A stretch of 43,867 bases of DNA, taken from the NCBI GenBank assembly GCA_009783445.1, contig WRFY01000112.1, forward strand, positions 1 to 43,867, read 5' to 3'. Shown in pieces: positions 1-43,867 of this stretch; position 1 is the first letter of the stretch; each line of letters begins with the position of its first letter. The DNA is from Candidatus Azobacteroides sp. (GTDB lineage: Bacteria > Bacteroidota > Bacteroidia > Bacteroidales > Azobacteroidaceae). The notes under the pieces are model-generated. The model saw only the letters and a program-made list of their open reading frames with translations. It searched no databases and was not told the origin of the DNA. The translations under genes and the position numbers were made by a program.

Positions 1-2
1 TT

Positions 3-653
3 CTGGGTAAAACGCCAACATCCATAGTGCGGTCAAGCAGTTTTGACTTAACGCTTTTTCATTCCGAAACGCCGGAGATAGGCGTGCCTGCTCAATTATT
101 AAGCAACCGTCCCGACGTACAAGCGGCAGAATTTGCCTTGCGTGCTGCTCATGAAGAGTTTAATGCGGCGCGTGCCGCTATGTATCCTCAATTAACCCTG
201 ACGGGTTCAGTAGGTCCGGATGCCAAAGGGTTATCCAATTGGTTTAATATGCCGGGGTCTCTGCTTTGGAATGTAGTTGCGGGATTAACCCAACCGATAT
301 TCAATGGACGGACTTTAAAGACTCAAAAAGAGGTTGCCCGTTTGGAGGAAGACGCAACGTTTATATCCTTCAAGCAAACCTTGTTGAATGCGGGAAATGA
401 AGTATCAAATGCGTTAGCAGCCATTCGGTTTGTAGCTCAACAGTCCGATTATCAGAAAGAACAAGTGGATGCGTTGAAAAAAGCATACGAATTTTCGCAA
501 GAATTATTAGTGAATGGATATGCAACCTATTTGGATGTTTTATCTGCGCAAACCAGCGTATTATCCAGCGAACTTTCTCTTTACTCAACCTATAACACGA
601 TTATTCAACAAAAGATTATCCTCTATCGAGCATTAGGCGGAGGTTGGAGATAG
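3..653 (+). CDS. RND-type outer-membrane efflux lipoprotein, C-terminal part (partial)
   Basis: This is the 3' end of a TolC/OprM-family outer-membrane channel gene; the frame is open to the left edge, so the true start is outside the window. The visible 217 residues begin with the family's typical LLGKTP segment, then a VPAQLLSNRPDVQAAE stretch, which marks the second outer-membrane-factor repeat. TQPIFNGRTLKTQ and the following long helices are also characteristic. These proteins form trimeric channels that let RND pumps export drugs, detergents or metals across the outer membrane. The membrane-fusion and pump genes would be expected just upstream. The protein ends GGGWR, as is common in this family. 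The substrate cannot be told from this part. Confidence 0.9.
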   Translation: MGKTPTSIVRSSSFDLTLFHSETPEIGVPAQLLSNRPDVQAAEFALRAAHEEFNAARAAMYPQLTLTGSVGPDAKGLSNWFNMPGSLLWNVVAGLTQPIFNGRTLKTQKEVARLEEDATFISFKQTLLNAGNEVSNALAAIRFVAQQSDYQKEQVDALKKAYEFSQELLVNGYATYLDVLSAQTSVLSSELSLYSTYNTIIQQKIILYRALGGGWR

Positions 654-663
654 CGTTTCAAAA

Positions 664-711
664 ATGAATATCCGCATGCAGAGGACGCCGCGTTCTCTGC
701 ATGCTATTCAT
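664..711 (+). terminator. Hairpin after the efflux gene
   Basis: A perfect 10-bp inverted repeat GCATGCAGAG (674-683) / CTCTGCATGC (695-704) encloses an 11-nt loop. It is extended outward by ATGAATA / TATTCAT across a 3-nt bulge. It begins 10 bp after the efflux stop codon and probably ends that transcript, though no T-run follows. Confidence 0.6.
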
Positions 712-824
712 ACAGTGGACAGACAAAACGGCAGGATATGAAAAATGGTCTGTTAAATTCCTAAAAAAAATCTTATTTCATTTTATTCTTTCACGAACAA
801 CACCCCAATACGCAAAAAAGTTTA

Positions 825-832
825 TACATTTG
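825..832 (+). promoter_or_regulatory. Bacteroidales -7 box for lon
   Basis: TACATTTG matches the Bacteroides -7 consensus TAnnTTTG and lies 51 nt upstream of the lon ATG. No clear TTTG was found at the -33 position. Heat or stress control of lon cannot be judged from the sequence. Confidence 0.55.
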
Positions 833-883
833 GCACAGAAATTGTTCAAAAGAAGACTACATTAAAATATTACTAAAAAACGA

Positions 884-3289
884 ATGAAGAGTGTAATTGC
901 GTCGCCAATGGAAATATTGATTGAACAAAAATCCGTAACGCTTGAAGATATCAACCAAGAGAATCCTATTTTGCCTCTGAAGAATATGATTTTTTTTCCG
1001 GGGGTTCCTACGCCGGTCAATATTGGACGTTCTAAGTCATTGAAACTGATACAAGATGTTCAGAAAAAAAAAGGTTTCCTGGGAGTTTTCTGCCAAAAAG
1101 ACGCGAATGAAGACGACCCGGGTTATGACGATTTATATCCCATTGGTTTGGTTGCACAGATTATCAATGTGCTGAAAGAGGACAACGACGATACGACTGT
1201 TTTACTCATGGGCGAACAGCGGGTTTTTCTGACTGAGATTACCGTTCAAGAACCCTATTTGAAGGGTAAATTTTTGCCCATGGAAACCATCCAACCGGCT
1301 AAAACGGATAAAGAATTCAAAGAACAGTTGAAAACGATCAAAGACCGGACGCTCCATATGTTATCTTCCAAAATGGGATTACCTGATTTCGTTTTGGAAT
1401 CTCTCCGAAAATCGAAGGATTACAACTACATTGCCAATCTGGCTTTTACCACCGTAGATGCGGCGATCGAGCAAAAACAGGAGGTCATTGCTTGCGACGA
1501 TCTGAAAGAACGCTATATCAAATTACTTTCACTGCTGGATCATGAATTGCAGTTGCTTGAAATCAAAGAATCGATTCGGAGAAAAACCCAAGTGGATATT
1601 GACAAGCAACAAAGGGAGTATTTTCTTCAACAGGAAATGAAAAATATTCAGGAAGCGTTGGGTGGAAATATTCAAGACATTGAAATTAAAGAAATTAAAG
1701 ATAAGGCGGAAGCTATTCATTTCACGAATGAACAACGCGACATTTTTGATAAGGAAGTGAAAAAACTGGAACGCCTGCATCCCCATTCTCCTGATTATTC
1801 GACGCAAATGTCTTATATTCAAACTGTCATTTCGTTGCCGTGGAATTTCTATACGGATGATAATTTCAATCTCGCGCGCGCTAAGAAAATTTTAGACAAA
1901 GACCATTTTGGTTTGGAAAAAGTAAAAGAACGCATCATTGAACATTTAGCAGTATTGAAATTGAAAGGGGATATGAAATCGCCGATTATTTGTCTTCATG
2001 GGCCTCCGGGAGTCGGCAAAACTTCGTTGGGAAAGTCCATCGCAGAAGCTTTGAATCGAAAATACATCCGTATGTCGCTGGGCGGTTTGCACGATGAAGC
2101 CGAAATACGGGGACATCGAAGAACGTATATTGGCGCTATGCCCGGACGGATCATTCAAGGGATTCAGAAAGCCGGTTCTTCTAATCCGGTGATGATTTTG
2201 GATGAAATCGACAAGGTGGGACAAGATTTTCAAGGCGATCCGAGTTCTGCACTGCTGGAAGTATTGGATACCGAACAAAACAACGCATTCCACGATAATT
2301 ATTTAGACATTGATTTCGATTTGTCGAAAGTCTTATTTATCGCTACCGCTAATTCCTTGTCTACAATATCGCAACCTTTGTTAGACCGAATGGAACTGAT
2401 CCATGTGAGCGGTTACATCATGGAGGAAAAATTAGAAATTGCCAAAAGGCATCTTTTGCCCATGCAACTGGAAAATCACGGGATTCCCAAATCCAAATTT
2501 GATATTCCCAAAAAAACCATGGAAGAAATCATCGAATCCTATACGCGCGAATCCGGCGTCAGGGAATTAAACAAAAAGATTGCCAAAATTCTGCGTAAAA
2601 TAGCCGTTGCCGTCGCCGAAAATACCGATTATCCTAAAAAATTGGAAATTAAAGATTTATATGATTATTTAGGCGCTGTCGAATACAGCAAAGACAAGTA
2701 TCAGGGAAATGACTACGCCGGCGTAGTCACTGGTTTAGCATGGACGGCTGCAGGAGGCGAAATCTTGTTTATTGAAAGCAGCCTCAGTAAAGGCAAAGGT
2801 TCTAAATTGACGTTAACCGGTAACTTGGGCGACGTGATGAAAGAATCGGCCATCTTGTCGTTGGAATACATCAAAGCGCATGCCTCTCAATGGGATATTC
2901 CTGAAGACATATTTGAAAAATGGAATGTCCACATTCATGTTCCGGAAGGAGCTATTCCTAAAGACGGACCAAGCGCAGGAATTACCATGACTACTTCGTT
3001 GGTTTCGGCGTTTACGCAACGGCAAGTAAAACCAACTCTCGCCATGACGGGAGAAATGACGCTTCGCGGAAAAGTGCTTCCGGTGGGAGGAATCAAGGAA
3101 AAAATATTGGCCGCCAAACGCGCCGGAATCAAGGAAATCATTCTAAGCAAAGAAAACGAAAAGGACGTAAATGAAATCAATTCCCTTTATTTGAAAGGAT
3201 TGCAAATTCATTACGTAAACGACATCCAAGAAGTTCTAAATATTGCTTTACTCCCCACGAAGGTGAAAAATGCTGTCGCTATTGAGTAA
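884..3289 (+). CDS. lon: ATP-dependent protease Lon (LonA)
   Basis: Cytoplasmic AAA+ serine protease that unfolds and degrades damaged and regulatory proteins. The 801 residues match a normal LonA. An N-terminal LON substrate-binding domain (about 25-225) is followed by a coiled-coil helical segment, the AAA+ module and the C-terminal protease domain (about 600-790). Walker A GPPGVGKT is at residues 373-380, followed by a Walker B ending LDEIDK. The catalytic serine is S697 in [10 protein letters not shown], and the paired lysine is K740 in GGIKEK, 43 residues later as in E. coli Lon (S679/K722). The gene stands alone, with its own -7 box and hairpins behind it. No defects are visible. Confidence 0.98.
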
Positions 3290-3316
3290 GACCTGAAAAC
3301 CCTCCCTGCATTTAAG

Positions 3317-3354
3317 TTCGGTAGAAAAAGGAGGGAAGATTATTTTCTACCGAA
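3317..3354. terminator. Bidirectional terminator hairpin between lon and the DUF4270 gene
   Basis: A perfect 12-bp inverted repeat TTCGGTAGAAAA (3317-3328) / TTTTCTACCGAA (3343-3354) with a 14-nt loop lies between convergent genes. An overlapping CCCTCC/GGAGGG pairing is an alternative fold. The A/T ends of the stem suit termination in both directions. Confidence 0.65.
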
Positions 3355-3370
3355 ACGACATCCGTGACGA

Positions 3371-3400
3371 GACGAGGGACAATGCCCGTCTTTATTTTTT
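3371..3400 (+). terminator. Second lon terminator with T-run
   Basis: GACGAGGG...CCCGTC forms a short stem with one bulged A, directly followed by TTTATTTTTT. This is a classical intrinsic terminator shape for plus-strand transcripts. It overlaps the last codons of the opposing gene. Confidence 0.6.
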
Positions 3401-4816
3401 CTCCAAATCGGTCGCAATAATTTGTATTTCCAACTGATTGCCTCCTTTCTTCAAAGTAACCGCCGATGGAAGCAAATAATGAGCAGTTCCATTATCGACT
3501 GGATAGCTCGAATAGGAATACGAGTCGTAATAAAGATAATACGACACGTCCACAGGAATTAAATACAAAGACAGGTAGTCTTTCTGAACGCCTTTGTCTA
3601 TGGCATTCTGAATTACATTGGATATATTATCAAAAGTATAAGCGTAAGCGCTCGCGTCGAACGTAGTATAGAAAGAGGTTTGTCCATCCGCATATTTCCG
3701 TTCCTCAAAAAAGGACTTAACCGAATCCGGTTCGATGAGCAACAATTTGGGGCGGGTTTGCGTAACGGTGTTGGATGTTCCCAAACCCGGAAAGTTTAGC
3801 ACATAATCCCGATCTTCCTTGGGATAAGCTTCGATACTGAGCCGTACATTGTTGAATTTTCTGCTTCCAAGCGTTTGTTTAACTTCATTCAGCGGAATTA
3901 AAATTTCGCAGAATATGCCCGCAGGCGATTTCAAATACATCATTGAATCGTTCTGTTCCAGCAAATGATCGTCGTTTAATCCCTTATAATTATTCAGCTG
4001 AACGACTTCTTTAGTAACGTTCAATACTGCCATGCTCGGACTTTGATAGATGGAATCCTGACCTGAACTCCCTTGCGTCGTATACAAGCGCGTGTAATAA
4101 ATGTCTATTTCCGTATTTTCCACTTGCAAGATGCATCCGCTTCCAAAGGTAGAAGCTATATAAGTACCGGGGAAAAAACGAGTAAAATCAGCAGGAGTAA
4201 ACTGACCATGATTTGGTTTTCTATACTCATCCAGACAACTTTGTCCCCATTCGCGGGACAAAGGCACCGATACCATTTTATAAGACGAAACCAGATTCAG
4301 CGAATCGGAAATATTCAGATTTCGCGCCGTATAAGCTTTTCTTCCCCACAATCTATTCATATCGCAGAATTGGGATGGATCGATATCGGTATAGTAATCT
4401 TTTTGTAAAGGTACATTAACCGGATAAACGCTGACTTCCATAGGCGCAAGAGAATCGCCTACATAAGAAGTATATATAATTTGCAACAGAACAGAATCTA
4501 TTTCTTGTCCGCTCTCGCCGATAATGCTGTCTAAACTGAATCCCAGCGCAGGATAGTACTCGCAAACATAATCCGCTTTTAAGCCGCCGAACACAGGGTC
4601 TTGAAACTGTCCCAACAATCCATTGATCGATTTGGCATACAAAGAATCCACCCGGATCGTTCGTCCGTCAATATTCAAGGTCGTATCGAATACCGCGATT
4701 TTATCTTCCTCTGGTTTCATATTGATCCCTATGGAATCGATGGTGTCGTTACATCCGGCCCAATAGTATCCTGCTGTTACAAGCAAAAAACCGGCTATAA
4801 AAAATTTTGTTTTCAT
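3392..4816 (-). CDS. DUF4270-family lipoprotein
   Basis: Secreted lipoprotein of about 474 residues of the Bacteroidetes family DUF4270; molecular function unknown. The start is taken as the ATG at 4816; the codon one step upstream is TTG. The N-terminus is a lipoprotein signal with cysteine C22 after YWAG, followed by a family-typical stretch (TTLNIDGRTIRVDSLYA) and LLGQFQDPVFGGLKADY. The body is rich in beta-strand and aromatic residues. It follows the GlgA-like gene by 15 bp, an arrangement I recall as common in Bacteroidales, so the two are probably co-transcribed. A surface or periplasmic location is inferred from the signal. Confidence 0.85.
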   Translation of the reverse strand: MKTKFFIAGFLLVTAGYYWAGCNDTIDSIGINMKPEEDKIAVFDTTLNIDGRTIRVDSLYAKSINGLLGQFQDPVFGGLKADYVCEYYPALGFSLDSIIGESGQEIDSVLLQIIYTSYVGDSLAPMEVSVYPVNVPLQKDYYTDIDPSQFCDMNRLWGRKAYTARNLNISDSLNLVSSYKMVSVPLSREWGQSCLDEYRKPNHGQFTPADFTRFFPGTYIASTFGSGCILQVENTEIDIYYTRLYTTQGSSGQDSIYQSPSMAVLNVTKEVVQLNNYKGLNDDHLLEQNDSMMYLKSPAGIFCEILIPLNEVKQTLGSRKFNNVRLSIEAYPKEDRDYVLNFPGLGTSNTVTQTRPKLLLIEPDSVKSFFEERKYADGQTSFYTTFDASAYAYTFDNISNVIQNAIDKGVQKDYLSLYLIPVDVSYYLYYDSYSYSSYPVDNGTAHYLLPSAVTLKKGGNQLEIQIIATDLEKK

Positions 4817-4831
4817 CAAAAATGAATTAAA

Positions 4832-5644
4832 TTATGAAAGAATCTGATCATAAAATTTATTGAATGCTTCAATGTAGACATCGTTCGGTTGATATTCCAG
4901 AAAAGGCAAACCTTCTTTTTGCAGCACGTATGCTTTCACTTCCGGATGAATGTACGGACTGCCTTGAATGGCTCCATCGCAAAAATCAATGGCCAATTTG
5001 CTTAACGACTCAAAATCAACTTTGTCCTCAATCGATTTGAGATCGCTTTGCGTTACGCCTTCTATCTTCAATTTTCGAATAAAATCCGCCTCAAAGGGAC
5101 GTTTGAAACCGTCATTATACACCGAGTATACTACTTTTGAATTTTTAAAACAAGGGTCTCTTTTGTAATGTTTTTTTATATAAAGGGGCGCCAAGGCAGT
5201 CATCCAGCCATGACAATGAATCAAATCCGGAACCCATCGCAATTTTTTTACTGTTTCCATCACTCCTCGAACATAAAAAATACTTCTCTCGTCGTTATCT
5301 TGAAATTCGTTTCCTTCTGCATCCTGCAATAGATACTTTCTCTGAAAAAAATCTTCGTTATCTATAAAATAAATCTGCATGCGCGCCGATTGAATGGAAG
5401 CTACCTTTATGATCAATGGATGATCGGTATCGTCGATGATAAGGTTCATTCCCGATAAACGAATTACTTCATGTAATTGGTTTCGTCTTTCATTAATTGT
5501 GCCAAATTTAGGCATAAATGTCCTGATTTCCCGTCCAAGATCGTGAATCCCTTGAGGAAGCTCGCGAGCGATCACAGACATTTCCGTTTCGGCCAAGTAA
5601 GGTGTTATTTCTGTTGTAATGAACAATATCTTTTTTGCCATCAT
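4832..5644 (-). CDS. Glycogen/starch-synthase-like protein, N-terminal GT5 domain only
   Basis: About 270 residues similar to the N-terminal Rossmann domain of bacterial glycogen synthase (GT5), including CHGWMTALAPLYIKK. Normal GlgA is around 480 residues or more; the whole C-terminal GT-B domain is absent. The usual KTGGL ADP-glucose motif near the N-terminus is replaced by ETEMS (about residues 19-23). Glycosyl transfer is therefore doubtful, and a regulatory or structural role is possible. The start is placed at ATG 5644 (or 5641) because the promoter lies between here and the longest possible ORF start at 5707. It is followed by the DUF4270 lipoprotein gene. The family call is firm; the activity is not. 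Confidence 0.85.
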   Translation of the reverse strand: MMAKKILFITTEITPYLAETEMSVIARELPQGIHDLGREIRTFMPKFGTINERRNQLHEVIRLSGMNLIIDDTDHPLIIKVASIQSARMQIYFIDNEDFFQRKYLLQDAEGNEFQDNDERSIFYVRGVMETVKKLRWVPDLIHCHGWMTALAPLYIKKHYKRDPCFKNSKVVYSVYNDGFKRPFEADFIRKLKIEGVTQSDLKSIEDKVDFESLSKLAIDFCDGAIQGSPYIHPEVKAYVLQKEGLPFLEYQPNDVYIEAFNKFYDQILS

Positions 5645-5678
5645 TATTTTATTACAGTAATTCTTTGGATTCTGGACA

Positions 5679-5713
5679 CAAAGATAGTAAAAAAAAATAG
5701 CATTCATTTCAAA
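5679..5713 (-). promoter_or_regulatory. Promoter of the GlgA-like gene
   Basis: The minus strand reads TTTG (5710-5713), 23 nt, then TATCTTTG (5679-5686), matching the Bacteroides -7 element with a slightly long spacer. Its position fixes the translation start downstream, at 5644/5641. Confidence 0.55.
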
Positions 5714-5813
5714 ATATATTGCTAATAACTATCAACAAATTTTAAGATTCCTTGTTATTCACTTTTTTTTGTATCATTTTTTGGCGGCGTTGCTAATAAT
5801 TTGGTGTGTTTCT

Positions 5814-6347
5814 TTAGTATAAACGAACATCCTGCTTCGAGGGTGTAATGATCACGACGTCTCCGATCTTTACTTTTTTTACCAATTCTTTCAGATCTTT
5901 ATTTCTCAATCGGATGCAACCTTCGGTAGCTCGCGTTCCAATAGATTCATCGTCAACCGTACCGTGTATGCCGATGCCTTGATGACCCGGCGTGAACAAT
6001 CGAATGAAAAAGGGACCGTACGCACCTTGTACACTCCCTCTGCCATCGCCAAAATCGTGTTTCCATTCCGAAGCATTTTGAATATCGCAAATGGGAAAAA
6101 TGCCTTCCGGCGTTTTCATATCGCCCTGAATCGTTTTGTTGCCCATGCTTTTGCCGCACGCTACTGGATATTGACCGATGATCTTCCCCGTGTAATTGTA
6201 AATAGTTAATGTCATATCTTCTTTGGATACGACAACAAATGATGAATGTTCGATCTTTGTTATGCGGTGCTCATACCAGCGCCATACGCCGAACAAGCCT
6301 GCATAAGGAAGCAACAATACCACCCAAAGCGCTATCTTCTTTTTCAT
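5814..6347 (-). CDS. L,D-transpeptidase (YkuD domain), membrane-anchored
   Basis: 177 residues with an uncleaved N-terminal signal anchor (about 5-23) and an extracytoplasmic YkuD domain (about 35-168). The catalytic signature is visible as HGT at 128-130 followed by TEGCIRL, with nucleophile C144 and R146. The more usual SHGC is TEGC here, a variant seen in the family. Such enzymes make 3-3 peptidoglycan cross-links or attach proteins to the wall. It is the last gene of the ten-gene minus-strand operon, 10 bp after the Cys-rich secreted protein gene, so it is likely the wall-acting end of that system. No transport or lysozyme domain is attached. Confidence 0.9.
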   Translation of the reverse strand: MKKKIALWVVLLLPYAGLFGVWRWYEHRITKIEHSSFVVVSKEDMTLTIYNYTGKIIGQYPVACGKSMGNKTIQGDMKTPEGIFPICDIQNASEWKHDFGDGRGSVQGAYGPFFIRLFTPGHQGIGIHGTVDDESIGTRATEGCIRLRNKDLKELVKKVKIGDVVIITPSKQDVRLY

Positions 6348-6357
6348 CTATTGATCG

Positions 6358-7392
6358 TTATTTCCACCAATCCTCCCACTGAACCTTATATTCATTTTGA
6401 CCTCTTTCTTTCGTTTTTTCATCGAAACTAAACATATCAATTAAATAACCCCAACCTTTGGAACGGTATTTTTCATCGGGAATTAAATCGGGTCCATCGC
6501 TAACGTTAAAACCGGCAGGAAAACACGCCCGATAATCGCTCCAACAAGCTTTTTTCGATGCTCCTGTGCGGTAGCTTTTCCATGTCCCGTCGAAAAGGAC
6601 GGTATAAGGAGATGCCGTGTACCAAATCTCAGCAATGGCCATTTTGCCGGTATTGTCTGTCCAGTAGATTTCGAATGTTCCCTCAAAAACGCCTGTGCCC
6701 GACTGTTTCTTATCTTCGGCCAAATTATATTTTCCTATTATTTTGCCGTCGGCATTATTTCCGTCCCAGTTTTCCAACCCCGATTCTACAACGTATTGCG
6801 CTTCGATAATTCCTTTAAAATCACAGATATTATTTTTGACTTTCGATTTTCCGATTACTTCATATTTATGATCGTCTATTCTTTTGGTCGATAAAAAAAC
6901 AATTCCCATTCGTTGAACTTCATCGCCTAACATTCCGAGGAATTCTTTTTCAGATCCGAATAACTTTGCGATGTCAATATCTTCCACTTTGGGCAGTTTT
7001 TGGGCTATTTTTATATCGGGATAAAACGGCGCGGTGCAAGGGTCGCAATCCAATCCCAGCGCTTTGCCAACACAATAAGCTTTTTTCCCAAGCAAATAAT
7101 GAACATACGCCAAATCTAAATTATAGTTCTTTGTTGAGCCTTTATTATCTGTGCCGTCAACATAAACTTCGTAAAAATTTTCGTAACCAGTATATTTATA
7201 ACCTACATTTGAAACAGTAATGAACTGTTGCGCCTCATTGTTGCAACAAGTGCACCAAAGAATAAGCTGTTTTTGTGTATTTAAAAATTCGACCGCTTCT
7301 ATTGCTTGCGATTCACTTAAATAGGCTAATTGATCGGCTCTACAGACGAATGCCGGTAATAACAGGATTAAAAGATACAAACTTCTTTTCAT
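6358..7392 (-). CDS. Secreted Cys-rich protein of unknown function
   Basis: 344 residues with a clear signal peptide (about 1-19, LLILLLPAFVCRA). I do not recognise the family. Two parts can be seen. The first (about 25-135) carries several cysteines, in LWCTCC (46-50) and in AYCVGKALGLDCDPC, which could form disulfides or bind metal. The second (about 140-300) is rich in beta strands, with a GTGVFEGTFEIYW segment and further cysteines. The protein ends in an aromatic QWEDWWK. It sits between the zinc-ribbon/SH3 protein and the L,D-transpeptidase in the ten-gene operon, so a periplasmic accessory role is the best inference. Residue positions are approximate. Confidence 0.75.
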   Translation of the reverse strand: MKRSLYLLILLLPAFVCRADQLAYLSESQAIEAVEFLNTQKQLILWCTCCNNEAQQFITVSNVGYKYTGYENFYEVYVDGTDNKGSTKNYNLDLAYVHYLLGKKAYCVGKALGLDCDPCTAPFYPDIKIAQKLPKVEDIDIAKLFGSEKEFLGMLGDEVQRMGIVFLSTKRIDDHKYEVIGKSKVKNNICDFKGIIEAQYVVESGLENWDGNNADGKIIGKYNLAEDKKQSGTGVFEGTFEIYWTDNTGKMAIAEIWYTASPYTVLFDGTWKSYRTGASKKACWSDYRACFPAGFNVSDGPDLIPDEKYRSKGWGYLIDMFSFDEKTKERGQNEYKVQWEDWWK

Positions 7393-7446
7393 GTGTTTCT
7401 TATTTGATGTTTTTTTGATTTATTTTTAAAAAAGTATTTGTTCGTT

Positions 7447-8469
7447 TTAGCGGTATTCTATTTGATAGCTGTATGCGTCAGCGTCAAAAGACATGTAATA
7501 CACAGGCTTGATAGCGTAAATATCCCCCGTTGGCGGCGCCGCTTCTTCATATTCCAAATGCGGCGTTTCATCGTCATTAAAACTGAATAACAAAAATTTC
7601 CGTTCTTTTGTAATGGTGTTTTTTAAAATTACTGCGAAATCGGCAAACTTTGAATTTGAATTGATAATTTTCTTGTAATAGGTTGAATTGTATTTCGAAT
7701 TTTTGCTTTTGGAAAATACCTGCCAAATTCCGTTATCGTACCCATTCCTTTTTATATAATAGAGCAACGCTAATCGATATCTTCCTTTGTCGATTATTTC
7801 TTTCGATTCATTGTCGCCCCAAATGCTGTTCAGCAGAGAAAAATCGAATGGAAGTAATATATAATTCGACGACACGAATCCTTTTTGCCTTTTCCATTTT
7901 ACTTCCGACCATTCGGAACCGTAATCATATACGATTAACTCGGAACCGTAAGGCACTTTTCCCACTATATTGTAATCCACTCCCGACACCGGCGAAGAAC
8001 GCAAGAAAACATTGGTGGCGAATGTATAATAGCGAGGGGCGTCTCTATCGGTTATATAGGGAAGATAAAAACCATAGTACCCAATGGCGCCGCCCGCGCC
8101 CAGCAATAGAATGATTCCAACAATCAGTACCGCCCATGGAAATGATTTGGACTTTTCTTCCCGTTTCGGTTGTTTTCCTTTTTCGGGTTGTTGGTTTATT
8201 CTTTCTGGCCGTTGATCTACTCTTTTCGGTTGTATATCTATTGTTTGAGCTTGTGCCGGAATGTTGATTGCTGGTTGTATCGCTTTTTTTTCCTGTTCAT
8301 TCGACAATGCCTTTTTCAACAATTGAATCGTTTCTTTTGCATCGCTTAACTCGTCATGGAGTTTATCTATTTTATCCAATTCTTCGTTTTCGACCAGCGG
8401 GGTTCGGCAATACATACAATAATTTGCGCTGCTTGGATTTTCTTTCTGACATTGAGGACACTGTTTCAT
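7447..8469 (-). CDS. Zinc ribbon - coiled coil - TM - SH3-like protein
   Basis: 340 residues in an unusual order. An N-terminal zinc ribbon has cysteine pairs C4/C7 and C18/C21. It is followed by a short coiled coil (about 30-62), a Pro/Lys/Gln-rich linker, one transmembrane helix (about 111-134), an SH3-like domain (about 145-207; NVFLRSSP and KGFVSSNYI are typical of bacterial SH3) and a C-terminal region of unknown fold to residue 340. With no signal peptide, the ribbon should be cytoplasmic and the SH3 part periplasmic. Bacterial SH3 domains often bind peptidoglycan, so this protein could link a cytoplasmic complex to the wall. It is the eighth gene of the operon. Partners are inferred only from position. 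Confidence 0.8.
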   Translation of the reverse strand: MKQCPQCQKENPSSANYCMYCRTPLVENEELDKIDKLHDELSDAKETIQLLKKALSNEQEKKAIQPAINIPAQAQTIDIQPKRVDQRPERINQQPEKGKQPKREEKSKSFPWAVLIVGIILLLGAGGAIGYYGFYLPYITDRDAPRYYTFATNVFLRSSPVSGVDYNIVGKVPYGSELIVYDYGSEWSEVKWKRQKGFVSSNYILLPFDFSLLNSIWGDNESKEIIDKGRYRLALLYYIKRNGYDNGIWQVFSKSKNSKYNSTYYKKIINSNSKFADFAVILKNTITKERKFLLFSFNDDETPHLEYEEAAPPTGDIYAIKPVYYMSFDADAYSYQIEYR

Positions 8470-8510
8470 ACCGTTTTTTTTAAGAATTTATTTGCAATAC
8501 AATAAAAATT

Positions 8511-9041
8511 CTATTTGAAAGTGATTTCATTTTTATGATAGTTGATCGATATTTCTCCAAATTCTTCCAATACAGATTGACCCAACAACAAAGGCGCTTC
8601 CATATTATCCACAATAGAAGCCTGAATGTTGAATAGTTTTTTGTTTCCTATTTCTACTTTTCGAAGCATCACCACTTTCCCTTCGAGGACACTTCCGTCG
8701 GCGACCTGATATTGCTGCGTACCTAAAAAATCGTCATCTTTTAGTTTTCCTTGTTTATAGAGAAAGAGGGCTTCAGTGAGCGACATGGTAATATCCGAAG
8801 CGCCGGTATCGAAAATAAATTCCATTTCGGTACCGTTTATTTTGCAGGGAATATGGTATACGCCGTCTTCTTTCCTCATTTTGATGATTGTTTTGCCTCT
8901 TTGGTTAGCCGATCGGCGATTTTCGGATATCTCTGTTGGAGTCGGCCTCCTGTTGGAGGGTCGACTGTTTCTCCGTTTACAGGACAACATCGGCATCAGG
9001 AGAAAAAACAGGAGTGAAAAGATGAAAATTTTTTGTTTCAT
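8511..9041 (-). CDS. Retropepsin-like aspartic protease, lipoprotein
   Basis: 176 residues. A lipoprotein signal ends at C21 (LMPMLSC), followed by a basic, low-complexity linker (22-50) and a single retropepsin-like domain (about 52-176). The active-site triad is FDTGASD with D78. The second typical element, LLLGQSVLEEFG, lies near residue 150. Such clan AA proteases act as homodimers, so one copy of the D-T-G motif is expected. The lipid anchor places it in the periplasm, probably on a membrane. It lies in the ten-gene operon after two paralogous membrane proteins, which are plausible substrates because both have periplasmic segments. That substrate link is inference. Confidence 0.85.
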   Translation of the reverse strand: MKQKIFIFSLLFFLLMPMLSCKRRNSRPSNRRPTPTEISENRRSANQRGKTIIKMRKEDGVYHIPCKINGTEMEFIFDTGASDITMSLTEALFLYKQGKLKDDDFLGTQQYQVADGSVLEGKVVMLRKVEIGNKKLFNIQASIVDNMEAPLLLGQSVLEEFGEISINYHKNEITFK

Positions 9042-9068
9042 GACTGTATTTTATTTTCTAATGCATGG

Positions 9069-10562
9069 CTATACAATTTTAATTTTTGCTTTTTGAATAA
9101 CTTTCCATTTCCCGTCAACTTGTTGTTGAGCTATGCCTTCCTCCACTTCGAGGTGTTGCCCGCGGGGAAAGATTTGTTTTTCGCAACCGGCCAGATTGCT
9201 TGGACGGTCGATGACTCGGCGATATGCTCCTTTGTAAATAGCAAATAAGGCTGTCGAAGTATCGCGGAGCTTCAGTTCATAGATGGTTTCATCGGCAGGC
9301 TGCTGGCGAATATTATAAAAAGTTCCCTCAGTAATATCTATCGCATCGGCATACAGCGTATTTACTTCTGCTGTTTGATTGACGATGTTCGTTTTTACTG
9401 GTTCAACGATGCTCGTATCCTTTTTATTATTTTTTATTTGCTGTTTCAAGTCCTCCCGCAATTCCTGAAGATCGAGCCGCGTTATTTTAACGATCGCATC
9501 AATGATCTCTGTTTTATCGTTTTCATTTAACACAAAAGATTGCGATTGCAGCGTCGTTATTCGATTCGATAAATCCGTTATATTTTTTTCAATGCTTCTT
9601 TGCCATTTCTCTAAATCGGTATTATCAAAGCTTGGAGTTACCGGTTCTTTTATTTTTAAATCTCGTTGTCTATAAGAAGAAGAAAATGCCTTTTTTGTAC
9701 GGCGATAAATAATAATCATGCCTCGAAGGATGCGTCTGTAATGCCTTTTGAAAACAATAAATAAGCCTGCGATAAAAGCAACGAATAATAGCCAATACAT
9801 CCATCGTAGACTCGATGCTTCTTCTACTGTTATTTGACATCGGTCGGTTTTGCCATCTATGCGGGCTTCAATAGTGCATTTGCCTGCATCGGAAGCTTTT
9901 ATTTCAATGTCTTTTCCATTGTCTGATTTCTTTACGATGCTTACCTTATTGTTTCCTTCGATCACTTTCCAGTCAATCTTTTTATTTTTGATTTCAGCAT
10001 CGCTGGGATCTATTTTTATAGAAAGCTTTGACGTTTTTCCCACTTTCAAAGAGAGTAGGGTTTTGTTAAGGGATATTTGTTCTATTTTTTTTTCTTGGAA
10101 AATATCCTGATTATTCAAATCCTCTTTTAACGCTTTCGTCACTTTTGAAAAATAAGACTGAAAATCAACTGGTTCGGTAGGTAAAGCGACTAATTTATCT
10201 ATTATTTCAATGGTATTCCAATTCGGATCAAATTTTTCTTTTTTACTTTCGATAAAATTGATCAACAACTCTCCTTTGGGATATTCTTTTAAATCTTGCA
10301 ATAGCAAAACATTATCTGCGGCATTTTTAAGGTTTAAATTTGAAAGCTGCGGCTTAATTCTGGTTTTGTAATCCTCTCTAAGCGTCGAAGACATAGCCGT
10401 ATCAGATTTATCAGCCGTTTTCTTGTCAAAATACCGTTTTGTATAATAACAATTCACATAATCCACTAAATTTTTAAAATCTTCTTCGCTGATATTCCGC
10501 GTAGCGTTGCTTACGCTGTACAGCATAATCAATGATAAGAAAATAACTATCTTTTTCGTCAT
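9069..10562 (-). CDS. Membrane-spanning Ig-like/coiled-coil protein with shared C-terminal domain
   Basis: 497 residues: signal peptide (1-20), helical periplasmic region (about 25-155), bacterial Ig-like BIG2 domain (about 162-247; SLNKTLLSLKVGKTSKL is typical), TM helix (about 253-271) followed by a basic stop-transfer segment, coiled coil (about 313-380), and a C-terminal domain (403-497). That last domain is clearly homologous to residues 190-283 of the protein encoded just upstream; both carry YADAI, VIDRP and LAGCEK. The topology predicts an Ig-like part outside and the shared domain in the cytoplasm. The gene starts 4 bp after the upstream paralogue's stop, suggesting coupled translation and a heteromeric complex. 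Function unknown. Confidence 0.8.
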   Translation of the reverse strand: MTKKIVIFLSLIMLYSVSNATRNISEEDFKNLVDYVNCYYTKRYFDKKTADKSDTAMSSTLREDYKTRIKPQLSNLNLKNAADNVLLLQDLKEYPKGELLINFIESKKEKFDPNWNTIEIIDKLVALPTEPVDFQSYFSKVTKALKEDLNNQDIFQEKKIEQISLNKTLLSLKVGKTSKLSIKIDPSDAEIKNKKIDWKVIEGNNKVSIVKKSDNGKDIEIKASDAGKCTIEARIDGKTDRCQITVEEASSLRWMYWLLFVAFIAGLFIVFKRHYRRILRGMIIIYRRTKKAFSSSYRQRDLKIKEPVTPSFDNTDLEKWQRSIEKNITDLSNRITTLQSQSFVLNENDKTEIIDAIVKITRLDLQELREDLKQQIKNNKKDTSIVEPVKTNIVNQTAEVNTLYADAIDITEGTFYNIRQQPADETIYELKLRDTSTALFAIYKGAYRRVIDRPSNLAGCEKQIFPRGQHLEVEEGIAQQQVDGKWKVIQKAKIKIV

Positions 10563-10566
10563 TTTA

Positions 10567-11418
10567 CTAAATAATTTTTACTTTTAAGGGTTTATCAATG
10601 ATCCATCTTTCGCCCGATTTATGAGCTTCGCCCAGCGCGATTGTTTCCAACGATTTATTGCCTATTACTTCTTTTTCACAACCTGCAAGGTAGTTTGGCC
10701 GATCGATTACACGCTTTTCCGCTCTGGAATAAACCTTGAAAGTAGCGGATAGGGAAAGCGTGTCGGGGAGTTCCAATTCGAAGACCGACATATCGCCCGG
10801 TTGTTGACTCAGGTTGTAAAATTCGCCGTCGTTTATGGCATCGGCATAAAGATTCGCCTTCAGAAGCGTTGAGGATTGCAATGCCGAATGCTCCGCTGTA
10901 GTCTGCGCCTGTTTAGTGGGCAAAGGCGCTTTCGATTCCAATTGTTGCTTTAGCCGTTTGCACACTGCCCTAAGTTTATCGTTTTCTTCTTCTATTGCTT
11001 TAAGATACTGTAGCTTGCTTTCCAATCCGATTCTTTCGCTGCGGAAATATTCGTTTTGGTCTTTCAACTCCCGTATGTGCTTGTTCGTTTTGGAAAGTTG
11101 TTTTTTCGCTTTTAATTTGTTATAAATCAATAAATATATCAACCCGCCTACCGATACGAGCAAAACTCCAAAAATAATAAAAAAGAGCGTCGAATATTCT
11201 ATCAGCCAATCCAATTGATTTATATTTGTATCTCCAGACCTTGAAATGGGTTTGCCGTTGATGCTGTCCGGAGAAGTCGGCTTTTCCATTATAGAAAGCG
11301 TATCCTCCCCTGCAAGAAACCGAATGGTATCTTGTACTTCATTTTTTGAAATATTTTGAGCCTTCATCATGGTTGCCCCCATTATAATGGCCGCCCATAG
11401 TATAACCTTTTTTCTCAT
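10567..11418 (-). CDS. Membrane-spanning coiled-coil protein with shared C-terminal domain
   Basis: 283 residues: signal peptide (1-20), short periplasmic stretch (21-70), one TM helix (about 77-98), a strong cytoplasmic coiled coil (about 100-165), a linker, and a C-terminal domain (190-283). That domain is shared with the downstream neighbour; FYNLSQQPGDMSVFELELPD here pairs with FYNIRQQPADETIYELKLRD there. It lacks the Ig-like domain of its paralogue. Its position right after the Hsp70/actin-like gene suggests that the shared domain contacts one of the two cytoplasmic NTPases. I do not recognise a named family for this domain. Operon member six of ten. Confidence 0.8.
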   Translation of the reverse strand: MRKKVILWAAIIMGATMMKAQNISKNEVQDTIRFLAGEDTLSIMEKPTSPDSINGKPISRSGDTNINQLDWLIEYSTLFFIIFGVLLVSVGGLIYLLIYNKLKAKKQLSKTNKHIRELKDQNEYFRSERIGLESKLQYLKAIEEENDKLRAVCKRLKQQLESKAPLPTKQAQTTAEHSALQSSTLLKANLYADAINDGEFYNLSQQPGDMSVFELELPDTLSLSATFKVYSRAEKRVIDRPNYLAGCEKEVIGNKSLETIALGEAHKSGERWIIDKPLKVKII

Positions 11419-11458
11419 ATATTCAATCCAATAAAAAAATTCATCATTACGTTAATCT

Positions 11459-14400
11459 CTATACCTTTCGAGCCATTTCATGCAAAACTCCGACTAAGGG
11501 ATAGAAAAACAAGGTTTCACTTATTGCTTCGTCGTCTTCTAAACTCTTCTGCTTCCAGTCCAAACCATCTTTGAGCGATTGTTCCAATTCTATTTTGTCT
11601 ATACAAATCTCTTTTACTTTTCTCAAAATGCTTGATTCGGCAGTCAGCTTATTGGTGAAGAAATTATTGTTGTCTTCATGCAGTTTAAAAAGAAATTCCA
11701 CAAATTCGCTTACTTGCTTTACTACATTTTCTTTTATTTCGTTTGTTAACTCGGAATATTTGATTGTTTGATTTGCATAGTAGTCGAAATGATCGCCGAT
11801 AAAAGTATATTTTATTCCCTCAATACTGTCGTACGCCTGTTTAACCGGTTCCAGAATTCCGCCTTTGCACGTCGCTTTTTTAGGGTTTTCCTCCATAATG
11901 ACCGTCAGTTTACCGCTATTGTCGTTGTAAACGCCATCGAAAATTAATTTAGCAAACCGAGCGATCATCTCAACATCGCCCGACAGTGCATAGAGGGTTT
12001 TAGAGCCATTGCCGCTGAACGCTAACGTCAGCGGTTTTTTCAATTGTTTTGCTTTCATGGATTTAGCAATGAAATACAAAATAGCGCCGTAAAACACGGT
12101 AAACACATAACGCAAGCGGTCGTTGGCCGACAATTGTTCTAGAAAATTCAAGGCTTCATTGCCGTTCACTTCTTTGTTCCCTATCAATGAAAAAAAGAAT
12201 GCGACAATATCGGGCGATTTCTTTTTTCGTTCGATTTCTTTTAAAACGCTTTCCAATTTTTCCAATCCATTGGCACGCAATACCCTTGCAAATTGATCCT
12301 TGTATTGCCGCACAAAACCATTGTTGTCGGAATTCCAATTATAAGCGTCTCCAAAAAGCGCTTCAGAAGCAAAGCGGAACGAGAGCAACATTTTCGGCAA
12401 TCGATCTTCCACTACATATACATCGGTTGTACTTCCGCCCACATCAATGGTCACAACTTCCCTCTGCGCACCTTGCGTCCTACTGTAATATTGGTAAGGC
12501 GCTGCCGATTCGGAAATAGAGATCACATTGGCGTTTGCTTCGCCTCCAAAATATTCTCCATACAAACTATTCCATATACTGTTGAATCGGTTGACCCGCC
12601 CTTCATCCATGCTGGCTGGATAGAACCAGATAATTTTCGTAGCTTCCAGATTTCCGTCGTTTAATAAGACTTTATTGCGCATCAACAAAAACAGATTTTC
12701 CAGATACAAACGCACCAATTTATTTGGAACGGCATTCCATTTCAATCCTGTTTTCAATTCATTGTATTTGGGAAAAGCGTCTTTTTCGTAAAGGAAAGGC
12801 ACATTCCCGTCGACTAATGCATAAGGCGTTTTGTCGTAATCAATGCCGGAATATTCGGCAAAAGCCGTACGCATGGGGAAAGTATATTGCGTATTTTCAG
12901 CAATTAAATCTGGAATAAAATTGTGATCAAAAGCCGCTTCAATATCGGGATTGAAGAAAGTGCTGTGCAATTTGTGCAACTGTCTTTCATTGGCAAGGAT
13001 ATTAAAAGTTTCTGGGCTGCTTTGATCTAAAGAATATTCGATGTGCGTATTCGTAGTGCCGAAATCAATGGCAAATGTAAATTGCTTCCGTGCATGATGC
13101 GTCGAAAATTTAGGGATAAGCGCTCCTTTGACGTTGCCCACCTGAACGCTTATCCGATCGAAATTATCGTGAACGGCATAAGCTTCAATGCTGCTTTTCG
13201 CATTTTCCATATCTTTCTTGTCCCTTATGCAGTGCGCTTGTTCGGCTATACTTCTATTTCCATCGAAACAAGTCAATTTTATATTCCGGACTCCTGTACT
13301 TTTCGTATCGAGATCGAACAAGGCAATGCGGTAACGTTTATTTACTTTTTCAGGGAAACGCACCAAAGGCATAATGCCCAGACCGAACGTTTTATTCATC
13401 AAATAGCCGTCGTTGTATTCCGGGTCTGCCAAAACGCCTTCAAAGTAGGTGCGCCGATAGGTAATAGAGGCATTGTTCTGGATTGGAATACGCAAGATAA
13501 CCGTAATGCCTGCGGCATTGTCTTCCAATTCAAACATTTTTTTTCCGTCTTTCAATAGGCCTTGTAATTGTTCGACCGTAAAAAATTGGAAAAATAAATC
13601 GGTTAAGGGCAACAAAAAACCAAAATTTTTACCTTTTTCATCACCGGATTTGGGAAGATTTCCATCGAAAAAACTTTCGCTATTGACTTTGTAAGGCATT
13701 CGCACGATTGTATCTTCCAGAAAATCGCCGATGGTGAGGTAAGGATATTTCGATTCGTCTTTAGGCAAAGTCCTTTCCTGTAAAGGACGCGGGTCGCAAT
13801 ACGGAACTCGGGTGTCTTTATCCCATTTATCTTTGACATAAATAGTAGGGTAGGTATAAGTGTTCACCGGCAATACCAACGGAGCAAGATCGTTGATGGT
13901 ATAAGGAGAATCAATGACAAAACCGCTCTTGTTTTGTATATCAACAGGCTTTTGTATCCATTTCTTTAAGGTGAGGCCTTCGATTACCTGCACCGTATGT
14001 TCTGCGTCGTTGACTGTTATATCGGCGTACTCGTTTCCATCCATATCCGACGCATTCAAAGCTCGAATCGCGGCTTGCTCTTTAGGAGCTAACTTTTTGA
14101 AATTTTCGTTTAAATACTCATTGACTTCTTTAAATAATTCAGGAAATTCCTTGTATTTTTTTTGCAACAAATACCAGTATTTCTGATATTCCAAATCTCT
14201 TCTATACAGAGGACAGTAGTTTTTGTCAAAAGAATGATCGTTACCAAAACAGATCACATCCGACACATAACTCAAGTCGTTCGCCGAAGTAAAAAACAAC
14301 GTTGCGGGCGAAGTTGCTCCTATGATATTGATTTTGGCCGGTCCTTCAATAAAATTCAAAAAGTACATTTGCTGCATTTTATCGAAATTATATGCCTTTC

Positions 14401-14803
14401 CGTCTTGTTTCAAATAAAGGTCATAAGTTCGACCCAATTGTTGATGTTCGGGATGGGAAGAATTCAACAATTCTTGCAAATCGTTTTCTTTGTCCCAACA
14501 TATTATTTCGATTTTATTTTTGTACTTGTCCATGTTAAAAAAGATTTGCCCTACATCAAAACAGTCGGATACCATTTTGTGGTGAATGCTGTCGCCGTCT
14601 ATTCCCAATTTGAGTACTTTTTTAAAAGCGGTCTTCAATAAATCGATTCTTGCAAAAGGCGAAGGAATAGAGGTAATTTCGCTTTTGGGCGAACTTTCTG
14701 CCATTTCTTCCATCACTTTCGAACTGTATTTGGTCGTAGCATCACCCTGCCAACCGCTACAGTTGCCCACTCCTTGCTTATGTAATCTGAATATATAGCT
14801 CAT
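11459..14803 (-). CDS. Large protein with Hsp70/actin-type ATPase core
   Basis: 1114 residues. The ATPase core of the actin/Hsp70/sugar-kinase fold lies in the C-terminal half. Phosphate-1 loop is DFGTTNT (580-586), phosphate-2 is DVGGSTTDVYV (787-797), and the adenosine motif is SGNGSKT (930-936). The first 570 residues have no motif I recognise, and about 165 residues follow the core. No signal peptide or TM helix is seen, so it should be cytoplasmic. It starts 6 bp after the tubulin-like gene, implying coupled expression. Large Hsp70-like proteins of the SrfB type are a possible relative by size, but I cannot confirm this. Polymerisation or chaperone activity is equally possible. Confidence 0.85.
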   Translation of the reverse strand: MSYIFRLHKQGVGNCSGWQGDATTKYSSKVMEEMAESSPKSEITSIPSPFARIDLLKTAFKKVLKLGIDGDSIHHKMVSDCFDVGQIFFNMDKYKNKIEIICWDKENDLQELLNSSHPEHQQLGRTYDLYLKQDGKAYNFDKMQQMYFLNFIEGPAKINIIGATSPATLFFTSANDLSYVSDVICFGNDHSFDKNYCPLYRRDLEYQKYWYLLQKKYKEFPELFKEVNEYLNENFKKLAPKEQAAIRALNASDMDGNEYADITVNDAEHTVQVIEGLTLKKWIQKPVDIQNKSGFVIDSPYTINDLAPLVLPVNTYTYPTIYVKDKWDKDTRVPYCDPRPLQERTLPKDESKYPYLTIGDFLEDTIVRMPYKVNSESFFDGNLPKSGDEKGKNFGFLLPLTDLFFQFFTVEQLQGLLKDGKKMFELEDNAAGITVILRIPIQNNASITYRRTYFEGVLADPEYNDGYLMNKTFGLGIMPLVRFPEKVNKRYRIALFDLDTKSTGVRNIKLTCFDGNRSIAEQAHCIRDKKDMENAKSSIEAYAVHDNFDRISVQVGNVKGALIPKFSTHHARKQFTFAIDFGTTNTHIEYSLDQSSPETFNILANERQLHKLHSTFFNPDIEAAFDHNFIPDLIAENTQYTFPMRTAFAEYSGIDYDKTPYALVDGNVPFLYEKDAFPKYNELKTGLKWNAVPNKLVRLYLENLFLLMRNKVLLNDGNLEATKIIWFYPASMDEGRVNRFNSIWNSLYGEYFGGEANANVISISESAAPYQYYSRTQGAQREVVTIDVGGSTTDVYVVEDRLPKMLLSFRFASEALFGDAYNWNSDNNGFVRQYKDQFARVLRANGLEKLESVLKEIERKKKSPDIVAFFFSLIGNKEVNGNEALNFLEQLSANDRLRYVFTVFYGAILYFIAKSMKAKQLKKPLTLAFSGNGSKTLYALSGDVEMIARFAKLIFDGVYNDNSGKLTVIMEENPKKATCKGGILEPVKQAYDSIEGIKYTFIGDHFDYYANQTIKYSELTNEIKENVVKQVSEFVEFLFKLHEDNNNFFTNKLTAESSILRKVKEICIDKIELEQSLKDGLDWKQKSLEDDEAISETLFFYPLVGVLHEMARKV

Positions 14804-14809
14804 GTTTTT

Positions 14810-16258
14810 TTACAATCTGAATTTTGATTTAACTAATTTGTCTGTCGCCTGGTAAAAAAGTTCCAGAAAACTATGCAATACTTTGGAATCGTTGTCTTTT
14901 ATCTTGGCTTGCATATCATTTAACGTGTCGTTGAATAAGTCGTAATTCGATTTGAGACTCATTACTTTGGCGGGCGATTCACCTTTTATCAGCGCAAACA
15001 CATCTTTCTTAGCGTTCAGATCGTAAGGAGAAAAGGCGCGTGAGTTGGAACTCATTTCGGAGAGCCATTCGAGGTACGCATTTTTCACGCCTGTCAAATC
15101 TGATTGAAAATATTGTCCTTTGATAAAATTATCGTCAAACTTATGATTTTTTGCCCACGGTTGATACCGATACGAATTGCTTATCTGCTCGTTCAGGTAT
15201 TTGCAAAACAGCAGAAATTGCGTCATTGGTTTTTTTATCGTCTGATTGGTTATTTGGCACAAATCATTGAACAGGATGGATTTCGATTCCCTTTCGATTC
15301 CAAATTCTTTATAAGTCGTATTTTTCACATTGCCGTCTACTGTTTGAAAACTACTATCCGGTTGTGAAGCAAAATCAACGATTGCTAAAGCTGCCGCTAA
15401 TTCTACAAAATGCGCTTCGTTGCGTTGCGTATCGCCTCCTTCCGAATTTTCGTAATGCTTTGTTATACTGTCGGCTATGTAATAAAGCGAATTAACTTCA
15501 GTCAGATTCGTGTCGTAATACGATAATGCCGCTTTTGCTTTGGAAATAAAAGTGGTAGAATCGATTTCGCTATCTTCTTTGTATTTTACGTCGAAGTACG
15601 GCAATACGGTAACCGCGCCAATCGGCACATTGCGCACCAAGTCGTTTTCTCCTTTATTTTTCGATTTTCGGAGTTCTTTGACCAGAAGCGGGAACCCGCT
15701 CGCGCCTGTTCCGCCAAAAATGGAACTGACTACAAAAACCCGATCGCCTTGTTTTACGGAACTTTCAAAAGCTTTGTACTCGTCGGAAAACGAAAATTGA
15801 TTCAGTACCACGCTGCCGATATTGGGATTGCCTTTGAACCCCACTTCCATAGTAGATTCCAGATTTTTTTCGGAAAATAACATCGAAACCAATGCATGAT
15901 TGGCATTTTCATTGCCTTTTTCATCCACCATCCACGACAAGCCGATGTAATCCTTGAATTTTACATCTTTTGTGTTTTGCACGGGAATTCGTCCCGAAGG
16001 AACAATATCCATATTGATTTTTGTATTGAAAAAACCGTTTTTGGAGGCATTGTCCACATCAATACTGTTGCGTACTTTTACATAATCCTGCATCAATTTT
16101 ATAGTACGGGTTAAATCTGCAGCCGCCAGATCGGGGTCAATAATAATCGGCGCCACTTCGTCGGCATTTATTTTTACGCCGGCAGCCATCAATAGGGTAA
16201 GCGATTTCAATACGCGCGCCCCTGTTCCCCCTATTCCGAATACATATAATTTACTCAT
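14810..16258 (-). CDS. Tubulin/FtsZ-like GTPase (Tubulin_2-like)
   Basis: 482 residues. The N-terminal glycine-rich loop GIGGTGARV (8-16) matches the first nucleotide-binding loop of FtsZ/tubulin proteins. The diagnostic signature loop appears as FGGTGASG (181-188) after a hydrophobic strand (VFVVSS), close to the FtsZ form GGGTGTG. A later AIVDFA segment (about 293-298) could be the T7-like catalytic loop, although the usual asparagine is missing. About 180 C-terminal residues are divergent. No membrane segment is seen. This is not FtsZ itself: length and sequence differ, and no cell-division genes are nearby. It is operon member three, immediately before the Hsp70/actin-like gene. Confidence 0.85.
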   Translation of the reverse strand: MSKLYVFGIGGTGARVLKSLTLLMAAGVKINADEVAPIIIDPDLAAADLTRTIKLMQDYVKVRNSIDVDNASKNGFFNTKINMDIVPSGRIPVQNTKDVKFKDYIGLSWMVDEKGNENANHALVSMLFSEKNLESTMEVGFKGNPNIGSVVLNQFSFSDEYKAFESSVKQGDRVFVVSSIFGGTGASGFPLLVKELRKSKNKGENDLVRNVPIGAVTVLPYFDVKYKEDSEIDSTTFISKAKAALSYYDTNLTEVNSLYYIADSITKHYENSEGGDTQRNEAHFVELAAALAIVDFASQPDSSFQTVDGNVKNTTYKEFGIERESKSILFNDLCQITNQTIKKPMTQFLLFCKYLNEQISNSYRYQPWAKNHKFDDNFIKGQYFQSDLTGVKNAYLEWLSEMSSNSRAFSPYDLNAKKDVFALIKGESPAKVMSLKSNYDLFNDTLNDMQAKIKDNDSKVLHSFLELFYQATDKLVKSKFRL

Positions 16259-16281
16259 ATCTTTATATCAATGATGAATGA

Positions 16282-16695
16282 TCAAAAAGGCGTACGACTT
16301 GCATTTCGACTCTTCCATTTGATGCCTATTGAAAAAGCAAATGAAAAAACAAATGTCCACAAGGCATTGGCCATTGAAAAAGAGATAAATTCCATAGCCG
16401 AAAACGGCGAGTCCTGATTTTGTTCTGCATACATACTATCAATTGCATCGTTCGCTCTGAAATAAGCAATGCCGAAATTGATTAGGCAAACAACCAAAAC
16501 CATCAATAACCAATGATACCATCTGTTAAATCGCGGATGATTGATCAGATAATAATAGACTATCATCCCTATTAACGATAGCAATACCATGCACCAGCCT
16601 ACTGGAACGTACACGGCTTCCGAATTGTACAGTTCATTTGCAAGGTCAGTCTGACCGGTGATTAATTCATACAAATTGGCAAAGAGATCATTCAT
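16282..16695 (-). CDS. Small membrane protein, about three TM helices
   Basis: 137 residues with hydrophobic helices at roughly 29-50, 60-79 and 105-125, and a basic C-terminus (KWKSRNASR). No known domain is recognised. It lies between the vWA lipoprotein and the tubulin-like gene with gaps of about 20 bp on both sides, so it is very likely part of the same operon. A membrane anchor or docking site for the cytoplasmic NTPases is the simplest inference. The start is the ATG that gives MNDLF. Confidence 0.7.
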   Translation of the reverse strand: MNDLFANLYELITGQTDLANELYNSEAVYVPVGWCMVLLSLIGMIVYYYLINHPRFNRWYHWLLMVLVVCLINFGIAYFRANDAIDSMYAEQNQDSPFSAMEFISFSMANALWTFVFSFAFSIGIKWKSRNASRTPF

Positions 16696-16714
16696 GTTTT
16701 TTTCTTTAGGTTAA

Positions 16715-18058
16715 TTATTTTATTGATATGGAACATTCAAAAAAGTGATTGTCGTCTGGATAGATGATTTTATAAGCCTCTTCTATCCCTGCAACCCAAT
16801 ACTTAAGACCAAAAGTTTGGCCGACTAACCGACTTTCGGTTGTATCGTCTTCGGTACTGCTGTCGTTCACCCATTGGGGTATTTGTTTTTTCAACACGAA
16901 CGACACATTGGAAACTGATTTGGTTTTCGCCTCCAATACAATGATATGAGTGGGATTGTGGGAATTGATGATTCTCCAATCATTGGGCTTGATTTCGTTT
17001 TTACTCGCAGGAATAATTTCGGTGATGTCGAAATTGTCAGTCGTCACGATATAATTGGCTGGATTCGTGAGATAGTCATTCTCTGCCTGAATAGAACTGA
17101 AATCGACGGCGACGGCAAAAGTCAATAAATTATTTTTGTTGTCCAATTTGACATCTCGTATGCCGTGAACATAATCTTTGGCGCTTGCCGTGCGATCCGG
17201 TTTGAATCGTCCCTGGCTAAACGAAGAAAGCAAAACCGAATAATAGATATTTTTCGGATCTTCGAACGATAGCACATATTTATTTTCGAAACCTTCTATT
17301 TTATTCTCTTTCAATTCGATATTTTTATTAAAATCGGCAAGAAGATCCGGATCCGCCATAATACATATATAATACGGTCGTTCCATATTGATCATAAATC
17401 CTTTATTATCTCCCGTATAGGGATAATATTTTCCATTGAATTTCGATTTCATTTTTACAATGGTGGTTGCTAATTTTATCTGGTCGTTTTTCCATTTGCT
17501 CAAGAAAGCGTCTTTCGTCAAACTTTTTTCATCGTTCAATAATTCGACTGTATTCGACGAACCGTGAATGGAATAAATACAGTCGGAAAATAAAATAGAA
17601 ATCGTATGATTATCTGTTTGTTTCAATATCATTTTGAATATTTGGTTCAAATTGGTACTTAGCCAATCTTTCTTTTCCTGCCCCTTCCTCCAAATGACCT
17701 CAATATCCTGAGAAAAAGCGGCCAAATCCTTTTTTGTATCGGATTCTTTGATTCCATTATTGATGAAAAATACTTTAATGCTATCTTCATTGTAATGATA
17801 TTTGAGTAATACCAGCAAATCGCGAATAGCTCCTTTGAACTCGGTTTTACCCTTTACATAGCCGTCCATACTGCCGGAGTTCTCTATGTACACATGGATA
17901 TTGGGAACAACGCGCGGGACGGTGTCTACAGGAACAGGATTTTCAATCTCTGTTTCCCTTGCAGGTTTTCGTTCCCCTCTTCGTTCGCAGCTCCAAAAAA
18001 ATATGCCAATTACCACAAGCAACATATATAATGCGCTTTGTTTTCTGGTTTTTTTCAT
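16715..18058 (-). CDS. von Willebrand A-like lipoprotein
   Basis: 447 residues and first gene of the ten-gene operon. A lipoprotein signal ends at C24 (FFWSC), then a Pro/Glu linker, then a vWA-like domain from about residue 52. The metal-site motif reads ENSGS (59-63) in place of the usual DxSxS; a conserved-looking threonine lies at about 135 and SDC at 158-160, consistent with a MIDAS-like site. Residues beyond about 270 form a beta-rich region with no recognised domain. The lipid anchor places it outside the cytoplasm. vWA proteins often bind proteins through a metal ion, so it may be the extracytoplasmic sensor or scaffold of the system. The first acidic residue being E rather than D leaves metal binding uncertain. 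Confidence 0.8.
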   Translation of the reverse strand: MKKTRKQSALYMLLVVIGIFFWSCERRGERKPARETEIENPVPVDTVPRVVPNIHVYIENSGSMDGYVKGKTEFKGAIRDLLVLLKYHYNEDSIKVFFINNGIKESDTKKDLAAFSQDIEVIWRKGQEKKDWLSTNLNQIFKMILKQTDNHTISILFSDCIYSIHGSSNTVELLNDEKSLTKDAFLSKWKNDQIKLATTIVKMKSKFNGKYYPYTGDNKGFMINMERPYYICIMADPDLLADFNKNIELKENKIEGFENKYVLSFEDPKNIYYSVLLSSFSQGRFKPDRTASAKDYVHGIRDVKLDNKNNLLTFAVAVDFSSIQAENDYLTNPANYIVTTDNFDITEIIPASKNEIKPNDWRIINSHNPTHIIVLEAKTKSVSNVSFVLKKQIPQWVNDSSTEDDTTESRLVGQTFGLKYWVAGIEEAYKIIYPDDNHFFECSISIK

Positions 18059-18108
18059 AATAATTATATTCGTTATTTTGTATTATTTTTCCCTTGAACT
18101 ACATTAGG

Positions 18109-18116
18109 CAAAATTA
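18109..18116 (-). promoter_or_regulatory. -7 box for the ten-gene operon
   Basis: The minus strand reads TAATTTTG, a full match to TAnnTTTG, about 50 nt upstream of the vWA gene ATG. No good -33 TTTG was found at normal spacing. I saw no equivalent box in the gaps I checked inside the operon, supporting a single long transcript. Confidence 0.5.
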
Positions 18117-18203
18117 AATATAATTTCTGAAATAGAAATAAAAAAAATGTCAAAGATGTTTACAGGAAAAGAATGATTTCTTTGCGCTTCTTTTGCTATC
18201 AGC

Positions 18204-19691
18204 TTATTTTTTTTTGAAATTGGATGATATTTCTTTCAAAGAAAAATCTCTTTTCAACAAAATAAATACATAAATGCCTATTAAGATTGTATTCCATCCG
18301 AGATGTCCCATTGTATGGCGAACTGGGATCAAACACGACAGCAGATATAAAACGCCTGCCAGCAACGTGTACAAGCCAATGGTTTTCAAATCGTAACGTA
18401 CAAAATAATACTTTTGTCCAATAAAATAGGAAAGAATCATCATCAATCCATTGCCGGCAAAAGCAGCCCAGGCGCAAGCCCAGTAACTGTATATCGGAAT
18501 AAAAAAGATATTGATGCCAATGATTACTACAAAAGCAATGAACGACAAGATGGTTCCCCAATAGGTTTTGTCCATCAATTTATACCAAATCGAAAGATTG
18601 AAAGAAACCGCAAAAAATAGTTCGCCCATCAATACGATCGGTACAATCTGCAAGGCTCCAAAATAATTGGGACTGATAAAATATTTAATAATGTCCAGAT
18701 AAAACACAACTCCCAGGAAAACAAATAATCCGAAAATAATAAAATATTTCATCACATCGGCATACGATTGTTTGGCATTTTTCTCTTTGCTTTTTTCAAA
18801 AACAAAAGGCTCGTAGGCGTAACGGAAAGCTTGCGTAAACATCATCATAATCATGCCTATCTTGAAACAGGCGCTGTAAATGCCTAATTCGCTGAGCATG
18901 GTGGACGAATCGGGATAGACGGCCGGAAATACGATTTTATCTACTACTTGATTGCTCATTCCAGCTAATCCCATGATTACTAAAGGGAAACAATATTTGA
19001 GCATTTTCTTAGCCAAAGCGCCGTCGAACCGGTATTTAAATCCGGTCAGCTCGGGTATCAGAAACGCCGTCTCGATTCCCGTCGCCAACAAATTGGATAT
19101 GAATACATAACCTAAACGGAAATCGTCTCTCCAAAACCAGTCAATCAGAGCTGGATGATGCTTGTTGATCCAGGGACATACTACGAGGAAAAAGAGGCAC
19201 AAAAGCGTATAAAGAATCACATTCAGTATTTTCAATGCCCCAAATTTCTTCGCTTTTTTCTTGTAACGCAAATAAGCAAAAGGAACCGCGCTGAAAGCAT
19301 CCATGCTTAAAATAATGATTACCAGACGAATATACGTATCCGGTATCATAGAACTCCATAAGTACGGACGTATTTGCGGAAGAAATCCCAAAAAGACCAG
19401 CAAGAAAAATGCCACAAAACTGCTGACCAAAAGGATGGTTGTGGAGTAGACCGTAGCCGGCTGATATTGGTCGTTTTGATTGGCAAAGCGGAAAAATCCC
19501 GTTTCCATTCCAAAAGTAAGAACCACTATAATCAATGCCACATAAGCATATAAGTTGGTCATCATTCCGAAATCTTCCCTTGTTAAGGTATAGGTAAAAA
19601 GCGTAGTCAACAACCAACTGACCATTTTTACCAAAATGGTACTTCCTCCATATACTACGCTATCTTTTGCCAATGATTTTGTGCCTGCCAT
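18204..19691 (-). CDS. Polysaccharide flippase (Wzx/MurJ-like MOP superfamily)
   Basis: 495 residues, almost entirely transmembrane helices (12-14 predicted), with the family-like N-terminus SLAKDSVVYGGSTILVKMVSW and LTREDFGMMTNLYAY. Such proteins flip lipid-linked oligosaccharides across the inner membrane for O-antigen, capsule or related glycans. The start is placed at ATG 19691 (MAGTKS); the longer ORF begins at a TTG 15 nt upstream. It lies 30 bp after ruvB, an arrangement I recall from other Bacteroidales, so it likely shares the ruvB transcript. No glycosyltransferases lie nearby, so the substrate is unknown. Confidence 0.85.
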   Translation of the reverse strand: MAGTKSLAKDSVVYGGSTILVKMVSWLLTTLFTYTLTREDFGMMTNLYAYVALIIVVLTFGMETGFFRFANQNDQYQPATVYSTTILLVSSFVAFFLLVFLGFLPQIRPYLWSSMIPDTYIRLVIIILSMDAFSAVPFAYLRYKKKAKKFGALKILNVILYTLLCLFFLVVCPWINKHHPALIDWFWRDDFRLGYVFISNLLATGIETAFLIPELTGFKYRFDGALAKKMLKYCFPLVIMGLAGMSNQVVDKIVFPAVYPDSSTMLSELGIYSACFKIGMIMMMFTQAFRYAYEPFVFEKSKEKNAKQSYADVMKYFIIFGLFVFLGVVFYLDIIKYFISPNYFGALQIVPIVLMGELFFAVSFNLSIWYKLMDKTYWGTILSFIAFVVIIGINIFFIPIYSYWACAWAAFAGNGLMMILSYFIGQKYYFVRYDLKTIGLYTLLAGVLYLLSCLIPVRHTMGHLGWNTILIGIYVFILLKRDFSLKEISSNFKKK

Positions 19692-19721
19692 AACGAAGCG
19701 CTGCAAACGTATATAATTATT

Positions 19722-20750
19722 TTATAATTCGTTAAACAGAAATCCAGCTTGTCCGCCGGGTTTTCGTCCCAAATGCGAATAGGCCAGAGGAGTTACTTCC
19801 CGTCCGCGCGGAGTCCGTTTCAAGAATCCTTCCTTGATCAGGAACGGTTCGTAAACTTCTTCAATTGTACCCGCATCTTCACCCAAAGCGGTAGCAATGG
19901 TGGTCAAACCAACAGGACCTCCCTCAAATTTGTCGATGATTGTCAACAAAATTTTGTTGTCGATTTCATCCAATCCATATTTATCAATGTTTAGCGCTTC
20001 CAAAGCAAAACAAGTAATTGCTTTTTCGATTTTACCCGGACCTTTTACTTGTGCAAAATCGCGGACTCGCCTTAGCAGAGCATTGCAAATACGGGGAGTT
20101 CCTCGACTTCGCGAAGCAATCTCGACAGCCGCATCTTCCTCGCAAGGAATATTCAGAATCGACGCCGAACGCTTCACGATAGCGGCCAGCGTTTCCATGT
20201 CGTAATACTCCAAATGCAAATTGATTCCAAATCGCGCCCGTAAAGGCGAAGTCAACAAACCGCTCCGCGTAGTAGCGCCTACCAACGTAAATGGTTCCAA
20301 GTCGATTTGGATGGAACGGGCGCTCGGACCTTTGTCTATCATAATATCGATTCGGTAATCTTCCATAGCCGAATAGAGGTATTCTTCTACTACCGGACTC
20401 AAACGGTGAATTTCGTCGATGAAAAGTACATCGTTTCGCTCCAGCGAAGTCAGCACTCCCGCTAAATCGCCGGGTTTATCCAAAACCGGACCGGAAGTAA
20501 TTTTAAATCCCACGTTCAGTTCGTTGGCTATGATATTGGAAAGCGTTGTTTTTCCTAATCCGGGAGGACCGTGCAACAAAACATGATCCAATGCTTCTGC
20601 CCGCATTTTAGCCGCCTGAACAAAAATTTTCAAGTTTTCAACAATCTTTTCCTGACCGCTGAAACTCTTGAACGACAAGGGCCGTAAAGCATTCTCGAAT
20701 TCTTTTTCTTTTTCGTTCAATTGGTTCGAACGTATATCGTATTTATCCAT
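19722..20750 (-). CDS. ruvB: Holliday junction branch migration helicase RuvB
   Basis: 342 residues, a normal RuvB length. RuvB forms the hexameric AAA+ motor that, with RuvA, drives branch migration during recombinational repair. Walker A GPPGLGKT is at 61-68, Walker B with DEIHR at 112-116, and the [18 protein letters not shown] segment with the sensor and arginine-finger residues follows. The C-terminal winged-helix DNA-binding part ends with [17 protein letters not shown]. The gene starts 2 bp after the upp stop codon, so translation is probably coupled. ruvA and ruvC are not in the window. Confidence 0.98.
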
Positions 20751-20752
20751 TA

Positions 20753-21409
20753 TTACATTTTCTTGCCATAGGCCAGATCGCCCGCATCGCCCAGACCCGG
20801 AACAATGTAGGCTTCCTCATTTAAATAGGGATCAATCGCCGCCGCCCAAATGGTTGTTTTCTCTTCCGGAAGACTTTTTTTCGCTACTTCAATTCCTTGT
20901 TTGCTCGCTACAATGCAAGCTACATGAAGAACGCTGGGCGTTCCCCGCGCCAATAAAGTTTTATATGACAAATCCAACGAACCGCCTGTGGCCAACATCG
21001 GGTCTACAATCAACACCGTCTTCCCTTCGATGGATGGAGAAGACAGATATTCTACCACAATTTTGAAACTGGTGTGATGCTCATTGTATTGGCGGCTTGC
21101 CGATACAAACGCATTTTCCGCTCCATCGAAAATTTCTAGAAAGCCAAGATGAAAAGGCAAACCGGCGCGCAAAATGGTTGCCAGCACAATGGAATCCGTT
21201 GGCAAAAAAACCGATGAAATTCCCAAAGGTGTTTCTACTTCTTCTAATTTGTAATTCAATGTTTTGCTGATCTCGTATGCCATAACAGATCCGATTCGTT
21301 CAATGTTTTTACGGAAACGGATTTTATCGCCTTGTATGTTTTTGTTTCTGATTTCCGCAACAAAACGGTTCAAAATGCTATGATTTTCACTTAAATTATG
21401 GACGGTCAT
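20753..21409 (-). CDS. upp: Uracil phosphoribosyltransferase
   Basis: 218 residues when started at ATG 21409. It converts uracil and PRPP to UMP in pyrimidine salvage. The PRPP-binding loop is [13 protein letters not shown], and the uracil-binding C-terminal segment is [11 protein letters not shown]. The longer ORF starts at a TTG (21433) that lies inside the -7 promoter box, so it cannot be the start. The promoter is an exact Bacteroides-type match. ruvB follows after 2 bp, then the flippase, forming a probable three-gene operon. Confidence 0.97.
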
Positions 21410-21430
21410 AAATTCATTATTTTTTGCGCT

Positions 21431-21461
21431 CAAAGTTAGCGATTTTTAAACGCAGAACAAA
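21431..21461 (-). promoter_or_regulatory. Consensus Bacteroidales promoter of upp-ruvB
   Basis: The minus strand carries TTTG (21458-21461), exactly 19 nt, then TAACTTTG (21431-21438). Both elements and the spacing match the Bacteroides -33/-7 consensus. The leader to the upp ATG is only about 15-20 nt. Confidence 0.8.
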
Positions 21462-21489
21462 ATTCTGGATCAATTAAGGAATGCACACA

Positions 21490-21567
21490 AATAAGAAAAA
21501 GCGCTGAAAGCGCGTGATCCAGTACAACGATGGATTTCGCCCTTTCAGCGCTTAGTTTTTTCTTATT
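21490..21567. repeat. REP-like long imperfect hairpin between pgk and upp
   Basis: Arms AATAAGAAAAA + GCGCTGAAAG (21490-21510) and CTTTCAGCGC + TTTTTTCTTATT (21542-21567) pair with a 4-nt bulge. The stem continues inward with a few mismatches (CGCGTGATCC against GGATTTCGCC) to a loop AGTACAACGAT. A second small palindrome, TGGGCATTGCCCA, lies at about 21578-21590. The shape is that of REP-type palindromes mobilised by Y1 (RAYT) transposases; it may also end the pgk transcript. No second copy was seen in this window, so its repeat status is inferred. Confidence 0.5.
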
Positions 21568-21666
21568 CCCGTTTTGCTGGGCATTGCCCAACGCTATTGA
21601 TAAAAGCTATTTCAGCGTTATTTATAAATTAGCGCTAAAAAATTGGAATAAGTTATGCGGAAAAAA

Positions 21667-22929
21667 TCAATATCCTCGGATAGCTTTAATTCCCGGCAAT
21701 TCTTTCCCTTCAATGAATTCCAACAATGCGCCGCCGCCGGTAGATACATAACTCATTTGGTCGGCAATTCCGAATTTGTTTACGCAAGCAACAGAATCGC
21801 CTCCGCCTACTAACGAAAAAGCGCCTTTTTGGGTGGCTCGAACAATGGCTTTGCCTACGGCATACGAACCGCCGGCAAAATTGTCGAATTCGAACACGCC
21901 GGTTGGCCCGTTCCACAAGATGGTTTTGGAGTTTTCGATTACGTCGGCAAAAATTTTCTCTGTTTCGGGACCAATATCCAAACCTTCCCAACCATCGGGA
22001 ATAGCGTCGACAGCCACAAATTGAGTGTTGGCATCGTTGCTGAACTGATCCGCAATTTTAGCGTCTACAGCCAATACCAAATTCACTCCATTGTCTTTTG
22101 CCTTTTGAATTAAGCTCAAAGCCAAATCTAATTTATCATCTTCGCAAATCGAATTGCCTATTTTTCCTCCCATGGCTTTTGTAAACGTATAAGTCATTCC
22201 TCCAGCGATAATTAAATTATCGACCTTGGTCAACAAGTTTTCGATGATGTCGATTTTGGAAGATACTTTAGAACCTCCCATGATAGCGGTAAACGGACGG
22301 GCTGTGTTTTTCAAAACTCTTTCTACCGCATCTATTTCGTTTTGCATCAAATAACCAAATAATTTGTGATCGGCATCGAAATAGTCTGCAATAATGGCCG
22401 TGGAAGCATGCGCTCGGTGAGCTGTACCGAAAGCATCGTTTACGTACACTGTAGCATACGAGGCCAATTGCTTAGCCATGGCTTTTTGATTGGCTTTTTC
22501 TGCTTTTTTAGCGGCCGCTTTTTCTTCATCGCTTGCATCATCAGCCAAGCCGCGAGGTTTTCCTTCTTCCGCAGCGTAAAAGCGGAGGTTTTCCAACAAC
22601 AACGCTTGTCCCGCTTGCAAAGCAGCCGATTTTTCAACGGCTTCCTGTCCTAAACAATCGTTTGCGAAATCGACCGGTATGCCCAACAATTCTGAAATGC
22701 GTGGTAAAATATGAAGTAAAGAATATTTGCTGTCTACTCCTTTGGGACGTCCCAAGTGGGAACCAATAATTACGCTTCCGCCATCTCCTAAAATTTTTTT
22801 CAATGTTGGAATTGCCGCCCGGATACGGGTATCGTCCGTGATATTGAATTTTTCGTCCAAAGGCACGTTGAAATCTACTCGTATGAATACTTTTTGCCCT
22901 TTAAAATTAAAATTATCAATCGTTTGCAT
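21667..22929 (-). CDS. pgk: Phosphoglycerate kinase
   Basis: 420 residues, cytoplasmic. It transfers phosphate between 1,3-bisphosphoglycerate and ADP in glycolysis. The N-terminal signature [11 protein letters not shown], the substrate-binding SHLGRPKG, the GGSKVSSKI hinge region and the nucleotide-binding [15 protein letters not shown] and [13 protein letters not shown] are all present. A Lys/Ala-rich insertion near residues 120-150 ([20 protein letters not shown]) is a feature I recall from Bacteroidetes PGK. It starts 32 bp after serC with no promoter box of its own, so it is probably transcribed with serC. Confidence 0.98.
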
Positions 22930-22961
22930 TTTAAAAAATGAATTAAATTAGTTATATGGAT

Positions 22962-24029
22962 TTATTGTTTTCTTTCAAATTCCTGCATCACTTCGACCAA
23001 TGCAGCAACCGATTCTTTCGGAAGCGCATTGTAGATGGAAGCGCGGAAGCCGCCTACCGAACGATGTCCTTTGATTCCTGTCATGCCTCTTTCCGTAGCA
23101 AATTTATAGAATTCGGATTCCAGATGACTATATTCTTCGTTCATTACAAAACAAACGTTCATCAACGAGCGGTCTTCTACGGCGGCTGTTCCTCTGAATA
23201 ATGGATTGCGGTCGATTTCGGCATAAAGTAAACCGGCTTTTTCTTTGTTTCTCCGATACATTTCTTTCACGCCGCCCAAAGCTTTCAACCATTTCAAGGT
23301 TTGCAAGGAGGCATAGATAGGCACTACTGGAGGCGTGTTGAACATCGAACCTTCTTTGATATGGATCCGGTAATCCAGCATGGAGGGGATTGGACGGCTG
23401 ACTTTTCCCAGAATATCATTTTTTATAATAACAAACGTAACGCCAGCAGGTCCCAGATTTTTTTGAGCTCCGCCATAAATCAGCCCGTATTTAGATACGT
23501 CTATGGGACGGGAAAATATATCGGACGACATATCGGCTACCAAGGGAATCGGCGAGTCGATATCGGTGTGAATTTCCGTTCCGAAAATGGTATTATTCGT
23601 AGTGATGTGAAAATAATCGGCGTCGGCGGGAATCGTGTATTCTTTGGGAATATAAGTATAGTTAGCTTCTTTGGAAGAAGCAACTTCTACGACTTCCCCA
23701 AACAATTTGGCTTCTTTTTGCGCTTTATTTGCCCATGTACCGGTATTGAGATAGGCCGCTTTTTTCTCCAACAGGTTGTAGGGTACCATGCAGAATTCCA
23801 GCGAAGCGCCTCCACCCAAGAAAATGACTGAATATTCCGTAGGAACATTCAATATTTCCTTAAACAGATGGACGGTTTCGTCCATCACGGCCTGAAACTC
23901 CTTCGAACGGTGACTCACTTCCATCAGCGAGAGCCCTGTTCCGGCAAAATTCTCAATAGCTTGAATCGTATTATCTACTGTCTCTTGTGGCAAGATAGAA
24001 GGACCTGGATTAAAATTGTACTTTTTCAT
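22962..24029 (-). CDS. serC: Phosphoserine aminotransferase
   Basis: 355 residues, starting at ATG 24029 ([10 protein letters not shown]); the longer ORF begins at a GTG five codons upstream. PLP enzyme that makes 3-phosphoserine from 3-phosphohydroxypyruvate and glutamate, the second step of serine synthesis. FNPGPSILP, the phosphate-contacting LGGGASLEF and the PLP lysine K190 in [11 protein letters not shown] are visible. A good promoter lies just upstream and pgk follows downstream. serA is not in the window. Confidence 0.97.
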
Positions 24030-24069
24030 GTGTAATAATTTCACTTTATTGAATTAATATTTTTTTTAA

Positions 24070-24101
24070 CAAAGGTAGAAAAAAGATAGAAGATATACAA
24101 A
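24070..24101 (-). promoter_or_regulatory. Consensus promoter of serC-pgk
   Basis: The minus strand carries TTTG (24098-24101), 20 nt, then TACCTTTG (24070-24077), a full match to the Bacteroides consensus. The expected leader to the serC ATG is about 35 nt. Confidence 0.75.
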
Positions 24102-24172
24102 CAGATTTTAATTCGGAAATTATAAAAAGAATAAGTAATTTTTTACGGATTTGTTTCTACTAAAAAAGACGC

Positions 24173-24394
24173 TTAATTCACGTCGGCAATCCAATCGCCG
24201 GCATCTTCCAAACCAACGGTACGGGCTATGGCTTCGATATTCGCGTTGGATGTGTTTACTTTGGTTATTTCAATTCCTCAATTCGGAATCCATTTATTGG
24301 TTATTTTCGAAAGAACTGCACAAGCAACATCGCTTATTGCCGTATGGTCTCCGATTTTGAGCAAGTAAAGCAATAGAATGGCAATAACTCCCAT
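24173..24394 (-). pseudogene. Possible gene remnant between metY and serC
   Basis: The 488-bp gap between metY and serC holds no intact gene. One minus-strand frame reads like coding sequence from ATG 24394 (MGVIAILLLYLLKIGDHTAI...) to TAA 24173, interrupted by one in-frame TGA at 24278-24280. The part after the stop (NANIEAIARTVGLEDAGDWI) has a composition typical of real protein. A second open stretch follows the metY stop codon in the metY frame and ends at 24404. I cannot name the family. A chance open frame is possible. Confidence 0.3.
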
Positions 24395-24517
24395 ACGACC
24401 CTATCAAAGGATAGGGGAAGAGGCAAAAGTCATCAGCTCCGGCCACTCGCCAATATGGGCTGCTTTTGTTTGATCCCCAGTCTTTTGTATGAATTCTGCG
24501 TTTATAGCGCTGCCATT

Positions 24518-25825
<1,308 letters not shown>

Positions 25826-25868
25826 TTAAATGATCGTAATTATATAGGTCTATTTTATTTTGATGATG

Positions 25869-25876
25869 CAAAGATA
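25869..25876 (-). promoter_or_regulatory. -7 box for metY
   Basis: The minus strand reads TATCTTTG, a full TAnnTTTG match, 55 nt upstream of the metY ATG. No clear -33 TTTG is present, which fits a regulated promoter. Confidence 0.55.
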
Positions 25877-25897
25877 AGTCATTCGTTTTGTCCGCGA

Positions 25898-25917
25898 AAT
25901 ACCAAGTTTATGGTATT
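25898..25917. promoter_or_regulatory. Palindrome upstream of metY, candidate operator
   Basis: AATACCA (25898-25904), 6 nt, TGGTATT (25911-25917) is a perfect 7-bp inverted repeat. It starts about 22 nt upstream of the metY -7 box, overlapping the expected -33 region. Dyads of this size are typical of dimeric repressor sites. The regulator is unknown. Confidence 0.4.
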
Positions 25918-25961
25918 CTTGACTTATGAGTAAAAACAAATTATGAATTTTCTTTTAAAAT

Positions 25962-26077
25962 AAAAAAAGACTGTCTAAAAAGTCTTTATATTCCTTTTGT
26001 TTTGACGGACTTGATTCCGATATTTCCGAATCAGGTCCGTCAACAAACGGTACTTTTTGAACAGTTTTTTCTTTTTT
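25962..26077. repeat. Nested palindromic element (MITE-like)
   Basis: Outer imperfect inverted repeats are AGACTGTCTAAAAAGT (25968-25983) and ACTTTTTGAACAGTTTTTTC (26052-26071). They enclose a strong inner hairpin, GACGGACTTGATTC (26004-26017) / GAATCAGGTCCGTC (26028-26041), with a single G:T-type mismatch and a 10-nt loop. The outer ends resemble terminal repeats seen on some insertion sequences. The roughly 115-bp size fits a miniature element; a double terminator is an alternative. Confidence 0.45.
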
Positions 26078-26082
26078 CTACA

Positions 26083-26117
26083 AAAAACCGCGTTTGATTT
26101 TTTAAAAACCGCGTTTG
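26083..26117. repeat. 21-bp-spaced direct repeat at the end of the small ORF
   Basis: AAAAACCGCGTTTG occurs at 26083-26096 and again at 26104-26117. On the minus strand this duplicates the final codons (KRGF) of the small protein just past its stop codon. It looks like a recent short tandem duplication. Confidence 0.6.
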
Positions 26118-26365
26118 GTTTCTTCCTTTTCTTTTTGTAGCTGCGTGTTTACATAATCTTTCAATGCAACGCCTCCCGCTTGTTTATAAAGGTTCAATTC
26201 TTTTTTTAGTTTTTTCACGCCTTCATTTTCTTTTGCAACGGGAGCATTATTCATACTCTTAATTAAATCATTTATTATATCTAATCTTTCATTAGACAAA
26301 TTTTTTTGATTAAATAATTTAATAATCGTTTCTTTTGCTTTTGCAGCTTCTGTTTCTTTTGCCAT
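26102..26365 (-). CDS. Small charged helical protein of unknown function
   Basis: 87 residues starting at ATG 26365 (MAKETEAAK); the longer ORF starts at a TTG overlapping the promoter box. The protein is rich in Lys and Glu, mostly helical, with no signal peptide, TM helix or cysteine. I do not recognise a family. It has its own -7 box and stands alone between metY and trkH. The last codons are repeated after the stop codon, so the C-terminus may differ between strains. It is likely a real gene because the promoter, start and AT-rich leader agree. Confidence 0.65.
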   Translation of the reverse strand: MAKETEAAKAKETIIKLFNQKNLSNERLDIINDLIKSMNNAPVAKENEGVKKLKKELNLYKQAGGVALKDYVNTQLQKEKEETKRGF

Positions 26366-26392
26366 AATAATATATTTTAAATTTACAAGTTG

Positions 26393-26400
26393 CAAATGTA
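26393..26400 (-). promoter_or_regulatory. -7 box for the small charged protein gene
   Basis: The minus strand reads TACATTTG, a full TAnnTTTG match, 28 nt upstream of ATG 26365. A weak -33 (CTTG) lies about 20 nt further upstream. Confidence 0.5.
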
Positions 26401-26521
26401 ATTATTCATTTTTATCCGTGCAAGGATTCCAATTGCAGGAATAATTATTTAATGGCGTTATTAATATTTTTTAATAGCATTTAGGATGATGCGTCGATTT
26501 CTATTCTTCGTTTGTTCCCTT

Positions 26522-27979
26522 TTATTTTTTCCAAAATTCGGGAGAGAAAAGGATCAGTACCGTAAATATTTCCAATCGGCCAATGATCATCAAAAAGGAT
26601 AAATACCATTTGGCAAAGATCGAAATTCCTTCGAAAGATCCATACGGACTTAATTTTCCTAAACCAGGGCCTACATTACCGATGGCCGAAGTGGCTGCTC
26701 CCAATGCCTCAATAAGCGGAACGCCGGATAATGTCAGAATGCCCCAACTGACCAAAATGATGCAAGCATACAAAAAAGCAAAAGCCAACAAGCGTTGAAC
26801 TACTCCGAAAGACAAAGCTGCTCCATTGAGCCGGACTGGGATAATGGCGCGAGGATGAATGAGGCGTTCAAACTCGCTCACTGTATTTTTGACCAGCACG
26901 ACTGCCCGAACAATTTTCAAGCCGCCGCTGGTAGAACCGGCGCATCCACACACAATCATCAACAATAGAAAAATAATTTGATAAAATGGCCCCCATGTAG
27001 AAAAATCCCACGTAGAAAAACCGGTTGTAGTAATAGTGGATACTACCTGAAAGCAGGAATGGCGGAGGGAAGACAGAAAATCGTACCCTTTATCAAAGGT
27101 TAAACCGATGCAGACGATCAGGGTAGTCACAGCGATTATAGATAAAAACCATCGCAATTCTTCGTCTCCGAAAAACTTTTTAAATTTGCCTTTCAATAAA
27201 AAATAAAGCAATGGGAAGTTAATAGCGCCTACAATCATGAATAGAATAATTACCATTTCGCTATAAAGAGAATTCCAATATAAAATGCTGGATTGTTTGG
27301 TGGAGAATCCGCCGGTTGAAACGGTAGTAATGCCATGACAAACGGCATCAAATAATCCCATTGGGCCTAACCACAAAAAGAAAATAACTAAAAAAGTGAT
27401 CAATAAATAAATTCCCCACAATCGTTTAGCCATTTGGGATACTCGCGGTTGAAATTTATCATGGGTAAGTCCCGAAGATTCCGCATCAAATAATTGGGCG
27501 GCTTCACCTCCCAGCAAAGGCAACAAAGCCAGGGAAAAAACGATAATTCCCATACCTCCCAGCCACTGAGAGACGCTTCTCCAAAATAAAATTCCATGCG
27601 GAACACTGTCGATGTGTGTCATAATAGTAGCTCCCGTTGTTGTAATCCCTGATGCCGATTCAAAAAAAGCGTCGGTAAAACTGGGAACGATTCTGCCGAT
27701 ATAAAAAGGAAAAGCGCCGAAAAAAGCAAACAAAATCCAACTGAGCGTTACGCTGAGGTAACCTTCTTTTTTGCCGATGATTCGAACTTTTTTCCGGAAA
27801 TCTGTCAACAAGAAAGCGGTTAATCCACACGCCAACGCAATGCTTGCCGACCACAAAATAGAAGAAGCTGCTTGTTCTCGAAAATAAGCGGAGACAGCCG
27901 CCGAAAGAAACATAAAAAGGGATTCGAGTACAATGATGCATCCTACTACCCTCATTACAAATTTCCAGTTGATGTTCAT
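26522..27979 (-). CDS. trkH: Potassium uptake membrane subunit TrkH
   Basis: 485 residues of an integral membrane protein with about ten or more TM helices. It is the K+-translocating subunit of the Trk system. The pore-loop segments typical of the family are visible: SGITTTGATIM, GITTVSTGGFSTKQ, VVSTITTTGFSTWDFS and AIGNVGPGLGKLSPYG, each with the filter glycine. It starts 4 bp after trkA, so subunit synthesis is coupled. It is the last gene of the dxs-trkA-trkH group. Confidence 0.96.
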   Translation of the reverse strand: MNINWKFVMRVVGCIIVLESLFMFLSAAVSAYFREQAASSILWSASIALACGLTAFLLTDFRKKVRIIGKKEGYLSVTLSWILFAFFGAFPFYIGRIVPSFTDAFFESASGITTTGATIMTHIDSVPHGILFWRSVSQWLGGMGIIVFSLALLPLLGGEAAQLFDAESSGLTHDKFQPRVSQMAKRLWGIYLLITFLVIFFLWLGPMGLFDAVCHGITTVSTGGFSTKQSSILYWNSLYSEMVIILFMIVGAINFPLLYFLLKGKFKKFFGDEELRWFLSIIAVTTLIVCIGLTFDKGYDFLSSLRHSCFQVVSTITTTGFSTWDFSTWGPFYQIIFLLLMIVCGCAGSTSGGLKIVRAVVLVKNTVSEFERLIHPRAIIPVRLNGAALSFGVVQRLLAFAFLYACIILVSWGILTLSGVPLIEALGAATSAIGNVGPGLGKLSPYGSFEGISIFAKWYLSFLMIIGRLEIFTVLILFSPEFWKK

Positions 27980-27983
27980 GAGG

Positions 27984-29318
27984 TCAATTGAAGTAATCCT
28001 CCACTTTATGCATAGCCGTATTCAAACAAAAAACTAATACGTGGTCGCCGGCTTCGATTTGCGTATCTCCACTGATAATTTCTGCTTTTCCATCCCTAAT
28101 GCGTCCTCCCAGCGTTATATCTTTAGGTAGATTCAGATTTTTTACTGGCTTTTGGGTAATTTTAGATTCCAAACGAGCCACTAATTCGGCTACTTCGGCA
28201 TTGGCAAAAACCAGACATTTAACCGTAGAAACGTCGGCTTGCAATAGAAAGCGGTGAATGTGGCTGGAAGCTATCTGTTTTTTATTGATAATAGAACTGA
28301 CGTCCAATTTTTCGGCCATGTGGATATAATCTAAATTTTCTACTTCTGCTATCGTTTTTATTACCCCGAAATTTTTAGCGGCTACGCAAGCCAGAATATT
28401 GGTTTCCGAATTATCGGTTAAGGCGATAAAAGCATCGCATTTCCGGATATTTTCCTGAATCAAAAGATCGGTATCGCGACCGTCGCCATTGATTACCATC
28501 ACATTGCTATTCACTTTTTCCGCCAGTCGGTAACTTTTTCTTTTATCCATTTCTAATATTTTAACCCTGACATTACTGGAAATTCGTTCGCATACTCGCA
28601 AGGCAATCCGGCTTCCGCCCATGATAATGATGTTGCGGATATGAATATCTGCTTTGCCTGTCAAGGCTTTTACTTCGTCGACATTGTATTGGGTAACCGT
28701 AAAATAGACCAAGTCGCCCGGAAGAATCTGGTCTGAACCGTGTGGAATGATTGTATCTCTCTCCCTTTTCACGGCAACAATATGGTAAATGCGCCGTTCG
28801 TTGTTCAGTTCTTTTAAACTTTTGTTGACAATAGGAGAGTTTTCGCGAACTTTAACTCCTATCAGCACTAATTTTCCGTTAGCAATTTCCCACCACTGGC
28901 GAGTCCAAGGCTGTTTCAAAGTACTGATGATTTCTTCCGCCACCAGCGTTTCAGGACAGATCAGAGAGTCGACCCCCAATTTGGCAAAAAAATCCAAGTT
29001 TTGAGGATGAAGATATTCGTCGTTATCGACGCGGGCAATGGTTCGTTTTACGCCTAAACCGTGCGCCAACATGCAAGCCGTCATATTGGTTGATTCTTCG
29101 GGAGTAACGGCAACGAACATATCCGCATTTTTTATTCCTGCTATTTTCAGGTCGTTAATCGAGGTAGGACTTCCCTGCACCGTCATGATTTCCAACCCGT
29201 TTGAAAAACTCAACCGTTCATCGTTTACATCCATTAAAACAATATCTTGGTCTTCCTGTGAAAGCAATTTCGACAAGTGGGTACCCACTTCTCCCGCTCC
29301 CCCAATAATAATTTTCAT
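27984..29318 (-). CDS. trkA: Trk system regulatory NAD-binding subunit TrkA
   Basis: 444 residues with two RCK modules, as in E. coli TrkA. The first Rossmann fold starts at residue 2 with IIIGGAGEVG and a downstream acidic residue in VLMDVND for NAD binding. The second starts near residue 230 with IIIMGGSRIALRV. Each is followed by a TrkA-C domain (the GDLVYFTV and GDHVLVFC ends). The cytoplasmic ring gates TrkH in response to nucleotides. It lies 40 bp after dxs and 4 bp before trkH. Confidence 0.96.
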   Translation of the reverse strand: MKIIIGGAGEVGTHLSKLLSQEDQDIVLMDVNDERLSFSNGLEIMTVQGSPTSINDLKIAGIKNADMFVAVTPEESTNMTACMLAHGLGVKRTIARVDNDEYLHPQNLDFFAKLGVDSLICPETLVAEEIISTLKQPWTRQWWEIANGKLVLIGVKVRENSPIVNKSLKELNNERRIYHIVAVKRERDTIIPHGSDQILPGDLVYFTVTQYNVDEVKALTGKADIHIRNIIIMGGSRIALRVCERISSNVRVKILEMDKRKSYRLAEKVNSNVMVINGDGRDTDLLIQENIRKCDAFIALTDNSETNILACVAAKNFGVIKTIAEVENLDYIHMAEKLDVSSIINKKQIASSHIHRFLLQADVSTVKCLVFANAEVAELVARLESKITQKPVKNLNLPKDITLGGRIRDGKAEIISGDTQIEAGDHVLVFCLNTAMHKVEDYFN

Positions 29319-29358
29319 AACCTAATCCGTTAATTCCGTTAGCTTGTCAATTAATAAA

Positions 29359-31248
29359 TCAACTTATCAATACTTCAGTAATACTTTCGACATCCATTCC
29401 ACAAACAGTGTACAATTCTGGAATAGAGCCATGCGGAATAAAGCGATCGGGGATGCCGATCCGGGTGATTGTTGGAAAATACCTGTTTACGGACATAAAT
29501 TCCATCACGGCTGTTCCCAATCCTCCCTGAATAGCGCCATTTTCAACAGTAATCACTCGTTGGTAATTTCTGCCGATCTCGTGCAACAATTCTTCATCCA
29601 GCGGTTTGAGATAAATCATATCGTAATGAGCGGCATCCACATCCGATGCCTTCGCCTTTTCGATTGCTTTTTTGGCAATATTTCCGATGGGGCCGATACT
29701 TACGACAGCCACATTTTTCCCGTCTTTGAGTTTTCTTCCTTTTCCTACCGGCAACAATTCGAAAGGACGTTCCCAATCTTTCAATTCGCCCTGTCCTTTC
29801 GGATAACGAATGGCAAAGACCCCTTTCCCGGGTTGTGAAGCCGTGTACATCAGGTTTCGCAAATCAATTTCATTCAAGGGAGAAGCAATCGTAATCTGGG
29901 GAATGCAGCGCAAATACGCTAAGTCGAAAGCTCCTTGATGGGTGGCGCCGTCTTCTCCGACCAATCCGGCTCTGTCCAAGCAAAGCACCATATCTAAGTT
30001 TTGTATAGCGGCATCATGAATAATATTATCGTAAGCTCTTTGCATGAAAGAAGAATAAATATTGCAAAAAGGAAGCAGTCCTTCTTTTGCCAATCCTGCA
30101 GAAAAAGTGACGGCATGACCTTCTGCAATGCCGACATCAAATGCTCGATGAGGCATTTCTTTCATCAGGAAAATCATCGAACAACCGGTAGGCATAGCCG
30201 GAGTGATTCCCACAATCCGGTCGTTCTGCTTGGCCAGTTCCACCAAAGTATGGCCAAATACATCCTGATACAATTGCGGAGCATCTTTCGATCTTACGAT
30301 AATACGTTCCCCTGTTTCTTTATTGAATTTTCCGGGAGCATGCCAAATGGTTGCATTGTTTTCAGCGGGTTCATAACCTTTGCCTTTTTTTGTCAGCACA
30401 TGCAGCAATTTGGGACCCTTCATATCTTTGATGTCATTCAACACCCGTATCAAACCGTCTACATCGTGTCCGTCGACCGGGCCAAAATAGCGAATATTAA
30501 ATCCTTCAAACACATTATGTTGGTTAGTCAGCAAAGCTTTCATGCTATTGTTGAACCGCAAAATGCGTCCTTTTCCTCCTTCTTTGATCACCCCGTGTTT
30601 CCGGAAGAAATTATATAAATTGTAACGAATCGTATTGTATGTTTGTGAAGTAGTGATGTTGACTAAGTACTGGCTCATTCCTCCCACCGCGCAGTCGATA
30701 GCCATGTGATTATCGTTCAAAATAATCAACAAATCGTTGGGACGGGAAGCAACATTATTTAATCCTTCAAAAGCCAAACCCCCGGTCATAGAACCATCGC
30801 CTATGACGGCAGCCACTTTGCGCCGTTCGTTTTTCAACTGAGAAGCAATCGCCATTCCCAAGGCGGCAGAAATAGAATTGGAAGCGTGTCCGGCAATAAA
30901 AGCGTCATATTCGCTTTCTTGAGGATTGGGGAAACCGCTTATACCGCCAAACTTACGAAGCGTTTTGAACCGCTCGCGCCGTCCAGTCAACACTTTATGT
31001 CCATACGCTTGATGACCTACGTCCCATACTATTTTGTCGTAAGGGGTATTCAAAACATAATGGAGAGCAACCGTCAACTCTACGCATCCCAAACTTGAAC
31101 CAAAATGACCTGGATTTTCCGCTAATACTTCAATCAAATATTGTCGCAACTCCTTACATAACAGCTCCAATTGTTCCGGCTTCAGCTTCCTCAAATCTGC
31201 CGGATAATTGATCGTTGATAATAAATCGAATTTTGAAGTTTCAGCCAT
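29359..31248 (-). CDS. dxs: 1-deoxy-D-xylulose-5-phosphate synthase
   Basis: 629 residues from ATG 31248 ([10 protein letters not shown]). The longer ORF adds 52 residues that lie over the promoter and have no family similarity. It is the thiamin-diphosphate enzyme condensing pyruvate and glyceraldehyde-3-phosphate, the first step of the MEP isoprenoid pathway. [19 protein letters not shown], the ThDP/metal-binding [16 protein letters not shown] and the transketolase segment [11 protein letters not shown] are intact. It heads the dxs-trkA-trkH operon, an order I recall as usual in Bacteroidales. Confidence 0.98.
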
Positions 31249-31266
31249 AGCTAAAAATTTGTTGTA

Positions 31267-31274
31267 CAAAGATA
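31267..31274 (-). promoter_or_regulatory. -7 box for dxs-trkA-trkH
   Basis: The minus strand reads TATCTTTG, about 18 nt upstream of ATG 31248. The position supports the shorter Dxs start. It faces away from the GSCFA gene promoter about 75 bp upstream. Confidence 0.55.
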
Positions 31275-31321
31275 CAAGTTTTTTCTTTTCAAAAAAATCT
31301 AAAAAAATAAATAAATGTAAA

Positions 31322-31354
31322 TTTGCAAATCGCATAGACTTTTTTTTACCTTTG
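31322..31354 (+). promoter_or_regulatory. Consensus promoter of the GSCFA gene
   Basis: TTTG (31322-31325), 21 nt, TACCTTTG (31347-31354), a full Bacteroides-type match. It leaves a leader of about 70 nt before ATG 31433. Confidence 0.7.
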
Positions 31355-31432
31355 TTATATAATAAATGAAAATCTTTCATAAGCTGCATTTTGGAAGGGA
31401 TCACTCAACAACTAACAATGCGATAATTTATT

Positions 31433-32419
31433 ATGAAACAGTTATATCGCGAGATTAAATTGAGAATGGAAATTTCACTTTCTCCGACAGATTTTTCTAT
31501 TCGCTATCGGGACAAAATTATGTTGTTCGGATCCTGTTTTGCCGAATCTATTTTTTCTCGAATGGAAGAAGCAGGTCTGGCTGTAAATGCGAATCCTTTT
31601 GGAGTTTTATATAATCCCCTGTCAGTTGCTCAGGGATTATCCGACTTGATAAACAAAAAAACATATACAAGAGAAAATTTATTTCTGCATCAAGGATTGT
31701 ACAGCAGTTTTTCGCATCACAGTCGTTTTTCAGGCGTAAATCCGTTGGAGGTCGTCCAAAAAATAAATTCGGAGTTGATCCGTTCTGCCGATTTTCTTCG
31801 GCAAACCCGCGTTCTGATCATTACTTTCGGAACCGCTTCCGTTTACCGTTTGTTATCTACGGGAGAAGTGGTCGCCAATTGCCATAAGTTGCCATCCAAA
31901 TTATTTGAAGAATCGCGTTTGAAGGTCAATGAAGTGGTCGAAAAATGGAACTCTTTGATTCGAGAGATACAGAAAATAAAACCAGATATCAAGATTATTT
32001 TCACTATCAGTCCTATTCGTTACTGTAAAAATGATGTTCATTTGAATAGCTTGTACAAATCCGTACTGTTTTTAGCGGTAGATGAACTGATAAATGCGAA
32101 TAAGAGTTGTCGTTATTTTCCCGCTTATGAAATTATGATGGACGATTTACGGGATTATCGCTTTTACGCCGAAGATTTGATTCATCCAAATGCACTGGCT
32201 GTCAGTTATATTTGGGATAAATTTTGTGATGCCTATTTTGATAAAGATACTATCCAATTAATCAGAGAATGGGAAAGCATTCAAGAAGCGTTGAATCATC
32301 GTCCGCTTCATCCGGAAACAGAAGAATATAAACGGTTTTTGGAACAGGCGGAAAAAAGAAAAGAAGAATTTCTAAAAGTCAATAGGAAAAATAAAGAAAG
32401 TAAAGGAATGGATAATTAG
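31433..32419 (+). CDS. GSCFA-domain protein
   Basis: 328 residues. The family is named for the GSCFA motif, seen here as MLFGSCFAES (about residues 30-39). It is followed by NPFGVLYNPLSVAQ and a later FTISPIRY, both typical. The family is related to SGNH-like hydrolases; the GSC block would hold the nucleophile and the late DLIHPNALAV the catalytic histidine. Substrates are unknown. The start may instead be the ATG at 31466, since many family members begin near that point. In Bacteroidales this gene often lies beside dxs or an alanine racemase fusion; here it is divergent from dxs. Confidence 0.85.
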   Translation: MKQLYREIKLRMEISLSPTDFSIRYRDKIMLFGSCFAESIFSRMEEAGLAVNANPFGVLYNPLSVAQGLSDLINKKTYTRENLFLHQGLYSSFSHHSRFSGVNPLEVVQKINSELIRSADFLRQTRVLIITFGTASVYRLLSTGEVVANCHKLPSKLFEESRLKVNEVVEKWNSLIREIQKIKPDIKIIFTISPIRYCKNDVHLNSLYKSVLFLAVDELINANKSCRYFPAYEIMMDDLRDYRFYAEDLIHPNALAVSYIWDKFCDAYFDKDTIQLIREWESIQEALNHRPLHPETEEYKRFLEQAEKRKEEFLKVNRKNKESKGMDN

Positions 32420-32463
32420 TGACGGATACTAAAAAAGTAAGAGAAATTCTTATAGTTTTCATG

Positions 32464-32471
32464 TATATTTG
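32464..32471 (+). promoter_or_regulatory. -7 box for the PIN-domain gene
   Basis: TATATTTG matches TAnnTTTG and lies 16 nt upstream of ATG 32488. It gives a nearly leaderless transcript and argues for that start over the GTG at 32419. Confidence 0.5.
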
Positions 32472-32487
32472 CAAAAAAATAAATAGG

Positions 32488-32946
32488 ATGATTGGATATG
32501 AAAGAATTTATGTCGACACCTCCGTTTTTGGCGGTTATTTCGAAATTGAATTTAAACAATGGACAAAACCGTTCATGGAAAAATTTATTTCAGGAGAATT
32601 TAAATTATTATATTGTCAACTTACTGAAATTGAATTAATTAAAGCGCAAGCGCAGGTGCGGGATTTAATAAAGCTAATTCCAGAGGAACACATAGAATTT
32701 TTGTCTATTACAAGTATGGCTGTCAGTTTAGCCGATATCTACATAAAAGAAAATGTTGTAGGGAAAACAAGCATAGAAGATTGTCGGCACATAGCGATCG
32801 CAACATTGAGTAATGCAGACATTTTGGCAAGCTGGAATTTTAAACACATGGTTAATGTAAATAGAATCAGGGGGTACAATTCCGTAAATTACAAATACGG
32901 ATACAAGATTTTAGATATTAGGATACCACGGGAAATAATAAGTTAA
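32488..32946 (+). CDS. PIN-domain protein, probable toxin-type nuclease
   Basis: 152 residues starting at MIGYERIYVD. The PIN-fold acidic residues can be placed: D10 in YVDTSVFG, E47 or E49 in LTEIELIKA, D98 in SIEDCRHIA and D111 in NADILASWNFKHM. The last segment is typical of VapC-like PIN proteins in Bacteroidetes and cyanobacteria. These proteins cleave RNA, often as the toxin of a toxin-antitoxin pair. A 59-residue charged protein is encoded 4 bp downstream and is the natural antitoxin candidate, in reversed order compared with vapBC. The pair has its own -7 box and sits between GSCFA and mutS2, suggesting insertion. Confidence 0.8.
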   Translation: MIGYERIYVDTSVFGGYFEIEFKQWTKPFMEKFISGEFKLLYCQLTEIELIKAQAQVRDLIKLIPEEHIEFLSITSMAVSLADIYIKENVVGKTSIEDCRHIAIATLSNADILASWNFKHMVNVNRIRGYNSVNYKYGYKILDIRIPREIIS

Positions 32947-32950
32947 GACG

Positions 32951-33130
32951 ATGAAAGCAATAAAAGAAAAAGAAGAAAAATCAGCGCTTGAGCAACTGCG
33001 GGAGATTCGAGATGAAATAAGCGCCGAAACACAGGATATGACTTTTCCAGAATTGAAAAAATATATTGAATATCAGTTGGAAGAATCGTTACATCCTAAA
33101 AAAGTCTGGATAAATTATGATTTACCCTGA
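32951..33130 (+). CDS. Small charged protein, candidate antitoxin
   Basis: 59 residues from ATG 32951 to TGA 33128-33130, easily missed because of its length. It is highly charged and helical, beginning MKAIKEKEEKSALEQLREIR and containing MTFPELKKYIEYQ. It begins 4 bp after the PIN-domain stop codon and overlaps the start of mutS2 by 14 bp in another frame. Small helical proteins with this kind of segment often accompany PIN proteins. I cannot see a clear DNA-binding domain, so the antitoxin role is inferred from position and size. Confidence 0.65.
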   Translation: MKAIKEKEEKSALEQLREIRDEISAETQDMTFPELKKYIEYQLEESLHPKKVWINYDLP

Positions 33131-35657
33131 GAATTTTGAACAAAAAATTGGTTTTGACAAAATACGTCAATTTGTAACAGATCATTGCCTGTCTCCTTTA
33201 GGGAACGAAAAAGTGGTAGAAATGACTTTTTCTTCTGATTTTCAATTAATTAAACAAAGATTGTATCAAACGGTCGAATTTGTCCAAATCATTCAAGAAG
33301 AAGATAATTTTCCTATCGACTATTTTTTTGATGTGCGCAATTCACTGAAAAAAATACGTATCGAAGGAACTTACCTTATTGAAAAAGAGTTATTTGATAT
33401 TCGACGTTCTTTGGAAACAATTTATATAATTGTCTGTTTTTTTCAACTTCAGGACAAGGGACGTTATCTGCATTTACAGGAATTAGCAACAGAGATTCCT
33501 ACTTTTCCTGCTCTTGTTGAACGAATAGATCATATTTTAAACAAATCCGGTGAAATCAAGGATACTGCTTCCCCTGAATTGGGGAATATTCGCAAACAAT
33601 TGGCGCAAACCGTCAACGGCATCTCCAAAACTTTGAACAGCATGCTGCGGGCCGCACAATCGGAAGGCTGGGTAGAAAAGGATGTTGCTCCCACCATGCG
33701 CGATGGCCGTCTCGTGATTCCTGTTTCTCCGGCTTACAAACGTAAACTGAAGGGAATTGTTCACGATGAATCGGCTACCGGCAAAACGGTTTTCATTGAA
33801 CCGGCCGAGGTCGTGGAAGCCAACAATAAAATCAGGGAATTGGAAAGTGAAGAAAAACGGGAAATTGTTCGAATCCTGACGACATTTACCAATCAAATTC
33901 GTCCGAATATTCCTGAAATATTGAATTCCTATCTATTTCTTGGCGAAATCGATTTTATCCGGGCCAAAGCTTTATTTGCCTTGGATATTGGAGCCATTCT
34001 CCCTTCTTTGGACAACAGGCAGCAAATAGATTGGATACGCGCAGTACATCCGTTGCTCTATTTGTCGCATAAAAAGCAAAACAAGCCGGTTGTCCCTCTC
34101 GACGTCGAACTCAGGAACAGGCCGGACGAAACAGACCAAAGCGAACAAGAAGAACGCAAGTTGGAAATTCCATCCTTCGACCGTCTTGCCGTATTTTCCA
34201 GAAAATACGGTAGGATTGTGCTGATTTCCGGTCCCAATGCTGGAGGTAAATCCGTAGTGCTTAAAACGGTTGGATTATTGCAATACATGCTGCAATCGGG
34301 TCTGCTGATTCCGATTGGCGAACGCTCCCAAACGGGTATTTTCAAGGATATTTTTCTGGACATAGGCGATGAACAATCCATTGAAAATGATTTATCTACT
34401 TACAGTTCCCATTTGACCAATATGAAATTCATGCTCAAGCATGCCAGTCCGCAATCATTGATTTTGATCGACGAATTTGGAAGCGGAACCGACCCCAGTA
34501 TTGGAGGAGCTATTGCGGAAGCCTTGCTGCACCGATTCAACGATAAAGGATGCTTTGGCATTATTACAACGCACTACCAGAATCTGAAAGCATTTGCCGA
34601 GGCAAATCAAGGCGTGGTCAATGGCGCTATGCTATACGATCGAAGCCAAATGCAAGCCTTGTTTCAATTGGATATTGGAAACCCCGGTTCGTCGTTTGCC
34701 ATCGAAATTGCTCGAAAAATTGGATTGCCTGAAGATGTTATTGCCGAAGCTTCCGAAAAAGTGGGGCAGGATTATATTCATAAAGATAAATACTTGCAGG
34801 ATATTGTCCGCGATAAACGTTACTGGGAATCGAAGCGTCAGCATATTCGTCAACAAGAAAAACGTTTGGAAGAATTGACGGAACGCTACAAAGCGGATTT
34901 GGAAAAATTGGAAACCCAACGAAAAGAGATTCTCGGCAAGGCTAAAGCTGACGCTGAACATTTGCTTTCCGAAACAAATGCTAAAATCGAGAATACGATC
35001 AAAGAAATCAAAGAAGCTCAAGCGGAAAAAGAAAAAACAAAAGAAATTCGTAAATCATTGGGCGAATTCAAACAATCAATTCAAAGCAAGGAAGATACGG
35101 ATAATCAGATTGCCTCGAAAATTTACAAAATAAAGGAACGGGAGGCTAAAAAGAAAAAAACGGCCTCTCATCCGGTATCGAATTCCGAGACTATCGAAGT
35201 GGGCGACGCGGTTCGGATTATCGGTCAACAAGCGGTAGGTGAGTTGATGGAAAAAAAAGACAAAAATGTTGTCATAGCTTTTGGCGCGATCAAAACGACA
35301 GTCAAAGCTCAACAGATCGAAAAAGTCAGCCGCAACCAGTTAAGAAAAGAAACGGCCGGCATCCGCACTTTTGCTTCCAACAATTCGGATAGCTTGTCGG
35401 AAAAAAAGTCACAGTTCAAACTCGAAATAGATGTGCGCGGGATGCGGGGTGAAGAAGCGCTCTTAGCCGTTACTTATTACATCGACGACGCTATTCAATG
35501 CAACGCCGGTCGAGTACGGATTTTGCACGGAACCGGAACTGGCGCGCTGCGTCAAATCATCCGCGATTACCTGAAAACAGTTGCAGGCGTCAAACGTTTT
35601 CAGGATGAACACGTACAGTTTGGCGGCGCCGGAATTACAGTAGTAGAACTGGAATAA
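33117..35657 (+). CDS. mutS2: Endonuclease MutS2
   Basis: 846 residues. A coiled clamp/lever region precedes the MutS ATPase with Walker A GPNAGGKS (372-379), then a DEFGSGTDPSIGGA Walker B region, a long charged coiled coil (about 560-690), a KOW-like segment and a C-terminal Smr nuclease domain (about 770-846; DVRGMRGEEAL, LHGTGTGALR). MutS2 lacks the mismatch-recognition domain; it is tied to suppression of recombination and, in some bacteria, to rescue of collided ribosomes. The start overlaps the small upstream ORF; MIYPENFEQKIGFD fits the family N-terminus. It converges with argF'. Confidence 0.96.
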   Translation: MIYPENFEQKIGFDKIRQFVTDHCLSPLGNEKVVEMTFSSDFQLIKQRLYQTVEFVQIIQEEDNFPIDYFFDVRNSLKKIRIEGTYLIEKELFDIRRSLETIYIIVCFFQLQDKGRYLHLQELATEIPTFPALVERIDHILNKSGEIKDTASPELGNIRKQLAQTVNGISKTLNSMLRAAQSEGWVEKDVAPTMRDGRLVIPVSPAYKRKLKGIVHDESATGKTVFIEPAEVVEANNKIRELESEEKREIVRILTTFTNQIRPNIPEILNSYLFLGEIDFIRAKALFALDIGAILPSLDNRQQIDWIRAVHPLLYLSHKKQNKPVVPLDVELRNRPDETDQSEQEERKLEIPSFDRLAVFSRKYGRIVLISGPNAGGKSVVLKTVGLLQYMLQSGLLIPIGERSQTGIFKDIFLDIGDEQSIENDLSTYSSHLTNMKFMLKHASPQSLILIDEFGSGTDPSIGGAIAEALLHRFNDKGCFGIITTHYQNLKAFAEANQGVVNGAMLYDRSQMQALFQLDIGNPGSSFAIEIARKIGLPEDVIAEASEKVGQDYIHKDKYLQDIVRDKRYWESKRQHIRQQEKRLEELTERYKADLEKLETQRKEILGKAKADAEHLLSETNAKIENTIKEIKEAQAEKEKTKEIRKSLGEFKQSIQSKEDTDNQIASKIYKIKEREAKKKKTASHPVSNSETIEVGDAVRIIGQQAVGELMEKKDKNVVIAFGAIKTTVKAQQIEKVSRNQLRKETAGIRTFASNNSDSLSEKKSQFKLEIDVRGMRGEEALLAVTYYIDDAIQCNAGRVRILHGTGTGALRQIIRDYLKTVAGVKRFQDEHVQFGGAGITVVELE

Positions 35658-35666
35658 AAAAGCCGG

Positions 35667-36626
35667 TTATTCTTGTATGCTTTCCAACATCCGCTTGAGT
35701 ACCGTTTCACAAGATATTTCGCGATTAGCGGCTTCTGGAATCACAATGGATTGAGGACTTTCAATCACTTCGTCCGTCACAATTACATTGCGGCGAACAG
35801 GAAGACAGTGCATAAATTTAGCATGGTTGGTCAAACGCATTTTGGCGGCGTCGATGGTCCATTTTTTGTCGCTACAGCCTATTTGACCATAATGATCATC
35901 CGCAAAAATCGACCAGTTTTTGGCATAAATGAAATCCGCTCCTTCGAACGCTTTTTCTTGATTGTATTCAATTTTTGCTCCGCGGACAAATCGCGGATCC
36001 AATTCATATCCTTCGGGGTGCGTGATCACAAAATCGACGTCCGCTTCATTCATAAAGTCGGCAAACGAATTCGGCACCGCTTGAGGAAGAGCTTTGGGGT
36101 GAGGCGCCCAGCTCATAACCACTTTAGGTCGGGGCTTGTCTCGAAACTCTTCGATCGTAATCAGATCGGCAAAAGCCTGCAAAGGATGAGTCGTTGCTCC
36201 CTCCATACTGAAGACTGGTCTTCCCGAATATTGGATGAATTGCTGAAGTATATATTCGCTATAATCTTCCTCTTTATTTTCAAGTCGGGCGAAAGAACGG
36301 ACGCCAATAATATCGCAATAACAGCCCATTACTGGAATCGCTTCCAAGAGGTGTTCGGATTTATCGCCATCCATAATCACTCCCTTTTCGGTTTCCAGAC
36401 GCCACGCGCCTTGATTAATGTCCAATACGATTGTATTCATTCCTAAATTCATCGCCGCTTTTTGCGTACTTAAACGGGTACGCAGACTGGAATTGAAAAA
36501 TACCATTAACAGGGTTTTGTCTTCGCCCAATTTTTTGTATGCAAAACGGTTTTTCTTTATTTCCAAGGCTTCTTTCACAGCCAGTTTCAAGTCGCCCAAA
36601 TCGTTTACTTGGATAAATGTTTTCAT
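35667..36626 (-). CDS. argF': N-succinylornithine (or acetylornithine) carbamoyltransferase
   Basis: 319 residues from ATG 36626 (MKTFIQVND); the upstream 83 codons of the longer ORF are not family-like. The carbamoyl-phosphate loop is SLRTRLST rather than the STRT of ordinary OTCase, and HCLPVRRNV is present, both marks of the Bacteroidetes succinylornithine enzyme. It acts in the arginine route using N-acylated ornithine. The residue known to set acyl preference (Pro90 in B. fragilis, Glu92 in Xanthomonas, from memory) is Ser90 here. It lies 80 bp after proA and converges with mutS2. Confidence 0.92.
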   Translation of the reverse strand: MKTFIQVNDLGDLKLAVKEALEIKKNRFAYKKLGEDKTLLMVFFNSSLRTRLSTQKAAMNLGMNTIVLDINQGAWRLETEKGVIMDGDKSEHLLEAIPVMGCYCDIIGVRSFARLENKEEDYSEYILQQFIQYSGRPVFSMEGATTHPLQAFADLITIEEFRDKPRPKVVMSWAPHPKALPQAVPNSFADFMNEADVDFVITHPEGYELDPRFVRGAKIEYNQEKAFEGADFIYAKNWSIFADDHYGQIGCSDKKWTIDAAKMRLTNHAKFMHCLPVRRNVIVTDEVIESPQSIVIPEAANREISCETVLKRMLESIQE

Positions 36627-36706
36627 ATAATGTTCAAAATTGTAATAAAAGTAATGTAAAATAACGGATGTTTCGTATTCCTTGTTCCATCCAAGGACGA
36701 CATGCC

Positions 36707-37954
36707 TCACGGACGGATTTGGCCTTCGCCTTGAATGATCCATTTGTAACTGGTCAGTTCTTCCAATGCCATAGGGCCGCGGGCGTGCAATTTTTGCGTA
36801 CTGATTCCAATTTCTGCTCCTAATCCGAATTGTTCCCCATCGGTAAAAGCGGTGGATACATTGGAATAAACGCAAGCGGCATCTACTCTTGTTTGAAATT
36901 CATGGATAGTCGCAGGGTCTTCAGTCAAGATACATTCGCTATGTTTTGAACTGTAGCGGGCAATATGCTCCAAGGCTTCTTCTCTATTAAGTACTGTTTT
37001 GATGCTCATTTTATAATCCAAAAATTCCGTTCCGAAACTTTCTTCCGTCGCGTGTTGCAGCAATTCTTCCGGATAATGAGTAGACAAGGTTCGATACGCT
37101 TTTTCGTCCGCATACAGAATAACCTGTTTTTCAGCCAATTTCTCGCAAAGAAACGGAAGGTCGGATAAACGTTCCTCATGAATAATCAAACAATCCAAAG
37201 CATTGCAAACGCTTACCCTGCGCGTTTTCGCATTGAAAATAACGTTCCGTCCCATTTCCTTATTTCCTGCAAGATCGAAATAGGTATGGCAAATGCCGGC
37301 TCCGGTTTCAATTACAGGAATTTGAGTATGCGTCCGCACATATTGAATCAAAGACTGGCTGCCGCGCGGAATGATCAAATCGACGATTCCGTATGCGTTT
37401 AACAAAACGGCAGTCGCTTCCCGTTCCGGAGGTAACAATATGCAGCAAGCTTCCGGAATAGAAAATTGTTTCAATACGTTTCGGATAATATCCACAAGGA
37501 CTTGGTTGGAAAATTCTGCGTCGGATCCTCCTTTTAGGACGCAGGCATTTCCCGATTTGAAACAAAGCGAAAACACCTCCACGCTGACATTGGGACGCGC
37601 TTCGTAAATAATGCCAATCACTCCGAACGGAACGCTTACTTTGGTAATTTTCATTCCATTGGGACGAAACGTTTCTTTTAACACTCGCCCCACTGGGCTG
37701 GGCAAATGGGCAACCTGAACGATAGAGGAGGCGATACCGTCTATTCGTTCCGGCGTCAACCGGAGGCGATCGTATTTTGGATTGCGGCAGTCCATTCGTT
37801 CCAAATCTTTCCCGTTTTCCGAAAGTATCCGATCTTTTTGTTCCAAAACGGCATCGCCGATGGCATACAGTACTTTGTTAATAATGATAGTATCCAACGA
37901 ACACAAATATCCGACCGCTCGTTGGGATTCTTGAAACAGCAATGAATCGTTCAT
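36707..37954 (-). CDS. proA: Gamma-glutamyl phosphate reductase
   Basis: 415 residues from ATG 37954 ([10 protein letters not shown]). It reduces gamma-glutamyl phosphate to glutamate semialdehyde in proline synthesis with [40 protein letters not shown] and the region around the catalytic cysteine ([15 protein letters not shown]) are clear, as is the C-terminal [20 protein letters not shown]. The partner proB is not adjacent. The gene precedes argF' and both draw on glutamate-derived pathways. Confidence 0.97.
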
Positions 37955-37970
37955 CTTTTTTATTTTACCA

Positions 37971-37978
37971 CAAAAATA
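37971..37978 (-). promoter_or_regulatory. -7 box for proA-argF'
   Basis: The minus strand reads TATTTTTG, matching TAnnTTTG, about 16 nt upstream of ATG 37954. It supports the start used here over the codon at 37981. Confidence 0.5.
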
Positions 37979-38020
37979 CATTATTTTCTTTGAAAAATTT
38001 TTCTTTATGGAGATTTAATC

Positions 38021-38028
38021 TAAATTTG
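38021..38028 (+). promoter_or_regulatory. -7 box for the DUF3332 gene
   Basis: TAAATTTG matches TAnnTTTG and leaves a leader of about 55-60 nt before ATG 38092. The -33 element is weak. Confidence 0.5.
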
Positions 38029-38091
38029 CAAACTTAATAAAACAAAAATACATAACGATATAAATCACAAATTTTAGTAAACACATTTATC

Positions 38092-38643
38092 ATGAGAAAA
38101 AATGTTCCCATAATGGTTACGGCTATGATTTTAAGCTTATCCATTTTACTTAGTTCTTGCATAGGCTCTTTTAGCTTGTATAACAAATTGTTGACATGGA
38201 ATAAATCCATTGAAGATCCATGGGTCAACGAATTGATCTTTGCTGTTTTATGCATAATACCGGTATATCCGATCGCTTGGCTGACTGATGTTGTAGTTTT
38301 GAATTCGATTGAATTCTGGACAGGAGAAAATCCCTGTTGCGATATTCAGATCAAAAAGGTAAATACAAAAGACGGCCATTTTACGATTACGACAGATGCC
38401 AACGGTTATAAGATTCAAAAGGAAGGAACAGAAGAAACAGTCGAGTTCCATTTTAACAAGGAAGAAAACAGTTGGTCATTGGAAACAATGAATGAAACGA
38501 TTCCTCTGCTGCAATTTGTAGATAATCACCAAGCTAAAGTGTTTTTGGCCGACGGTTCTTCACTCACGGTGAGTATAGATCAAGCCGGCCTCCTTGCACT
38601 GAAACAAGCGCTTGAAACGAAAGCGCTTTTTGCCGCAAAATAG
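38092..38643 (+). CDS. DUF3332 lipoprotein
   Basis: 183 residues. A lipoprotein signal ends with LLSSC (C23), followed by the family hallmark IGSFSLYNKLLTWN and, after one TM-like segment (about 48-67), VVLNSIEFWTGENP. The C-terminal half (about 85-183) is a soluble beta-rich domain. DUF3332 is widespread in Bacteroidetes and some Proteobacteria; its function is unknown. The gene is alone, with a promoter box upstream and a large inverted repeat downstream. Confidence 0.9.
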   Translation: MRKNVPIMVTAMILSLSILLSSCIGSFSLYNKLLTWNKSIEDPWVNELIFAVLCIIPVYPIAWLTDVVVLNSIEFWTGENPCCDIQIKKVNTKDGHFTITTDANGYKIQKEGTEETVEFHFNKEENSWSLETMNETIPLLQFVDNHQAKVFLADGSSLTVSIDQAGLLALKQALETKALFAAK

Positions 38644-38676
38644 TCTCTCTTTCCTCTTGTAATTAAGAATGTCGAT

Positions 38677-38744
38677 GACGCAGATGGAACAGATCAGCGC
38701 AGATAACGAAAGTATCCCTACAAAAACCTGCGCCCATCTGCGTC
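38677..38744. terminator. Long nested inverted repeat between convergent genes
   Basis: GACGCAGATGG (38677-38687) pairs perfectly with CCATCTGCGTC (38734-38744). Inside it, GCGCAG (38697-38702) pairs with CTGCGC (38728-38733) across a 9-nt bulge. It lies between the DUF3332 and DUF4097-like genes and touches the stop codon of the latter. A bidirectional terminator is likely. The wording (catctgcgtc) resembles dispersed repeats seen in some genomes. Confidence 0.5.
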
Positions 38745-39774
38745 ATTCGAACAACAGATGTACCTGTTCCGACGATTTTAGATCGACTTCCGTGCCACCG
38801 TTGCCTACGACTCCTTCCATGCTTCTGCGATCCATGTCGCCCTGAAAATTTTTCATTCCGGATGTTTCAATATTACTGGCTTTTACTGTCAATTTGTAAC
38901 CTTTGCCGGCTGGTAAAGTTAATCGGAGGTCTCCGCTATTCGACAATCTTACATAATCGCCCGCCGAACGCATGCGCACGCTCATGTTTCCACCCGAAGT
39001 AGAAGCTTCCACGTTGCCTGAAAGATCGTTTAATTGTACGTTTCCGCCCGAAGCGCCGGTTTGGAGCGTTCCCTTGATATTACTTGCCGTAATGCTACCT
39101 CCGCTGGTTGCGGCGCTGATATTTCCCTCGATGTTGCTCAGGTTGAGGTTGCCTCCGGATGTTTTCAGCTCGATTTTTCCTCTACAATCGTTCGCCGAGA
39201 TACTGCCGCCGCTGGTTTTTAGGTTGATATTGTCGCTCGATGCCGCCACCGTTATGTTGCCGCCCGAAGTCAAACCGACTATATTGCCCGAAACATTTCC
39301 TATGGTCAATGAACCTCCGCTGGTTTTGAAATTCTGCGAACCGGACAAATTGCAGATTTGGATATTGCCGCCACTCGTCTGCAAATTGCTATTCACTTGT
39401 TTTGGCACAACAATTTTGAACGAAATGCCTACTCCCTGTTGATTCCAATTGAATAAATCTTTTTTCTGTTTGGCCGCCGCATACAACTTCCCTTTTTCGA
39501 CTTTGATATCAATGGTATAACTCTCTTTGAGAATCTGTTTGATTTTTTCGATCGAACAATTGTTACATGAAACATATACTTCGACCACTGCTTTCGAACC
39601 TGCATCGCCCGTCATACTGATGTTTCCTCCTGTCGTGACGACTTCCACCTCCCGAATGGAGGACGACGGAAAGGTACGGGTTATAAATGGATATTCTTCC
39701 TCGTTTTTTGCATAAAGCGTAAAAAAATTTGCGCTTAACAAAATGCTAACAAATAATACAACTAATTTTCTCAT
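38743..39774 (-). CDS. Secreted DUF4097-like beta-repeat protein
   Basis: 343 residues with a signal peptide (about 1-22). Residues about 130-270 consist of short imperfect repeats built around TSGG (for example LKTSGGSISANDCRGKIEL and ATSGGSITASNIKGTLQ), about 20-23 residues each. This predicts a right-handed beta-helix or solenoid of the DUF4097/head-GIN type. The N-terminal part holds a C-x2-C pair (about residues 73-76, SCNNCSI). Function unknown; surface or periplasmic location is inferred. It has its own -7 box. Confidence 0.85.
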   Translation of the reverse strand: MRKLVVLFVSILLSANFFTLYAKNEEEYPFITRTFPSSSIREVEVVTTGGNISMTGDAGSKAVVEVYVSCNNCSIEKIKQILKESYTIDIKVEKGKLYAAAKQKKDLFNWNQQGVGISFKIVVPKQVNSNLQTSGGNIQICNLSGSQNFKTSGGSLTIGNVSGNIVGLTSGGNITVAASSDNINLKTSGGSISANDCRGKIELKTSGGNLNLSNIEGNISAATSGGSITASNIKGTLQTGASGGNVQLNDLSGNVEASTSGGNMSVRMRSAGDYVRLSNSGDLRLTLPAGKGYKLTVKASNIETSGMKNFQGDMDRRSMEGVVGNGGTEVDLKSSEQVHLLFE

Positions 39775-39849
39775 TTCATTTTTGATTTAACTAATTACAT
39801 TTCAAATCGTCTCATCCTAAAACCGCACTTTTATGTATTGGATATTCGA

Positions 39850-39857
39850 CAAAGATA
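39850..39857 (-). promoter_or_regulatory. -7 box for the DUF4097-like gene
   Basis: The minus strand reads TATCTTTG, matching TAnnTTTG, 75 nt upstream of the gene's ATG. It lies in the 128-bp gap after the TonB receptor gene. Confidence 0.5.
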
Positions 39858-39902
39858 CAAAAATTACTTTCTCAAAATGTAGTCCTGATTTTGTTTTCGG
39901 CA

Positions 39903-42044
39903 TTAAAAGCTTAAAGACCACTTTACGGAAGGCAGAATTGGAAAAATACTTAATTGTTTCCAACGATCATCCTCATAAAAAATCAAATAAGGATTGTGCC
40001 GGTTCAGCACATTAAAAATTCCAATAACGAACTCATGGGTAAATCGCTTCCCTATTCGGAGAAAACTATAGCTTATATCTACGCGCAAATAAGATGGGAG
40101 CAAATATTCGTTTGTTCCGCTCATTAGTTGCCGGTACAAGGCATTTTCCTCTTCTTTCGGAGGAACATAAATGACGCTTTGCTGTCTCCAATAAGGAGGT
40201 TCAATGCCTTGATACATGGCGATAGGCAAGGTAATGTGATGCCCTGATGAAAAAGCAAGCATCATATTCAACTGTTGGTTGCTGCTTTCTCGTTTACGGG
40301 TTAACACTTGTCCTGTCAGATTGAGAATATGTCTCCGATCAAATTTGAATGGAAATTTTTTATCCTGATTTATATCTGCAAAAAGGCGGTCGGTTTTAGA
40401 TAGAGTATAGGAAGCGGCTGCATTCCAACGTTCTTCTCTTTTTTCTGCCCGCAGTTCTAATCCGTAACTTTCTCCTTTGCCCGTGACCACCTCGTCCATC
40501 CAATTGGCGTTTTGAACGCCAAAAATATTGGAAGCATTTTTGTAACTGGTCAGATTGTCCATATTTTTATAATAAACGCCTGCAGAAAGAAGAGCCTGTT
40601 TGTTGGACCAAAATCCTCCTGCATAGTATTGTCGAGCTTTTTCCGGTTTATAGAGTGGGGTGGAAGGAAGAATTAAATCCAACGACCAACCGGTAGGCAA
40701 TCCTTCTACGATATGATGAAACTGCGACAACTGATCGTAGCTTATTTCCAATCCGGTTTCCTTGGATAGTTCGACGGCCAATGCCAAACGGAGATTATTA
40801 TCTAAGATTCTTTGATTTTCAATGAAATAATAATTGATTCGATATCCAATGGAAGGAGTAAATCGTTTATATTTATATTCCAAATCTGCATATCCGCTGC
40901 ACATTTTGGCGAAGTAATCTGGATTAAAAGAATAATGATTTTCTGAGGACGCTTCTCCTACATAGACTTTTTCGGCTGCCGGCCGTATCTGTTGCGATTT
41001 AGCTTGCAGTCCTGCGCCTGCAATCAGGTCGTTGGTACGGTAAGACCAGGCCGATTGGGCAGCCCATTCTTGAAGCAACGTTTGCAGGCGAAGCTCATTG
41101 GTTTGTTGTCCGTTAGAGGTCGTCCGTTGTCTTTGTCCCGATGCAAAATAATTATAATAAACCATCGTATTCAATTGCATGGATTCTTTTATTTTCCAAT
41201 TCCACGACAAACGAACGATCTTATTTCCCCAATTTTCCTCCACCGTATTGCTGCTGGATTCAAGGCGGCTCTCCTCCACATGCCGATATTTGAAATAATC
41301 GTTGCTGTAATAATGAGATAAATTGACAGCATGTCGATGATTGACTTGATAGTGGACTTTGACGTATAAATCGGCTACTTCCGGCAAAACGTCGCCCTCC
41401 ATATCAGTCATCGCTTTAATCAATTGAATTTCGGGTCTTAACAATGATATTCTGCCGGCTGCCTGAAAACTCAATCGGTTTTTAATCAGCGGACCGTTCA
41501 CACTAAGACCTGCCATAAAAGGAGAAACGGATAAATTCCCTCTGTATTTCGCGGCATCAGGCTGAATGGTAGCAATTTTTACTAAAGAAGATAAAAAATC
41601 GCCGGAAATAGCGGGCAATTTTCCATTTCGAAAGGTTACTTGATCCACTACCTCAGAAGGTATGGTAGAGAACAATCCGAATAAATGATCGCTTCCATAC
41701 ACGGGAACATCATCCAATTCGATCCGGTTATTTCCGGTATTGCTGCCCCGAACAAAAAAACCCAAACCTCCTTCCATCCCTTGCGATACTCCGGGCAAGG
41801 TGCCGATATACCGCAGTACATCGGTTTCTCCGACTACAGAAACCAAGGGTTTGACTTCTTTCAGCGAAAACGAATAGGTATTGTTTCGGCGAACGTTCGT
41901 TGTTCCCAACACGGTGATCGTTTCCAATGAATGGGAATTAATGCTATCCTGAAAGGTCAGAGGATCTTCCGATTGGGCTTGCCCGTACAAAGCGTTGAAA
42001 CAATAAGCGCAAAAAACAAGAATCCTTTTAGTGGTATTCATCAT
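39903..42044 (-). CDS. TonB-dependent outer-membrane receptor
   Basis: 713 residues from ATG 42044 (or 42041), with a signal peptide ending near YGQAQS. The longer ORF would overlap the previous gene by about 150 bp and lacks a signal. The plug domain (about 35-170) shows ETITVLGTT, DVLRYIGTLPGVSQG and FVRGSNTGNNRIELDDVPVY; the rest is a beta-barrel ending in phenylalanine (VKWSLSF). The N-terminal carboxypeptidase-regulatory-like domain common in this group is missing. It forms a group with DUF4249 and another lipoprotein; no SusD is present, so it is not a typical polysaccharide locus. Substrate unknown. Confidence 0.92.
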   Translation of the reverse strand: MMNTTKRILVFCAYCFNALYGQAQSEDPLTFQDSINSHSLETITVLGTTNVRRNNTYSFSLKEVKPLVSVVGETDVLRYIGTLPGVSQGMEGGLGFFVRGSNTGNNRIELDDVPVYGSDHLFGLFSTIPSEVVDQVTFRNGKLPAISGDFLSSLVKIATIQPDAAKYRGNLSVSPFMAGLSVNGPLIKNRLSFQAAGRISLLRPEIQLIKAMTDMEGDVLPEVADLYVKVHYQVNHRHAVNLSHYYSNDYFKYRHVEESRLESSSNTVEENWGNKIVRLSWNWKIKESMQLNTMVYYNYFASGQRQRTTSNGQQTNELRLQTLLQEWAAQSAWSYRTNDLIAGAGLQAKSQQIRPAAEKVYVGEASSENHYSFNPDYFAKMCSGYADLEYKYKRFTPSIGYRINYYFIENQRILDNNLRLALAVELSKETGLEISYDQLSQFHHIVEGLPTGWSLDLILPSTPLYKPEKARQYYAGGFWSNKQALLSAGVYYKNMDNLTSYKNASNIFGVQNANWMDEVVTGKGESYGLELRAEKREERWNAAASYTLSKTDRLFADINQDKKFPFKFDRRHILNLTGQVLTRKRESSNQQLNMMLAFSSGHHITLPIAMYQGIEPPYWRQQSVIYVPPKEEENALYRQLMSGTNEYLLPSYLRVDISYSFLRIGKRFTHEFVIGIFNVLNRHNPYLIFYEDDRWKQLSIFPILPSVKWSLSF

Positions 42045-42957
42045 TAAAGAAGTCATAGTTGTCAAAAAAATAGTAATAATTGTCTTGGTAAGCGGCAAAA
42101 ATGCCCGCTCCGTTGCTGATATTGGAATACACCTTATTCTCGTCAAACCATTGAATCGGATCGTCTTCCGATTTGTATACAAATAGTTTCTGAAGGCTGC
42201 TTTTCAAATATTGATCGTATTCTTCCGAAGCTGTTCGAAAAAAAATGAAACCATAGGGTCCGAAATTGGTTTGCATGCAAAAAGGGATTCCTTCTTCATT
42301 GCTTACCGGCGAGGGCTGTATCCTTACATAATAGGCATAAGCGGGGGTAGTAGCTCTCGATACCAAGTCCACTAAATTGCCTTCTTCATTGAAGCGATCC
42401 ACTCTTGGATGATCCGTCCCTATAATTTCATGGAGCTTGACCTTGCTTGAAGGAACTGGATGCATCAGATCGGCAGCCCATGTTTCTTCCCCCAGAATAA
42501 ATACCCAGCAAGGATTTTCGGCGGTCAATTGCCTGAAATATTTACTGGGGTAGCTGTTTTTCTCCCGATCCGCTGTCAATTGGGTTTTCTCCGGCATGGC
42601 AGTCGTAGCGGTCAGTTCTTTTCCATCCGGAAGTTGTACCTGCAAACGGTAATGGATTCCCGCTTCCGGTTGATACCGGAGTTGCCAGTTTCCATAACTT
42701 TTCCGTTCAAATTCGCCAATTTTCACTTCCTCAGCCCATAGAGAGATGCGGGCTTCCTGGATTTCCTGGAATGCATAGCCGTCCGTTATTTTTACGGACT
42801 GGGTGAGGCTCAGCGTCTGAAGGGTATCATTGGTTAAAATGCAATTCACTACCGGCAATTCCGTTTCTTTCACATCAAACGGCAATTCTTGCACGCAGGC
42901 ATACAGGGCAGATGCAATCAGCATCCACCCTGTAAGTGTAATTATCCAGCTCTTCAT
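42028..42957 (-). CDS. DUF4249 lipoprotein
   Basis: 309 residues with a lipoprotein signal (LYAC, C21) followed by VQELPFDVKETELPVVNCIL, typical of DUF4249. These proteins are usually encoded next to a TonB-dependent receptor in Bacteroidetes and are thought to work with it at the cell surface. The start codon overlaps the stop of the preceding gene (ATGA), and its end overlaps the receptor start by about 17 bp, so the three genes are tightly coupled. Confidence 0.9.
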   Translation of the reverse strand: MKSWIITLTGWMLIASALYACVQELPFDVKETELPVVNCILTNDTLQTLSLTQSVKITDGYAFQEIQEARISLWAEEVKIGEFERKSYGNWQLRYQPEAGIHYRLQVQLPDGKELTATTAMPEKTQLTADREKNSYPSKYFRQLTAENPCWVFILGEETWAADLMHPVPSSKVKLHEIIGTDHPRVDRFNEEGNLVDLVSRATTPAYAYYVRIQPSPVSNEEGIPFCMQTNFGPYGFIFFRTASEEYDQYLKSSLQKLFVYKSEDDPIQWFDENKVYSNISNGAGIFAAYQDNYYYFFDNYDFFNDEYH

Positions 42958-43769
42958 TCGATAGACTTTTGAATCGTAATCACTCGCGTTGTATCGGACA
43001 GCAGCAGCCCGTCTGCCGTTTCCATTTGCACTACAAATTGCACCTGCAAGGGCAAACCTTCCATTTTCCGGTTAGGCTCTAACCACATAACCGATTGCCC
43101 AAAAGGGGATAAGCTCAGCCATTCGTCGATAGAGGTCGGGTAGTTCCTACTGGAATAGCCATACACTAAACGTTCCGTGGGAGCGGATACAATAACGGGC
43201 GGGCTAAAGGTTCTAATAGTGAAAAAGTCATTCAATGATTCTCCAGCGGGTTTTCCAAACAAGGGAGCATTTAAAGCGCTGATGTTTAGCGATTTTATTT
43301 CTGTGGTGCAGTAATGTATATCGACCAAAGTATGATAGTCTTTAGAGTTATTGCTTCTAAGACTGCCATTTCGAACGTATTTTTCATAATCCAATGTAAT
43401 TTGTTGTTCAACACTGGGAATAGGATCATCGCATGTATATTCCCAATCAAATGTATCATGGATAGGTATAAGAACTTTGGGATCGTAATCGGGATTGGCT
43501 TCTGCATAGACCATTCGTATATCATAATTCGAGGTCAATATCGATACAAAAAATAAATTTTCAGCAATACTATCCTCTTCTAATCGAAGATAATCGGCCA
43601 TTTTTATTCCCTGATAATAATATTCCCTTTTTTTTCCTATCGTAATAAACACGTATTCTACTTTTCTGGGCATAAAATAAAGGGAATACCCTTCATTTAC
43701 CTTATTTGTATCCTTACAGGACATCAGTACAACTATAGTCGCAATTAAGAATAAAACATAATTTTTCAT
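42954..43769 (-). CDS. Lipoprotein of unknown family in the TonB-receptor cluster
   Basis: 271 residues from ATG 43769 (MKNYVLFLIA), with a lipoprotein signal ending VLMSC (C18). The body is beta-rich with no motif I can name; DUF5034 is a possible family, unverified. It ends SDTTRVITIQKSIE. A nearly identical ending belongs to a second gene at the right edge of the window, so this is one of a tandem pair. ATGA overlap with the DUF4249 gene shows coupled translation. The role is inferred from location: an outer-membrane partner of the receptor. Confidence 0.75.
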   Translation of the reverse strand: MKNYVLFLIATIVVLMSCKDTNKVNEGYSLYFMPRKVEYVFITIGKKREYYYQGIKMADYLRLEEDSIAENLFFVSILTSNYDIRMVYAEANPDYDPKVLIPIHDTFDWEYTCDDPIPSVEQQITLDYEKYVRNGSLRSNNSKDYHTLVDIHYCTTEIKSLNISALNAPLFGKPAGESLNDFFTIRTFSPPVIVSAPTERLVYGYSSRNYPTSIDEWLSLSPFGQSVMWLEPNRKMEGLPLQVQFVVQMETADGLLLSDTTRVITIQKSIE

Positions 43770-43822
43770 CATAAACATCATTTACGTTTAATCAATATCC
43801 ACCTTCTTATTTATCTGACGCT

Positions 43823-43867
43823 TCATTCGACAGACTTTTGAATAGTAATCACTCGCGTTGTATCGGA
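43823..43867 (-). CDS. C-terminal end of a paralogous lipoprotein gene (partial)
   Basis: Only the last 14 codons and the stop are in the window: SDTTRVITIQKSVE, against SDTTRVITIQKSIE in the neighbour. At DNA level 43821-43867 matches 42952-42998 with two differences in 47 bases. The gene continues beyond the right edge. Confidence 0.75.
   Translation of the reverse strand, partial: SDTTRVITIQKSVE

Follow-up and report, generated by a model that had tools for sequence, protein, structure and literature searches.

The ten-gene operon described here, on the minus strand of the window (the whole 43,867-nucleotide stretch of Candidatus Azobacteroides sp. DNA that was analyzed), may represent a motor-lacking version of an envelope-spanning NTPase cassette that has a patchy distribution, would usually be motor-driven, and would have a role in surveillance or conflict, an explanation to which we give an even chance of being correct. 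As defined by sequence comparison, the core of this cassette consists of a vWA-like lipoprotein, a small membrane protein, an FtsZl1-type GTPase, and an actin/Hsp70-fold ATPase. In most relatives with enough sequence, the core is followed by genes assigned to a bitopic adaptor, a MotA/ExbB-type protein, and a ZorB-like MotB/OmpA-type protein. Compared with the predicted FtsZl1 kind, the new elements are the putative actin-type partner and, in most loci with room for it, the putative Zorya-related motor pair. The features of the window operon are as follows.

18059..18203, minus strand: AT-rich intergenic stretch upstream of the vWA-like gene, presumed to hold the promoter (sequence read)
16715..18058, minus strand: vWA-like lipoprotein, 447 aa, opening the core, with an E-N-S-G-S MIDAS-like motif
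16282..16695, minus strand: small multi-pass membrane protein, 137 aa, 2 predicted transmembrane (TM) segments
14810..16258, minus strand: FtsZl1/Tubulin_2-type GTPase, 482 aa, FtsZ-type fold
11459..14803, minus strand: actin/Hsp70-fold ATPase, 1114 aa, with a large N-terminal region (1-570)
10567..11418, minus strand: TMa, bitopic adaptor, 283 aa, TM at 80, coiled coil, shared C-terminal domain
9069..10562, minus strand: TMb, 497 aa, Ig-like region (Big_2), TM at 252, coiled coil, shared C-terminal domain
8511..9041, minus strand: retropepsin-like aspartic protease lipoprotein, 176 aa (PF13975, 7e-16)
7447..8469, minus strand: zinc ribbon-coiled coil-TM-SH3_3 protein, 340 aa, accessory (Pfam and TM prediction)
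6358..7392, minus strand: Cys-rich exported protein, 344 aa, accessory
5814..6347, minus strand: TM-anchored L,D-transpeptidase (YkuD), 177 aa, accessory (PF03734, 3.5e-20)

All ten reading frames were open on translation. The scan of 18059..18203 returned no exact Bacteroidetes-type promoter, and promoter and terminator scans yielded matches at chance level.

A recurrent pair of tubulin-type and actin-type NTPases

The original prediction had placed a tubulin-type protein beside an actin/Hsp70-type protein, and fold comparison upheld both assignments. The tubulin-like protein displayed an FtsZ-type GTPase fold and the glycine-rich T4 loop, and it scored 26.1 bits for PF13809 (Tubulin_2), slightly below the cut-off of 27; the same family was matched at E ≤ 0.01 by 56 of 60 tubulin-like members, and neither FtsZ_C nor Tubulin_C (Pfam) was matched by the window protein or the scanned members. 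Its model was mostly helical past residue 335. The actin-like protein carried an actin-type ATPase fold with the phosphate-1, phosphate-2, and catalytic Glu motifs; fold matches were confined to residues of about 571-994, leaving 1-570 uncovered, residues 1021-1113 were mostly helical, and the HSP70 Pfam family was not matched.

The pairing was followed through 80 loci, which are the best 80 of at least 563 confirmed, are biased toward close kin of the query, and had their genes called by a simple ORF caller rather than taken from annotation. An actin-like gene accompanied the tubulin gene in all 80, standing directly after it except in L110, where a 106-aa ORF separates the two, and it was split in L060 and L114. 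The phylum sample gave a weaker picture, with an actin-like match in 10 of 14 tubulin genomes and none at 1e-6 in the other 4. Alignments covered 59 of the 80 tubulins (A6) and 49 of 74 long actin-like proteins (A7), each with the window sequence added. Five of these best 80 loci bear labels outside Bacteroidota (L042, L067, L075, L076, and L102), and three of them (L042, L067, and L102) are placed next to rows from Bacteroidota in the tree, so that contamination may explain them. Few cases are known in which cytoskeletal NTPases of the tubulin and actin types are consistently encoded together; that these two may form polymers is hypothetical.

A conserved core with variable accessory genes

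The proposal that the operon encodes a machine linking the cytoplasm to the envelope survived for the NTPase pair, the membrane adaptors, and the periplasm-facing parts, but not for ten genes acting as one machine. Homologs of the vWA-like lipoprotein and the small membrane protein (blastp), both in the core, occurred in 76 and 65 of the best 80 loci, respectively. For the accessory genes, blastp recovered the zinc-ribbon/SH3 protein in 2 of the same 80 loci and the L,D-transpeptidase in 1, with no match to the Cys-rich protein. In L035, an L,D-transpeptidase gene also adjoins a zinc ribbon/SH3 gene. A single conserved unit of ten genes was therefore rejected.

For the putative vWA protein, the motif and the gene position were conserved among relatives and Cys24 was nearly invariant (alignment A8; 39 of 74 vWA proteins plus the window), but vWA HMMs gave no significant match. 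The small membrane proteins of relatives mostly have 2-3 predicted TM segments. TMa and TMb share a C-terminal domain (E 1e-20), as had been anticipated for two single-pass proteins; TMa is predicted to cross the membrane once, the Ig-like region of TMb matched Big_2 at 1.9e-5, and TMb-related proteins come after the actin-like gene in many loci. The retropepsin-like and L,D-transpeptidase identities were supported by the Pfam matches listed above. The slot related to the retropepsin held a retropepsin-like or trypsin-like protein in 37 of the best 80 loci, and the variable extras of relatives' cassettes include proteases, DnaJ proteins, and SNase-like proteins, the last being nine proteins spread over eight of these 80 loci.

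A putative motor pair in relatives and its absence from the window genome

Loci with room were defined as those in which the contig continued for 4.5 kb or more past the actin-like gene (64 of the best 80 of at least 563), and shorter contigs, including L014, were not counted as motor loss. Directly behind the core, 51 of these 64 loci carried a MotA/ExbB-type gene, 45 carried a ZorB-like MotB/OmpA-type gene, and 44 carried both, with a protease lipoprotein often next after the pair. All five MotB-like proteins scanned matched ZorB models (best E 8e-16 to 1e-11), and the MotB-like profile matched PDB entries 8vvn (MotB-related; 9e-13) and 8qyd (2e-7). Residues F10, W11, S13, D16, M18, and T19 at the N-terminus were invariant in 18/18 sequences (alignment A4, 18 of 49 MotB-like proteins), and an OmpA match in L062 (3e-4) fell below the cut-off. 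The MotA identity appears weaker than the MotB identity: MotA-like proteins were defined as cluster members with at least 3 predicted TM segments (alignment A5, 15 of 53), one of four matched ZorA2 (8e-8), two further ones gave weak matches to ZorA or other models through the coiled coil, Pfam MotA_ExbB was found below its cut-off in two of three scanned (3e-4 and 1e-3), and no MotA, ExbB, or ZorA chain appeared among the PDB matches listed for the profile (60 of 111). The presence in relatives of an ion motor pair of the peptidoglycan-binding type strengthens the reading of cytoplasm-envelope coupling.

Across 395 phylum genomes, MotB-like matches occurred in five, all within the 14 tubulin genomes (hypergeometric p 2.6e-8, with kinship ignored and three of the five belonging to one genus; tubulin list at E ≤ 1e-3, MotB-like list at E ≤ 1e-10). 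The window genome (2.7 Mb) holds two diverged cassettes with a tubulin identity of 66%, and neither the MotB-like nor the MotA-like profile matched it at E ≤ 10; for the MotB-like profile, a positive control recovered 5 of 5 genomes, each of which had contributed rows to that profile. No OmpA-family neighbor was detected in the window operon (Pfam) or in the genome (MotB-like profile). The window cassettes thus appear to be a motor-less derivative, and a motor-based explanation is not directly applicable to the window operon. One could also regard the operon as a decaying or neutral relic that lost its motor and picked up accessory genes by chance. The missing motor and the broken or split copies found elsewhere (L018; G447 with stops) fit such decay, but the open reading frames, the catalytic motifs kept in both NTPases, and the persistence of two diverged copies in one genome make it very improbable.

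Comparison with known systems

Operons combining FtsZl1, vWA, and OmpA were predicted in 2010 by Makarova and Koonin, with Bacteroides caccae among the FtsZl1 species (PMC2875224). As described there, FtsZl1 proteins join a divergent FtsZ domain at the N-terminus to a largely helical C-terminal part, and their genes have a vWA neighbor, an OmpA-family neighbor in several genomes, and a patchy spread; the window family resembles them in these respects, with a vWA-like neighbor and, in relatives, a MotB/OmpA-like one. By contrast, the main text of that paper mentions no Hsp70, MotA, MotB, or actin-type partner, and the partners it highlights are a P-loop GTPase and protein kinases, neither of which was a Pfam match in the ten window proteins. 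For FtsZl1, with its function predicted only, the present loci provide a concrete partner set and a testable energy source.

In Synechocystis, Sll0445, Sll0446, and Sll0447 are described as Tubulin_2, FtsA-like (actin-type ATPase), and DivIC-domain proteins encoded side by side; the passages on them mention no motor or protease (PMC9880817). Two cyanobacterial plasmid relatives jointly gave Tubulin_2, FtsA, and DivIC calls, all below cut-offs. The mutants showed impaired phototaxis (PMC9880817), Sll0445/Sll0446 are named among proteins under LexA or SyCRP1/2 control (PMC12313861), and sll0443-sll0449 is listed as a transcription unit (PMC2633013). These observations favor a surface-structure or motility machine, in which the NTPases would organize pili, gliding, or a secretion apparatus and the motor and proteases would aid assembly or maturation. 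However, Sll0445-Sll0447 are linked to the window family by description, with the sub-threshold plasmid calls as the sequence link, no pilus or gliding family was matched in the scanned proteins of the window and relatives (Pfam), and the spread is rare and patchy with plasmid copies, so that we consider this alternative possible but rather unlikely. As a separate observation, the phototaxis defect, the sole phenotype for a similar set, does not point to defense.

The original prediction knew of no description of this combination, a view that holds for the full set but not for its parts: the 2010 and Synechocystis sets cover portions of it, and no paper describing a tubulin-type, actin-type, and motor combination was found among the matches listed in the open-access literature. 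DO-GTPase/GAP1-N2 conflict systems share a tubulin and vWA theme, an HSP70/DnaJ theme, and membrane-associated zinc-ribbon GTPases that carry TM and SH3 domains; as presented in PMC7159879, the tubulin and HSP70 themes do not overlap, whereas here the tubulin and an actin/Hsp70-fold protein stand together throughout the best 80 loci. Among the Pfam matches of the ten window proteins at E ≤ 1, no P-loop GTPase family appeared, and neither DO-GTPase nor GAP1 was recognized. The relatives' motor resembles that of Zorya (PMC11890865) through the ZorB and ZorA2 matches, but its partners here are tubulin-type and actin-type NTPases. No ZorC/D/E- or ZorF/G-type effector was matched in the ten window or ten relatives' proteins scanned, and direct Zorya membership of the window operon was rejected because the relatives' motor profiles matched nothing in the genome at E ≤ 10.

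Distribution and mobility

The cassette was present in 7 of 58 relatives (its own genome counted, and G027 being a weak partial match), compared with the 14 of 395 phylum genomes noted above for the tubulin. Six plasmid records gave matches, of which two were inspected, phage records gave no tubulin match, and the L118 cassette lies behind a relaxase gene and an integrase gene; a TerD identity for small genes after it was dropped, two of them having been scanned without a Pfam match. Among the flippase loci of the genus (29 relatives, of 33 matching genomes), 18 have RuvB next to the flippase. The gene that flanks the cassette on its other side was present within about 1.5 kb in 0 of 30 loci, and the vWA gene in 0 of 29, which shows patchiness but not an insertion boundary. 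Collectively, this suggests a patchily distributed, accessory, and mobile cassette.

Such mobility would also suit a Zorya-like anti-phage system, in which a motor anchored in peptidoglycan would detect injection, with the NTPases and an exported nuclease or protease serving as effector. The ZorB-like (once ZorA-like) motor pair, the SNase-like proteins, the protease lipoproteins, and the resemblance to predicted conflict systems containing tubulin, vWA, or HSP70 (PMC7159879) agree with it. Against it stand the lack of ZorC/D/E-type matches in scanned proteins and the motor-less state of both window-genome cassettes. A neighborhood count gave 44 PADLOC families in 119 proteins upstream of the cassette versus 21 in 116 controls from sampled genome stretches (E ≤ 1e-15); as a count by family with redundant models, it did not set the two apart decisively. 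The ten window proteins scored nothing better than 0.009 in PADLOC, and overall we judge a Zorya-like system to be distinctly unlikely.

Proposed mechanism

For the envelope-spanning cassette that we favor, the GTPase and ATPase would together build a cytoplasmic assembly under nucleotide control, which the C-terminal domain common to the bitopic adaptors would dock at the inner membrane, while the periplasmic parts (Ig-like region, vWA, and protease) might sense the envelope or modify it. Where relatives have the motor, an ion-driven stator anchored to peptidoglycan could power or trigger the assembly, as proposed for ZorAB. The cassette's role would lie in envelope surveillance, force, or conflict, as an accessory system spread horizontally and not as part of the housekeeping division machinery. 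An extended version, which we regard as speculative and unlikely, would have these cassettes be envelope immune machines that join the stator to tubulin/actin assemblies and an exported protease or nuclease, with the window lineage having lost the motor but retained a peptidoglycan tether switched by nucleotide. Natural variants with and without the motor offer a way to learn what it contributes. In the window lineage, with the motor gone, the SH3 protein and the L,D-transpeptidase may provide the contact with peptidoglycan.

Conserved core of the operon

The operon most likely encodes an accessory envelope-spanning NTPase machine that is usually accompanied by a Zorya-like motor, with the lineage of the window retaining the machine without the motor. 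As originally noted, ten genes on the same strand follow one another at a spacing of 4-54 nt in the window, and all ten reading frames (10/10) are open.

18058 to 5814, minus strand: the ten-gene operon
Genes 1-4, minus strand: vWA-like lipoprotein, small membrane protein, tubulin-type GTPase, actin/Hsp70-type ATPase
Genes 5-7, minus strand: TMa and TMb (both single-pass), retropepsin-like lipoprotein
Genes 8-10, minus strand: zinc ribbon–TM–SH3 protein, Cys-rich exported protein, L,D-transpeptidase
L013 (contig C116 of the same genome), 397-12646: diverged second cassette with vWA, small TM, tubulin, actin-like, TMb, zinc ribbon-TM, 4-TM, zinc ribbon/TM and secreted proteins, without the motor pair

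An AT-rich gap of 145 nt, in which no exact Bacteroidetes-type promoter was found, separates the first gene from a flippase gene upstream. When the adjoining region (18204-20750) was compared with relatives of the same genus, the flippase was adjoined by RuvB in 18 of 29 loci and by the vWA gene of the cassette in none (0/29).

When the tubulin alignment was used to scan named genomes, at least 563 relatives were confirmed, the best 80 of which were kept (75 labeled Bacteroidota). All of these 80 loci contain the actin-like gene, 76 the vWA-like gene, and 65 the gene for the small membrane protein, with the core genes in the same order as in the window. For the remaining six proteins, blastp matched fewer loci: 19 for the protease lipoprotein, 14 for TMb, 9 for TMa, 2 for the zinc ribbon/SH3 protein, a single one for the transpeptidase, and none for the Cys-rich exported protein. 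From these per-gene counts, the conserved core comprises four genes, behind which lies a faster-evolving adaptor gene. The two proposed NTPase folds and their pairing are solid, but the proposal that all ten genes form a single envelope machine is not borne out.

Among 395 phylum genomes sampled separately, 14 carried the tubulin (E<=1e-3), 10 of them together with an actin-like protein (E<=1e-6), a looser pairing than in the best 80 loci. Among the four lacking an actin-like match at this threshold, G447 carries stops and G272 has a weak tubulin match; the other two are G241 and G341. In locus L018 (2082-5749) of the window's genus, both the tubulin gene and its actin-like neighbour are split or truncated, and the tubulin frame holds a vWA-like piece; this cassette is apparently decaying.

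A motor pair in relatives and its absence from the window

Clustering of downstream genes revealed two families absent from the window, namely, a MotA/ExbB-like family with 3-4 predicted TM segments and a PlYlGL.GTm.Gi stretch, and a MotB-type family with an OmpA-like end. Among the 64 loci extending at least 4.5 kb past the actin-like gene, to which counting was confined, 51 carried the MotA/ExbB-like gene, 45 the MotB-type gene, and 44 both. The MotB-type protein occurred in 5 of the 395 phylum genomes, all among the 14 tubulin-positive ones and on the tubulin's contig. ZorB models were matched by all five MotB-type proteins scanned, and MotB_plug scored 24.3 bits in locus L062 (cut-off 24) and 15.5 bits in L036. 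Pfam MotA_ExbB matched two of three MotA-type proteins below its cut-off (3e-4 and 1e-3), and ZorA2 matched one of four (8e-8), the other three being weak or without a match. In PDB profile searches, the top chains for the MotB-type family were 8vvn (MotB-related, 9e-13) and 8qyd (2e-7), the latter of which we take to be ZorB; among the 60 of 111 matches listed for the MotA-type profile, there was no MotA-type chain. The Zorya ZorAB motor is described as having a 5:2 composition (PMC11890865). Separately, L109 (17714-20906) holds a tandem pair of MotB-like genes and an additional 5-TM protein inside one cassette.

The window genome contains two cassettes, whose tubulins are 66% identical, and neither MotA-like nor MotB-like profiles matched this genome at E<=10; the positive control covered the MotB profile only and matched 5/5 genomes, every one a source of profile rows. 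In the tubulin tree, motor-bearing operons are spread over many branches, and those without a motor include the window, its second copy, and the Spirosoma (4) and Prevotellaceae (4) rows on sufficiently long contigs. This pattern fits several motor losses. In L015 (1810-2448; genome G029 of the window's genus), a 212-aa gene after a TMa/TMb-type gene matches the MotA-like profile (6e-11); the genus therefore holds either a vestige of the motor or a motor gene that is split.

Known systems and candidate roles

Candidate roles of the cassette include surveillance/defence and surface motility. In 2010, FtsZl1 operons that also encode vWA and OmpA proteins were assigned a predicted role in membrane remodelling (PMC2875224), and conflict systems predicted in 2020 feature tubulin or HSP70 themes, the two non-overlapping (PMC7159879). 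In Synechocystis, putative interactions link pilus proteins to Sll0445 (Tubulin_2), Sll0446 (FtsA domain), and Sll0447 (DivIC domain), and mutants are impaired in phototaxis (PMC9880817). Two plasmid relatives jointly yielded the same three Pfam calls, all below cut-offs. The phototaxis defect, the one phenotype found, favours motility. Among genes neighbouring the cassette in relatives, matches to PADLOC defence families did not differ decisively from those in control proteins.

Distribution and variable parts

The tubulin was matched in 7 of 58 relatives, including the window's own genome and a weak, partial match in G027, and in six plasmid records, one a 1.8-Mb Prevotella record. In both cyanobacterial plasmid records inspected, the tubulin and actin-like genes are accompanied by a gene matching the vWA profile and one for a 3-TM protein; in one record (L120), the vWA gene is on the opposite strand. 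A distant cassette (L118, 4941-18869) is preceded by relaxase and tyrosine integrase genes and followed by a TPR-protein gene and repeated small genes; the first protein of the cassette has no vWA profile match. Two contigs filed as viral (L116, 8305-16911; L117, 8309-16911) carry consecutive vWA, small TM, tubulin, actin-like, MotA-like, and MotB-like genes and are probably host or mobile-element DNA. In L119 (9995-20999), a distant tubulin adjoins a 1491-aa actin-like protein and a separate Hsp70-type protein (HSP70, 2e-30), with a resolvase close by.

The protease slot forms one cluster, present in 37 of the best 80 loci and, by motif, retropepsin-like in 13, trypsin-like in 19 (Trypsin_2 at 6.7e-20 in one slot protein), and assigned to neither in 5. 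SNase-like proteins occur in 8 of the 80 loci (Pfam 5.6e-22 in L055) and DnaJ proteins in 2.
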